From Halichondria panicea (lineage: Eukaryota; Porifera; Demospongiae; Suberitida; Halichondriidae): 64,000 nt of DNA. Position 1 is the stretch's first letter, and each line of letters starts with the position of its first letter. This document shows, piece by piece, positions 1-64,000 of the stretch. The translations under genes were made by a program, and so were the position numbers. Under the pieces are notes generated by a model. It saw nothing but the letters and a program-made list of their open reading frames with translations, did not search any database and was not told where the DNA came from. The stretch is from NCBI RefSeq assembly GCF_963675165.1, contig NC_087377.1, positions 8,263,122 to 8,327,121 on the forward strand, written 5' to 3'.

Positions 1-1957
1 TTCCCCAGCTATAACTTTTTGCAGTAGTAAACACTGATCGCTAATTGGCAGCGTTCGAATAGGTGCCAAGTAGTTCTGCTTAAATTCGGGCTTCTGTAAT
101 AGTGTCGACATTCTTAGCTTTTGTGCCTTTAGTTTCGACTGCTCGAACAGGTCCATTACCTGAACTACCAGGTCCCACACTTGCTTACGTAAGCTGGCTT
201 GAGAGAACACATTATCCTTATGTGTGTGGGATATATCCTGCAAGGTATATATAACTTATTATAATACTCATTTCCTACATTCTTATAGTTTCAAAATAGC
301 TGTTATGTGCAGTTGTAGTAAGCAGTATACAAGCTGACAAACGCATTTTCTTTTGTGCTCCTGAGTCTCAATTATACATACCTTTGGGAGAATAGCCATC
401 TCGCAAGAGGTTTTCCAATCTTGCGACTGGGCTGGGGTTTCCATCGAGAGATCTATGTCATTCAATGCATATAGTCGAGAGCGACAAGCTTCTACCTATA
501 CATGCATGTATACACATGGTTAATTAAGTGAAAGTAAAAGGTTGGCTGTAAAGCAAAACTATCACAACAATAAATATATTAGTTACTGACCAGATCGCGG
601 TGTGTAACTCGGTGAACGAAATGTGAATTGTCGTTGTGCCTTGAAGCAAGGCGAAGTGATTCTTCATCACTGAGGCCGACGTAGACATCGGCAAGAGCCA
701 CTGTGTAGTATGGGTTATCGGGATGCTCTGTTGCCAACTGATTTTTGCAAATTAAGCTATGCAATCCTCCTAGGACTTCGTACTCATATACGTTTTTGTG
801 CTTAGCTTTAAATTCTCCAGAATTGTGAACACTAGTACACAAAACTGCCATTGGGCATGCACCTGGAGCAGAGGGGTCAGCAACCATCCTCTTTTTGAGG
901 TGTCCCAAGAATGTTGAATCTGCTTCACGCAGTAGTCGTGATTTCTTTGGAGGAGCATGTAGTTGCGTTATCGGTAGTTCCATCACACCTTAGGGTTAAA
1001 AAAGACTCATCATACACTTCAGCAGCCATACAATCAAGGCACATACATAATGTCAAGAGTTCATTACGAAGAGTACGCAACTCCAATAGACTGTACACAA
1101 AAAGCATTCCTACAATCTGACATCACAGTAATACTGGCTGTATATAGTAACCGCAACTAGCAGAAGGCAATGAGTAACTATGTTATTCATTGCCTTTCCT
1201 ACTGGCAGTTGTAAATGAATAACATTAGTGATAATTATCACTAATGTTATTCATTGCAAATCTTGATAATGTACATGAATGCATTTATTATTACCTTTTC
1301 TAGCACTTTCAATTGCTTCGTCAATTGGCGCCTTGATAAATTTTCGTTTCTTTGTAGGAGAAGGTTGGTCGTACGGCAATATTTCGTTCGAAACAGCTGA
1401 AACTCTTGATGACTTTGGTGTTTTTGAAGTAGCATCCTTTGAAGTGGATGGAGGAGTAAGCTCAGCACTAGCAGAATGCCTCAATTTGTCCATAGGCTCA
1501 TTAGCTGTAGTCGCAAACGTATCCTGTAACTCATCCCATTTTTGAATGAAGTCGTAACTCGTAAGTATCCCCATGAAATTCGTAGAGAAACCCTTCGTGC
1601 AGTCATGGCGTTCCAGCTTCATAACAATCGTTCCAGAGGCACAATTGAACTGTGTAGACATTATAATTATGTAGAGCATGACTGTCACAGTAAAATTATA
1701 TACAACTTAGCTTATTACAAAATCACAAAATTACAAATTAAATTGAGGAGGATTAATTTGTAACTCACACGAACAGTGCTTGCTTGCTTTGGCCTCTTCT
1801 TGAATCTCTCCAAATCAGCTACGGTTGGTATAGTGATATCCATCACATTGCCCAAGTCTTTGTTGGCATTCACCTTCTTGATGAGCTCTCCATCACTGTA
1901 CACCAAGGACACACCATCCCCTGTACTTTCAAGATACCACTTCTTGGGCTTTGTCAT
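1..1957 (-). CDS. ParB-like nuclease-fold protein, five exons seen, 3' end outside window
   Basis: Read on the minus strand, exons 1957-1769, 1649-1295, 988-587, 488-382 and 237-1 join in phase with GT-AG borders into 430 codons without a stop; the gene continues off the left edge. Residues about 184-315 look like a ParB/Srx fold: an opening ELPITQLHAPPKKSR, the box YEVLGGLH (251-258, in place of the ParB G-H-R box) and GLSDEESLRLASRHN (286-300, resembling the ParB box that ends in E-N). Residues 1-63 are a short lysine-rich lead and 90-180 are Ser/Thr/Lys-rich, probably disordered. The start is the first ATG of the first exon. It is transcribed away from the DUF7869-type gene, with 361 bp between the two starts. 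A broken relative lies at 46740-47075. The ParB fold is family knowledge recalled from motifs; function in animals is unknown to me. I am sure of the exons and moderately sure of the fold. Confidence 0.72.
1068..1258. mobile_element. Truncated palindromic MITE in an intron of the ParB-like gene
   Basis: It matches, in inverted orientation, the complete element at 16896-17191, starting with the same terminal motif GAGTACGCAACTCCA. One terminus is present and the other is missing. The inner end holds a 42-bp perfect palindrome (1214-1255) centred on the AATT at 1233-1236. It lies wholly within the intron between exons 2 and 3, so it should not change the protein. Confidence 0.75.
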
Positions 1958-2318
1958 AATTATTCCGATCAGAGTAGAGGAAAGCTTTAGCTACAGCTAT
2001 AACTAACTGCTCACAAATCGCAAAATTTTGAATAAAAACCATGGAAACACCACGCCTAAATTACTTTCTAACAAGATTTGTTATTGATAAGTACGAGATT
2101 TCTATCAATTATTATTAATTAAGTGGGTGTCATAACGACATAAAATGTATTATTGCCTGTACTTAACAAGATTTTTTATTGATTATTGCTACATGCATCC
2201 AACAAGACTGTGTGCATGTGAGCTGCATGCTCTCTTTAGTTCTTGTTGCTAAGCAATAGTTTTAGAAACTGTACAGCTAGCTATATAGTTATTATTCCAG
2301 TGGGATAGTTCAGTTTAA
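1958..2318. promoter_or_regulatory. Shared divergent intergenic region (possible bidirectional promoter)
   Basis: This 361-bp gap separates the start codons of the ParB-like gene (minus) and the DUF7869-type gene (plus). Both transcripts must start here or nearby. It is AT-rich with TATATAG near 2282 and no open frame. The head-to-head arrangement recurs in decayed form around 47075-47280. No specific promoter element can be assigned by eye. Confidence 0.4.
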
Positions 2319-5300
2319 ATGGATTCAAGCTTTGAAACTGATTCAGAACTAGATTCGGACACTCCCCTCTCAAAGAGACCCTGCATAGAAACCTTGGAGT
2401 CTAGCTATAGCTATGATACAAGCGATGACGATGTGGCCTTTTGCTCGTCAGATACCGACACTGAATCAGACGATGATATGGTTTTCATATCTGACAAAGA
2501 AGACAATGAAATAATACCCACTGCCGGTAGTATTAATGAAGAACAAATTGAGCTGAAAGAAATTGGAATGCTACTTACTAGTAACTGTTGCATGGACCTG
2601 TGTGCGAGACAGCTTTGCGTGAATGATGTGCTTTTGTCCCGTAAAAAATTTGTTTTAATGGGGACAGTCGTTCAGAGGCAGTGGTTAACAGACAAACTGA
2701 TCGACAATAGCCACACTTCTTCTACTGGGGAGCTCAACACTACATATCTCATTGCTGGGAAAAATGTGTGCAAAAATACTTTTTGTGAAGTAAATGGAAT
2801 CTCCAAGAGCAGGCTCCAACGCATAAGAAAAGCTGTTTCCTCTGGTCATTTCAATGCGAACGAGCATGGTAACCAGGGAAAAAGACGTCCCACGTCAAGA
2901 GTGCAAGAGGCACGAGTTTGGATGGAGAGGCACTTCCACCTCATAGGCGACAAACAGCCAGACAAGAACAAAATCCATCTTCCCAGCTGGGAGAAGAAAG
3001 AGGATGTGTATGGAAGGTACAAAGGAGATATGTTGAGGGCTGAAATCTCTGAGGCTTCACTTGTGGGGTTAAGTACCTTCTACAGGATTTGGAACGAAGA
3101 TTTTCCGAATGTCGCCATTCCTGAGGTACGCTATGCTTGTTAAAGTTGTGCTACATGTATATATACCATTATATAAATCCCACTGTTTACATAATTATAG
3201 TGTCAAAAATTACTATCAGTTTTATCTATGCAGGAAAACAGATTTTCCAAGTGTGATACGTGTGTCAAATTGAAACTGGAAAAGAGAGAGTGCCTGGACA
3301 AAGATAAGCAACTTCTGCTTGACCAAGAGTTAAAAAAACATCTGGCTAAAGTCGAGTAAGTCCATTGCAATAAAATCTGCACTGTGGCACTACTATATAT
3401 ATAATGAGCGTTTGAAGTAAGAGTGTTTGGTAACCTCCAGTTTCTACATTGAGACTATACTCAATGCAAACACCCTCATACTATTGGCAATAAATTTAGT
3501 TGTGTGTTAACGTTACAGGATAGAACGTCGAAAATACCAGCACCACAGGGAAAAATCAAGATCGGAACCAACAAAATTTCTGACATTGATCATTGATGGC
3601 ATGGACCAGGCAAAGACAAACCTTCCACAGACCAGCCTAATTGCAAAATCACAGTCCAGTCTATGGAAATTAAGGACGCACGTTACTGGTGTGCTTGCCC
3701 ACACGAAAAGTCCTCATGGGAAAATCGCTTACACATATATTGATCTACTTCAATATCCACATGGCAGCAATTTGACCATTACAATCATTTTGAAGGTTCT
3801 ACTGAGCTTTGCTCGTACCAAGAAGATGTTGCCTCAGAACCTATTTCTCCAAATGGACAACACAGCCCGAGAAAACAAGAATAAGTATGTTCTTGCCTTC
3901 TGCTCTATGCTTGTGGAGCTCAACATCTTCAAAAAGGTTTGTCAGATTGTATACCATGCACTCTAAATGAATGTACTTAGATAACGGCTATTCTGAATAA
4001 TGAATAATTGTAGTCCTAAATCTCTATACTCTTGCTTATAATTATTATACTTCCATATAATCCTAATATTTACAGGTTCAGATAAATTTCTTACCCGTCG
4101 GGCACACGCACGAGGACGTGGACCAACTATTTTCAAGAATAGGTGACAAGATACGGAGGGGAGGTTGTGAGTCAATCCCAGGTAAGCAATTTTCAAACGA
4201 TTAAATTGGTTGATGTATAGCTACCTCTTCTGCTTTGTAATGCAGGGCTTCTGGCAGCCATCAGTGCAAGTTACACACCTAATCCAACATCAGAAATGAT
4301 TGATGGAGTTTGGGATTTCAAGGCGTATTTAGAGCCATATCTAAATGGGGTTGAAGGGCACTCAAAGTATGGAGTTTTTAGGTTCACGAAAGACAGTCTT
4401 GGACATGCAGAGATGCATTACAAGAAATGGTCAACTGATCCATGGGAACCCAACAAAGAGGTGGAAAATCAGGTCCTGATTGAACCGGGCTTGAAAATTA
4501 TCAAGGTTAGACTAACTTGTACGGACAGTAATACATTATTATTAATGCATGCATAATTATACTAATTGAATAAAGAGCTCTATATCTTCCTAACAGGAAA
4601 TATCTGATTGTTTGGAGAAGCCTACTTTAATGACACCCGATTTAGGGAAACTCGACCTTCCTCGATTTGTTGGTGATCTGAAGAAGTATCGACAGTGGTT
4701 GTGTTCTAGTGCGTGGAGTCATTGGGAAGAGTTTATCGAAACCATTGACGAATTGTCCAGTGTTCCTTTTATCACGTGGGACATACACCAGCTGATCTCA
4801 ACATCAATTATTTCTGCTCACAAGGTGACTACCAACCCGGAGCTAGGTCAAGACCTGACAAAGCTCCTTGATAAGGATAAAACTCCTTCCAAAAAGGTGA
4901 GAGTTATTACGTATAATTATAAGTAGCTTTTGAAGCTCTATATCTAGGTATTTACAAATTTTTTTCTGTGTAGATTAAAATCCGGAAGACCAGAGCCCCA
5001 CAAGCAAAGTCTGCAGCAGATGGGACCAGAGCCCCACAAGCAAAGTCTGCAGCAGATGGTGAACCCACGAGAGTACAATCGAGCCAATGTACCAGTCCAG
5101 CTGAAACAGATATTGAAACCTTGGGTGCAGCAGAACCCCCTGAAGTAGTCCAGCCTCAAGTAGGTGCATTTGTAGCAGTGTATTTGGATAAATACTCAAT
5201 GGAGAAGTTTCCACTGATCGGAAAGGTAACTGCTATTAACCCGAATGGAAACCACCTTCAGCTTGACTGGTATGTTGGCTCGTACTCTGGAGTATGGCGG

Positions 5301-5441
5301 GTATGCAAGCAAAGGAAGGTTGTCTGGAGTGAGGAGGTGAAGGTTGACTGTATCTTAACCACCGTAGCATTCACGGATGCGATGAGATTGTCACGGTCGA
5401 TGGTTCAAAATCTCAAGACTCGATACGAAAAATACCTCTGA
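2319..5441 (+). CDS. Intact DUF7869-type (transposase-like) protein, seven exons
   Basis: Exons 2319-3125, 3234-3355, 3519-3936, 4076-4181, 4246-4505, 4597-4896 and 4974-5441 all have GT-AG borders and compatible phases, giving 2481 nt and an 826-residue protein with no stop. Residues 1-65 are acidic; a Cys cluster CCMDLCARQLC follows; exon 2 carries FSKCDTC and a charged helix. The core has LIIDGMDQAKTNLPQ (D336, D339), QMDNTARENKNKY (D423) and VGHTHEDVDQLFS (H459, E462, D465). Three spaced acidic blocks suggest an RNase H/DDE-type nuclease; this catalytic reading is inference. Exon 7 begins with two copies of a 39-bp repeat (TRAPQAKSAADG) and ends in a Tudor/SH3-like stretch (about 734-826). 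Decayed paralogues at 14715-16830 and 47281-49641 share the exon layout, so introns predate the copies. It may be an active element gene or a domesticated one. Confidence 0.82.
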
Positions 5442-5536
5442 ACTACATTGTGTAACAGTTATTTAGTGTTGTAATTGCTTCTGTTAACTTATTAACTTTG
5501 CATGCATGCATGTACTCTAGCATAATTATGTTCATT

Positions 5537-5926
5537 GTCAACCAAGGACCCACCTTGGTCTTCACCAGCACCGTTCATTAACATACCAAGGACCCACGTG
5601 TGGGTCCTTGGTCTTCACTCGCACAGTTCATTGTCAACCAAGGACCCACGTGTGGGTCCTTGGTCTTCACTCGCACAGTTCATTGTCAACCAAGGACCCA
5701 CACGTGGGTCCTTGGTCTTCACCAGCACCGTTTATTAACATACCAAGGACCCACGTGTGGGTCCTTGGTCTTCACTCGCACAGTTCATTGTCAACCAAGG
5801 ACCCACACGTGGGTCCTTGGTCTTCACCAGCACCGTTTATTAACAGACCAAGGACCCACGTGTGGGTCCTTGGTCTTCACTCGCACAGTTCATTGTCAAC
5901 CAAGGACCCACACGTGGGCCATGATA
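5537..5926. repeat. Tandem array of perfect palindromes (hairpin array) 95 bp downstream of the DUF7869-type gene
   Basis: Units of about 53 bp repeat, alternating between two linker types (CTCGCACAGTTCATTGTCAA and CACCAGCACCGTTYATTAACA), so the true period is about 105 bp. Each unit holds a 26-bp perfect palindrome with arms CCAAGGACCCAC and centre ACGTGT or ACACGT. Six complete palindromes are present, flanked by a degenerate one at the left and a half at the right, where the sequence diverges after GTGGGCC. Any transcript would fold into serial strong hairpins. The position fits either the end of a mobile unit or a 3'-end structure. An open frame runs through it (5608-6105) but only because the repeat lacks stops. 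Confidence 0.85.
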
Positions 5927-6760
5927 AATCTAGGGACCCATGTATTGATAACTTTTTCAAATCAGTACAACCACAGATTGTTGATGTAATTATGAAGAAA
6001 AAAGTGGCCTATAATTTGAATAGTATTGAGCACCAAGGTATAACTGGGGTCCCAGGAAATGACACTATTGAACTCAACAACACTCACAAATCCACTACAA
6101 TGTGAACAAGTAGTTTCAAAAAAGTGCTGATTGTTCATACCCCCGAAATGTGAATAACTAAAAAACACACTGTGAAACAAAGGACCCCCAAAAAAGACAC
6201 TTTTATTGAACTTTAAGCAGCCTATAGTTATTGTTTGAGGGGTTTCTATGGGCTATCTTGAGACCAAGTCAAAATAGTTGAGAGAGTGTTTTAAGCACAT
6301 GGTGGAAAGAAAATATGGCTTATGCAAGAAACGAAACGCGTACGGTACGTTAATTTATATGAAGTGTACTTACAAAATAAATAAAATAAATAATTCTAAT
6401 AATTAATAAGAGCTGTACATGGAGGATCCAATACCAGATCATGTACTCACGTTCAAGTACAAACATGGACAACTGTTTTTTTTAGTTTTACTTACCCACA
6501 ATAGTGTCCGATTTTTTCATCACCCACACCTATATCACGTTGCACCTATGCAATACAATACGTGATATGTCTTCAGGTACTATCTCTCATCGAATCAACA
6601 GCGGGTGGCGGCCCTCAGGAGGTGCAATGTGAATCAAATTAATAATCATCATAAGATTTATACATTAATAATTATTGTCATAATCAAAGTTTCTTGCAGA
6701 ATGATTAGCAAATGACGATTTATGCAGGAATTTCTTGGGAATAATAGGCAGAAATTATTT
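5927..6760. other. Non-coding stretch, no gene seen
   Basis: The first 200 bp continue an open frame from the palindrome array but show no recognisable protein. The remainder is AT-rich with no convincing exon, inverted-repeat element or RNA gene. Confidence 0.5.
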
Positions 6761-6769
6761 TAGGCTTCA

Positions 6770-7387
6770 ATGGCGGCAACCAACTCTCCCACCGAATCTA
6801 CCGTAGGCGACAAACATCCGAGACAGGTTAAGTATTTACAATTAGTGCGATTGTAGCAAAGAAAAAACCAGTGGCTGAGGAATTTTTAGGTGTTCATTGT
6901 CAGAGCTGCATCCACGATTTTGGGCACCGTGTATAATATGCCCGGAAATTTTTGGCTTAGATCACTTTGGGCAGCTATTAGTCAAAAGAAGATGAGACGC
7001 TTATAGGAAAAGCACATGTGAGCGAAACGAAGACAAATGGACTCAAGAAAGGGCTGAGAAAGCAGCAGCTCCTTCTCTCCGCCAAAAAGAAGGAATATGT
7101 TTTGAAACATCTATAACAGTCCCTGACGACCTCATCAACTTTCTCCAGGCTGAGGGCACCCTGGAGGAAGTATTGAAGGGAGGAGATAGTGCAGACAGAG
7201 GCTGCAGTAGATCTGGGGAAGTATCTTCACTACGCCAACTCGGAGGCTGTAGATTGCAATGATATCGTCAACATGGTAAAAATTGAGAGCTTCATCAAGA
7301 TGTTGGCCAATTTGGGGATTGGGCCAAGTGGCCAGGTGTCTAAACTTAATGTTATTTCACAAGCCCAGACGTTTGTGATTCACCGGT
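6770..7387 (+). pseudogene. Remnant of a tyrosine-recombinase-like gene (core-binding domain)
   Basis: A possible first exon starts at 6770 (MAATNSPTESTVGDKHP) and ends at a GTTAAG donor. Two frames around 7100-7387 give FLQAEGTLEEVLKGGDSA and then VDLGKYLHYANSEAV and LGIGPSGQVSKLNVISQAQT, broken by a frameshift near 7190, and end at a GTGAGT donor. The layout (DLGKYL, a helix, then a KL-x-x-x-xA helix) resembles the N-terminal core-binding domain of the Crypton-like recombinase at 30172-32354 (DVSKFLKF ... RLAKLDTFESAL). No catalytic domain is visible downstream. I infer an old recombinase fragment; an unrelated helical protein is possible. Confidence 0.4.
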
Positions 7388-9480
7388 GAGTGTAGCTACA
7401 TGTTGTGTACAAACAATGATATCTCATTTGCAGGTTGCCAAATGACCTCTCAAAATCAATTATAGTTTTATGAATAATTATGCTGCAAAATAGTTAAGTG
7501 CGCAGCTGCATGCCAATTAAAACAAGCTAACTAGGTTCCGGGTTCCCCTCCCCAACATTTTTTTTATATTTGGGAGCTTGGATCACATGGCGCCATCCAT
7601 TGCAGTTTAACTAAGTTTCTATAATTAAGTCTGTGTTCAATATTATTGTCAAGCAAATCCTAGGGAAGAGGGGACGAATTACCCTCAATGCAGCCCTGAT
7701 TGTGTTCTCCACTTTTAGGTGGTATTTTCTGTCTTTCTTATGAGGGGACCGAGGAAATGTTCCAATTGGAAGACCTGACATGGACTATGACCATTTTCAG
7801 AGACATTATCCAGATCGCTCTTTTGATTCGCCAACTGTTCGCGAACTGAAAACGAGTCCATTCCATTTGATCAGGACTATAGTGCCACTGTCGAACGATA
7901 ACAGGGCAGCAGACTACTTAGGAGGTGACCAAGACTGCGTATACTATTGGATCGTCTGTGTTGCAGTGTGGATTTCTTGGCCAAGACGACGTCGATCTCA
8001 CGCCTAAGATTATACTATACGTTAGGAACCGATATCGAATGACAAGTCTCATTTAAAAAGGTGAATGGAGGAATTTGTTTGATATATGCAAGCAGTCCAT
8101 GTTCAATTTTTTCCCGCCTGTTACAACAAAAGACGAGTCCTCCTGCTAAGGGGTGTTATCATTATATTGACCTAAGTTCCTGTCAGATCTGCCTGCCCTA
8201 TATGTTCTGTGAGAAGAAGCTTGCCTGCCTGCACTATGTGTTCTGTGGCAACCGAGTCCATCCTGAGTAAACATTTTATGGTATGTATAAAACCTACGGC
8301 AAGAGCAGGTTAGATAAGACATTCACTAAGCTAACTACTTTGTAACTTGGTTGCCGTGCTGCGTGCAAAGCCAACGTGTGTTGACTGTGACAAGTGGGCA
8401 TAATCCTGTCCATGCTGTGAAACTAAAATTTCTAGGTGGATGGTATAAACACTATACAACCAAAATAACTCCAGCGACAGAACCTTTTGACCTATCCCTA
8501 TTCATATTCCATTGAGATGTAAAGAAAAAGAAAACAAAATGCTAGGAAAAGATCTTCTGAGATTGCTAGATACATCTTCAAAAGAATCATCTGTGTTTTG
8601 ATTTCCTAATTGTAAACTAAAACAATGCATAATTAACTTAAGTTACAGTGGTTCATATACTATATTTTGACTCGGTTTGAATGTGCTGAAGAAGGTTTGG
8701 AGCGATTAATTACGATGACCCCACCTGAATGTGGTGGTTTTCCCTGTATTTTTGTGTTTGTTTGATTGCGATGTAGTAGTAATGAAGCTCAAGACTTCTT
8801 GAAATCAATTAACAACTAGCCTCAACTGCTTCGTTCCGATGAAAACCAACTAGCTATGAGTTTGCATTAATTTATAGCATGCACGAGCAGTCCATTTTCA
8901 TTTATTAATTAACGTTGCGGTTGTATTTGAATAGCATCATGCATGGTAGATGCTAACAGTGTGTGGCACTTATTGCCCAATATGCGCAAGGAGCAACCAC
9001 ACAAGAGTTTTCGTGCTACAAAGCTATAAAATTAAAATTGCTAATTAAGGCTAGAGACCATGCACCCTTTTCGGGCAGGCCAACCGCCAATTAGAAAGAG
9101 ACAAATACGGGGATCACCCCCTCAACACGCCAATAGAACAACCGGATTAATTATGGCGTCTTGTCAAATAAGAAAACAAAACAGCAACAAACAAGCTGTC
9201 AAGCTACCGCAGTGGTTTTGCAACACTGTTTTATTATAACTACGTACAATTATAATTGTGGCGTTGTCTGAGCCAGACGGACAGCGTAATACTGTACATG
9301 TGTCACTGACTTGTCATATCATATTCCTAGCTCTATAACTATAGCAGCTACCAATAGCTAGCGTTATAGTGCAGAGCTAACTACTCAGTAGAGTAGCAAC
9401 ACTCGGTGAACAAGTTTTGCTACGCACTTTTCTGAAAAGGCTGCAATAGTATTCCAAGCAAGCAAAACTATAGTGCAAAC
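7388..9480. other. Gene-poor region with scattered repeat fragments
   Basis: Open frames at 7780-8007 and 8061-8270 show no recognisable motif and no good splice borders. Near 7660-7710 a CTCAATGCAGCCCTG segment recurs at 25725-25739. From 9340 to 9475 there is a dispersed repeat shared with 58755-58885. I see no gene. Confidence 0.45.
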
Positions 9481-10800
9481 TCGAGAACGAAACTTTATTG
9501 TCAAACAAAAAACAAATCAATAAATTAAAATCCAAGAGAACATGACTAGAGACGCTTGAATTGCAGAATGCAGAGGCTGCAAAAACGCATTGATTTACAT
9601 TAGTAAAACAGCATGCCAGCTGAGCACATTTTTACTATGGAAGTAAAATGGGTAGTAATTATGATAATGGGCATCATAGATACCGAATGCACATTATCTA
9701 ACCCATTTAGATCAACCAATTGGCTACTAGAAATGCACTAGCTTAGCAACAGTCAACCTAGCAACTGCATCACTTCTTTTAAAAATTAATATCTGAAAAG
9801 TTGGCATCTCTGTGGCTCTACTAAATCTGTGTCTCTATTCAAGTCAAAATTATAGTCCTAGCTCCACCCACAAAGCTCTTCCCTGCTTTTGCAGCAAACA
9901 AGCCTAGCATGCATACTTTAGGTATGCCATGGACTCATAATACTCTCGAACAAAGCAAAAGGAAGAAACTCAAGCTAGAATTTGCAGCAAACAAGCGGCT
10001 CTCTTGAACAAAGCGAAAGGAAGAAGACAACGCTAGAATCCCAGTACTCCTCTACATCCAGCTCCTCCCCTGTGCAGCCTTGCAGTAAACGAGCACAGAA
10101 CACTGCCCAAGAAACAAGCGGCTCCAAACAAAGCCAAAAGAAAAAAAATATAGAGCTTCCCTCTTCCATTCTACAAACTGTATACATGTATATAGAGTGT
10201 TGCTGAGTGTAGTTTCATTTGGATACAAAGATCTCACGCAGTTTCTTTTCAAGCTTCTCCCCCAAACTTAAAAAAAGAGTGTTATATAATTATACTTATG
10301 TTATTGTGCTACTAGACTAAGCATCTAGCTACAGTCATGTTACTACATGTGCATCTCATTGCAATACAATGTACATAGCCTAAAGAGAGCACGTTGCCAA
10401 GTGCTCTGTTAGAAATAGAGCACATAGCAACAATAAGCAAAAACACTCAAGTGGGATCTAATATGTCACAGTTAAAAAGAGAGAGGAGCGTGAACGGAGG
10501 GTGGCCGAGACACAGGCAGGGCTACGACAGAAGGAAGAGGAGACCCAAATTAAATTCCTCGTGCTCTTAAATGAAAAGGCCTATTATACGGCAACATTTG
10601 CAGAGCAGGACAATATTGTTTCCGCATACTGATACAATATCTACGCATTGCTTCTGACTACCGCGCAAGCTGACACACGGTATAATTTTCTGATTATAGC
10701 CCACCTGCCTATCCATCCATACAACGTCATATCGACCAAAACAGTTTACATTACTACAAGTGTTTGTGACGTAATCTTATCACAAAACACTACGTGGAAT
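9481..10800. other. Non-coding stretch with a tandemly repeated motif
   Basis: At 9890-10145 a motif of the type CAAGCGGCTC...CAAAGCRAAAGGAAGAA recurs three to four times imperfectly, ending in short adenine-rich runs. Frames are open in both strands across it for compositional reasons. No gene or element ends were identified. Confidence 0.4.
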
Positions 10801-10801
10801 T

Positions 10802-10976
10802 TACAGTAGCCCTCATATAAAAGTTGCCGCTCCGCACCGTTCAATTGTGTAAAACAGGCCAAATAGAAACGGAAGTCCAGCTCATTAAAATACGCTACCA
10901 TTTAGTTAGCGGTTTTCTGACTCCGTAAAAACGGAATGTTACGTGTAACGGGAACTTTTATATGAGGGCTACTGTA
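10802..10976. mobile_element. MITE of 175 bp with about 24-bp terminal inverted repeats
   Basis: The left end TACAGTAGCCCTCATATAAA and its inverted partner at 10950-10976 pair almost perfectly. The interior is non-coding. The TA at each outer edge is compatible with a Tc1/mariner-type target duplication, which is inference from the end sequence. Confidence 0.75.
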
Positions 10977-11650
10977 CGTTAACAACCAAAGCACTGCGGG
11001 TACTGATGCCTCGATGGAGGTGTTAAAGCTACATAACGTAAAGCTGCTTTTACACACACATTTGAACATTATTTAACAATATACACATACAACCATTCAA
11101 AACAACTACTCTCACCTTGGAGCGAAAATCCTCACTTGTGTAGCACCCTTGCTTGCTTAAATCGGTCTAGCTATGCTTATCACTGAGTTGTCCCGATCCT
11201 CTGTGACCCGGATCGACCCAGACGTCTCCCATGCTGCCCACTGACTTTATTCAAAGTGTAACCACGCCCAGACCCAAACCTCCCGGCGACCAAACCCAAC
11301 CTCTGACTCAGATCAGACCTTAATCTATGCTATGATAGTGACAACCATGGTCCTTGAGCTAAAGGAGCCTTTGAGACTTTTCTCTGGTGAGATGCATGCC
11401 ACTGCTTAATTTTCCTGCAAAAGAAACTTAGCTCAGGTTGCCAAGACGTCTTGGCGCCGTCGCCATAAAGCTTTGCAAAAATGTATGCTTGACCACCCAC
11501 GGCCACACACTAAATCTGTAATTTATATTCATACGTACTTGTATGGGATGGTTTATGATCGATCATGATTGTTGTTAAAAATGATGGATTCCTCCCCGTG
11601 TGTCCCACAACGAGGCATAATAATGGCTGTGAACCCTCACCGATGGAGAC

Positions 11651-11802
11651 AGAGGAGGTCCGACAGGCGCGGTGCAGCGCAAGTAATTAGCCTTTGATTA
11701 ATCTCAGCAAAAACATACAACGTGGGCGGGGCGTGTGCGGATAATAATTATTCAATCAAAGGCTAATTGCCTGAGCTGCACCGCGCCTGTCGTACCTCCT
11801 CT
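11651..11802. mobile_element. Short MITE, AGAGGAGG family, copy 1
   Basis: Nearly the whole element is an inverted repeat: the left arm AGAGGAGGTCCGACAGGCGC continues through AATTAGCCTTTGATT and is mirrored on the right. A second copy lies at 12827-12949. Similar end motifs bound the larger element at 12128-13041 and occur near 53825, 53960, 54110 and 54430. Confidence 0.8.
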
Positions 11803-11864
11803 GTGATAGAGAAATACACCTCAATTTGAGTGTGTTTACTGAACTCTGTACGTAAAACATTACA

Positions 11865-12085
11865 AGCGTGGGAGGGGGAAGGGAGTTTTAGTTTTTTTGT
11901 TCAATTTAATGGGGCCAATATCAGATCAGAAGAAACAACCCCTGGCCCTTCACCCCATCAAAATTAATTAATCAAACCTTATCATAATTGTGCATATCCA
12001 CACCATCTTGAAGTTGGAGCTTGAGCTTCAAAAAATTACCGGATCTTCGCTGAAGTGTGTGCAATGGGAAATTAAGGGTGAGTGA
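11865..12085 (+). repeat. Dispersed repeat, also at 21980-22185
   Basis: The two segments align over about 200 bp: a G-rich opening, then TTTAATGGGCCA...CAGATCAG, AATYAATCAAACCT, and a block near GAGCTTGAGC, ending with AATGGGAAATTAAGGGTGAG or its variant. There is no coding sign. It looks like an ancient interspersed element. Confidence 0.6.
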
Positions 12086-12127
12086 CACGTACCTACTAGG
12101 AGTCAAGGTAGGTAGGAACCACAGATC

Positions 12128-13041
12128 AGAGGAGGTTGGACACAAAGCTAAACAGTTATAATGACATTGTCTTTATTTGGCATATTAATTGTAGTCAGCA
12201 TATAGGCCATCTTTTCATTAGATAACAGCATAGCTGAGCTATACATTTGCTCTACCCTACAACCCAGGTGTCAAGGAACGCAGTAAAATGCAGCAGCAGT
12301 AATAGTGTAGCTGCATGGGGGCCAGACCCTTTCTCATGGGATCAAGAAGAGAAAAAATTAAGGTCTGGCAAGGGTCCCCTTTACCGACGACAGTGAACTT
12401 TTGAAGTAGCAGACTTCAGGATTTTATACAGGATTTTTAGCCAGGGGGGGAAATGATGACATTTTTTTTAAAGCAAAGCAGAAAAGCGTCGCTCAAATTG
12501 ACCTCTAGTGTGTATGTACATGCTCAGCTTATGTTGTAAGGTTTAAATTTCAAAGGGTTATCATAACAATAAATGTATACATGCATTTTGTATCTGCTAT
12601 AATTGTGTAATCTCCTGTTCGAACATTTGAACTGCACCATGTACTATATCAAAATGAATATACATGTACAATGTATGCACTCCTGATGTATGTAAAACGC
12701 TTTTTCTCAACTGATACATGTATAGATACTCATTATACATGTAGATCTTCACTGTACAATTTGGTATAACATCATTCATTTCCAAGGGGGGAAATCCCAT
12801 GGCTCCCACCCCTCTGTATGAAACCCAGAGGAGGTTTGACAGGCGCAATGCAGCTCAAGTAATTAGCCTTTGATTACTCTCAGCAAAAACATTACGATGT
12901 GGGTGGATAATCAAAGGCTAATTGCCTGAGCTGCATCGTACCTCCTCTGTATGAAACCCTGACATTGCAAGCAAATAATCATGACCTTCAAGCTCACGTG
13001 ATGAATACATTAGTGACCTTTGACCCTGTCCAACCTCCTCT
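12128..13041. mobile_element. 914-bp inverted-repeat element containing a nested MITE
   Basis: The left end AGAGGAGGTTGGACA is mirrored by TGTCCAACCTCCTCT at 13027-13041. The interior has no transposase. A second, shorter member of the same end-motif family (12827-12949) is inserted within it, so this is either a nest or a fused double element. Confidence 0.6.
12827..12949. mobile_element. Short MITE, AGAGGAGG family, copy 2
   Basis: It shares the terminal AGAGGAGGT and the subterminal AATTAGCCTTTGATT with the copy at 11651-11802, with a shorter centre. The right arm has lost the GCGCCTGTC portion, so the termini are asymmetric. Confidence 0.75.
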
Positions 13042-13580
13042 GACTACATATGGCAGATCTTGTTAGTGATAGGTCAGTTTAGTTTGAGCTATAATTATGA
13101 TAAACCATGCCTAAGAACAACCCTATATAAATCAAGAGTGCATAAGAAGAGAAGAGTGTCAAACTATACTGATACTTATACACAAACACTGTGCACGAAG
13201 TAACGTGACATCCTGTCAATTGCACGTGACGTTTGCGCATAGTTACGCAACGCACAGAATTTGTTAATAGTGAGTAAAGAGTGCAAGTAAAGAGGATCAA
13301 CTCGACTATTGTCTCTATTTAGATGATTTTTGTAAAGAGATCGTCTTCTATCGTCTTCTGTAAGTGTGCAGTGAGCAGCTCCGTGAGCTCTTAACGTTGA
13401 ACGCGAACGACTAGCTAGAATTGTTCGATTACCACACCCCTAAAAACATCACGGTTAACATTTACTAGGAGATTACTAGTATAAAGTACTTTATTACGTG
13501 CGAGTCACGCTACTTTGTGCAGTGTTTGCATGTGTAAAAGTATCAGTAGGTCGACACTCTTCTCTTCTTGCTACAGTAAA

Positions 13581-14096
13581 TCATAGATTGAAGAGTTAGA
13601 GGGATAGGAAACGGTTTGTATCTCGAGTAACATCCGCGCTACGGTGCGGTTTAACCGAGGCCATCACAACAATATCTATTTCTACACTCAGTGCATAATA
13701 AACTACAGGTAACTGTGCTTAGTCCGTGCAACTCACTTATATTTCAAGGTCTATACCTATTGTAGTAGTCATAACCAGCACGCTTACACGTTACATGTTC
13801 CAATAGCTCTAAAACAGCCTTGGGAACATATAACTTTATTGGAAAGTCTCTTTTTACTGGGTGTGGTCAGTCATTAGCAAGTACTACACGTGGCTCATGG
13901 ACTAGGCGTGTTTTAAGTTGCTGAAAGAGATTATGTCTCGAGGAAACACAGCTTTGGGAGTTACCCGGCAAAAGTGTGCTTAATAGCCTTGTTCATAGGG
14001 CGTAGCGCGGATAATTTTCGAGGCTCCACTGCAGATTCAATGTAAAATCATCACGTGCACCACTCCGTTTCCTATCCCTCTCTCTTCAATCTATGA
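13581..14096. mobile_element. 516-bp MITE with about 33-bp terminal inverted repeats
   Basis: The left end TCATAGATTGAAGAG followed by GGGATAGGAAACGG pairs with CCGTTTCCTATCCC and CTTCAATCTATGA at the right. The interior is non-coding. A related single end, with TTCAATCTATAAGTAAATG and CATAATGCGGAGTG, is visible at 63580-63655. Confidence 0.75.
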
Positions 14097-14468
14097 GTAA
14101 ATGCACAAAAGAATTTTCATGTTCTGGGCCAATCCTCGAAAACAACCAGCTATACGGTACCCTCGAAATTACTATACCCAACTGTTCCCCCCCCCCCTCC
14201 CACACGTACATGAAGGAACATCATTAAAAATAGTTCAACTCAACTTACCTATGCTGCACGAAGATTGTGAAGACCAGTCAAGAGTTTTAGACATACGCCT
14301 GTACTGTTAAGACATCATATGCTCAAACCATAGATAAACGAAATCTATGCTCAAACTACAGACATGAAATCGAGCTAGAGAAGAGCGAGTTTTTAGGACC
14401 ACGAGGTGAAATGATCCATTCCTAGATTTCAGGCCGCCAGAAAGTAATTTTGTCCTCCGCCTCCCCGC

Positions 14469-14498
14469 AAAGCCCCCCCCCCCCCCCCCCCCCCCCCG
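14469..14498. repeat. Homopolymer run of about 29 cytosines
   Basis: An almost uninterrupted C tract follows AAAGC; the minus strand is a long G run able to form a G-quadruplex. A shorter C run lies at about 14189-14199. Length may be unreliable because such tracts are error-prone in sequencing. Confidence 0.8.
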
Positions 14499-14714
14499 CA
14501 TGCACACTGAAACCACATAGATGGGCGTGCCCGTCCCCAGCCATAAAAAGGGTGATGTCAGCGATCGATTCAGATCATCCTGCAATATAATTGGCTAAAG
14601 GTAGTGTTGTATCCAACTTAGAAAAAAATCATGTACAGTTTTGAGCCACGATTTAATACAGTCCTGACACATTGACTGTGTAATGCCAATAATTATTTGT
14701 CATTAATTTTTATA

Positions 14715-16830
14715 GCAAAGCGGATTTAGCAAATGTGACATTTGCAACCAAGTTTGACCTGGAGCGTTCAAAATGTGGAGGGAGATGTGGGTTCACTGAG
14801 GAATATACATTTCATTTGAGCCGTGTTCAGTAAGTGTTAACTGTTATGTATGCATGCTATATATGTACCTCATTGGCACACTGTAACCGTATATATAATT
14901 ATAATTATGTATAAAATTGTATGTATATAATTTATGTCATGCATGGCATCATAGAAGTATATATAATGTAAGTTTCAAGACTCCCGTGCAAACCCTCCCT
15001 TATATGGACTCTTTAATCTGTAGTCATAGTGGCTGCATTTCAGGTGAAATAATGATCAGCTATAATTATAGAGTATAATCCTTGCTAAACGAAACGATTG
15101 GTATGCATGTATGTCGAGGTAACCGTAATTCAGAGAGCCTGGTTAAGAGAGTGTCTACTGTATTGATCGAGTGGGTGTGCATAAGCGTGTGAATCCACTG
15201 AGATTAAAAAGTTGAATTCAATTATAGCCTCTTTTATATGTAGCTAGTGCGTGCATGCATTGGGTGAATATTATATGGCTCATGCATGTTATTATACAGG
15301 AATTCAAGATTGATTTACGTACTACGGCCATAGAGAAGAGGCTAGATCTAATCCAGAGAAATGTGTTACCATTATCATTGACGGTATGGATCAAAGCAAA
15401 ACCAATCTTCCATGTCTCACACAAACGCCTAAATTGGTTCAAGGTTTGCAACAGTTGAGAACTCACATATCCGGGGCACTTGTTCATACAAGATCACCTC
15501 ATGGAAAGCTGGCTTTTGCATATTATTATGTAGACATGCTGCAGTATCCCCACGATTCCAACCTGACAATTCATGTGCTGTTGTCAGTTCTGAAGGAGAT
15601 GAAAGGTAAATTACCTGCAACACTCAACCTTCAACTTGATAATACCTCACGGCAGATACGTGTTGGGTTTTTGTGCCCTTCTGGTATCCAGAAAAATGTT
15701 CAAGAAGGTAATACAATCATGAAGTTTATTATACCTTCTGCATGGCTCATAATAACCATGCATCTCTCTATATTATTATGTATATAGGTGAGGGTAAACT
15801 TTCTACCCATCAGTCATAGATCTACCCATGAACACATCGACCAATTTTTCTCAAGAATATCGACACAGCTAAATCAAACAGGAGCTGAAACTCTACCAGG
15901 TAAACTTTTTAGAATCGTATAAGTCATGATTTCAAATGTGAATTTTGTAGATCTTGAAGCTCAAATTTCAGCCTCGAGTACTCCTCCTGCGACAGTTAAA
16001 ATAGTGGACAGCATTTTTGACGTCCGTTCGTGGATATCGCCTTGCCTTGAAGGACTTCATGGTCATTCCAGACCTCACTGTTTCAGATTTGTTGCCGACC
16101 CTACTGTATTAGCAGAAGACTCAAAAGTGCTCATGTATTATAGGAATTGGTGTACTTGATGCTTGGTGTGAAACGGAAGAGGCCTTGGAAATTCTTATGG
16201 TATACTATGATATAAATACCATACGGAGATAATTATAATTATGCCAAGCTTTTTTCTTAAAACTCTATACCCTTCGTTAGTTGTAAATCATTTTCAGCTA
16301 TTAAATTTGGTATGCTCAATTTTGACAACTGCATAGCGGCAAGCTAATTTCCAGTTGATATTTCATTCATTTCATGTCATGCAGGACGTACCAAGTGGAG
16401 TACCTCCAACTCTGCAGCCATCTGACCTGAAAATTGATGTACCTTTGTTTTAAGAAAATCGAGTGATTTTGTCATAGTTCCTATTGTGGTGGTGAACATG
16501 TGCACTGCACTAACCACGTCTGCAGGAAGATGCACTAAAGTACAAACGATGGCTTACAGAAACTGCTGGTGGGATCAACTAGACATCAGATCTATCTACC
16601 ATGATGAAAAGCAATCTAGTGAATGGATTCATAACTTAGAAGAAGGTAATTATAAAATTATACGTGACATTGCATGTAAAGCATAATTATAGAATTAACG
16701 ACCGTCATAATTATACCGTTATTTCTGTTACATTGTTTTAGGAAATTCAAACGAAGAACCGTCTATAGTGGACTTCTGAGAAATCCAGATTTAGCTGCTC
16801 TCTTTGCTGCAGAGGACCAACCCTGCAAGG
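14715..16830 (+). pseudogene. Decayed DUF7869-type gene, paralogue of 2319-5441
   Basis: Exon equivalents keep the order and intron phases of the intact gene: about 14715-14829 (FSKCDIC, then a frameshift), 15300-15707 (IIIDGMDQSKTNLP, LRTHISGALVHTRSPHGKL, QLDNTS), 15788-15899 (VRVNFLPISHR, THEHIDQFFSRI; phase-1 end as in the intact gene), 15951-16160 (DVRSWISPCLEGLHGHS), 16384-16452 and 16535-16645. Frameshifts occur near 14745, 15355 and 15655, and stops later. The sequence is closer to the copy at 47281-49641 (shared exon 5 type with SSTP and RSW) than to the intact gene, so at least two subfamilies exist. No ParB-like partner is visible upstream. Confidence 0.8.
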
Positions 16831-16895
16831 TAACACAAAATATACTCACAGTCAGTAATATTAAGTTATGTGCACAGTATCAAGAGTTCATAAGA

Positions 16896-17191
16896 AAGAG
16901 TACGCAACTCCACTTAAAACCGTATAGTGGGCGTTTCTTCCAACCTAAGGACATCAACATGCTGTTGTATAAACTGTGAAATCAAATTTGCAATAAGCAT
17001 AGTGATGATTATCACTAATCTTATTCATTATCACTAATGTTATTCATTTTACAACTGCCAGCATAGGGAAGGCATAGTTACTCATTGCCTTTCCTGCTAT
17101 TATATAGTTGCGATTACAACAGCTAGTATCTGTGACGTATAGGTGTGGAGGAATGCTTTTTGTGTACAGTCTATTGGAGTTGCGTACTCTT
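16896..17191. mobile_element. Complete 296-bp MITE with 17-bp terminal inverted repeats
   Basis: The left end AAGAGTACGCAACTCCA (16896-16912) is mirrored at 17175-17191. Inside are short direct and inverted repeats built on TTATCACTAATSTTATTCAT. A truncated copy sits in the ParB-like gene intron (1068-1258). This one lies just past the decayed DUF7869 copy, but it is probably an independent insertion. Confidence 0.8.
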
Positions 17192-17890
17192 CCTAATAAA
17201 TGACCGTATTATATAGTAGGTAATTTTCATGGGGTAACTCGTGTGAGTACCGTATATCTTCTAATTATCGGACAACAAAAAATAATTATTTTCGAAATTG
17301 TCTGGGTATAATTGGAACAGATTTTTATAGAGCATGCGAAGTGTCCGGAATAATTAGAACAAGCAAGCAGCTGCATGCGAGCTAGCTAAGTTGCGACTGA
17401 ATAGTTGCACTAGCTATCTAAAACTAGCTACTCAAAGCTTGGTTTAAGGATTATCTGTCACCAAACTGCTAAAAGCTATCAGCAAAGAAGAGGACATGAG
17501 CATTGTGTGTTCCTCTGTGCAGGGAGTTTGTACGTGCTGTGTGTGAAGGACATTCCCACGACTTCACTATAATGACCTAGAACACAGTGTCTGACTTAGT
17601 AAACAAAATTAATAACTCTTATTTTATTGACAATGATAATAGCAGTACATAATATAACATAACAATGATAATAGCAGTACATACATAATTATCATGTAAA
17701 TCTTGCTCGTGTTTGATTGGTGTAATGATTATTATGTATTGAACATGTGAATGTGAGGAGAAATAGTGTTAAGGAAAATTGCGCCTTTTTAGGTAAAACT
17801 TGAGTGGGTGGGTAATTCAAATGGTCCAACTGGATGATCCTGTTGCATGTTCTATAAAAGTATATTATGTTTTGAGAAGTTGACTCATTT
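17192..17890. other. Non-coding stretch
   Basis: It contains GGTAATTTTCATGGGGTAA at about 17220, a fragment of the CCGTATAGC MITE family, and a partly inverted TCTAATTATCGGACA / GTCCGGAATAATTAG pair at 17257-17361. No gene is seen. Confidence 0.4.
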
Positions 17891-17898
17891 AATGCAAC

Positions 17899-18376
17899 AT
17901 GACTACTGTGTTAGCTCCAGGTAGTAGTCCTATTCTGAAAACATCAGTGGAGGATGAAAAATTACTCGACAGTGTAGAAGGTATATCAATTTGAGTGTTG
18001 TTACAATGATCACGGCTTCTTTTACCCGGGCAGGCGAAGAATACAACAGCCTGATGGAAATGGTGACGGAGAGCGGGGACATTGCCGTGTCCAAATAAAA
18101 TAGTGAAGTAAGTAACTTCAATGCAATAAAACCTTAAATCTTTGCTTTGCTATTTATAGGCTGTACCAAGACCTAGTATAGTGTTAGGCAAACTGATGAA
18201 GAGGCGTGGATAGAGGCAAGAAGGAGGAGGGAGATAGAGATCGAGGAAGACAGGGCGTGGAGGGAGGAACGACAGAGGAGGAGAGAGATTGAGATGAAGA
18301 GGGTGTGGAGGGAAGAAAGAAAGAGAATGAGGGAGAGACTTTGGAAGAAGAAAGCAAAGAGTGGGGGAGAAATATA
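17899..18376 (+). pseudogene. Small three-exon charged protein, apparently broken
   Basis: A first exon 17899-17980 starts at an ATG (MTTVLAPGSSPILKTSVEDE) and ends at a GTATAT donor. A second, 18036 to about 18108, encodes EEYNSLMEMVTESGDIAVSK and then meets TAA. A third, from about 18161, is extremely purine-rich and in one frame gives a helix of Arg/Glu repeats (EEAWIEARRRREIEIEED) ending before 18376. The in-frame stop and a frame change before the helix argue for a decayed gene. Family unknown. Confidence 0.35.
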
Positions 18377-18798
18377 ACATCAGTAAGCTATTGAATATAT
18401 ATACAAGTAGCTTCATAGACATGTGTGTTTATAGATATCTTGCTGCTCGGTTGTAATAAACCAAGCCCAAGACCAAGGACAACAACGAGGGGGGAAAAAA
18501 TGGAGGGGAAGGGTAAGCCGTAAGGGACCTGGACGTACCCTCCCGCTGAAACACTTGACATAGAATAACTGATGCACAAAGTTACTATATAGATCTACTA
18601 TGTAATATTTATTGTATACATGTTCTTACTATTATTATTTCAAAAAAACTTTACTAAACAAGTGCAAAAAACATTTTATGAAAAAATGGGGAAGAGTATA
18701 GGGTTGGAAGAGCATGCACACTGAAAGAACAAAAAGTTCGAAAACAAGATTGTAGGTTGGTATAGTCTTTGCATGCTCCAACTAGCTGGGGGTGGGGT

Positions 18799-19743
18799 TC
18801 AATCTTTGCGATCTTCACCAGTTGGGTCCAGCATTACTTCGAGTTTTGGTGGGCAAGGCTCAGTGTTTAGGTGCTGGTCCATCTGGAGGAAAGAAAAGGT
18901 GCGAACCAAAATAGCTACAGTGCTAGCATAATTATAGCATTGGGTAACCTATAGACTACTATCTCCACTACTATGATTATAGAATTATACTACTATCATA
19001 ATAATTCATAACACTAATTCGATGTTGACAGAGTGAGCTGGTTTACATTGGTAGACTGAGCATAATAAGAATTAATTGATGATAACTACGTATAATGATT
19101 ATACGTAGCAAGGTGATAATTAGACTATAATTATGAATGCGGTGCTGATGCCAAAGCTACATAACATAAAACTATAGGTGCTATATTTTATATTAGCGCT
19201 TATAATAGCTGGAGTAATGCTGACTCAAACCCTCACAAAGAAACAACGTATAGCTCCGCTTTGCAAGGTTGCCTGATTCTGGAAATTAGTTAGTTATGCA
19301 CTCGCCAAATTTTTTGTTTCTTTGCTTTTTCGCGCTTTTCTTTTCCTGGCAATCCTAGCAACATTCACATTGCAAATGTTTTGATTACCTTTTTTTCCAT
19401 TACAGCTACATGTAGTAGTACATTGATAAATGTGACGTTGATTACCGTAATTTGTCATCGTCCTGTAATCTTGTTGAAGATAATATATAAGTGGTCATTG
19501 GACACGTACCTGTGAACATGTGCATGTGCAACGTGGGAAGTTGTCATAGCAATTTAGCAGTTCCCATGCATTATTTTTTATTGTTGCTTTAAAAGAGGTG
19601 AGTTCTTTTCTGTGTGCTTGCATACCATTTTGAACAACTGTGTACAGAATAGATCCACTACCTATTGAAGCACCTCCAGCAGGTGCAGGAATACTCTTCT
19701 GTCTTTCAATATAGATATCCCATTGCTCCGTAACATTTAACAT
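18799..19743 (-). CDS. Possible small two-exon gene, 105 residues, unknown
   Basis: On the minus strand, exon 19743-19510 (78 codons) ends at a strong GTACGT donor and joins in phase to 18882-18799, preceded by a pyrimidine-rich CTTTCCTCCAG acceptor. The ATG at 19743 has an in-frame TAA 9 bp upstream, supporting this start. Exon 1 contains a short glycine/serine patch, a basic helix and CTCTCSQ; exon 2 encodes MDQHLNTEPCPPKLEVMLDP and a charged end. A polypurine tract lies just upstream (19765-19815). No signal peptide or membrane segment is seen, and I do not recognise a family. It could be the last part of a larger gene. Confidence 0.4.
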
Positions 19744-19764
19744 AGGACTAACTTATCATAGCCG

Positions 19765-19815
19765 TGGGGGAAGAGGAAGGGGGAAGAGGAAGGGGGAGGA
19801 CGAAGGGGGAAACAA
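19765..19815. repeat. GA-rich polypurine tract
   Basis: Tandem GGGGGAAGAGGAA-type units span about 50 bp with no pyrimidine run longer than one base. Such tracts can form triplex or G-quadruplex DNA. It sits directly upstream of the possible two-exon gene. Confidence 0.7.
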
Positions 19816-20193
19816 CAAAACAAGAGAAAACCCAAATAAAAACTGTATTATGGAAGAACGAACATACATTGTATTATTATGATCGTAACAGTTATACTTA
19901 TAATATTATACATAACTTATAGTAGTTATTACTGATGCGTGCTAAACAGCACAATAATTGCACAAGAGGTGTGCGTTAAGTGTATAATTAAAAACGCTGC
20001 ATGCACACGCCCACGAAACGATTGTTTTGCCTGCGTGCTACGTACTCGAAACAAATGCAGCGTACTACGGAAACGGAACAGAAACTTAATTTTGGCCTCT
20101 ACTGTAAGAGCTAAGTTAAAACGAGTGTCAAAAAATGCATATTACCATCGGCACCATATCGATTGAAAAACAAAGGAAAAGGCGGAAACAACT

Positions 20194-20468
20194 ACCGTAT
20201 AGCGGGTATATTTCGAGGGTATAAATGTTCGCGGTTTTCGCGGATTGAGCCTGTACCGCGAAAATTTATACCCACAAAAATTTATGAATAGTAGGCGGCG
20301 TGTTCAGTATTATGGATTCGAGGCTAACGGTGTGGAGGTACAGCTGCACGTTGATGTGCGCATGCGCCAAAAGGCTGGAACTCAGACCACGAAAATAAAA
20401 TCCGCGAAATCCTTTGTAATGGTCCATCCGCGAAAATTTATACCCTCGAAATATACCCGCTATACGGT
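20194..20468. mobile_element. CCGTATAGC-family MITE, copy 1 (275 bp)
   Basis: The left ACCGTATAGCGGGTATATTT is mirrored on the right as the reverse complement ending at 20468. The subterminal GTATAAA/GCGAAAATTTATACC blocks are also inverted. Related copies: 21752-21930, 25249-25476, 25741-25913, 28736-28937, 60827-61030. Confidence 0.85.
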
Positions 20469-21465
20469 ATCCAAAAAAAACCACGAAACTACAGAAAAAA
20501 CTTTAGAAAATGAAATTAGAACAGCCTTAAGTAGGAAAACAACACCGAGGACTCTAACATGACCACGATACTACACCAATCAAACGAACTCCCACCTATC
20601 CAGCTACAGCCGTATTGTGGTGAACAAGGGACACTTGCAGGCTCCAGCCACCACATCTTCCTAGTCGAGCCTTGCATCCATATTTAAACCCGTATTGAAT
20701 GAAGAAGACTTAGGCTCTCTCAAATGTATGTATTAATTCATTGCTATATACACCTATACATGTAAGTACTATACTCTATAAGTATAACCGTATCCTATAT
20801 AGTTGATTTACTATAATTATAGTCACCCGGTTCATAGCAAAATTTAATACGTAGCTGTTTACTGACGTAGCTAGGTCACAGATTGTATTTGTCGCAATGA
20901 ATTATAACATCTATTATCATACAGGCCGGGTATTTGCAGTGTATCTACCCCACTGCTACTATGACGAACGAAACGTTTAATGCTGTTGTTAACAGTGCTT
21001 GCTCTGGAGCAACACGAAGGACCAAAGTAGTTGGTGACCAATGAAGATTGAAGTACTGCTGTAGATAGTGTCATTTTAATGGTATTGAGTTTCTACGGTA
21101 TAACAATGACATCTGTATCAAGAGTGCATAAAACAAGCAGCACACATGCTGCATGCAGTTGAATCCGGAAGCGTAGGTGTGAGACAAAAGCATCACACAT
21201 GTCATGCATACGTGTGACATGTGTGTGGCATACTAGGTGCGGTACGCGTGCATGCAATAAGAGCAGCATGTGTGCAGACTGCATTCACAGTGCATTCACG
21301 AGGCACTCTCGTAGTACAGCTTTTATTTTATGTGTTCAGTAAGTAAGAATTAACGTGATTCACGAATAATGACATCAATGTTTTATTTACCGGAGCACTG
21401 CGAGCTGAAGTACTCGGGTTGAATAACCAGCGAAAAACTAAAGTGCGATCACATCAGTAAAATTA

Positions 21466-21735
21466 ATGTGGAGAAGGGAAAAAAATAATGAAGAAATAAC
21501 AGTTTACACAATTAATACTATTATAGTGAGTGTTGCAAGCTGCGCTGTGCTAATGTCTCTCGCCGTGCTTTCGCTCAAGTGTTATCAAGAGTATAATAAT
21601 AGCAAAGAGGGTATCGAACGTATAGGCATACTGTACATTAGATGTATCACTCTCTTTGCTATACTTGCAACTGGTTCAACGTGCTATATCAACTCCACCC
21701 ACAGTGCCATGCCCCATACATGGGCGATAATTTAA
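21466..21735 (+). CDS. Short open frame with two hydrophobic segments, doubtful
   Basis: An 89-residue frame from ATG 21466 encodes two hydrophobic helices (about residues 17-37 and 61-78) separated by a charged loop. There is no intron border, homologue or Kozak context that I can name, and a MITE begins 17 bp after the stop. It could be a small membrane protein or chance. Confidence 0.2.
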   Translation: MWRREKNNEEITVYTINTIIVSVASCAVLMSLAVLSLKCYQEYNNSKEGIERIGILYIRCITLFAILATGSTCYINSTHSAMPHTWAII

Positions 21736-21751
21736 AATGAAGAGCGTTTAA

Positions 21752-21930
21752 TACGGGTATAGCGGGTAATTTTCGTGGGGTAAAAAATTCGAAAAACGGT
21801 AATTTTCATGAGTAAACATCTCATTTCCTGCACTGCGTTCATACGTTCTGGTAAGCCACGCCTACGTTTAAATTTTGTGGAAGTCGGCTTGCACATGAAT
21901 TTTTTACCCCACAAAAATTACCCAATATAC
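21752..21930. mobile_element. CCGTATAGC-family MITE, copy 2
   Basis: GTATAGCGGGTAATTTTCGTG at the left and an imperfect inverted match ending ACCCAATATAC at the right bound 180 bp. The inner arms GGGGTAAAAAATTC and its inverse are well kept. Confidence 0.75.
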
Positions 21931-21979
21931 AAGTGTCTTACTTAGAAAGGTAGGAAAAAATGTAAATGCGTCAGGTAAA

Positions 21980-22185
21980 TTATACACAGGGGGAGGGGGT
22001 GGTGGAAAGTTTAGCTGTTTTATATTTAATGGGCCAAGACCAGATCAGGAGAAGCAACTCCCCCCCCCCATTAAATCAATCAAACCTCATCATTATGAAT
22101 TAATCCACACCGGGTTGAATTTTGAGCTTGAGCCTCAAACGGGATCATTGCTAGAAAATGTGTGTGCAATAGAGAAAGGGTGAGC
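21980..22185 (+). repeat. Dispersed repeat, second copy of 11865-12085
   Basis: It aligns with the earlier copy through TTTAATGGGCCA, AATCAATCAAACCTCATCAT, TCCACACC and GAGCTTGAGCCTCAAA. No coding potential is evident. Confidence 0.6.
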
Positions 22186-23298
22186 TAGAAGCAAAAATAT
22201 TATAATTATAACAAGAACCAAGGTGTCCGGATAATCAAGGTTCTACTGTACTGCTAAACGCAAAAATATAGATGATCATAATTGTATACAGAACGAGGCT
22301 GGAACCACTTGATCTTAGCTAATTAAGGTCACTAATTGGATTTCTACTACTACTTCAAGCCTAGTTTTTAGTGCCGTAAGCTTAAACGTTATTTTTAAGG
22401 GTAGGTCAAATCTTATTTTGCTCAGAAGCAGAGATACAAGTACAAGTCTTGACTGGACTTGTACTAGCCTCAATACCATGAGCGGCTGTTTTTTTAGTCT
22501 CAAATTCCAGCCTTTTGGCAAGATACAATACCAATGTACTACTAATGTACCAATACAAGTACGTACCAATAAAAGTTGGGGAGGGCGTTTTCTTAAAGTC
22601 AACGCACAGCTGGCCTCAAGACTTGTATGATAGTTTCTCTGCTTAGTGCTTCTATTAAAGATCTACTCCCTAGCTCAAAACATCTCCCTACAAGTCTACA
22701 TGGGCAATGCCTCTAAATACATGTAGATTTAGTCTGGGGGCCAGACCTTTTTTTTCAGACTAATGTAGACTAGGCACTATTGAGCTCATGTCAATGATGC
22801 AAACCATACATTTACTAGATAATGTGAACATACAGACCATCTCTAGCTCTGCCATCGCGCCAGTGGCTGTCCTTAGTTACTGCATGCAGTATTCTTCACT
22901 TTCTTCTTCTTTGGATGAAGTTTCTTGCCAGCTGGATTCATCGAGCAATGCGCGTGCGCAATGCAACACACTAATTATGCGCATGGTGGATCACATGAGC
23001 TGTTTCAACCTTCTTCACTTCTCTGCTCTGCTCTTCTGGGTACGGCCAGGTACCTATAGCTCTCTGGTGATCTGCCGAGCTCGGTGATCTGCGGATTCTT
23101 TCAGTCTCTTATTATAGTCTAGTTTTAGGTAAGTTGAATTGAATTTTATGAAGGTGTCAAATACTTTATAATACTTACAGCTCAGGGTGGCTTTCAGGCC
23201 TTCGTTTTCTTGTGTGCCTACCGTACTTATTCGATTTAAAGCGACCCTCCAAATATGCGACACCCTCGATATTTTCCAATTTTCTGACCTCTAAAAAT
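22186..23298. other. Non-coding stretch
   Basis: Contains a small inverted repeat (TACAAGTCTTGAC / GGACTTGTA near 22438) and a GGGGGCCAGACC motif at about 22736 that also occurs near 12318. Open frames in this stretch show no family motif. Confidence 0.4.
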
Positions 23299-23726
23299 AC
23301 CGTAATTGATGTAATTACAGCACCAGAAAAAATTAATTCCACTTCTGAGTGGCGCATCTTTAGAGCACAAAAAATGTCGTTCAGCCCAAACTGGCGCCTA
23401 AATTATGGTGGTGCTTATGTTCAACAGCTAGTATAGATAAAATGGGCGTGGTCTAGCTCAGTTTCGCTTGCTAGCTGCACCGTTGAGAGCTGAATGACTT
23501 GTGAACAACATTCATTGACTGTAGCTATGGGTTAGACAACTGTTTAGAAGTGAAGGAAGTCGAAGATGCAGGATGATTGCCTTTATGTCTCAAACAAGCC
23601 TTTTTATAAGCGCCAGAAAAAAATAATTCCAACAAATGTTGGCGCTTTTTTAGGACCTAAAAAATTATGCTGATGCTGACGTGGCGCTTAAATTATGGTG
23701 GCGCTGTAATTACATCAATTACGGTA
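23299..23726. mobile_element. 428-bp inverted-repeat element, TACCGTAATTGATG family
   Basis: The left end TACCGTAATTGATGTAATTA is mirrored exactly at the right (ending 23726). Inner blocks with GGCGC, AAAATTATTCC and GCGCYTAAATTATGGTGG occur twice, once per half, so the element may derive from a head-to-head dimer. A single end copy sits at 55770-55868. Confidence 0.8.
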
Positions 23727-24027
23727 ATTAGAAAACCAAAAAAATGAACACCGTACATTCAGCCCGGCTGGCTGGCGCCTAAAGTACGTTGAATAATTAT
23801 GTTAAAGTCCTGGTGTTACATCTAATTGGAAGTACGTAAGTAACTCCACCTAATTTATTTGCCTTGATTTTAACCGCATAAAAATATGTATTTATATATG
23901 TATTAGACGTTGTGGTTCTCATTTACCTCTATTTAGGACACTTTGTGGTAAGATTACTTGGTTTTGCCCCCGAGCTACATGTATTAGGTCTGGCTCCCAA
24001 AATGCGCGATGTTTGTGGAATGACTGA

Positions 24028-24931
24028 CCTTTAACCGTCGGATTCTTAATTAACAGTGAAGTGAAATGTCTGTAAATTCTCTATCGGGTTTCCAGAGCTG
24101 CCTAGCAACCATATACCAATAGAATGCCCATACAACAAGGAATAAAATGGTGCAACATGTGTTGCCATAACAACCTCAGTTATTACGCTCACCCGTTTTT
24201 ATCATTTTAAATGCTCGGCCAGCGGTGAGATAAAATCCCCAAAATTTGTTTTATGGATCAGCCTATCATATGGTATAAAGGCTTGACTAAGCTTGATTTT
24301 CACATCATATGAATGTAACAGTGCTAAGATATATCAATTTGAAGTACAATACGTACATGTATTACTATATCAGTGAACGATCTATGAAATTTACAAGCTC
24401 ACATAAAGACTGTTCATTACTATTTTAGCTATACTATACTTACACTACTGATATTCTATACTACTTGCCAGAGTCACACAGTGAGCCCTCTCCTGGTCTT
24501 TCACCGTCCTGGTCCATAGCGCTAGCGTCTAGGTCCATGTCATGCATGTCCTCAGTCCCAGACAGTTCATCAGCGTCTGGCATAAAGCTGGTAGCCTTTG
24601 GGAGGTATCCTACTATCCCCTCTCCTTCATAGGCACTGTCATCACCAGAGGAGACATCGCCATTGCTGTCCTCAAGCTGTTCAAGCACATCGGCACAAGT
24701 AAACAATCTAGCCATAGCTATAAACTTCGTGCGGTAAGATGCTAATGAAATTTTAACATAGCAACGTGGCTTGGAAAATTCTAGACTAAATTGCACGTGA
24801 TTCTGCAGCTCTTCTTCTATACAGGGATGTGCGTAGTTCGAGCTACTTCCTAAGTATCGCAGAATTAGAATTTCGCAAAAAAAGTCACTATTGCGGGCCA
24901 CGATCGTGGCCCGTGACGGTTAAAGGGTTAA
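24028..24931 (-). mobile_element. Internally deleted piggyBac-like element
   Basis: A 12-bp inverted repeat CCTTTAACCGTC lies at 24028-24039 (plus) and 24926-24915 (minus). The right end reads TTAACCCTTTAACCGTC on the minus strand, that is, a TTAA followed by CCC, which is the known piggyBac target and terminus pattern. Just inside is the palindrome GGCCACGATCGTGGCC. The left end lacks an exact TTAA flank (a TTAATTAA lies 7 bp inside), so the boundary is less sure. The only coding content is the short acidic frame at 24461-24715. Confidence 0.55.
24461..24715 (-). pseudogene. Acidic N-terminal piece of a piggyBac-type (PGBD-like) protein
   Basis: Starting at the ATG 24715, an 84-residue frame encodes MARLFTCADVLEQLEDSNGD followed by an Asp/Ser/Glu-rich stretch with EGEGIVGYLP. 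PiggyBac-type proteins commonly have such an acidic, low-complexity N-terminus before the DDD nuclease. No nuclease residues follow; the sequence stops at a TAG. The frame is also open upstream to 24901, but the inner ATG fits better. Assignment rests mainly on the TTAA-type ends around it. Confidence 0.4.
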
Positions 24932-25248
24932 TCTTTGCACGTTATAGCAGATTAAAGATCAGTTTTCGTGTAGGATTGCTAACCCACATTAGTGATTAGA
25001 AAAAATGGGTGTGGTCTAGCTCAGTTTCATTTGCTAGCTAACTGCACGGTTGTTGAGCACTGAATCGTACAATAGCTTTAGCTGAATGTCTTAGAGAATT
25101 ATCAGGTAGTTTGTTTCAGCGTAGTAGTTAACATGTGGCATTTAGCTACTGCGAATGCTTAACTCTTTATTCTGGGTGGGCTTATAATCGAGTGAAAATA
25201 CCCTTGTGCTTTCGCGAGGGTACGGTAGTCAATATAGAAACCACATGT

Positions 25249-25476
25249 ACCGTATAGCGCGAAATGTTTGAGGGGCTTAATTTTCGCGGATTTCGTGGGT
25301 TAGAATTCTGTACGAAAATTAAGTCCACGAAAAGTTTTCTTTAATTAGAATTACCTGCTAACGTGCAAATATTTAAAGGCGTGGCTTCCGGTAAGCGCGA
25401 ACATTGTGCAACGAAATGGTTTTTAGAGGCCAATCCACGAAATATAAGTGCCTCGAAAATTTCGCGCTATACGGTA
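25249..25476. mobile_element. CCGTATAGC-family MITE, copy 3 (GCGAAAT subtype)
   Basis: ACCGTATAGCGCGAAATGTT on the left pairs with AATTTCGCGCTATACGGT on the right. The interior GCGTGGCTTCCGGTAAGC is shared with 25741-25913 and 28736-28937. Confidence 0.85.
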
Positions 25477-25740
25477 TATACAAAAGCAATGGATAGATTT
25501 GTGGTAAGACTATAGGTGATGACCAATCATCCTAGCTCTAGCAAAGCTACATGTAACAAAGACCGTGTCTAGATAATGTTGGGTATAGTACCCCTCTCTC
25601 TCTCTCACTCTCCCTCTTCCTCTCCTCGGCCTATTTTCGCTTCTCTTTTGGGGGGGATGAAACCCTGGCAGTACAAATGCCTGTTAATGAATCTGCCAGA
25701 TCCTAGGGGGGTAGAAATACCCCCCTCAATGCAGCCCTGT

Positions 25741-25913
25741 ACCGTATAGCGCGAAATTTTCGTGGATTTCCTCGATTAGCAATCCTACACGAAAATGTTA
25801 GAATTACGTGCAAGGATTAAAGGCGTGGCTTCCGATAAGCAGTCATTCCATGAACATTGTGCGAACAAAAGGCCATTCCACGAAATAATCTAGAACATTT
25901 CGCGCTATACGGT
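25741..25913. mobile_element. CCGTATAGC-family MITE, copy 4
   Basis: ACCGTATAGCGCGAAATTTT and its inverse at the right bound 173 bp. It contains the shared interior GGCGTGGCTTCCGATAAGCAG and lies 264 bp from copy 3 in the same orientation. Confidence 0.85.
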
Positions 25914-26860
25914 AGTTGATAAAAATATTTAGCGGACAATTGCGATCACACGCATTGAGCTACTGCGCATGCTCAAACTCTTCATTTTGGATGGGCCTAC
26001 AATCGAGTGAATTACCCTTGTGCAAGAACTTCGAAGCAAAATATTTGTTATTCATAAGCCTCATTATTTTTCGTGCTTTTTCTGGGAGGACGGAAGTTGT
26101 GGTTGGGGAATTCGTGTGATCCATAAAAGTAAATGACTTCTCCGAATATAGGCGATATTTAGCCGACAATTGTGTTGAAAACTATTCTCCGACGCCCTAG
26201 AGAAGTTATTCATTTTTCCTCCCCGTGTCTATAATCATAAATTTTTTTATGCTTGGTTTATTGGTTTAGTGATATACATAATCTGCAGCTTCTTGAAGTT
26301 TTCTGGAGGAGCTCTGAAGATTTCAAGATAACTCCATTTAGGCGCAGACTTCTAGTATCTGATGTCGGAAAAGCAATTATAATGAGGTTTGATTAATGAA
26401 GGATAGGATTTAAACTTCCCAAATGAGTTGCATTTTTCGCATGATTAACTATCAGTAGCCATGCAGTCCAGGTTTTGGCATTTCCGTGTGTTCTGGGGTG
26501 ATGGATTCCATTATTTTTGTAGCGTTAAATCGTGTTTTAGTCAACGAGCACACATTTCTGTTTATCCATGGCATGCAGGGTTTCATCTAGTGGGGGGACA
26601 AGAGTGAACCCAATTGTATACTTACGTATGTCTTACACAGTCATGCATGGTTATTCTAATGTGGGTGTATTGTAGTGTTATATGTTATAATCACTTTTAA
26701 AATTCAAATCGCAGTATGAACGAAACGACTAGCTGAACACGTACAATGTATACAGGCATCTAACAACACTTAATTATTACTACACATAATAGCATGTTCA
26801 TCCATGTCCAAAGACGCCAAGACATGTCCATGTAATCCTAAGTTGCCCATGAGTATGTAC
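25914..26860. other. Non-coding stretch
   Basis: The two opposite open frames around 25916-26169 show no family motif. No repeat ends were found. I see no gene here. Confidence 0.4.
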
Positions 26861-26864
26861 AATT

Positions 26865-27955
26865 ATAGTATTATCCCAGGATGTCCCAGCACCATGCACT
26901 CCCATAAGTATCAACCCGGGGTGACCAGGCGTATAGCTATATGTGTGTCTAGGTATCCCAGGAGTACTAGATACCTTGCTACCATCCCATGATCAACCCG
27001 GGATGACTAGGCGTATCTAGCTATAGGTGCTTGTCCAAGTATCCCGGGAGTACTAAGTATATCGCGCTACCATCCTAGGATCAACCCGGGATGACCAAGT
27101 GCATAGCCACATGCTTGTCCAAGTATCCCGGGAGTACTAAGTATCACGTTACCATCCCAGGATCAACCCGGGATGATCAGGCGTATAGCCACATGCTTGT
27201 CCAAGTATCCCGGGAGTACTAAGTACCGCGCTACCATCCCAGGTTCAACCCGGGATGACCAGGTGCATAGCTATAAGTGCTTGTCCAAGTATCCCGGGAG
27301 TACTAAGTATCACGCTACCATCCTAGGATCAACCCGGGATGACCAGGTGCATAGCTATAGGTGCGTGTCCAAGTATCCCGGGAGTACTAAGTATCGCGCT
27401 ACCATCCCAGGATCAACCCGGGATGATCAGGCGTATAGCTATAGGTGCATGCTTGTCCAAGTATCCCTGGAGTACTAGATACCTTGCTACCATCCTAGGA
27501 TCAACCCGGGATGACCAGGTGCATAGCGTGTCCAAGTATCCCGGGAGTACTAAGTATCGCGCTACCATCCCAGGATCAACCCGGGATGACCAGGCGTATA
27601 GCCACATGTTTGTCCAAGTATCCCGGGAGTACTAAGTATCGCGCTACCATCCCAGGATCAACCCGGGATGCCCAGCAATAGGTGCGTGTCTAAGTATCCC
27701 GGGAGTACTAAGTATCGCGCTATCAACCCGGGATGACCAGGTGCATAGCTATATAGGTGCGTGTCCAAGTATCCCGGGAGTACTAAGTATCACGCTACCA
27801 TCCCAGGATCAACCCGGGATGACCAGGCATATAGCCACATGTTTGTCCAAGTATCCCGGGAGTACTAAGTATCGCGCTACCATCCCAGGATCAACCCGGG
27901 ATGATCAGGCATATAGCCACGTGCTTGTCCAAGTCTCCCGGGATGCTCCTGGTAT
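26865..27955. repeat. Minisatellite, about 80-bp unit, roughly 13 copies
   Basis: Each unit reads approximately GTCCAAGTATCCCGGGAGTACTAAGTATCGC, then CTACCATCCCAGGATCAACC and CGGGATGACCAGGYGTATAG. The phrase TATCCCGGGAGTACTA recurs nearly unchanged from about 27050 to 27860; the first and last units are degraded. Units vary from 68 to 90 bp because of small deletions. CCCGGG, AGTACT and TCCTAGGA-type palindromes recur regularly. Frames are open in several phases because the repeat lacks stops; the peptides are not taken as genes. Confidence 0.9.
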
Positions 27956-28551
27956 AATTAATGTGGTATTGCAATTATTGTGCAAGCACAATAATTTATT
28001 ACAAGAATCAACATAATTATACGTATATACAACTAACAGACTATCAACACAACAATTGAGATAAATGTACTTGCAGACTGAAAGTGGGTAGATGTTGCTG
28101 CACAGTCAAAGTTCATGGCAAGATGTCCCAGTGGCACTATTATAGAGAAAGTGCACATGCACGCAATAAGATGATCATTATTATCGTGACATGTCATGTT
28201 TAACTGGAATGTATCATTTTGTAAACATGAACTGTTTTAGATTATTACCTCTATCTGTCGAGAGTTGTTGGTGTCTCTTGTTCTTGTTCCTGTGACCTAT
28301 ATTCACACATGCACGCATTGCATAGAATAATGACTATACACATAAAACTGGGACATTAAAAATGCCCTTATTAAATTGCTGGTAAAATTGCTGTAACATT
28401 ATAATCTTGCAGTTATAATTATACATACCTCATTGGATGGTGTGCCTATTGAGCTGGCTGAGATCTTCCTATTATAATAATTATATTGCTTAACGTTTGC
28501 ATCCTCAAAATGAAGGGTTAGTACTGTAACATTTATATACGACGCCTATAC

Positions 28552-29375
28552 CTTTTCTTGGACTTTTCCTGGGCGTCCGGTTACCCGCATCACTTGATGC
28601 CTCCCCTCTCTTCATTTCATTACCACTATAGTTATACAAGTGTATGATTAGTAGCTAGGTCAAAAGTTGTATTGCGGCTATAGGTTATCTACTAAGACAG
28701 GCACACATTATATCGTTCCAACACTATATACATGCTGTACGACATTTTCGAGGGGCTTAATTCGTTGATTTCGTGCATGGGTTAGCAATCCAACATGAAA
28801 ATTAACTCCACGGAAATTGTTTGGTTAAAGACGTGGCTTCCGGCAAGCAGTCATTCCACAAACATTGTGCAACAAAATGCTTTTAGAGGCCATTCCACCA
28901 AATAGAAGTGCCTCGAAAATTTCGTTGTATGTACGGTATATACATACATATCTGCACTGTAAAAAGAAACTTACGATGTTATTTCTTCCTCTTGAAGACT
29001 TTCCGCATATCTACTGAGGGACACTTGGAATGACAGAAGCTTTGAAGCCAGTTCTTCTCTTTTCTCTACCTCTTGCAGATCTGGTAGAGATTATATATAG
29101 ACATAAATTAGTTGATCCTGCAATCGCCACAAATTTTATACACTTACAAAACTTGTGCCTCGCTTGGATTTTGTGGTTAGAACTTCTCCCAAACCTTCCC
29201 TTTCTAACAGCTTAATGGCATTGATGGCACTTTCTTTGTTTCCCTTGTTTCTAAACCTCTTAGCTGCCAGAAGTGGGCTGATGTAGAGAGTGCTCCCTGC
29301 AATGTGTATTTAGCTAGTTCCTTATCCTCCGAGTGATGTCCATCACTGAGCGCAGAGGCTTTAAAAGATAAAAAG
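28552..29375 (-). pseudogene. Coiled-coil, lysine-rich multi-exon gene or remnant
   Basis: On the minus strand an exon of about 29375-29148 encodes ASALSDGHHSEDKELAKYTL, then after a one-base shift STLYISPLLAAKRF and NAIKLLEREGLGEVLTTKSK, ending at GTAAGTG. The next exon, about 29070-28975, encodes VEKREELASKLLSFQVSLSR and ends at GTAAGTT. A third, 28625-28552, joins in phase and encodes EMKRGEASSDAGNRTPRKSP. Further candidate exons at 28474-28432 and 28300-28250 break phase. I do not recognise a named family. One frameshift and the loss of phase at the end favour a remnant, though a misread base could make it a real gene. A MITE (28736-28937) sits in one intron. Confidence 0.4.
28736..28937. 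mobile_element. CCGTATAGC-family MITE, copy 5 (degraded ends)
   Basis: TGTACGACATTTTCGAGGGG on the left pairs with the CCTCGAAAATTTCG block near the right end. The interior GACGTGGCTTCCGGCAAGCAG matches copies 3 and 4. Terminal bases have drifted. Confidence 0.7.
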
Positions 29376-29437
29376 TTACTAACACTGTTATAAGCATGCC
29401 ATATAAAGTATTCGAGGTATCAATAAAAAGGGTTAGG

Positions 29438-29790
29438 GTTAGGGCCAGGGTTTCGTCCCTAAATGGCGACCATTTCTGGTCAAAAACGACCATTTTGGGT
29501 CCAAACGCAACCATAAAACCCAAATATGTGACCCCGTCCCGTCCCTTTCTGGACCCTGCCGACCATTTACCAGCGACCGAAAAAAGGGTCAGAGGTCCCT
29601 TTTGCCAACAAAAACCCATCACTGCGTCCCATTTTCCCGTCACCAAACTAATTTTCCGTCCCAAAATTTTCCCGTGAAAAGTTTCTCCGACCCTTTAGGG
29701 ATGTGGGAAAAATTGTCCCGTCCCTCAAAAAAATTGTTGCGTCCCAAAATTTAAAGTTTCCCCGACCCTCGAGAAAAAGTGTCCCGTCAC
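29438..29790. repeat. Telomere-like hexamers followed by a GTCCC-rich low-complexity tract
   Basis: GGGTTAGGGTTAGGG occurs once (29430-29444), followed by about 340 bp in which CGTCCC, GACCCT, CGACCAT and AAAATTTTCCCG recur irregularly. There are too few hexamers to call an interstitial telomere. An open frame (29396-29677) exists only because of the composition. Confidence 0.5.
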
Positions 29791-29924
29791 ATTTCTGAAT
29801 TGTTTCAATCATTTGTCAAAACTAAACAAGTGTTATAATGATGACACAGAACCCAAGTATTATGAATGAATAACAGAGATGAATGACTACAGCACATAAG
29901 CTGCCAGAACCCAACAAAACAGTC

Positions 29925-30095
29925 CAACATAAAACAATAGACAGTGCTGAGAACAAGGACAAGGACAAAAAACAAAACAGTGCAACATAAAACAATAGAC
30001 AGTGCTGAGAACAAGGACAAGGACAAAAAACAAAACAGTGCAACATAAAATAATAGACAGTGCTGAGAACAAGGACAAGGACAAAAAACAAAACG
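29925..30095. repeat. Tandem repeat, about 59-bp unit, three copies
   Basis: Units of CAGTGCAACATAAAACAATAG followed by ACAGTGCTGAGAACAAGGAC and AAGGACAAAAAACAAAA repeat with few changes. A larger flanking repeat (AGCTACAGCACATAAGCTGC) appears at 29889-29910, 30110-30130 and 30150-30170. It immediately follows the 3' end of the recombinase-like gene on the minus strand. Confidence 0.85.
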
Positions 30096-30171
30096 GAGAT
30101 AAATGACTAAGCTACAGCACATAAGCTGCCAGAACCCAAGTATTATGAATGACTAAGCTACAGCACATAAG

Positions 30172-32354
30172 CTAATTGTTCTTGTATTTAATTATGTTCT
30201 TCACTTTGTCTTGTATGTTTTTTTTATTTCTATCTAGATTGTGGTCTTGTAGGAACTGTCCACATGTCAGCAGGCTGGGTGTTGAGTTTGAGTCTATGTA
30301 GCTGTCGAAGTAGAGAGAAATTGTCTCCGTCTCGTCGTCAGTGTACTTTCGTCTTGTCTTCGTACTTTCGAGGAAAGTAGGTGTTGTCTTTGTCTTCTTT
30401 GTCTTTGGAGCCACAAAGTCCTCAGCTGAATCAGAGGTGTGTGGTGGTGGTGATGGTGGTGGTGGTGGTGGTGACTTCCTCTCTGCCTTCTTCTTAGCAG
30501 GTTCAGCAAAGTCTGAGGTAGAGTCAGACTCCTCAGAAGACTCCTCCTCGGACCGTTGGGTCGACCTTGTGAGGGCAGTGTACGCCTTGACGGAGTACTG
30601 TGGGTTTGAGATCGTTTGATAATAGTTTGAGTCCGTCTGAGTGGAGTGTGCCAGGTGCCTCGCTGCCAAGGCACTGTCCTCTTGCACAACGCTGGTAGCA
30701 GCAGTTGTGGCTGCCACCTTTCTGGCCCTAGTGGGCGTAATACTCTTCAACCCAAACTTCTTGAAGACGTACTTAGCTCTCTGGGTGAACTTGTCGTACT
30801 GTTTACCGCCGACTAGGGCCAGAACGAACGGATGGTCGTGGTCTTCAATCTGTTGTGGCCGAACTGAGCGGATGTAGACGTTCACCCTGTCTACGTCGAC
30901 AGTGGTGAGGACACACTTGCAGCACCCTGCCACCGACGTCTTGTGCTCCTTGACCATCACCACTGTCAACAACACCCCATCAGCGTTCGTGTACTGCCGC
31001 TTCTTATCCCACTCGGCCATGGTCATGTTCGTGGCTGCCCCCGGCCTCTGCCACGATCTGTAGGGGTTAAGGTGATGAAAAGTACTGAGTTAATATGATA
31101 TGTAGCTGTAGCACAGTGTGATGGCTATGAAGGTGGTGCACAGGTTCAGCAGCCTATCGTCGGAGACGAGGTTCAGGTAGCAGTCGTTGGCCACGCTTCT
31201 AAACATCTCCCACATCTTGGGACACTCGACGAGGGCCACAACGTCGTTCATTTCCACCCCGTCACTGGACTGCTCCATGAGACGGGTGGCACGTTTCCTG
31301 ATTGTGATAATTACATAGCATAATAATTATGATGTGTCAAATCTATACCTGGCCTTGTCCTTCCGCCAGGTGGTCCGCCATTGGTTTAGGGTCTCCGACA
31401 TTCTGACGAAGTTCTGGTAGACCGACTCATCCACCTCGTTTGCTCTCAAGTACTTAGAGCAGACTCGAAAGTGTCCAGCTTTGCGAGCCTGTCCTCAATT
31501 TGAACCATGCCCTCGTCCTTGAGCTTGGTCACGTAGGCCAGGAGCAAGTTCCTATTGAGTAGGTTGTTCCAGTTGGGGGCCTCCGATGCTACAGGCCCAG
31601 CGCAGAACTTGAGGAACTTACTGACGTCTACTACCATTTCGGTGGCCATCTTCTCCGACCTCTCCTTCCCGTCGATGCTCTGCAGCCACTTCTTAAAGAG
31701 TTCAAAGCAAGTCAGAGTAACGAGAAACCTAGGAAAGGTCCTTGTTCCCCTGACCTGCATTTGCTCTCTTGGCGCTATCTCAGACTCGGAGACCTCCACC
31801 TCCTCCTCCGCCTGGTTGGGTTGGTGCATGGACAACAGAGAACATGGTGGTCAGCTTCTTCTGCTGTCTGGTGATGTTGAGCTGCGGTACACCAATCTCC
31901 GCCTTCCTAGCTCTCACAGCTCGTTTCAGCAGGTCCAACCTTTCCTCCGTCGAGTACTTGGGTGCTTGACCTTGATGTGCTGCGAGAGCCTGTTCTGGGG
32001 TTTGCTGGTGCAACCTACAACAGGGCACTTCCTTGGGCACATGCTATTTTTCTTTACCTAAGCGCAAGTGCTTGCAGCATTGCTGTACCGCTTCAACACA
32101 TTGTTTCCATGTCTTGATCGGATTTTTCCAATATTGTGGAAATTGAGTGAAGATAGCTTTTTTGAGCTCACCAAACTCCTTCTCTCGACCCAATTGGGGC
32201 ATCACATCTGGGCCAAACAAAAAGCCTCCTTTGCCACTTTGCATGCCAATCTCCCTGCCTTCGATTCGCCCTGCATGTTTGGGTATTTGGCCATCACGTT
32301 TTCAACGGTTATAATGTTGACCGGTCTATTTCGTTTGACGGAAGACAGTCAGTA
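30172..32354 (-). pseudogene. Crypton-like tyrosine recombinase gene, frameshifted
   Basis: Read on the minus strand: about 32354-32244 and 32244-32044 (NIITVENVMAKYPNMQGESK, then FGPDVM and CVEAVQQCCKHLR, BEN-like), 32042-31946 (a C2H2-type finger CPVVGC...RLSQHIKVKH), 31960-31780, then the core-binding part (MATEMVVDVSKFLKFC, RLAKLDTFESAL) to 31446, 31440-31356, an intron, 31288 to about 31100, an intron, and 31071-30172. The last exon, 284 residues counted from its ATG at 31026, holds EHKTSVAG, YIRSVRP, SITPTRARKVAAT (R100, R102) and ARHLAHSTQTDSNYYQ (H124, Y135/136), the pattern of a tyrosine recombinase catalytic domain; then a proline/acid linker and a Myb/SANT-like tail. Frameshifts near 32244, 31970, 31810 and 31450 break it. 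I am fairly sure of the recombinase, less of the BEN part. Confidence 0.75.
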
Positions 32355-32855
32355 GTTGATTGGGTTACAGGGAGCGGCGACTGGGTAGAAATAGATGTGC
32401 GTTTTGTGGGTGTATTGTGAATAGATGGTGCAGTTGTGCTGATTGGCCAGGAATTGCACATAATGGTGGAGAATTAAAATTAGGTTGATGGAAATGATGA
32501 AGTACGAAGCTTGCATGGGGTTACATGTAGGTGTAGACCGTTGTGATGAATATTGCAATTCGTTTTCGACCTTAGCTAATTTAAATTCTAAATTAATAAT
32601 CGTTTCTTGAATAGCAAGATCTCTATCACTAGAATGATTTTGATCACTAGTCGTATGTGTTACATGTAGCAGTGAGATCTGTATTGTTCAGTATCCTCAC
32701 AGTTATTATCGCTAAGGAATTTTATTTCTTCTTGTTCCATCTGCTCTTTGTCACCTACAGTACACGTATGTATATATAATTAGAGACTCCCAGGGAACTA
32801 ACAGATGTACCGTGCACCTATATTGTAAGTTACACACATTTAATAGACGTACAAT

Positions 32856-33504
32856 GTACCTTAAGGTCACTATTATAAACGGGTATTAAATTTAGCGTTT
32901 TTAGCGAGAACGACCCAAACCGCTAATATAAGTACTCGCATACTTTTATTTAACCAAAGAAATTTTTAAAATTCGTTTAAATGGAAGTAGTCTATTAGCT
33001 ATCATTATAGGTCTAGTACAACAAATATAATACATGTATATGTACGTACAGTATAGTACTAGTTCAGTTTATGAAAAAGGAATTTGTCACGTATTATTCT
33101 GATGCTGTTAGTAAGCAACTAGACTCTGAAATGAATCTTGAAGATGTTGAAGTTGACTTTCGTCTTTCAGTGATTAAACCACTCCATGCCCAATGGTTAG
33201 TTAACTTGTATAACTTCTTTTCAACTGAGAAAGGAAGAAAAGTCATATATAATGGATGGATGAAGGCTGGCATATCAGGACTATTGGATGGAACAACTGT
33301 TTTACCACCAGAGGACCCTTTTGAATGCATTGTTTGTGACACTAGCTAATTCATTCAATTCAATTGTGTGTGATAATTATTCCTATCGCTAATTAAAAAA
33401 TTTGGAAACTGAATTATGAAATAGCTAAAATTAGTACCTGCCAAATTGGTAGGTCTCCAAACCGCCAAATTTAGTACCCGTTTAAAATAGTGTCCTTAAG
33501 GTAC
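32856..33504 (+). mobile_element. 649-bp DNA transposon derivative with about 42-bp inverted repeats
   Basis: The left GTACCTTAAGG, CACTATTATAAACGGGTA and TAAATTTAGCG is mirrored at 33463-33504 with few changes. It encloses the transposase-like tail at 33071-33349, so it looks like an internally deleted copy of an autonomous element. Confidence 0.8.
33071..33349 (+). pseudogene. C-terminal piece of a transposase-like protein inside the element
   Basis: A 92-residue frame encodes a helix-rich segment with VIKPLHAQWLVNLYNFFSTE and VIYNGWMKAGISGLLDGTT, ending DPFECIVCDTS. I recall similar KPLHA-W-x3-YN ... GW-x-x-AGI tails in animal DDE-type transposase families. The catalytic core is absent. 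The frame starts 215 bp inside the left inverted repeat and stops 155 bp before the right one. Confidence 0.5.
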
Positions 33505-33639
33505 ATACCAACAGCAAGAATCTTGCCAGTGTATTGGTTCGGGCCCATCTTCACCTGGCATTCTTAACCCACTTCAACAGTTCCTAAGCAAATAAGCAAA
33601 TAAAGCCTCTCTATAGAAAACCCGTTTTCAGGTGCACCG

Positions 33640-34060
33640 CTCTTTTCATCCTTTCCATCTCCTTCTAGTTCTGTAGATAGATTTGCTAGTCGACAGGCTT
33701 TGGAAATACAGAGTAGCAGGTGGAACCAGTTGCAAGCATGGCAGCATAGAATAATAGATACTATTTGGGCCACATGCGCCATCTACAGGAGATTTTACTA
33801 GTCGACAGGCTTTGCAAATACAGAATTGGTGACTCACCTCTCACCCCAACAACCGAGCCATCCAGCCCATATCAGGTACAATAACATCACATTTTTGTAC
33901 AATTGTTGTCGACTGCTCTTCTGGCCACAGTACCAAGCAGTAGAGTTCTGAGGATCAGGAGTGGACACACAATATTAAACCTAAGCAAGCATGACAAAAT
34001 AACTGACACTATAGAGTAAACTATACACTTGAGTAGAAAGCAAGCATGACAAAATAATAA
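33640..34060. repeat. Short local duplications
   Basis: ACTAGTCGACAGGCTTTGSAAATACAGA occurs at about 33685 and 33797 (split as CTAGTCGACAGGCTTTG plus AAATACAGA), and AAGCAAGCATGACAAAATAA at about 33983 and 34039. No gene is visible. Confidence 0.5.
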
Positions 34061-34376
34061 GTGTGGGGGTGGGGACCTGTTTTTATTAATTAACTGTGAA
34101 CTCGTAGAATTAGCTTGTAACAGATAGCATGCCTTTTCTTTTCTTTGTTTTTTGCTCATTTTCTTTTTTTTGCATTAGTTTTTGGAGTTGTTCCTCTTCA
34201 TCAAGGAGCAGGGTGCCATTTCACTACTTTTTTGGTTGGCTTTTTCTTCCTCCATTATGTGTCAAGCAGCTCCCTAAATTCGAGACAGTACTGTTTGCAA
34301 TAATTTTTTACGTAGCCTTTTTACCACAGTGTTCGTGCCTTCCAATTGCACCAATAGACCGTCCTTGCTGTTCAAC

Positions 34377-34890
34377 ATCCTGTGTACAGGCATCAGTATA
34401 CGCCGCCTGCTCTCTGGAGACTTGATTCCACGGCCCCTTTTTGTCCAGTCTATGCAGTGTTGTATTTCACCAATTGTTGTAACATTCTGTGTACATCTAC
34501 AGTACTAGAGGCACCCCATATAGCCCTCTGGATTCCACGGTACCTTTGTGTCCAGTCTATGCAGTGTTGTATTGCACCAATTGTTGTAACATTCTGTGTA
34601 CAGGCTATCAGTACACAAGATCTACAGTACTAGAGGCACCCCCATAGCCCTCTCTGGAGACTTATGTCCAGTCTATGCAGTGTTGAATTACACCAATTGT
34701 TGTAACATTCTGTGTACAGGCTATCAGTACACAAGTACTAGAAGCACCCCCATAGCCGCCTGCTCTCTGCATGGAGACTGGATTCCACGGCCCCTTTTTG
34801 TCCAGTCTATGCAGTGTTGTATTTCTGTGTACAAGCGGCACCCCCATAGCCGCCTGCTCTCTGGAGACTGGATTCCACGACCCGTTTTTG
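34377..34890. repeat. Tandem repeat of about 110-130 bp, four to five imperfect copies
   Basis: Each unit contains GTCCAGTCTATGCAGTGTTG, CACCAATTGTTGTAACATTC, TGTGTACAGGCTATCAGTAC and CACCCCCATAGCCGCCTGCT, followed by CTCTGGAGACTGGATTCCAC. Copies lose different pieces. Open frames on both strands follow from the composition. Confidence 0.8.
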
Positions 34891-35553
34891 TCACGGGCAC
34901 AGTTTGGGCGTCGACAAAAGCGCTCAAATAGCACTCGCCCCTCATCGCAGTACAAATAATATTCTATAATCACGAATGTACAAGCTACAATCAAATTTTG
35001 TTTAAGAGATAGATTAATAGATAGCCACAAATCATGGTAAATTATAAGACATGATAGATGGCATAAATTCTTGCTGGCGGAAAATCATACATGCAAACCA
35101 CATCATTAATAAATATTATCTCTTTATAGGCCCAATCGTAACTCTTCAATCTATGGCCGGTCCAATCGAATCGTGGGGAAAAGGGTCATCACTTTAGGAT
35201 GGCCACAAACAAAAATGCATAGGGCATTCATTTTCTTTGCATATCCGTGTCTTGGGTGAACTGTATGTTTGTGCACTCTCTGCTACCGTTACAGTGCCCT
35301 GCTTCACCACTGTTGCCTCCTTAATCTTTTTTCGTAACATGTCCTACACCCTGCCCACACAAACCTTTGTGGAGTGTTTTGATGGTGGGATTGAATTATA
35401 ACACACTTTTTAGGGGAAATATATAGGAAAGGATTCAGTGTGAGCAACAGTTAAACAAGTCCACTTATTTCTGGTTTATTGTCACTGGGGCATTGAATAT
35501 CTGCAGATCGAGGAAATTATGGAAAGTTCAAACAACACTATTATAAAACTTTA

Positions 35554-36062
35554 TTACTTACATAGACACTTCTGTTGTTGCCAACGACCTCGACCTCGCT
35601 GTGGAGCAGTAGGCAGGTATTCCTCATCACTGGAATCAGTCTCCACTAGGAAAGGATTCAGTGTCAGTAAAAGTGAGATGGAGACAGGAAGTACTTTAAT
35701 ACCTTGCACAGGATCAAGAGGAGGGAGGGATTCATACTGATCAGCTGGAGGCCGAGGAGAAGGAGTAACTGCGTGAAGCGATCCTCTTAATGCCCAGGCT
35801 GGGCGCAGAGGTGTGTCCTCTTCAGGATTTCGATTAGGAGCTGGAGTTGTTGCAGCACACAAAAAAGAACTTTTTTGAGAAATATTTATATCCTCTATAC
35901 CTTGCCGGAGCCTTCTCCAGAAATCAAGTTGCATACGTACACCCTGTACTCGCCCAATACACGCAGTGATCAAATACATGGCAAATGCAGTGTTGCGTCC
36001 TAAAAGGAATTGCATGTCAAACCATCTTCAATTGAAGAGTCGAATTGACTGTATTATTTTTG
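35554..36062 (-). pseudogene. Possible protein fragment, unknown
   Basis: A minus-strand frame gives GRNTAFAMYLITACIGRVQG and MQLDFWRRLRQGIEDINISQ, then a proline-rich linker and FLVETDSSDEEYLPTAPQRG ahead of an Arg/Gln-rich end. The tail begins after a TTTCCTAG that could be an acceptor. The helix and acidic motif look protein-like, but I cannot name a family and no complete exon chain is evident. Confidence 0.25.
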
Positions 36063-36519
36063 CACAAAGGAAATTTTCGTAGGTATCCAGGTGCTAGCAG
36101 CCCAGACTCAGTGTGGGATGCAAAGCAGAAACTCCAGCAGTGCTGAAAACAGTGCCTCACTGGACTTACTTTGATCCTCTATATGTGTGAGGAACAGAGA
36201 GGTGTGGTAATGGAGCTTCAGAGGGTTACAATGAAGGATATGTGTAGAGTACAGCAGCTACATTTGCATGCAGTTGTCTCTGTTTCTGAGTGTATATGGC
36301 AACAAATCCGCAAATGTTATGTGAATTACAACTACATATTGTATACTGTAGGGTTATTTGTACTTTTAGCGTACGTACTACAGAACCGAAACTTTTAGTA
36401 GTAATCCTTTCAATCATATGCAACCATTACTTTGACTAACATGCACACTCACTCTATTGTACTAATTGCCTCATTTCCCAAAGTGTTCAAAGGGATTGGC
36501 AAACTCAAGAACACACATG

Positions 36520-36717
36520 TCCGGTTACACATTGATGACTCAGTCGCTCCGAAAATTAAAGAAGAAAGAAAAATTCACAACTAAATTCGATCCTGCCCCT
36601 TACAAGGTGATTGAAGTCAAAGGTTCGATGGTAACGGCGACTCGAAATGAAAGAGATATCACGAGAAACGTTAGCAGTCTTCACAGCACGTTTTTTCTCC
36701 TAAAAGAGTGTACTTGA
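36520..36717 (+). pseudogene. Integrase C-terminal fragment of a Ty3/gypsy-type retrotransposon
   Basis: The frame gives KFTTKFDPAPYKVIEVKGSM and then VTATRNERDITRNVSS, ending at TGA 36715. This is the small SH3-like domain at the end of gypsy integrases (K-x-D-P-x-PY-x-V ... KGSM-V-A ... I-TRN-S). No protease, reverse transcriptase or integrase core is present and no long terminal repeat was recognised. It is a stray fragment. Confidence 0.6.
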
Positions 36718-37072
36718 ACAGTGCAATTTCAAACTCTTTCCATTGAGCCATAAAGTGGTGTCCAATGCTCCAGTTAAATCCTTGATCATTTACATAACAT
36801 AAATGGAAACAAGCATACATTATATAAACTACGTGAACATAATAATGAAGGTGACATGACGCTTACTATGTGCACATCTGCCAGTCAGAAAACTTCTCCA
36901 GCACCTCTTTGACAGACGGGCTACCATTGCTTATCCACCTCAGGTTTCGAATTGATATTATGTCTAACGCAGGTACAGTACCGTTTTGTGTTTTTTTGTA
37001 TTGAAGTTCGTTCGTATACGCATAGACCTGCTGTATTGCGATGACCAAAGCTGCAGAACTACAGTCACAAAC

Positions 37073-37160
37073 CTGGCAAGGTGTGGTGAGCATTATTGTA
37101 TTGAATAGTTTTGCTGAAGTACTCATGGGTGTCCCCAGCCATCAGGAAACTGACTTGAAC
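37073..37160 (-). pseudogene. Single exon remnant of a DUF7869-type gene
   Basis: After a TTTTTTCAG acceptor the exon encodes VQVSFLMAGDTHEYFSKTIQ and ends LPG before GTTTGTG, the same phase-1 border as exon 4 of the intact gene. It is 18 bp shorter, which removes the D-V-D-Q part of the conserved HTHEDVDQ-FS motif in frame. Neighbouring minus-strand frames to 38631 (for example EYLLEMRCSCFELAKHDLDM) may be further pieces but I cannot align them. Confidence 0.55.
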
Positions 37161-37768
37161 CTGAAAAAAGAGTTTTAAACTCTGACTCAAACCTGAAAAA
37201 ATTACATGTTTAGTCAAAAACATTTTTCTGGCATTCTTTAGCACCAGATGCCATGAATGCAAATAACAGCTGATTCTTGTTTTTCCTATAGCAGACATAG
37301 TAGGTTTTAGTCTAGGTTGCGCATAATTAGAAGGGCACCTCTTTAGAAGTACTAATGTGCTCTCTACCTTCACACTATAGACATGGTGACAACAGGAAGG
37401 GGTAGAATGAGCGGCAACAGTCATCAGCATTACATTACGCCGCAATCATCGAAATCTATCACAATAAAAAGTAACAACTTGCACATAGACAAACGAACTA
37501 CCCGTGGATGCCCGATGCCCCCACCCGCAATGTAACCATACTGTAATGAATTCACTTGGCTCACTTTCTCACATGTCATGAACAACTTGATTATTCATGC
37601 CCATTCCTCTAGTTATTGCCAGCTCGTAGATCTCTTCCAGTATTCTTCTCCTGTTTCCACGTGTAGGGTAGATTTCCGAATGAGTTTCGCTTGATACTCT
37701 GAAAGCACATGGACTAAATTAGAATGATGTAATTACACTGAAGCATACACTTGTTTCATAATAAAGCA

Positions 37769-38631
37769 TCAGTCGCCACCTGTTTGGGTCTGTTCATCAA
37801 AGCCATTAGTTGCCCCAACAACACCATGCATGTCCAAGTCGTGCTTGGCTAGCTCAAAACAGCTACATCGCATCTCTAGCAGGTACTCGATTGTGTAGAG
37901 TTTTGAGCTGTCACTTCCTTTGTTCTTGTGGCACCCACAGCCATGTTGAATGTTTTTCAGCCTCCTTCTCCGGAGTGAGTGTCCTCGGGGTGGTGGGAGG
38001 CACATTCCGTGGAAGTATTGAAAGGGCATCATCCAACTGCTCTTACGTTAGTGGTTGATCGTCCTCATCCTCATCACTAACACCTGAAACGATTGTTCAT
38101 GTCACTGATTGCACTTGTTCGTTCAGGAGGAGGCTTACCATTGTCATCAAGATTGCCTTGTTGCTTGACTACCACCTGAAGCAAAGTTTTTGGATCTGTT
38201 ACGTATTGCATTAGTTTATTAAGATTTTCAGAAAGCTTACCTCTGTCATGAGGACTGCCTGGCGAGGGTCCATAGCCACCTTCACCCAACCCATCCCATA
38301 GCCACCTTCCTACCTGGGAAGTCTTTAGACTGCTCGCTTGGCCATTGCTTAGCGTTTTTAGGCCTAAAATCTTCACACAAGTGTAGAGGAGGCTTTCAAG
38401 TTGCATAATATTATTATGAAAGAAAATCAAAAGGTGGGAGAAATCAGCAAGTTTATAATTTTTGTCATAACAAATTTGCGCGATAAGGGTCGTTTTCCTA
38501 GGCCCTGTCACATCAATTTCAACGTAATAAGGGGTGGCTTTGTAATCATTATATCCCGTGTTATTAATGTGCGCATACCTGTAAACAAGGGATGTATTGC
38601 AGTAAAATTCCAAATTTGAGGTAGAAGTCAT
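37769..38631 (-). pseudogene. Unassigned coding-like minus-strand frames
   Basis: A frame 38631-38077 and another 38032-37769 have protein-like segments (VKILGLKTLSNGQASSLKTS; HGCGCHKN...KLYTIEYLLEMRCSCFELA). The Cys-rich piece resembles linker regions seen in transposon-encoded proteins. No clear domain, and the relation to the exon at 37073-37160 is unproven. Confidence 0.25.
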
Positions 38632-38639
38632 CCAACTTG

Positions 38640-39915
38640 TTTTTCAGGGTCATACGTTCATGAACTCATTCAATGTCTGTATTTATTTATTGAAGGTAAC
38701 CACTTACATGGGATGGTCCTTCCCACCTTCCATATACTAACCAGGATTGCACTGGATACAAATTTTCTTTTCCTTATCTCTGTATAATTATTCACGCGCT
38801 GTTGTATACGTGATTTTTTGTGTGGTAGAACACGCTTCTGTGGTGTTAGTGTTTGTAGGGTTTCCTTGACAGTATCCTATGGCGCAGATCATCAAAATCA
38901 AGCTACTAGGACGCCTTACAACACACCTTCACTACAGCCGTAACATATGGGTATCCTCTTGTTGCAACGAATCCTCTAGTTGTGTGACCGCCACCACTGT
39001 TTTTTGTTTTTTTACTGATTTCCGTCTCCTTCTTTTCCATGCACCCTTACGTGAAGTTAAAATGTTTGAACAACAATTATTAATTTTGTTAACCGTAAAG
39101 CAATTTGTTACGGAATGCTGCGTGTTAAATTAAATATCGTTTTAACCGTAACTTTTTATGTCATAATAACTATTATGTACACATTATACATTACGAGACA
39201 CTTAATTATTTTGTTGACTGTTCCAAAAATAACTCATTCATTTTATGAGAGCTTATTGCAACATGGAAATTGTATGCCATACGTAACCAATGCTCAAATA
39301 CTGAAACTGATGATGTCACCACCTTCGATGTCATCACCTTCCTAACAATTTGTTTATGTGACTCATTTTTGGAACCACAATACACAGGGTTCAGGCTTCT
39401 GGTTCTCATAATTACACTGAGTATTTCCCACTTTTTTCTCTTCAAGAGCAAGTCCAGGAGTAGCCACACAGTTATGAGACAGGGTGGGTATTATGAGACG
39501 CAACGGTTGACACAAATTCAGGCTGCATAAAGAAAGATTTTTATAAAAGAAAAAAGCAAGTAGATCTATTGATTGAAGTTATGGCCTCTTGAAAATAGCC
39601 TGCCAAATTATATATCTACGAAAAACTTCGTTTTGATAGCTACTTGAACAGTATGGCCCTATGGCTTTGCAATAGGCTGTTATTCCTCCCAGAACTTTGA
39701 TGTCAGGAGAATGCAATCGTCCTCAGCCAGGGAGCTGGCATCTTTGTTAAGGTCTTTGACCACTAGTTTTCTCCTTTCTTTTGCAGACGAAGCAAATAAA
39801 TTGGAGAGGGTATGCACACAAAAAGCGAACAGTTAATGTGTGTGAAGCAGGAGCTAGGATGAACACATAACATGGTGGTTATAAGAGCGTCGTTGAGTGA
39901 TAGATTAACAACTAT
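38640..39915. other. Non-coding stretch
   Basis: Short opposite frames between 38879 and 39530 show no recognisable motif. No repeats with clear ends were found. Confidence 0.35.
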
Positions 39916-39917
39916 AG

Positions 39918-40610
39918 CTATGCATAATTTTCGCAAGTTGGTCTGCCGCGATAATGTAGCTCATGCGAGTCGATGTGTGACCAGCACAAGTCCTTCCTTT
40001 GGCACTTAGCCTTCCTGAAATTTCTATCATATTGCGCCCTGGCAATTCCCTCATAATCCCGGGCACACTTGATGATCATTGCCATGTACGACAACAACTC
40101 CGGGGGGAACTTCGACGATATAATGGCCACATAGCTTGCAAAACACTGTGACCACAACATGTCTGTTATCGGACCGGCCCTCTTTTTGGGCATTATCAGT
40201 ACACTCCGAAACATCAGAGTTTCCTCTTCTTCCGACATCCATACCTCCGGCAACAATTCCGACATATCTACAAAGTTTACATCCAAAATTTTCTTCGGAG
40301 CTTGTCCGGCAGGGGTAGGAGGCTATTCTCACTTTCCTTGATGGAAGGGACCCTTATTTCCTCAACCATGCTCCCCGACAACAAACCAGACAGTCCTGGC
40401 AGAGAGACTTCCGCTCCCACATTGGGGTGATTAGCCATTAGCCATTAGCTGCCACCGGAGGCATTACACCCAACGAGGCTGAACCAAGAACAGTTGCAGA
40501 CGTTGAGGGGGCGGACGCACCGGAGTGACGCTTGCAGGAGGTAAGGGAGGGGCTGGTAGAGATGCAACTGCAGGGGTTACCACAGTAGCGACAACTGAAG
40601 TCCCAGCAAC
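39918..40610 (-). pseudogene. Gag-like ORF fragment, probably DIRS-type retroelement
   Basis: From a possible ATG near 40615 a low-complexity Ala/Pro/Val N-terminus leads into LPGLSGLLSGSMVEEIRVPS; after a one-base shift near 40285 comes DVNFVDMSELLPEVWMSEEE, then WSQCFASYVAIISSKFPPEL and IKCARDYEGIARAQYDRNFR, ending in a shifted WSHID. The W-x-x-CF-x-x-Y ... Y-G-x-A/W-x-x-YD-x-x-FR pattern is one I recall from gag-like ORFs of DIRS or related retroelements in sponges and cnidarians. No reverse transcriptase is visible nearby. Family call is tentative. Confidence 0.45.
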
Positions 40611-42290
40611 GGCCATGTTGCTGGAGCAGCTGTAGACATAGTTGAGAGCAGTTTTGCAGAAGCAGCTGTAGACATAGTTGAGAGCAGTTTTGCAGAGTAC
40701 TGAAGTCGTTATTGAGAGAACCGAGGTGCTACTATAAGTCGAAATGAACAGAGTTCTGGTAGCAGCTCGGACGTCCGTTTACTCAATAATTTAACAACTG
40801 ATATAATTACACTGAGGAAAACAATTGGTGCGACTATAGTGTATTAAGAACTTACAATCTGTCTCCTGAGGTACCCCACGTCTCCCTTCTCCTCTCTTCT
40901 CTCCTCTTCTCTCCCTAAAACTCCTTATCTCCCACACGACCAGGGTTCCCCAGGCCTCCTTTCTCTCCCTGCCGACACATACTCTATATATACTCACTAA
41001 ATGTACTGCAAATGTCACTGCTAACAGTTAAGTATTATAGCAGTCTAAGAGTCCAGCAAACTGAGAAATAGTTTCACTTGCTTGCAATAATTATTATTCC
41101 AGATTGACCCCATAGTGTGAAAAACTGAGTGCACAACATTTTTATTCTCAAAGGATGATGTTTGACACATCACAGTATGAGCCTTGGGGCAGTCCTTTTA
41201 GGCAAAGCCTTTACGATTTCATCTGGACTGTCAGTTACCTGTGATTATCATGTTGACAGATGCACAACAATGTGTACTAAAGTACACTTAATTCTAACCT
41301 GCGCTAATGCAACTCGCTACAGCTAGTGCTTTTAGTGCAGTTTGTGTGAACAGATGCATAGTGCTATATGAAAGATTCTGAAGAGATTGCAACAGTGAAA
41401 TCAAAGTAGCCAAAACTATCTCATTAGCAATTTTGGCCAATAGTTCTGCTTTTGACTCGGAGCCACACTGTAAATGTTGAGGAAGATATTCTTGTGTCTT
41501 TATTTCTATTGCAGCAAATGTGTCAATCATCATTAACATAGAGAGTTCGATATTAATTATGTAGTAAAAATAATATTAATGAACGTTCAATTTAAGATAC
41601 AGCATGGTGTTAGAGTCTAGTGAACGTTTGGTATAAGCAGCTTAAGATTACGTGGTGATTAAGTGATATCGAACGCCAGTTTAGTCTGTATAATATCTAT
41701 CTAAGGAAGTGCACAAAATAGTAACATTGGTTGGTACTTTCTGTTGGTCAAAAATGTTAAAATAATAATTAAAACTGCCCTTTTTTTGTCTTCCTTCATC
41801 TCCACCGTCCTCCTCTCGGTTCCTCTTTCGAGTGTCTCAATTAAAACCTTTGGTGAGAGTACATACTCGCTCGTGTATTGTTGCAATAATTATTTGCATC
41901 ACCACAGTTAAAGTCTCCTTTGATGTATCCCAACCCCAGTTTGAAGAAGCATATTGTTTTGATCAGCTTGGTTGCACATGTTTGCTACCCAACAAGTCCG
42001 CTTCCAATGGAACATCAGGGCCTCATCCGACGCAACAATTTCGTTTTCAAACTTGGTGCGATATAATAAAGGTGTTTCTTATACCTCTTAACCAAGCACT
42101 GTGCTATTCAGGTGTGTTGCATGTATCTTGCTCTGTACAGGTAGTATAATACGTATGGGGGGAATTGGTTCAAAGCCAGATGCAAACTTCTTGAAGTATA
42201 TTTGTATTCCAGAAACTGTTCCCTCCATTTGCCTCGTATACTACTTCGGTTGATCCTATAATCTCGTCACATCTGTATGACATATATAAA
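40611..42290. other. Mostly non-coding; CT-rich tract and a local duplication
   Basis: GAGCAGCTGTAGACATAGTTGAGAGCAGTTTTGCAG is duplicated at 40624-40695. A CT-rich tract (TCTCCTCTCTTCTCTCC) lies at about 40890-40915. Minus-strand frames 41539-41294 and 41886-41701 have no recognisable motif. Confidence 0.4.
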
Positions 42291-42299
42291 TATTTTGGC

Positions 42300-42450
42300 A
42301 TTGTCATCACACCTTTTCTGTCGGTGTGTTTTGAAGCCTTCCTGGGTTGTCAAAAATTATGTGCACTTCGTCGGTGCCTTTGTACCTCCTAATAGGAACT
42401 TTACATATTGTGTGACATCCAAGGGGTGTTGTATTTATCATTCCAAGATA
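42300..42450 (-). pseudogene. Transposon-protein fragment with EVHIIFDNPGR motif
   Basis: One minus-strand frame gives IRRYKGTDEVHIIFDNPGRL and QNTPTEKV before a stop, with upstream codons disrupted. I recall the same E-V-H-x-I/L-F-D-N-P-G-R ... TPK motif in repeated, unnamed animal proteins of transposon type. It is too short for a firm assignment. Confidence 0.35.
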
Positions 42451-43329
42451 TAACACTCCAATCATTATTTTGGTAGCTGCGTTGTGATAATTACTGGCGG
42501 GTTTGCTTCATTGCATCTTGTGTTTTTTAAGACTTTGTAAAATAGCTTTTCTGACCTTTTAAAGGATTATCGTGATTATTACGAAGAGATAGTGGGTAAG
42601 CCACTCCTATAGGGAACTAGTTTGTACAGACTTCTCACATTTTGTTCAAATTTTCGATCGTTAGGTTTGACACTGAATATATTGGTTGGTCATTTCTGGG
42701 AATAGCTGATTTGTTGCTGAGCTTTCGTCCGATACGTTAAGAACATTACTACTCGATTTATGTAGTCTTCAATTGGTTTAACAATCGATGTTTTGCACCG
42801 TTTATTGACGAGCATTTCATGCGCCTCGTCAATACCAACGGAATACCATGGTTTTCCTGTTACATTGATTTAAGCCCAGCATCAAAATATGGTTTCATTA
42901 CCGCATTCTAGTAGTTGATCAGTCTCCATGGTATCAGCCATTCTAAGTCCTCCGCATATTAGTGACTGAAGTAGCACATAATTATAGTTTAGCATCACTA
43001 GATGCTGGTGAATTTTAGTTTTTATGTACTTGCTGTGCAAATTGTGCAGAATCTCTAGCCGTTATTGTGTCTTTATTGTCTGCTACTGCATCCATAACAC
43101 GTAAGTAATGCACATTGGACTTCTCTGTGTGGTTGGCCTAAGAATAGAAAGATAGTCTTGAATGTTGATCAAGGTGCTAGAGCTCTCTGGCATTGTACTT
43201 TCCAATGCCACCTTCCCCAGCAAGTATGTACCAATTTGTTCCATGATCTCATCTAATGCTATAACTTAATAACAAGTACCTTACTCACATAACATTCAGT
43301 ACAAGTGTTAATGTCCTTTCCACACAATG

Positions 43330-43750
43330 GACCATAAATTATACGTTAAACGTACAGGACACACACACCTTTCCGAGCTCATTAACTTGTTGAATAAATA
43401 AATGGTTTTATGAGAGAATCATAGCCAAAGCACCGGATGTCTGAGGCTTTTGCTAGAGCAAAAATGTGAATAGCTTGTATTCGCGAGTGAAGCATGGGAC
43501 GAACGTTTCCAAGAACCAACGTAGTAGAACACTCCTATAATTATCAATTATGTACATGTAGCTTGTGATTTCCAGCGAGAAGATAGGCCACTTCAATGTC
43601 GTCATATAGTACAGGATGAACTGAAGAGCAGTTTGATGCTTGGAAAATATGGGATGACTTTTGAAGAATTGTGCATCTCTTAAAAATTCATCAGTACTCT
43701 GATGCGTTCGCTCTAGTTCTCCTCTCACGGCAGGATTGAGTCTAAACAAT
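43330..43750 (-). pseudogene. MHDVLEG-type transposase-like gene, internal piece (copy 1)
   Basis: The minus-strand frame RTHQSTDEFLRDAQFFKSHP and LQFILYYDDIEVAYLLAGNH, then after frameshifts LVLGNVRPMLHSRIQAIHIF and SLIKPF, matches the layout of a recurrent animal family: L-YYDD-E-V-NPLG, HKLG-FYFTLGN-P-YRS, YG...L-PF. The same family appears at 50240-50580 and 61343-62090. It lies just downstream, on the same strand, of the SAMD3-like tail at 44225-44545. Confidence 0.5.
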
Positions 43751-44224
43751 GTCAGATTTTTTGATTACCGTTTTCTGATCACCTGGCTGACAAGAAGCAA
43801 CAATGCTCTGTTTCAATGGAAGACTTTCTAGTAGCTGAGAATCAACAAACAAACATTGTCCACAAAACGCACTCACAAAAACGGTCTACACCATTGTGTG
43901 TTAGCGAAAACTCTTCTGTAGACTTCAACAGAAATCTAGCACTTGACCTATGGCTATATCCATCTCGTCATCAGATCCATTACTCAGGGCTAGGGGGTTA
44001 ATTGTTGGGTATCATCTGCATCGGCTTGATCTTCATCTGTAAACAACACTCAGTGTCTACAAAGCAACACTACTATAATAGCTGCGCAATGCTTAGTCAG
44101 TACTAATGATTTTACCTTTGTGGTTACGCTGTAGGTGCTTCTTGAAAGATGACCACTTTTTTAAGCTTTCACTATACACGGAGTACATTAACATTGATTA
44201 ACGACCATCTCCGAAGAGCAGAGT

Positions 44225-44545
44225 TATTGTGGCAGCAAATGATGCATACCTATAGTAGGCCTTTTTCCATTATCGGATTTGTCCATGACAAAATCTTGCA
44301 CCATACACATGCATGTACAACAAAGGCTGCTTGGTATGGTTTTGGATGTGCCACATTGAATACGTAATACGCAGCCATCATGCAGGTATACTAGACTAGT
44401 CCTTCGACAATTGTTGTTACAGGCACCTCCACCAGACAATCATTAATTTTATGCATAAATTAACGTTTGCAGGATGAAGTCTTTACTTTCAAAAATGACC
44501 AGCCGGGGTTCAACGATTGTTGACTTGAAATGGTCGTTCACATTT
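44225..44545 (-). pseudogene. SAMD3-like protein, C-terminal exons (copy 1)
   Basis: Minus-strand pieces read ACGNVNDHFKSTIVEPRLVI and FESKDFILQT, then VEVPVTTIVEGLV, then MAAYYVFNVAHPKPYQAAFV and FVMDKSDNGKRPT, with frame changes between them. They line up piece by piece with 59756-60064 (ACGEIACHFQCRVVEPRIVV; LYYVFDIQYPSVWKPSLLFF; ILMDKKEK). The YYVF-N/D-x-x-YP tail is typical of SAMD3-like animal proteins as I recall them. No SAM domain is seen. A LINE endonuclease scrap follows upstream at 44618-44740. Confidence 0.5.
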
Positions 44546-44617
44546 CCGCATGCCTATATAATACAAAGGAGAGCTAGTATTAATTTCTGCGAAAAATCAG
44601 AATCAGTTATAATTATT

Positions 44618-44740
44618 ATCATTTAGCCATGTCTCTGTTAGACACACTACGTCTGGTGAAAGAGCAAGACAGTTTGCTGCAACGTTATCAATTTTTGGTA
44701 AAATGCTCCTGGCATTGTAATATAGAACGGGAAAGTTTTT
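44618..44740 (-). pseudogene. Endonuclease fragment of a non-LTR retrotransposon
   Basis: One frame gives NFPVLYYNARSILPKIDNVA and then LSPDVVCLTETWLND. The N-ARS-x-LPKID ... DVV-x-LTETWL pattern is the start of the apurinic-type endonuclease domain of LINE elements, with the catalytic Glu in TETWL. Only about 40 codons survive; no reverse transcriptase is seen. Confidence 0.7.
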
Positions 44741-44964
44741 CGTGTGAGTGACATTTGTTTCAGTTTGTCTAAAGGTTATTCATGTGCCCTGTAGTCATTG
44801 ATTAGAGACAAACTCAGGTTGCTGCACATTGAACATAGTTTACCTGTGCACGCTGTCTGCCAGTAGCACACACTGACGTGTTCGTAGCACTTCAGCAAAC
44901 AATTCTTCATTTCTTCAATCTTCGAGAGACTGGTGCTAATTAATGCAACATTGAATGTGCTCAC

Positions 44965-46730
44965 AGTTTTCTCGGGTATTGTATATTCAGCTGTTTTGTG
45001 GGTATACAGGGCTTTGAATTTGTTTTGTCTTCCATGCCTGCATGTTGTTCATTATCAGGAGTGTATATACGTAGTTATATATACATGTATTAATTTATAT
45101 AGCTGTACGTGCATGCATGCACATAATTATACCACGGTCCACGGGTATGTCAGCCAGGAAGAGGTTTGAGCCAATGAATAGGGTAGACAACTAGACATCC
45201 CTCATATCTTGGCAGCACATGTTTGCTTTATCCCCTTCGACCACATAAGCCCAATGTAGTGCCTGAGCTGATATATATCAGCCGAGGGGACAACAGTGTC
45301 TGTGCTGCCTGCTTTTTCTGATTTCAGAGCTGCCTCCCAGTAAGACAGAAAAGACGCCGGTATTGTTTTCATATCTGTTAGAATGTCCTGGGGTAGTGAA
45401 GGCTACGTTTGCCTCACACCACGTATACTGGAGGTAGTTATCCTGGGATGGAATTATACTTGACTTAAAAAATGTGATTATAGAATAATAATACACTTTT
45501 GAATGTGATTGTTAATTTACTTGCAAAAAGCGCTTTTCCAGAACGTGTAGAGAGGGTTCTACTATATAGCCCTGATTATAATTATATAGATCATGCATAG
45601 CAACCATGATTCTCAATATAGCCAATCACTGTTCTTATTTAATCTTTGCTACATAATAATTATTGTCTAAATGAAGTACATGACTAAATCAGTATACAGA
45701 TTTTCTAAGTTGGATAGAACACTTCCTCTAGCCAATCAGATTGCAGGCAAACATGGTCTAAGAACTGTTAATTCATATAACAACGTCCATGCAGATAGAA
45801 ATAGATTACGCTATCAGGCTATTCTATTATATTAAATACCTCTGTGCTTCTTTATGCGTAGCAACATTATTTTGTCTATCGAAAATCTTTTCAAGCGCTA
45901 TTTACACAAATTGTATACCTTTGATAACATTTCCAGTTTAAATTTATCAGGAAGGCACTGGATTGGGCTGAAATTTTGCTGTTTAAACTCGGGCTTTGTA
46001 GTCAGAGATTTTGTTGAGAGGGTCTGGTCTTTCAGCTCCCCCTCCTCGTACAAGTTCATGACCGATACAGCCAATGCCCAGACTTAAAAAAAGACAGTAA
46101 AGCTTTCCTGCTTAAAGACATTTTCCATTGTGCAGCGGCCCATATCTATGCCCATATCCTAAGATTTGGACGAATAAATTATTATGAGCTAGCCTCGATC
46201 CTAGCCCCTCTCACTAGAGGGCCTGGTAACCACCGTTTGTGCGTGGGTGGATTCAATAGTAAACTCTTTGTAGTTTATCAATTAACTTTTTATACTATGG
46301 TCACCCACGTGGTTGATTAAACTATTAGTGTCAAGAGAGAGAAATCGCCATCACAACTCTAGGCTCATACAAGGAGCACTGAGATGGCATCAAACAAGTG
46401 TCTGGAAGCAAGTAGATTTGCCAGAGCCGGTCGGTACTGACAGAAAAACGCCTACCACTCTACCACAGTACAAAAGAAGACAAAACCTGACTTTCCAACA
46501 CTGGAGAGAGCTTGAGCAAGAGCAGAACAGAAGTAGAAGCCATCACAACAAAACTAGTCGCTAGTCTAGGTCATAAATGTTGTAAGTAGCTGTGTTATTT
46601 CATTAAAACTGCTGTGATTTGTGCAATGACATCATTGTAAAATATACAATATACTGACTAATTTACTAAGATATCTCGATCCCCAAGAATCTTGGGGCAA
46701 CTGTTTCGATCAACACGTACAGCCTATTTC
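44965..46730. other. Gene-poor region with two coding-like plus-strand segments
   Basis: The frames at 45854-46087 (LYTFDNISSLNLSGRHWIGL) and 46313-46564 (basic, SRERNRHHNSRLIQGALRWH) look partly protein-like. I could not tie either to a family or give them splice borders. No RNA gene is seen. Confidence 0.3.
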
Positions 46731-46739
46731 TATTGTATA

Positions 46740-47075
46740 CATAATCCCGATGTGTCATCTTGTGGATAAAATGACTTGTGTTGTGGCGAGAGGCGAGCCT
46801 AAGTGCTTCATCGTCTGTCAGACCAACATGCATACACCTCAGCAAGGACAGTCTGTAGCAACGTATTATCTGGATACTTGGCTGCTACTATCCTTCTTGC
46901 CAAGGCCGTATGCTGGCCTCCAAGCAGCTCGTACTTGTAGGCGTCCACTCTGTTGGTGTCAAACACCTCTATACTCTCGACAGAAATACACAGAACAGAA
47001 ATTGGAGGTACACCTGGAGCAGATGGATCCTTGGTGAACTTCTTCACCACAAATACAGTGTCGACCGTTTAAGCA
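46740..47075 (-). pseudogene. Broken ParB-like gene, exon 3 equivalent
   Basis: From 47075 down: VDTVFVVKKFTKDPSAPGVP, then DAYKYELLGGQHTALARRIV and, after a one-base shift near 46825, GLTDDEALRLASRHNTSHFI and HKMTHRDY. This matches exon 3 of the gene at 1-1957 (STFLGHLKKRMVADPSAPGA; YEYEVLGGLHSL; GLSDEESLRLASRHNDNSHF). The GG-Q-H box and SDEE/TDDE box are both kept. Flanking exons are not found. It points away from the decayed DUF7869 copy that begins about 200 bp to the right, as in the intact pair. Confidence 0.75.
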
Positions 47076-47280
47076 GCGTTGTATTTTTGGTTCTGAGAGG
47101 TTTCTGGCTGGAGATCAATAGTTCCTGCATGCATGCATGTACATACAATTTCAAGCGAGAGAAGTTCAAGAAGAGGAGACAGCTAGGACTGGAATAAACA
47201 TTATTATTGTGCCTCGGTGCGCATGCGCAAGCGAAGTTGAAATTGCATGTGTAATCAGTTTTTGGAAAAAATATTTTTCG

Positions 47281-49641
47281 AAGGTGCTTTCAGCAAGTGT
47301 GATATTTGCACTGAGTTTGACTAGGAAAGAATGAAGAGTGGATGGAGATGTGGATTTAAGAAGGAGTATAGTGCATGTCAGCATGCATGGCCATATTGCA
47401 TAATATGCAACTTAGGAATGTAAACTAAATAGGACTTGACAATTAATTTTTAAACTTACGGCATATTATATATTACATATTTATCTACAGTTTGGCTGAT
47501 TCAGTTTCCATGGAAACTCTTGTAATTACAAACCACGACTATAATTAAAGAAGTAATTGATTTTCAAACTTTCTTGAATAACCGACATTGTATTATGTTT
47601 GGTATCATAATATTTGGGGTATACTGACTTATAGCACATGTACTTACACTTTATAGAGAGATTTTATTGAAAACATGCAGTAAAGATATTTTACAATTAT
47701 TAATCAACTTTATGGGTACATATTTTGAATTTATATCATGTTCAATAAGAATTATGATATCAACTTCAAACCAGGGTTATTAATTCAATTAACTGCTAAT
47801 AGACAACACTATAGAGAGTTTTTATCATTTGTACAAAAGAAATGAAAAAAAAAGTGGGAGTACAAAGATAAAATTACTCGTTGATACTTATGCGTGGTTG
47901 ATTCGTCATGGGCCTGACCAGAAGCAGTGGATCCATCTGTATCTTCAGAGGTATCAGTGTCAGAGAGAGATGCATCAGTTTCAGTTGAAACATTAAGATC
48001 AGGAAGTGAGGAATCACCATCATCAGATCGTGAACTTTGTGAGAGTTTTGCCTTCTTTGTGAGCTCTGGCTTGCTGCAGGTGCTTGCTTCTCTTGTTTGT
48101 ACGAGGCATGAATAGCTCAGGAGACAATGGATTAATGGCAGAAATAGCTAGCTAGCTAGAAATAGCTATTAAATCAGAGCTAGTGAAAAACATCTAAAAA
48201 GAAAAAATACGTTGCCATGGTGATGACGTCATTTGCGTCATAATTGCCCACAAATTTTTGCCTTTTTTGGTGGGCTACTCTATATCTCCAGAAATACTTA
48301 CTCAAATGAAATTTCGAAAAAACCATTAAATAGAGCTCTGCAAAAGCTGATGATTGACACTAACTTTACCACAAAAATGTGTTTACTACGTGAATGACAC
48401 GCAATGCAAATTATGGCCACTTATGGTGAATTGCACTATATATGAACAATATCTACAGATTTTTCATTAAGTGACTCTGTAAGTCTTTACCTTGTATATA
48501 TTCAAGTACAGATTACATTTCCAAGCAATTATTGTATATTAATTCTTTGCCTTTAGTCAGACAGCAATAAAACGTACCTATAGATTACCTGACTCGTCCC
48601 ATGTGCATATACAACATCAAAAATGTAATTATGGGTGCATGTTGGGACTCACAATTATGCATACGAATTTTATTCCATCTTGCTATTATTATTATGGTGA
48701 CAGGCAAGAAAGGCAGAAGTATTATGGTCATAGGGATAAATCTAGAACAAATCCAGAGCACAGTGTTACCATTGAATCATCATTGATGGCATGGATCAGC
48801 ACAAGACCAATCTTCAGATCCCAAAGTCTGTGCAGGGATTGCTTCCTCTCAGAACACACGTCACTGGAGCGCTAGTACACACCCGGGCCCCTCATGGAAA
48901 GTTAGCTCACGTCTAGATCTACATTGAATATGCCTCATGACTGCAACGTTATGGTTCATGTGCTCAAATCCTTGATCATCTCCCACCAGTTCTCAACATC
49001 CAACTAGACAATACAGCAAAAGAAAACAAAAACAAGTTCTTCCTGATCCTGCAGGGTTTTGCGCATTGTTGGTAGACTGGAAGATATTCACATAATTATT
49101 ACATAGCGACTGCACCACTGCCCTGCCCTAATGACTAATTATAACCATTCATGCATACATTGTCAATGCATGGTTGCCCATGCATGCATATGACACTGCA
49201 TGTGTATACATTGTGCTACAGCTTTTCTCAAGGATATCTAAGCAGCTCACTCTAAAAGGAGCTGAATCTTTACCAGGTAATATGCATTCTTGAATAAGTA
49301 TAGGTATTAATTATGCATGGTAGTCGATTATAATTGTAGCTATATAATTATACTTCCTATAAAGGTTGGTTTTGAATTGATTGTAATGATTATTTCATGT
49401 ATAAGTGTACAGATCTCCCAAAGCAGATTACACAGTCAAGCACACCTACCCCAAAGGTTGAGATACTCAATACTATTTCTGCTGTGAGGTCGTGGCTGGA
49501 ACCTTGTATTGATGGACTAAACGGTGACTCTTCCACATTGCTTCAAATTCTTTTTAGAAGATGGGAAAGCTGTGTTGTATTTTCGGCATTGGAGCAGTGA
49601 TGCTTGGTGCAATGCTGATGTAGCAGTGAAACTACTTCCGG
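47281..49641 (+). pseudogene. Decayed DUF7869-type gene (third copy)
   Basis: Exon equivalents: about 47284-47385 (AFSKCDICTEFD, then a stop), 48704-49082 (frameshifted, with MAWIST replacing the DGMDQ site, LRTHVTGALVHTR and QLDNTAKENKNKFF), 49222-49276 (only LFSRISKQLTLKGAESLPG remains, the HTHEDVDQ half lost) and 49413-49641 (SAVRSWLEPCIDGLNGDS, YFRHWSSDAWCNADVAV). It is nearest to the 14715-16830 copy. It forms a divergent pair with the ParB-like remnant at 46740-47075. Confidence 0.78.
47386..48690. other. Long intron or insertion within the third DUF7869 copy
   Basis: AT-rich sequence between the exon 2 and exon 3 equivalents, far longer than the matching intron of the intact gene (163 bp). 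It probably contains an unrelated insertion, but no terminal repeats were recognised. The frame 47927-48115 is Ser/Glu-rich and not convincing. Confidence 0.35.
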
Positions 49642-49884
49642 CAAGTCTGCATGTATATACTAACTTTTTTTTTGTCAGTGATCATACTAAATGCCTCACA
49701 AGCACATGCATATGGCAACACCGTTTGTGCAAGGGTGTATGCAGTTGCTAATAATATAGCGGTGTTTTACAGACGCCAAAGTTCCAACATAATTATATAT
49801 TCTACAGCTCTCTAGGCCCTGATAATACACCCATTCCATTCTTGAATTCTTGAAAAATGTGCCTATAAAAAATTGGATTTTACA

Positions 49885-50015
49885 CTATATAGCGTATTTT
49901 TGAGGGTGATTTTCGCTGATTTTGTGCATTGGGTTAGCATGCAATCCTATACACAAAGATGAAGTCCACAAAAATTGTTAGAATTATCTGCTATAACATG
50001 CAAAGATGAAAGGTG
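49885..50015. mobile_element. Truncated CCGTATAGC-family MITE
   Basis: TATATAGCGTATTTTTGAGG, then GATTTTGTGCATTGGGTTAG and ACAAAAATTGTTAGAATTA, follow the left half of copies 3 and 5. The right terminus is missing. Confidence 0.5.
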
Positions 50016-50239
50016 TAATAGATCTAGTAGCAATGTAACACCTAATGTTGTGTATGTTTCATATGATAAAAAATATCTCTCTGTTAGCTTCTCCAAATCT
50101 AGTATGCTAAACAGAGTCAATAAAAACAAGTTAACACAACCATGGAATACAACAATAACATAACAATGCAGATAAGATTTACAATTAGAATTCTATTCTG
50201 ATCCTACAAAAGAGAAAGGGAACTTTTAACAGTGTGTGG

Positions 50240-50580
50240 ATGCATGCATTATGGTTTCATTTGTGTTTTTTGCAGGTTTTTGGTTTTTTCTACTTCACGC
50301 TTGGAAACATATTTCTCAAGTACCGGTCACGTCTATATAAGTTATGTAAATCTGGTTGCAATTGTCAAGAAGAAGCTTATTGACAAATATACAATGATGC
50401 CTGTTATCCTTGAACCTTTCATTGCAGATGTTGTAAAATTAGTAAGGATAATATCCTAGCACCTTTCATTTCATTGCAGGTGTTGTAGTACATTCTTGTC
50501 CTCCCATGCACAGGAATTAAGAGGGGTACACCTTTCCCATCTCCCACTGCAGCAGAAATGTTATGGCACAATACCGTTAA
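50240..50580 (+). pseudogene. MHDVLEG-type transposase-like gene, FYFTLGN exon (copy 2)
   Basis: After TTTTTTGCAG the frame encodes FGFFYFTLGNIFLKYRSRLY, then by a frame change LVAIVKKKLIDKYTMMPVIL and EPFIADVVKL, ending at a GTAAGG-type donor. A second small exon follows CATGCACAG. The segment is about 85-90 percent identical by eye to 61343-61621, so the two are recent relatives or one duplicated unit. Confidence 0.6.
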
Positions 50581-50987
50581 CGACAGCCTTGTACCAAGAT
50601 GACAAAAATTACTTGTGAGGGAAAACAAAATATGTAGTGATAACAAGGTATTTGTTTCCCTCCAAAGTGATTAAAAGGTCAAATAAAGTGAATCTCTCAA
50701 GCTGATTTGTCTAGGGCGCGATATAATATTATTATAGCTCAAACAATTAATTCCCCTTGTGATTATAAAGACGATCAAGCTAGTGGTGGTGTATAAACTC
50801 AGGGGTGCGAGGGTAAACTCAGTTTTACATAGGGCTACGTGGTGTTTTAATTAATGACCTTTTGAACTTTTGGCACTGATCGTTTTTAACAACACTCATG
50901 GTCGATCATTAAGCACAAATGTTCATCATTATATAATGTGTATATAAATTATAAAAGCTATTGCTGTAATAGCTATACGTGCTTTGG

Positions 50988-51345
50988 CACCGGCACCTCC
51001 ACCGAAGCATCAGCACGTACCTGTTCCATTCACCTTATGTGTACATGTACTTACACTCCATTTCACTCTTGTAATTTCTACATAATAATCAAATACCTGT
51101 CAATCCTTGAAGGTGTTAGGGTTAGTAGTAGCTTTGACACGTACATGTACTTACACACTCCATTTCACTCTTGTAATTTCTGCATAATAATCAAATACCT
51201 GTCAATTAAGAAGTGTGTTAGTAGCTTTGACACCTCCACCGAAGCACCAGCACGTACCTGTACCAGTCACCCTAAGTACATATACTTGCACACACCATTC
51301 GTAATAATCATTAAATACCTGTCAATCCTGCACATTAAAAAAGGT
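50988..51345. repeat. Tandem repeat of about 105-130 bp, three copies
   Basis: Copies of CATGTACTTACACTCCATTT, CACTCTTGTAATTTCTACAT, AATAATCAAATACCTGTCAA and AGTAGCTTTGACACCTCCAC recur. The GCACCTCCACCGAAGCATCAGCAC portion also occurs singly near 10995, 19140 (inverted) and 57915, so it is a dispersed repeat that expanded locally. The open frame across it is not taken as a gene. Confidence 0.75.
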
Positions 51346-52001
51346 GTCACGAGCAGGAGTACATTCCTGTCCTGAGTCAATGCAGATTGATATGAAACTC
51401 CACTATAGTGATCATGAAAGTGCTTTCTATAACAATAATTGTTGTGTTTCTACAGAAACGTGTGACACGGCGAGTTTATTCACCAAAGGAAGCTTTATAG
51501 TGAGCAGACTACAAGCTAAGCTACCGACAACTATTGCAACATCTTATCAAAGGTGGAACTATAGCAACACTAACCCCCGAAGTTACGACAGCTACATAAT
51601 AATTATACACATTGTTGCAATAACAGGTTGATCTTGACCTCATGATTGTCATTTTCTGGGATACAAAATAAATGTAGCAATAAATGTTTTAATTATAGTG
51701 TACATGCCATGTTAATGACTTTCTGATCTGCATGCGCAGTTGTAAGCACATTTCTAGACGATTTTCCCCGTGAAATATGCTCTATTGGATAAGAGTCAGT
51801 TTGGAATAAAGCTAATCATGGTATGCTACATGCAGATGTCAATTGACTGTTAAAGCCTTAGGGTATGTTAACTGAGAGTATTAAAATTTTGGAGTGACAA
51901 AGCAAAATGGGTCTATTCAATGGACATGGGATTTTCAGTAATTACAAAAGACAAGCACTAGAAAAAAACTTAGAACTACTCAGCTAGTGATGTTAAAGTC
52001 T
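51346..52001. other. Non-coding stretch next to the membrane protein gene
   Basis: The frame at 51344-51631 has no motif. The 3' end of the membrane protein transcript (minus strand) should lie here; AATAAA-type signals on that strand are plentiful but not distinctive. Confidence 0.35.
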
Positions 52002-53717
52002 TTAATCTTGAGAAACTGTTGCAATAAGTGGTTCATACTCATTTGGATACAGAAGGCGATGGGGGATTGTCTCTTCGTCGTTGTTTACTGCATTTTTTCG
52101 AGACTTTTTCGTTTTGTACCACGATCGACACAGTTTGAAAGTCGAATAGGCTACGTAGCATACAATGTATAAAAGAGGTATCAATTTCAAAACGTTTGGT
52201 AGGTCTATCCATCCAGCATTATATGCTGTCCAATACAGGTGCCAAGATGTTCCGATTGAAAATATCAACCAAAAAATTGAGTCGAGAATATTGCACCAGT
52301 CAACTCGATATGGGCGTAATGCTAGCACTAATACAGCTGGAATGGTCGGTCCCATGGCGTAAATTAGTTCACTGAACTGTTGGTTGATGCAAAACACCAG
52401 AATGATTCGGAGGATTAGATATAAGCCAGCAAACCATCGATAGTCCCTTGTTCCTGGTTCAGTTCCATTCTTAAAGCATCCTTGAGTAATATTAGCCATT
52501 TCGTCTATCAAGAGGCATTTTAATCGACATAAAACAAGAAATTTTTGAAAAGTTCTGTTCTGGTAAAATAAGATGAAAAGAGCAGGCAATAGTACAAAGA
52601 ACAGGGTAAATAAAGATGATAAAACTATGTACGGAATGTGGTTCTTAGAGAATGCTTCTGTCTTGGCATCATAGTAGATGTTGTTTGTAGTATATCCACA
52701 CACATTCCAAATTGTAACAGGTTGGATCAGGTACAGTGAGATAGAACAAAACTTACAGTATGACAACAGCATAAAAGTCGTGAATGCATTAATCACAGAC
52801 CCTTTGATTTGCCAACTCTTCCTGAATCTTACTAAACATTTGTGCAATGGCCTCCACACAATCACAATTATTCTACACCCTTTGTCATGTAGCGTTATAC
52901 AGATGTACACAAGCAATATCAATACCATTGGGTAAAGAGCCTCGATATATTGCAATGACAACACTGTTAACATGTTCATTTCTTCACTGATGCAAAATGA
53001 GGGAACAGCATATGTGAAAAAATCTAAGCTGAATAATCCATATACATCAGCAACGAATTGTGTTATCGAGTATGATTCCTCCAATCCATGAACAGCAAAC
53101 GGGTAATTGTTAAACACATTTGTGATCAGTTGGACGCAAAGCACAAATCCATTCAAAGCAGGAGATGCTATATTGATCCTAAATACAATGACAATAATGC
53201 ATAACACAGTAAGTGGCAACATTAGCCTCACAAAGAAGAGGAACCATCCATATGGAGAACCCACGCATTCTTTGCATTCTCGATAGTACGAAAACACAGC
53301 TGGTCCTAGTCCTGGTAAACAATCACTACACAAGAGCCCGGTGCGATTCAGAGGGCTACATATTTGCTCAGTTAGTTGCAATGTGTCCTGCGTTATGAGT
53401 TCGTGTGGTACTGTATTGTATCGTGTGTTGTAAGGGCAGCGTCCTAAAGACGTCATATTGTTTTCAAAGGTTGCGCAGTAGTCTCTTCTGAGAAGTTGTG
53501 GTGGAACTTTACACTGAGTGATATAGGCATTAGTGTACTGACTACCTCCACAAACACACTGAGTACTGTTCTGGTACCAATACCAAGTAGGGCATTTTCC
53601 AGGAGGATTTTGTGCTATGGACTGTAGGCAATTATAATTCTGAGCTGCACTACAATCTAACACACTTAGTATTGCAATAGCTAAGATTATAAAATTACTC
53701 ATGTTATATCTATTCAT
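52002..53717 (-). CDS. Intact cysteine-rich, many-pass membrane protein, single exon
   Basis: A 571-residue frame begins at ATG 53717 (a second ATG five codons on also works). Residues 7-25 form a signal peptide. Residues 26-155 are extracellular with about twelve cysteines and several N-glycosylation sites; the block CSPLNRTGLLCSDCLPGLGP followed by FSYYRECKEC (120-151) is an EGF-like C-x9-C-x2-C-x14-C-x2-C hallmark. About ten hydrophobic segments follow (roughly 157-180, 190-206, 221-243, 258-277, 309-333, 361-386, 427-446, 452-468, 476-497, 511-530), then a basic tail. I recall large families with this cysteine block and membrane bundle in sponges and choanoflagellates, function unknown. 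The lack of introns and the intact frame suggest either a real retrocopied or lineage-expanded gene. A receptor or transport role is inference. Confidence 0.8.
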   Translation of the reverse strand: MNRYNMSNFIILAIAILSVLDCSAAQNYNCLQSIAQNPPGKCPTWYWYQNSTQCVCGGSQYTNAYITQCKVPPQLLRRDYCATFENNMTSLGRCPYNTRYNTVPHELITQDTLQLTEQICSPLNRTGLLCSDCLPGLGPAVFSYYRECKECVGSPYGWFLFFVRLMLPLTVLCIIVIVFRINIASPALNGFVLCVQLITNVFNNYPFAVHGLEESYSITQFVADVYGLFSLDFFTYAVPSFCISEEMNMLTVLSLQYIEALYPMVLILLVYICITLHDKGCRIIVIVWRPLHKCLVRFRKSWQIKGSVINAFTTFMLLSYCKFCSISLYLIQPVTIWNVCGYTTNNIYYDAKTEAFSKNHIPYIVLSSLFTLFFVLLPALFILFYQNRTFQKFLVLCRLKCLLIDEMANITQGCFKNGTEPGTRDYRWFAGLYLILRIILVFCINQQFSELIYAMGPTIPAVLVLALRPYRVDWCNILDSIFWLIFSIGTSWHLYWTAYNAGWIDLPNVLKLIPLLYIVCYVAYSTFKLCRSWYKTKKSRKNAVNNDEETIPHRLLYPNEYEPLIATVSQD

Positions 53718-54600
53718 TGAGCCAGCATAATAGTATATCTATACTGTAGCTATAGCTAAGTCACTCTATACAGTAGAACCACAGATACTATGGACCTAAA
53801 ACGAGAAGAGGGCAACAACTACACTATCCCAGAGAAGGTTGGACACACATCATCATGACGCCTTCAGTCATGTGATAATTATAAACGTTGAGGTCAAAGG
53901 TGAGAATGTAAAGTGCAATGCGCAAGTACGTAAGAGCTAGAGAACGCTAAAGATAACTAGTGCTCTGACCTCCTCTGCTCATATAGATCATAATCCTGTT
54001 AGACAAAAATTAGTAGCTTTGACAGTTGTCTTAATTAATTAATCAACCAGGAAAGGGTTTTAAAATAATTGTGTATACTGACTGACCTTACTATTAATTC
54101 TAGGCGCACGGTTGTCGGACCTCCTCTGACAGCAGTATACATTGTGAGTTGCATGCCCTCTTCTCTTCATACACCCTTGGTAGAACCTCGCTAATCCAAA
54201 CCAGATCCCATCCGGATGTCATTAATAATAATTATTGATTATGAATATCACAAAGACATTTTTGACAAAAGTTTTGTACATGTATTATGATATTACTGTG
54301 GCCATAAAGACAGGGAATAGTCTTTTATCTCAACTTTCTCTCCAATACAGTGAGTCTTGTGAGCTCTCTCTTGCTTCGTTTTTCTTTGCAGTGGCCGCGG
54401 CCATTGTTTCCATTGATGTGATATGCGCGATCAGAGGAGGCTGGACACGCGTCATCCGTATAGTCATCCGTTAGTCATTAATTAATAGTCATCAATATAA
54501 TTCTATGAATACGCTTAAAATCGTCGATCCTGCAGCATTTTACCTAACTCTTCCTCTTGCTCGTTTATCTCTCTTGTATTATATCTCCTGTTAGTTAATG
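53718..54600. other. Upstream region of the membrane protein gene, with AGAGGAGG-type repeat ends
   Basis: Motifs related to the 11651 and 12128 elements occur near 53825 (GAGAAGGTTGGACACAC), 53968 (CTGACCTCCTCTGC), 54110 (TGTCGGACCTCCTCTGACA) and 54430 (AGAGGAGGCTGGACACGCG). They could bound one or two degraded elements but I cannot pair them with certainty. The frame 54235-54474 is not convincing. Confidence 0.4.
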
Positions 54601-54609
54601 AGTCGTAGT

Positions 54610-55138
54610 AGTTTAACACTATGATCGCTATACCTGTACATCTGTTTTGCAACCCCTAGCTTGATGTAAGCTTAAACAAGCCAGTTAAAGCAATTCTTCG
54701 TGAATCATGGAACAACTATATGCTTGAGCAGTCAGATTCTCCCATCGATAAAATTAAAACCATATATAAACAAATGGTTTTAGATTGGATTGAAAATGCA
54801 AACTCCACTCTTAATTCGAAACAAGTATCATTACGAAATCTTTTTTAGTTACAGGCCTATCCAATGCTCTTGGTGAACATGAAAACGACCTCATCCGAAA
54901 TGAAACAGTCCGAAAAGAAATTGAAGAAATTATCAGCGAGGTTTTTGGAGAAGAAACAATGGGATTTCAGGCAAGTTCCAACCAGGATTCAGATCCATTT
55001 TCAAGCGACTCAGAAGCATCTTCAATTGCTGGAACTGATCAAGAGCTATTTTCTGATAGAGAGATTAACGTGAGCGAATATTCCGATGAAGCAATCACTT
55101 CACCCGAGTTTGAATTGATCACTGAAGATGAAAACTGA
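54610..55138 (+). pseudogene. C-terminal part of a pogo/Tigger-type transposase
   Basis: The pieces NTMIAIP, CTSVLQPL and DVSLNKPVKAILRESWNNYM, then MVLDWIENANSTLN, LVTGLSNALGEHENDLIRNE and an acidic tail ending at TGA 55138, follow the end of pogo-like DDE transposases: GGCTS-x-LQPLDVS-x-NKPFK ... W ... GISNALDG. Two lesions are plain: a 4-bp insertion between QPL and DVS (the third catalytic Asp) and a one-base loss in the T run at 54839-54846. The N-terminal DNA-binding and first DDE parts are absent. The tail is long and Ser/Asp/Glu-rich. Confidence 0.72.
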
Positions 55139-55769
55139 GACCCAAGGCCTTATTGTACTTGAACGTAGCATTACCTCCTACAATTATAGCTCTTATAATG
55201 GTAACGTGCATCGATCACACTATAATGAATGATCATGCTGTTTTAATAGACAAGTACATGACACCAAAGAATCAATCATTATAATCATTTTACATAAACG
55301 GGAGGGGTAAATAAAAATGTTTTACTGTCAATTTATTAATTGAAGTACTATTGGTTTATACTTCATATCCATCAGCAGTGAGTTCAACTTTTTAATGTCC
55401 TTTTTTCCCCCCTGAAACTTGTAAATACAAGGTATCTCAAGTCCACCTTCCGGTAAAAACGAACGCTGCCTCCTTCCAGTTACAACGCAGGTTATTGTCC
55501 CACCCCTACCAATGAAATGCCAGCATATTTGAGAAATTTCTTTGGGAACATGCCCCACAGTTTCTCATTGGGGGTTTGGCAATAGCAACTGCATAGGGGT
55601 TGCCGTGCTCCTGCTGAGTTGGTAACTCTTCATTTATTGTAGGAGACTATACATTTTTGTACACATGGAAACCACGAACAACACTTCAGTAGCATTCAGT
55701 TGCTTGATCCATAGTAAACAAACTTGCAATAATGCAGCTGAGCAGTGTATACGTATAACAAGACCACAC

Positions 55770-55868
55770 CCATTATAATTTAGGCGCCAGCTTGGGCTGA
55801 ACGCAATTTTTTTGTGTTCTACGCCACTCAGAAGTGGTTTCTGGCGCTGTAATTACATCATTTACGGT
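55770..55868. mobile_element. Partial element, TACCGTAATTGATG family
   Basis: ATAATTTAGGCGCCAGCTTGG and CACTCAGAAGTGG and GGCGCTGTAATTACATC match one half of the element at 23299-23726, in opposite orientation. The end TTTACGGTA is slightly altered. Confidence 0.65.
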
Positions 55869-56577
55869 ACTGTTCTGTGTGTCCCAATATGTAGAGGTTA
55901 TAAAGAAAGAAAAGATGAATCGTTCTAGGTCGCGATAATTAGCTAATTAGAGCTAAAGGTTAATCGTGTCCTCCCTCCTGTGGTACTGGTACTGCATGAT
56001 GTAGAACAACGTACACAATGTGTAGCCTGTAAGTTTTAACTGTCTAGCACAGCAACTCAGGAGCAGTAAAAAAAAACTAAACTAGACTGGAGCTAGACAT
56101 GCTGAAACATGTGAGAACAGGTACGTAGTTGGTACTATACTGTGACATGTTGAAAATCGAATGGCTCAAGGTCCTGCATGGAGTAGGATCCCAGAGTCAG
56201 CTAACAGAGACTATAGGCATACAACAATAAATTGAAGCAATTAATAAGCTTTAATTAGTGAACCTGTTCCATTATGCTAGATTGTTCCTGGTAGATCTAT
56301 ATACAGGATCACTTCAGTTAAATAACCCATGATTTTGCTCGCTTTTTAACACCGAAAAAGCTGCATGTTAATGTATTATAGAAACAAACTTCAAAAGGTG
56401 GTCCTCCGTCTCCAACTATCACTGAAGCTGATTGTGACGTAGCCTCAATTCGAGGCTAATTCTGACACTGCTGTTACCGATGGTTACACCTAGTAAAGTG
56501 AGACATTGTAGCTATGCTATTATCTTGCCTTATATACATGCTCATTCAACTACTCACGATCACATTGCTTTCTACAG

Positions 56578-57464
56578 GATACTTCGCCCACATGCACAAT
56601 AGATCCAGCAACCCCTGACGAAGGGGTGATAATCATTGGGAATGAAATACCCAATCCGTTCCCGTTCCCCACCCACTATCGCTCGGACATTGAAGCAGGA
56701 CTGCACCTGAAGTGCATGGATTCTGTAGTCCAGGCTAAATTTCTAACGAGGATTGCCGGTGTCATGTATATACATGTACAAGAGAAATCCAGATGTCGAT
56801 GACTATAATTATAGAAGTGTTGCTACTCAGGTAGTGAACCGCTACCCCTTCCTGTCGTCACCACTGGAAGGCATGGTAAGTTAATGTATTGTGAGTTTTA
56901 GTTAGTATACCATTATTATTGCAGGGCCATATCGTGAAAACTCTGAGAAATAGAATGAGGGAAAAGAGGAGGCAGAAAAAAAACAGAAGGAACAACGCCG
57001 ATAAAGATAGAGCACATCAGTGCATTTGAAAAACAAAAAAAGAAGACGAAAGATCAAATTCAATGTTCCTGGAGGGGACGACGAAGGCTCTTATATCCGC
57101 CACTGCAAGTATGTTTCCTTTAGGGATTTTTTCTTCTCAGTATATCAATATTATTTAACAGATTTCTCTGTGGAGAAAACAAAAAAGATCACCGAATATG
57201 GTTTCAGTAATAGAACTAATGTGCCTAATGAGATATCTGAGCATCCGATGCACGTTTCTGCGATCTTGGAAAAGTTCCCCTTTCTTGGGAACAAGGAAAT
57301 TGTAAGTACTTTTAGTCTACAATAATTATTAATTTTACTCTATTGTACAGCTGATTGCCGAACTCTGGAGGAACCTAAGAAAAGAAAGCAGCCCCTCAGA
57401 TGCTGAGCTTTGGAACAATTCGTTCAATAAATCTTGGAATGTGCAAGACATCGAGTACCAGTAG
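56578..57464 (+). pseudogene. SAMD3-like protein, N-terminal and middle exons (copy 2)
   Basis: Exon 56578-56875 encodes NPFPFPTHYRSDIEAGLHLK, KFLTRIAGV and, after a one-base shift near 56768, MYKRNPDVDDYNYRSVATQV and VNRYPFLSSP. Exon 56925-57301 gives GHIVKTLRNRMREKRRQKKN, a frame break near 57028, then KKRRRKIKFNVPGGDDEGSY and MHVSAILEKFPFLGNKEI. Exon 57351-57464 gives LIAELWRNLRKESSPSDAEL before a stop. The run F-P-x-x-YR-x-x-IE ... KF-x-x-x-IA ... P-x-x-x-DY-x-x-VA-x-x-x-V-x-x-YPFL ... GHI-V-x-LR-R resembles SAMD3-like proteins as I recall them. Splice borders are good; three lesions break the frame. Confidence 0.6.
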
Positions 57465-57529
57465 CATCCACAAATTGTTGTGGAAATTGGACAGTTGGCA
57501 GGTATATATTATTTTTAATGTATAATAAT

Positions 57530-57606
57530 AGGCGCATTTTTATGCCTCGGTGCGCATGCGCAAGCGAGGTATACGGTAGTGTGTTTGTGTGTGTGTGTGT
57601 GTGTAG
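57530..57606. repeat. CGCATGCGCAAGCG dispersed motif and a short TG tract
   Basis: TGCCTCGGTGCGCATGCGCA, then AGCGAGGTATACGGTAGTG, precedes a (TG)n microsatellite. The same CCTCGGTGCGCATGCGCAAG occurs at 47212-47232, so it marks the end of another short interspersed repeat. Confidence 0.6.
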
Positions 57607-57719
57607 ACTGCTACAGCTGCTCAAGGATGAATCAAGTGCAAGTAAGAGTTTCTATAGGCTTCTAGTCATGTTTACTTGGATTTTAATTCGTGGATTTGCA
57701 AAATAATGCGAGTTATGCC

Positions 57720-59300
57720 TATATAGTTTAGCTATTGGTAGCTATTGGTAGCTGCAAGGCTCTGCTAATGCGGCCATTACTTTTAGACTTGAACTTTTGG
57801 CATCGATCGTTTTTAACAATAATCATGGACCCACTCTGAGTTTTTGCATGCAGCAAAATTATCATGTGCATAAAAGCAGTTTAAGCTATTAGTAGCTTTA
57901 TGTTATGTAGCTTTGGCATCTCCACCGAGGCATCAGCACCTGCGGTGCTTCATAAAATAGGTGCTCCTAAGTATTGCCGACCTTATGACAATAAAATCAC
58001 TCGACCCAATTTTGAAAACCCTAATGTCATTATACTTATGTTTCGCGGACTGACCACAATATAGACCTTGGAACATATCAAAGTACGTGCTTGATGAAGA
58101 TTACAAAAGAATTCTCTTTTATTATAGATCGACTGACTGCATGATCATGACTCACATTAGTTGGGCGTGGTTTGTTTTACATGCAGGCTTCACTGAGCAT
58201 GGCAGCAGCAGCAAACGATTGCAAGTCATCCTTCTTTGCTCGTGAAAACTAATGAGAATGGGGTTGTCAACAAAGTCTTTGATTTGTGAAAAGACAATCA
58301 TATCCCCAATAGAGAGGCCCCAATTGTCCTAGCAGCGTTTTATTCATTTGAACTACCTAAAAGGGATTGCAATCCATGTTTACTCTATTGGAAACACTCC
58401 TTTGTGGTTTGAAGCCTAAAAAAATACCCACCATCGTATCCAACATGCTTGTAAGGATGAAGAAGTAGACCGACTATATAATGAACTCAGGATATGACCT
58501 ATAGCTGTATGCTATAATAATGTATAACCATTGTGTTTTACTTATGATTGTTGTGTATTAATTTGTGCAAAATACTATTGTCATGCATTGAAGTGATAAT
58601 AATTATTTATTGAATATTTTACATGGGGATTATGAAGCGCCTGCTGCGTGGAATGTTATAGTGCGTTAAACCACACCAAATTTTGAGTGACTATTGTGGC
58701 AAATGAATCACGCACTATTTTGTGTGAAAACCACGCATTATTTTTTACAGTGTATAGCGTTATAGTGTAGAGCTAGCTAATATTATGTATAATAATAGAG
58801 TAGCAACACTCGGTGGACAAGTTTTGTATGCACTCTTCTGAAAAGGCTGCAATGGCATTCCAAGTATATAAGCAAAACTAGGCATAACAACAGCCGTACA
58901 GTCTGGGTTTGCCTCGAAAATCGCAGATCAGCTGGTGTGATACGGAAACCAAGAATCCAATTGCAACTACATCCAGTCTGTTCAATCGCCACACAGCCTG
59001 AAGAAAAAGCTGCTGTAGATGCCGAAGATGACGAAGAGAACGTGCAAGCACTATACACAAATTAGCCACAACTAGAAGCCCGGCAGCACAAGCTGTGCAA
59101 ACACTGCTTTCTGCTACAAGGAAATACAGATTAACATTCTTCACATTGCAGAAAGAATTATCAATTCGATTAATTCTTGAAAAATTTACGATTTTCAAGG
59201 AGGCAAAATGGGTATGTTCACAATAAACAGTAATAAACTAGACACCAATCGTTCCACTATAATTATAATTAATTTTAATGACATTGATGTATTTATATAT
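57720..59300. other. Repeat-rich gap inside the SAMD3-like locus
   Basis: Contains the GCATCTCCACCGAGGCATCAGCAC repeat (57915), a segment ending TTTTTTACAGTGTATA with inverted ACCACGCATTATT-type pieces (58640-58755), and the dispersed repeat shared with 9340-9475 and 60350-60400. The minus-strand frame 58878-59198 lies in that repeat and is not taken as a gene. Confidence 0.45.
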
Positions 59301-59303
59301 GCA

Positions 59304-60064
59304 GCTAAGATACGAGTTCAAAGAAGTCACAGCAACAAATGACATTGCTGACGTCATGGTCAGTAACTGGTCACACACTTGTCACATGTTGTTCCCTGAA
59401 AGAAAAAGCTTGACGATATGCATGCAGTACAAGTACTGACAAAGAATCTGTACCACAAAAAACCATGTTCCCAACCAGTGGAATTTGTGCAGGTGCGTAA
59501 CTGCATGTAATCAATATTGTGCATGTATAATAGCATTATGCACATGCATACACAATATTGAGAGTTAATCATGCATGCATTATGCATGCATGGTAAACTT
59601 TTGTAATAAGCATGCACACAGTTATAATTATTATATTGCACACAGTTATATATGCAGCGACATTATAATAGATGCATGCATAATTATATGTCTTTCATGC
59701 AGCTGTTATAAATTATACATAGCTATAATTATAATAATTATTATACATTATATGCAGGCATGTGGAGAGATAGCGTGTCATTTTCAGTGTCGCGTTGTGG
59801 AACCAAGAATCGTGGTGTTTTATGAAGACGACAGCATTGTACAAGCGTTTCTCTGTGCTGAGGGAGTCAGCATCTTTGAAGTTGACACCACTACCCTATC
59901 TGATTGCCTGATCGTGCTGATGCCTATACTATGTATTCGACATACAGTACCCTAGTGTGTGGAAGCCGTCTCTCCTCTTTTTTCAAGAAATCTTAATGGA
60001 TAAAAAAGAGAAGAAACAAACAAGGCCCATTCGGTACACCACTTACTTAAAAAAACTTGGTGTT
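59304..60064 (+). pseudogene. SAMD3-like protein, C-terminal exons (copy 2)
   Basis: An exon after TATATATGCAG gives LRYEFKEVTATNDIADVMVS and, past a frame change, VQVLTKNLYHKKPCSQPVEF up to a GTGCG donor. The next exon (59757 on) gives ACGEIACHFQCRVVEPRIVV, FYEDDSIVQAFLCAEGVSIF and, after a one-base shift at about 59923, LYYVFDIQYPSVWKPSLLFF and a Lys-rich end at TGA 60064. It pairs with the N-terminal exons at 56578-57464 to form one degraded gene. Only single-base lesions separate it from an open frame. Confidence 0.6.
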
Positions 60065-60174
60065 TGACTTATTAATACATGCATGCATGCTATATTATTT
60101 TTATTATGTTTTATTGTGATGTGACATGTAACTTAATTAATTATGTGATTTGGTTATTATGGGTTGAGTAATGC

Positions 60175-60360
60175 ATGACCGCAAAAGGCATTAATTGGAA
60201 TGGAAAAGGTAATGATAATAATAACACGTGTCAAAATGACCCGCTAGATCGACACACCTTCAATTTGACACACGTGTAGCATGTCATTTGGAGGGACAGT
60301 CAAATGACACGCGTGTCAGTGTTGAAACAACCCACTTGTTTTTACAGTGAAGTAAGCAAA
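60175..60360. mobile_element. Possible MITE with CACGTGT palindromes and CACTGTAAAAA end
   Basis: The stretch holds four CACGTGT/ACACGCGTGT-type palindromes (near 60227, 60272, 60307) and ends TTTTTACAGTG, an end sequence also seen at 58745-58752. The left boundary is not clear. Confidence 0.35.
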
Positions 60361-60826
60361 ACTAGGCATAGCAACAGCCGTACAGTCTGGGTTTGCCTCG
60401 AATCCAGGATACAGAAAAATAAGCGCGAACCTTCGAACCGGCACTGCATTTACTTTTAGAGATGGGCCACACGGGAAGCTAAGTATTACAGGCAGTACTT
60501 CAACTTTTGTGGTAACGCTATAACGCTATAATAGTATTATACCTGTTATGCTGGGAAGTTGTGATTGGTCATTTACTAATAGAAACCACGGACAGTGACC
60601 CTTGGTAGTGTGAGAAAGTATGTGGGCAGTGGTGCAAAATGACAATGCGTATATAGAGACATTGATGTATGTCTCCATTTTGGACATCATAGATGTTCTT
60701 TCAAAATGAAACGATTCTTTCCGAGGTTATTTACATTAACAATAACTATTACCGTATTACTATTGCAGGTGAAAAACCTAATTAGCAAAATGTGATCTAA
60801 CTATTACGTTCTGGCAAGGATCGTGT

Positions 60827-61030
60827 ACCGTATAGCGGGTAATTTTCGTGGGGTAAAAATTCGTTCAACTCGAACAACGGTGGTTTTCGTCAGTAAACAT
60901 TTCGATCTCGTGGCTGCACTGCATTCCTATACGTTCCGGTAAGCCACGCCTACATTAAAATTTCATGGAGGTCAGCCTGCCCACGAAAATAACGAATATT
61001 TTACCCCAGGAAAATTACCTGCTATACGGT
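60827..61030. mobile_element. CCGTATAGC-family MITE, copy 6 (204 bp)
   Basis: ACCGTATAGCGGGTAATTTT and GGGGTAAAAATTCG at the left are mirrored by the right end TACCTGCTATACGGT. It is nearest to 21752-21930, sharing GTAAGCCACGCCTAC and GGTCAGCCTGCCCACGAA-type interior. Confidence 0.85.
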
Positions 61031-61342
61031 ATTTACTAGTATAGGTGTTGCAATTTTATTGTTGCGAATTAGTCAACCCTCGCATTATTATGCTTGATGC
61101 TCGCAAAACACTCTAGTAATTTTGATCTGCTCATAGATCCATAATGGGCACTGTGACACTGAAGGTTGAAATCTGTAACCCTTTGGGTTCAAAACGATCT
61201 ATCCATAAGCTTGGTAAGTGGGGAAAATTAATATGTATTTGCATGTTGTTGTAATGCTCTATCTACATGCACAAGTGCATGCATACACACCTATAGCCTC
61301 CTTCACCGGGATCGAGGCTAGTTAATGCCTTATATGCATGCA

Positions 61343-62090
61343 TGGTTTCATTTGTGTTTTTTGCAGGTTTTTTCTACTTCACACTTGAAAACATGTATCT
61401 CCTGAGTACCGGTCACGTCTAAGTTGTGTAAATCTGGTTGCAATACACCATGCCTGTTATCCTAGAATCTTTCATTGCAGATGTTGTAAAATTGGTAAGG
61501 ATAATATCCTAGAAACTTTCATTCCAAATGAGTAGTACATTCTTGTCCTCCCATGCACAGGAATTAAGAGGGGTACACCTTTCCCATCTCCCACTGCAGC
61601 AGAAATGTTATGGCACAATCAGCATGTATCCACAGATAACCTATGCAAATCTATTAGGTGGTCTTAAATAAGGGAGCATAGCTTTTCGTGGTTGCCGCCA
61701 ATGTATAGATAATACACATATACATGCACGTATATACATAATGATGTAAATAATTATAAGGGTTCGATTTTGCAGTTTTGTGAGGATGACTTTGTTTTGA
61801 GATCTGAAGAGCAGTAGTTTCAACAGTGTGAAGAGCTAGAAACTAGCCAGTATGATCACTACTCCAAGGTATTAATATCATACGATCTGTGTTCACGCAG
61901 CTCAAGTACTACAATTTCTGCAATGGCTCGCTTTTGACTGATATCACTATGACGTACTTGAAGGTGTATTGCAGGTTGAAGTGAAGTTGGTGCTCCAGCA
62001 CTGCAGCATACGTCTGAAAAGATACTTCCGATTGTCATTTCTTCAGCAACTTCGAGCTGAAATATATGGAGTCAACTAAACGTCCCATCC
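61343..62090 (+). pseudogene. MHDVLEG-type transposase-like gene (copy 3)
   Basis: In order: FFYFTLEN and YRSR remnants (61365-61497, matching 50240-50580), a small exon after CATGCACAG (61560), an exon 61776-61868 with FCEDDFVLRSEEQ and FQQCEELETSQYDHYSK, and an exon about 61900-62085 with LKYYNFCNGSLLTDI and, after a frame change, DVLEGVLQVEVKLVLQHC, then a shifted LSFLQQLRAEIYGVN. The order FYFTLGN, YRS, QC-EL-x3-DHYSK-x-YGI, FxxxxxLxxDIMHDVLEG is one I recall from abundant transposon-like animal genes. The MHD of the motif is altered here. It follows the SAMD3-like remnant on the same strand. Confidence 0.6.
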
Positions 62091-62099
62091 CTACCAAAA

Positions 62100-62960
62100 A
62101 GAGCATGCACCCTACACTGTAGTGATCACTCTTTGAATCAGAATGGTTAGTATAGATGTGAAGTACGTACTATGTATGTAGTATGTGTAATGTATCACTA
62201 CAAACAAAGGTATTTTCAACCAAGTCTGTGTCAGAGCTGGGAGAATAGCTGAGAGACTGGAAAAAAATTTCCCAGGAAACGATTGACCTCTTTCAAGGTA
62301 CGTAAAACTATACAATTCTGTACTTGTGCAATTAGTAGCCTTTTACCATAACCCGTGCTATTATGCACTCTTTTAAACTCAACTATTTTTTTATATGCAG
62401 TTGTGACATACACCCATAATTATTTTACATTGTAGAATTAATTGATAATACATAGAGCAAGAAAGGTGTTCTTGGAGCTGCCTGCATGAGGACCATGCTA
62501 GTGCCGAAGGTTGGGCCACATGCATACAAAACTGTTAAGAAAAAGGCACATCTTCCGGAATGAATTAACTGCCCAGCCTCTTCTGTGGATAAATGGGCAT
62601 TACTCCAGCGAAGTTCAACTGACGAAGCTCTTTGTCGAGAGGGGTCTACTGGCAACGTTTCCACCAAAGATGGCACCTCTTGTGCTCCTGAGTACATTCT
62701 AATCTGTCTTTTCACAGAAGGCTGTGTCAATTTCTACACAGCTTTGGAGGTATTCTTTCTTGACAGAAAATCTAAGAGAACAAAACTGAACAGGCTTTGT
62801 AGCTGAGTTAAACATTTAGCTATAGGCTAGCTCTGCATCACCATGTTACCTTTAATTTATAACTTTTAAAGTACATGTATACTATCTTCTCTAATAATCA
62901 TCATGCAGTGTACCATGCAGTACGTACTAACTATGGTTAAGTTGTGAAAAAAAATTAAAC
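62100..62960. other. No clear gene
   Basis: Opposite frames at 62425-62730 and 62585-62806 lack recognisable motifs. GGTAACGT- and GCAG-type splice signals are present but no chain could be built. Confidence 0.3.
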
Positions 62961-62974
62961 TGGAAACAAGAATC

Positions 62975-63190
62975 AGCTCAAAGAGACCTCAGGAAAAGCC
63001 AATCCCACGGCCGTTTCCTTTGCCTGAAAATGTTCAGACCACCATCATGGAAAGCCTCAAAAAGAATGTAAGGACAAGAACTAAATTTGTAACCACCATT
63101 GCAGAAGCCATATTCCAACATAAATCCTGGCCACTGCCTGAGGAATATCAGGAGGTCACACTCCAAGCAGTGAAAAAATGGAGAAGACAC
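62975..63190 (+). pseudogene. SAMD3-like N-terminal exon (copy 3) or start of a gene continuing right
   Basis: The frame gives PIPRPFPLPENVQTTIMESL, RTRTKFVTTIAEAIFQHKSW and PLPEEYQEVTLQAVKKWRRH up to a GTATGT donor at 63191. It parallels the exon at 56578-56875 (F-P-F-P-x-x-YR ... KFLTRIA ... DYNYRSVATQVV). No following exon is found before the window ends. Confidence 0.5.
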
Positions 63191-63199
63191 GTATGTACG

Positions 63200-64000
63200 T
63201 ATATGCCACTAAAATATCATTTATTTGTACAATCATACTATTATACAATTCTAAGCTATAATTATCACACTCATTGGTTATAACTACATAGCAACAAAAT
63301 ATTCATTTTGTTATACGTGTATAATTTTCTGAGATCCTATTATAGTCACTTATGCATAGATTGGAAACGAAAATTTCACAGCAGGGAAAGAGAAATGTTG
63401 ACATGGAGTAATTCAAGCTAAACTCAGCAGAAATTAAAAACAGAGTAAAGACAACGGACTTAGAGCTTGTCAGTGGTGTAAACTTACTTCTCTAGAGTAC
63501 CTCCCATGCAGTGGTTGCTAGTGGATAGGAGAGCTAAATACAACCTCATAGCGGTCAACCACGAAAATATTCGCGATCACTAAATCATAATGCGGAGTGT
63601 TTCACAGAGAGGCTCCAATCCCCTTCCTTTTCAATCTATAAGTAAATGAACTAGGTTCGGAAACCAGACGGGGAAAAGAGGAGCGGAAAATCGAGAGCAA
63701 GAATGGGGACGAAAATGTTTTTCTTATAGTGCTCCTTCAAGCACACCATGCGCCCCTCTCAAAAGATAGGCCTGCTTTTGAACGGCACATAAAGATGCTA
63801 ACACTAGAGTGTAATAAGACACAATCAGGAGGTGATTGCATATATTGTCACGATTACCTATTTATCTGACCAGGTCACTCATGCTAAAGACATTCGGCTT
63901 TCGCCGAACCGAATTGAAATAATGGAGAGCACGAGCCCAATACCTAACATTGTGGCCAAATATCCACCACACGTACTATTTCAGCAAAATAACTACACAC
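63200..64000. other. No gene seen; single end of the 13581-14096 MITE family
   Basis: ATCACTAAATCATAATGCGGAGTG followed by CTTTTCAATCTATAAGTAAATG (63573-63650) resembles the right end of the element at 13581-14096. The rest shows no coding or repeat structure. Confidence 0.35.

Follow-up and report, generated by a model that had tools for sequence, protein, structure and literature searches.

A head-to-head gene pair in the sponge Halichondria panicea probably supplies the genes of a cut-and-paste DNA transposon

We report that a divergent gene pair of Halichondria panicea, one gene ParB-like and the other of the DUF7869 type, very probably (at roughly 80%) provides the coding part of a DNA transposon of the cut-and-paste type, with a likely transposase and a predicted array-binding accessory protein. 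The pair opens the window, as we call the whole stretch of 64,000 nucleotides analysed here (NC_087377.1, positions 8,263,122 to 8,327,121). Ends, target duplications, near-identical copies and the empty site of copy E1 establish that the element is mobile. The original prediction had proposed the pair as a candidate mobile unit and looked to common ends outside both genes as support; the analysis found such ends, together with 4-bp duplications and, for E1, an empty site that matches exactly, and so bears out the mobile-unit reading.

Results

Ends, target duplications and empty sites

The termini of the first element, W1, are perfect 33-bp inverted repeats whose first letters are AACAC, and both were recovered by a pattern search (Table 1). 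The inverted ends of a second family, E, measure 24 bp and more. With up to 3 mismatches, the W1 end motif has 10 matches in the genome and the E motif 23, while the reversed-pattern controls give 0. Elements of this type are 8.2-9.8 kb long in this animal, and internal-deletion copies, such as C8, also occur. Perfect 4-bp target duplications flank six of the seven copies with both exact ends (W1, TTAA; C7, GTTA; the C8 deletion copy, TACA; E7, ATAG; E1, TCTT; E6, ATAT), that of E2 being imperfect. No target duplication was seen for C1x and the plant-like copy L029, the ends of both being less sure; the left ends of E3, E4 and E5 were not found, nor was either end of C14. The E family is present at seven loci, with 98.0-99.98% identity in pieces over 1 kb.

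When the flanks of E1 are joined with one TCTT, the resulting sequence is found at C8:3305006-3305205 with 100% identity over all 200 bases, and two further unfilled paralogues of this site match at 93%. E1 is the one copy of three tested with an empty site: no clean one was found for E6 or for W1, whose joined flanks gave a single 77% match in the genome, over positions 32-109. Inverted ends, a duplication of fixed length and an empty site, which together characterise a cut-and-paste transposon with terminal inverted repeats, are all present.

Table 1. Features of the two elements and of a further relic. Positions refer to the window unless stated otherwise.
Feature	Position	Strand	Basis or description
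Element W1	C1:8261165-8269411 (8,247 bp); window 1-6290 = right 6,290 bp, left 1,957 bp outside window		inverted ends, TTAA, end-pattern search
W1 ParB-like + methyltransferase-like accessory gene	window exons 1957-1769, 1649-1295, 988-591, 495-382, 237-1	minus	gene model, homologues
Exon 3 of this gene, ParB-like domain	591-988	minus	alignments; weak matches to ParB/sulfiredoxin-type families (relatives or profile)
Shared divergent promoter region	1958-2318 (361 bp)		gene models of both genes
W1 DUF7869 transposase-like gene	exons 2319-3125, 3234-3355, 3519-3936, 4076-4181, 4246-4505, 4597-4896, 4974-5441	plus	gene model, Pfam
W1 right subterminal array	5542-5918		8 copies of CCAAGGACCCAC, 6 in inverted-repeat sites with GTGGGTCCTTGG
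W1 right terminal inverted repeat	6258-6290	minus	33 bp; minus strand = AACACTCTCTCAACTATTTTGACTTGGTCTCAA; left end identical
W1 right target duplication copy	6291-6294		TTAA
DUF7869 relic, unpaired	15317-16156	plus	homology search
E-family element relic	44828-50242		collinear with element E1 (1473-9797), 82-84% in main pieces
E relic, methyltransferase-like part	44828-45502		E1 alignment
E relic, right end	50029-50242		E1 alignment
E relic, ParB-like gene pieces	45705-47260	minus	tblastn, E1 alignment
E relic, DUF7869 gene pieces	47286-49930	plus	tblastn, E1 alignment
E relic, decayed right inverted end	50219-50242	minus	5 mismatches in 24

A second pair and the frequency of pairing

The second, broken pair, placed by the original prediction at 46740-49641, is real but larger than proposed (Table 1). 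It belongs to another family, E, and is not a duplicate of W1, with which it shares no nucleotide match at E 1e-5. The presence of two pairs within 50 kb could also be explained if host genes had been duplicated as a block, with no mobile unit involved. Yet the pairs are without nucleotide similarity, their ends differ, and target duplications and the exact E1 empty site are found. We regard segmental duplication as having a negligible chance of being correct, and for the copies with exact ends it is rejected on the missing W1-E match and the E1 empty site. The window also holds a third DUF7869 relic, absent from the original prediction, with no ParB-like match nearby (12001-18000).

Across the genome, 12 of the 16 loci of the W1-type transposase lineage still carry, head to head with the transposase gene, a ParB-like gene or what remains of one. 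Some 0.03 of 16 loci would be expected by chance, as estimated from some 25 ParB-like places, each with ±5 kb, in 131 Mb, same-family copies not being independent; pairing in this genome thus lies well above the chance level, and neither of the two conditions that would have refuted the original prediction, chance-level pairing and a second pair derived from the first by segmental duplication, holds here. The partner is missing at four of the 16 transposase loci, and several ParB-like loci stand without a transposase. Four families of this animal have retained the partner, and wherever a pair was found, in this genome or in plant-like contigs, its two genes point away from each other.

The DUF7869 gene

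The plus-strand gene of W1 is intact, as predicted: its seven GT-AG exons encode 826 aa with no break in the reading frame, and the promoter region shared with the minus-strand gene has the extent originally given. The protein matches Pfam DUF7869 (PF25273) at E=2.7e-72 with 242.8 bits, the curated cut-off being 26. Pfam lists this family as a domain of unknown function, and the name DUF7869 occurs in no paper of the literature collection searched. The three acidic blocks noted earlier are represented in the core alignment by three aspartates, D17, D104 and D146, invariant in all five rows including the distant element C2, and this set of conserved acidic residues is the one expected of a DDD/E transposase. 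A sequence search of the W1 protein against solved structures gave no match at E up to 10, and the structure prediction for exon 3 (pLDDT 49, two-row alignment) was not used. Between W1 and C7 the gene has a dN/dS of 0.34. That the DUF7869 family serves as transposase is likely, given its link here to elements with well-defined termini, 4-bp target duplications and, in one copy, an empty site.

The ParB-like and methyltransferase-like gene

The minus-strand gene had been described as an intact ParB-like gene. Its frame is indeed open throughout, but the window cuts it: of its seven exons, the fifth crosses the window boundary on the left and the last two lie beyond it (724 or 730 aa in all, as the last splice site decides). 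Rather than ParB-like alone, its product combines the ParB-like domain with one of methyltransferase type that is altered in this animal. PF02195 (ParB) was matched at E up to 10 neither by the W1 protein, its ParB-like exon and four relatives nor by the plant-like proteins, and we therefore use the name ParB-like only. Relatives or a profile provided three leads, to DUF6551 (0.0028), a PHROG ParB-like family (0.0053) and sulfiredoxin structures (0.43 and up), which weakly support a ParB fold; the W1 protein itself had no match in the family search that gave DUF6551 for its relatives. Matches to designed dTor proteins (best 2.5e-5) outscored the sulfiredoxins, cover 25-28 positions and are regarded as chance. 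The structure prediction for this exon was poor (pLDDT 44, two-row alignment) and was not used. An unrelated DNA-binding domain that shares the short Y.Y...GG.H motif, and not the ParB/sulfiredoxin fold, would account for the missing PF02195 match and for the failed profile comparison of the domain with one bacterial ParB (probability 0.4%). Against this, the regions of the three weak leads overlap, and a ParB-methyltransferase fusion is reported from a similar algal transposon in the accessible part of PMC12477816; we consider the unrelated domain improbable. A nuclease role, also proposed for the ParB-like part, finds no support in the data.

The W1 protein has no match to PF01555 (N6_N4 DNA methyltransferase) at E up to 10, and the spliced plant-like homologue L030 matches it at E=4e-13. 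We compared what we take to be the catalytic DPPY-type motif and the FxGxG motif of N6_N4 methyltransferases: the W1 protein reads ITSHS and LDITSGNE, and so does not show the two motifs, whereas the plant-like counterparts are ADIPYGF and LDLFSGTG. Each of the four families read (W1, E1, C14 and C1x) has an altered SAM-binding motif. The catalytic motif, compared in W1, C1x and E1, is altered in the first two; in E1 the opening residues of the plant-like motif, ADIP, are retained. Because the one motif is altered and the other altered or incomplete, probably only the binding role of the accessory protein remains in this animal.

These motifs also bear on whether the accessory protein could be mainly a silencing shield or epigenetic marker, which binds the element, methylates it in plants and algae so as to evade the chromatin control of the host or turn it to its own use, and in this animal only competes with host factors. 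The PF01555 match of the plant-like copy is consistent with such a role, and self-binding and self-modification by a ParB-methyltransferase protein are suggested by the Ectocarpus authors in the accessible part of PMC12477816; however, the animal gene is constrained in spite of its altered motifs. We hold this role to be possible but unlikely.

Palindromic arrays

Palindromic arrays are found in the families examined, with a motif that differs between families. They lie just inside both ends in this animal and in the shared promoter in plant-like copies. The left subterminal array of W1, outside the window, has 7 copies (the right array is given in Table 1), and in the C8 deletion copy the arrays would survive any internal deletion. 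A first statistic for palindromes failed to set W1 apart from shuffled sequence (its value was reached in 170 of 200 shuffles), because the filter drops arms of two letters. An arm-10 statistic detects the W1 array and gives no excess for E1 and C1x, which have shorter palindromes.

The only distant DUF7869 element examined, C2 (L025; 3.3 kb, a single 683-aa open frame, ends TGTGATGC), has neither an inverted-repeat array nor, where one was looked for, a ParB-like gene. Because C2 has inverted ends and no ParB-like gene, the DUF7869 fold may move without such a partner, and the transposase alone might recognise both ends and arrays, leaving the ParB-like protein as passenger cargo or regulator. 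Subterminal repeats do matter to the transposase-derived enzyme Kat1, according to the part of PMC4763223 available. But the partner is kept, always divergent, in the four animal families and in plant-like contigs, its coding sequence has a dN/dS of 0.29 (W1 vs C7), and it is C2 that showed no array. A transposase acting alone is, in our view, a minority option.

Proposed mechanism

Based on the above, we propose that the DUF7869 protein acts as a DDD transposase, which would cut the AACAC ends and join them to target cuts staggered by 4 bp. The ParB-like/methyltransferase-like protein would be an accessory DNA binder that recognises the palindromic arrays of its element. Because the animal arrays sit just inside both ends, it may help to bring the ends together or to load the transposase; in plant-like copies it could also set expression, because the arrays lie in the shared promoter, and the plant-like methyltransferase, with its motifs kept, may mark the element.

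More tentatively, and with the odds against it, the pair could represent an ancient two-protein transposon type of animals, plants and algae. The ParB-like protein and its family-specific palindromes would then act like a parB-parS module, by loading, spreading or bridging, and would pair the ends for the DUF7869 transposase, the methyltransferase being an original marker that is now a catalytically dead scaffold in animals. If so, each family would own its protein-palindrome specificity. The palindromic arrays are candidate binding sites that can be tested directly, and the animal copies, with their altered methyltransferase motifs, may offer a way to tell DNA binding apart from modification of the DNA.

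Relation to known transposons

Sola1 elements make 4-bp target duplications, as do the elements described here. The design, thought by the original prediction to be unusual for a eukaryote, has a precedent in Sola1-1_Ec32 of Ectocarpus, a DNA transposon with a ParB-like and DNA-methyltransferase gene on the strand opposite the transposase (accessible part of PMC12477816). This likeness is one of gene layout as described, and we do not claim Sola1 membership. Sola1-1_Ec32 is 21.5 kb long, against the 8.2-9.8 kb of the animal elements, and the predicted product of its methyltransferase is 4mC or 6mA, whereas the motifs are altered here; that part of the source holds no mention of target duplications or palindromic arrays. 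It cites similar accessory proteins of green- and red-algal transposons (Iyer, Abhiman and Aravind 2011; Petroll et al. 2025), the likeness again being one of description. Sola2, to judge from the accessible part of PMC3627910, shares the 4-bp duplications and short inverted ends but has other accessory proteins (Fanzor1), also compared by description.

Because the pair stands head to head in plant-like DNA too, and a similar algal pairing has been reported, we class the element as an animal variant of a two-gene transposon type that is already known but little studied. The ParB-like/methyltransferase partner, found only for algal transposons in the literature as far as it was accessible, is seen here as a lasting partner in one animal and in plant-like DNA.

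Among viral contigs, scanned for giant-virus or phage relatives of the pair with the ParB-like alignment, the DUF7869 protein and the DUF7869 alignment, no confirmed relatives were found within the reach of these patterns. C2 and the bacterial relatives L035-L037 share a core of DUF7869 type, and in C2 the three aspartates align. The plant-like elements come from seven contigs of a 'Trichormus' bin, and both genes are divergent in all four that are long enough to tell (L028, L029, L030 and L033), which carry palindromic arrays as well. Ends with AACAC, as in the animal, are present on both sides of L029 (imperfect copies of each other) and at the right of L030 and L033. In all seven contigs the transposase core is 39-42% identical to the animal one; the plant-like methyltransferase keeps the motifs that are altered in animal copies, and the plant-like transposase is mostly one long frame, unlike the seven-exon animal gene.

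Ends, target duplications and an empty site

Wnt-family genes, which are characteristic of animals, occur in this genome (10 matches, best E 5.3e-54) and in none of 14 control genomes that appear to be prokaryotic, which marks it as an animal genome. The DUF7869 transposase-like gene on the plus strand of W1, the element of the first pair, splices from seven GT-AG exons into 826 codons, all open, and its product carries a complete DUF7869 domain (Pfam, E 2.7e-72). The head-to-head accessory gene on the minus strand, a ParB-like and methyltransferase-like fusion lying partly beyond the window, gives 724 or 730 open codons from seven exons. The original prediction held that shared ends outside both genes would support a mobile unit, and such ends were found: when the locus was extended to the left and compared with itself, W1 proved to be bounded by a perfect inverted repeat beginning with AACAC, and its relative on C7, a broken copy whose two genes are separated by about 10 kb, has the same ends, each element being flanked by a 4-bp duplication.

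A second family, E, occupies seven loci (two each on C8 and C1, and one each on C3, C12 and C11) with 98.0-99.98% identity between pairwise pieces longer than 1 kb and the end sequence AACACATTCACTGTTAAAAGTTCC; left ends were looked for and not found in E3, E4 and E5. Both ends are exact in seven copies (W1, C7, the C8 copy, E1, E2, E6 and E7), six of which have perfect 4-bp duplications. The joined flanks of E1, with a single TCTT, match another stretch of C8 over 200 of 200 bases (100%), which is an exact empty site for E1, and two more unfilled paralogues of this site are 93% identical. Applied to W1 and E6, the joined-flank test turned up no clean empty site, so that it succeeded in one of the three copies tested.

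Three further arrangements of E-type sequence were seen: three paralogues of the E1 insertion site, spaced about 5 kb apart, lie close to E1, two E-family ends stand back to back on C3 with one base between them, and seven E-end-like motifs are spread along a single strand of C13 over 0.5 Mb, perhaps as part of another dispersed repeat.

Positions, lengths and flanking duplications of the elements and other features
Feature	Location	Length	Duplication
Window (genome 131 Mb)	G000:C1:8263122-8327121		
W1	C1:8261165 to window 6290	8,247 bp	TTAA
C7 relative of W1	C7		GTTA
Deletion copy	C8:3288991	1,715 bp	TACA
E1	C8	9,805 bp	TCTT
E2			imperfect
E6		8,573 bp	ATAT
E7			ATAG
Empty site of E1	C8:3305006-3305205		
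E1 and site paralogues	G000:C8:3294404-3305205		
Back-to-back E ends	G000:C3:1893821-1893869		
E-end-like motifs	G000:C13:5504396-5982395		
Second pair	window 44828-50242		
Distant element C2	L025 1360-4654		
Inverted-repeat sites, C12:4.44M	L022 6093, 6262		
Open frame (-)	window 52002-53738	578 aa	
Open frame (-)	window 30172-31089	305 aa	
Palindrome	window 1214-1255	42 bp	
Relative of palindrome repeat	window 17027-17200		

Pairing of the two genes

The W1 protein found at least 16 loci with a DUF7869 core, as grouped from match lists and excluding core-less short fragments (C12:2619829 and the C8 deletion copy). At 11 of the 16, a ParB-like match lies divergently on the opposite strand (W1, C7, E1, E2, E3, E4, E6, E7, C14, C1x at C1:8.42M and the window relic), and E5 is a twelfth, keeping a stretch read as accessory exon 1 in a DNA alignment. 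The proposed frequent pairing is borne out in this genome, with a divergent ParB-like gene or remnant at 12 of 16 core loci, a count in which copies within one family are not independent. The partner is absent at C1:8278k, C5:5151k, C5:5550k and C16:2220k, the last judged from match lists alone. Compared with the window's ParB-like domain, those of E, C14 and C1x show 44-47% identity.

Approached from the ParB-like side, C12:2.47M has transposase-gene pieces on the other strand (tblastn 3e-4) and a C4 locus has the last transposase exon there (by-eye comparison). No transposase was seen in 9 kb at the C6 and C12:4.44M loci, and the genome-wide match lists contain no divergent partner for C1:15.66M, C1:8373k, C4:3750k, C1:9453k or C1:8433k, the last lying 6 kb from the C1x transposase on the same strand. 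At least 16 distant DUF7869 loci were found by the Pfam model alone; in the genome-wide match lists none of the 16 has a nearby ParB-like match, C2 being the one inspected. The C2 element has 33-bp perfect inverted ends (TGTGATGC...) and a single 683-aa open frame, and no ParB-like match was found in the element.

The original prediction would have been refuted had the second pair been a segmental duplication of the first. The second pair has no nucleotide match to W1 at E 1e-5, is collinear with E1 (main pieces 82-84%) and terminates in a decayed E-type right end; it is an old E-lineage relic.

Palindromic arrays

In W1, CCAAGGACCCAC is present seven times on the left, 327-705 bp from the end, and eight times on the right, 390-748 bp from the end; the C8 deletion copy retains eight copies on the left and five on the right. 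Inverted-repeat sites number six on the right of W1 and seven in the complete element, where shuffling gives 0.05 on average; 38.5 kb of the remaining window holds three. E1 has two left-hand and four right-hand copies of CCTAAATTTAGG, at positions kept in E2 and E6, with the right-hand set also kept in E3, E4, E5 and E7. C14 has TGTACAAATTTGTACA four times on the left and eight on the right, and C1x has this motif or its core three times on the left and once on the right. None of 200 shuffles per element attained the two-sided statistic of E1, C14 or C1x, the C14 input being a stretch cut around its own arrays. The arm-10 test found no inverted-repeat sites in the left part of C7 or in ParB-less C2, and no excess in E1 or C1x. 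By the same test, C12:4.44M, where no transposase was detected, has two equal sites, ATTTGCTATT.

Relatives outside this animal

Eleven loci came from a scan covering 84,980 prokaryote species genomes; seven of them (L027-L033) are eukaryotic-looking contigs of a cyanobacterial ('Trichormus') bin, CAKZGI01, and are probably contamination of that public record. We take their source to be the fern Azolla, which hosts such cyanobacteria. L030 has an extra frame resembling a retrotransposon integrase. A divergent ParB-like gene is present in all four contigs that reach far enough upstream of the transposase, the other three having only 0.5-0.6 kb there. L029 has AACAC at both ends, each an imperfect copy of the other, and no target duplication was seen at them. 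Inverted repeats in these plant-like copies lie within the shared promoter and are mostly of the AAGTCGATGC type (eight in L028, nine in L033, two in L030, one in L029). L035-L037, from Thiomargarita and Legionellales records, are bacterial relatives at 25-28% identity; they look like the distant ParB-less C2 kind, and are possibly bacterial members or transfers. L034, from the bin Candidatus Arcticimaribacter, matches over a short stretch of 50 residues.

The accessory protein

The C-terminal part of the spliced L030 protein matches PF01555 (N6_N4_Mtase, 4e-13), and both halves match phage DNA methyltransferase families; identity of the methyltransferase part to phage records is 23-30% among the matches listed (15 of 88). 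L030 reads ADIPYGF and VLDLFSGTG where W1 has ITSHSENM and VLDITSGNE, C1x has FTGLPE and IIDATQSG, and E1 has LADIP (adjoining an intron border, the next residue uncertain) and VIDATSESG; C14 has VLDATESG, its first motif not being found. Methyltransferase activity appears to have been lost in this animal's copies. The ParB-like domain gave weak leads to DUF6551 (0.0028 for the C14 copy, 0.039 for C6), to a PHROG ParB-like partition protein (C14 copy, 0.0053) and, searched as a profile, to sulfiredoxin (0.43); its comparison with one bacterial ParB failed.

W1 and C7 are separated by 12 synonymous and 12 non-synonymous changes in accessory exons 3-7 (dN/dS 0.29, binomial 0.003) and by 4.5 and 5.5 in the transposase gene (dN/dS 0.34, binomial 0.047 for 5 of 10), ratios that come from one copy pair with few changes. 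The C7 transposase gene has an in-frame stop. These values suggest that constraint acted on both proteins before C7 broke.

Proposed mechanism and known systems

We propose that the DUF7869 protein performs cut-and-paste transposition, a reaction that the DDD pattern, the ends, the duplications and the empty site fit. Array motifs differ among W1, E and C14/C1x; their occurrence alongside a ParB-like protein suggests that family-specific palindromic sites are bound by a dimer, for which the ParB-like protein is a candidate. The arrays in this animal are positioned where end-pairing factors would act.

The literature searched yielded no mention of the name DUF7869. The 21.5-kb Sola1 element of Ectocarpus is reported to have a ParB-methyltransferase gene (1104 aa) opposite the transposase, an arrangement similar to that of W1, and the authors cite green- and red-algal cases (PMC12477816). 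That paper alone emerged from searches combining ParB with Sola, methyltransferase, N6-methyladenine or transposon, and no animal case was found among these results. Sola2 elements make 4-bp duplications, according to PMC3627910. Sola1 is a plausible candidate for the membership of this animal's elements.

Elsewhere in the window, two open frames have no Pfam match at 0.01. The perfect palindrome in intron 2 of the ParB-like gene belongs to a short repeat, related at 79% to another stretch of the window, and looks like a small hairpin element.
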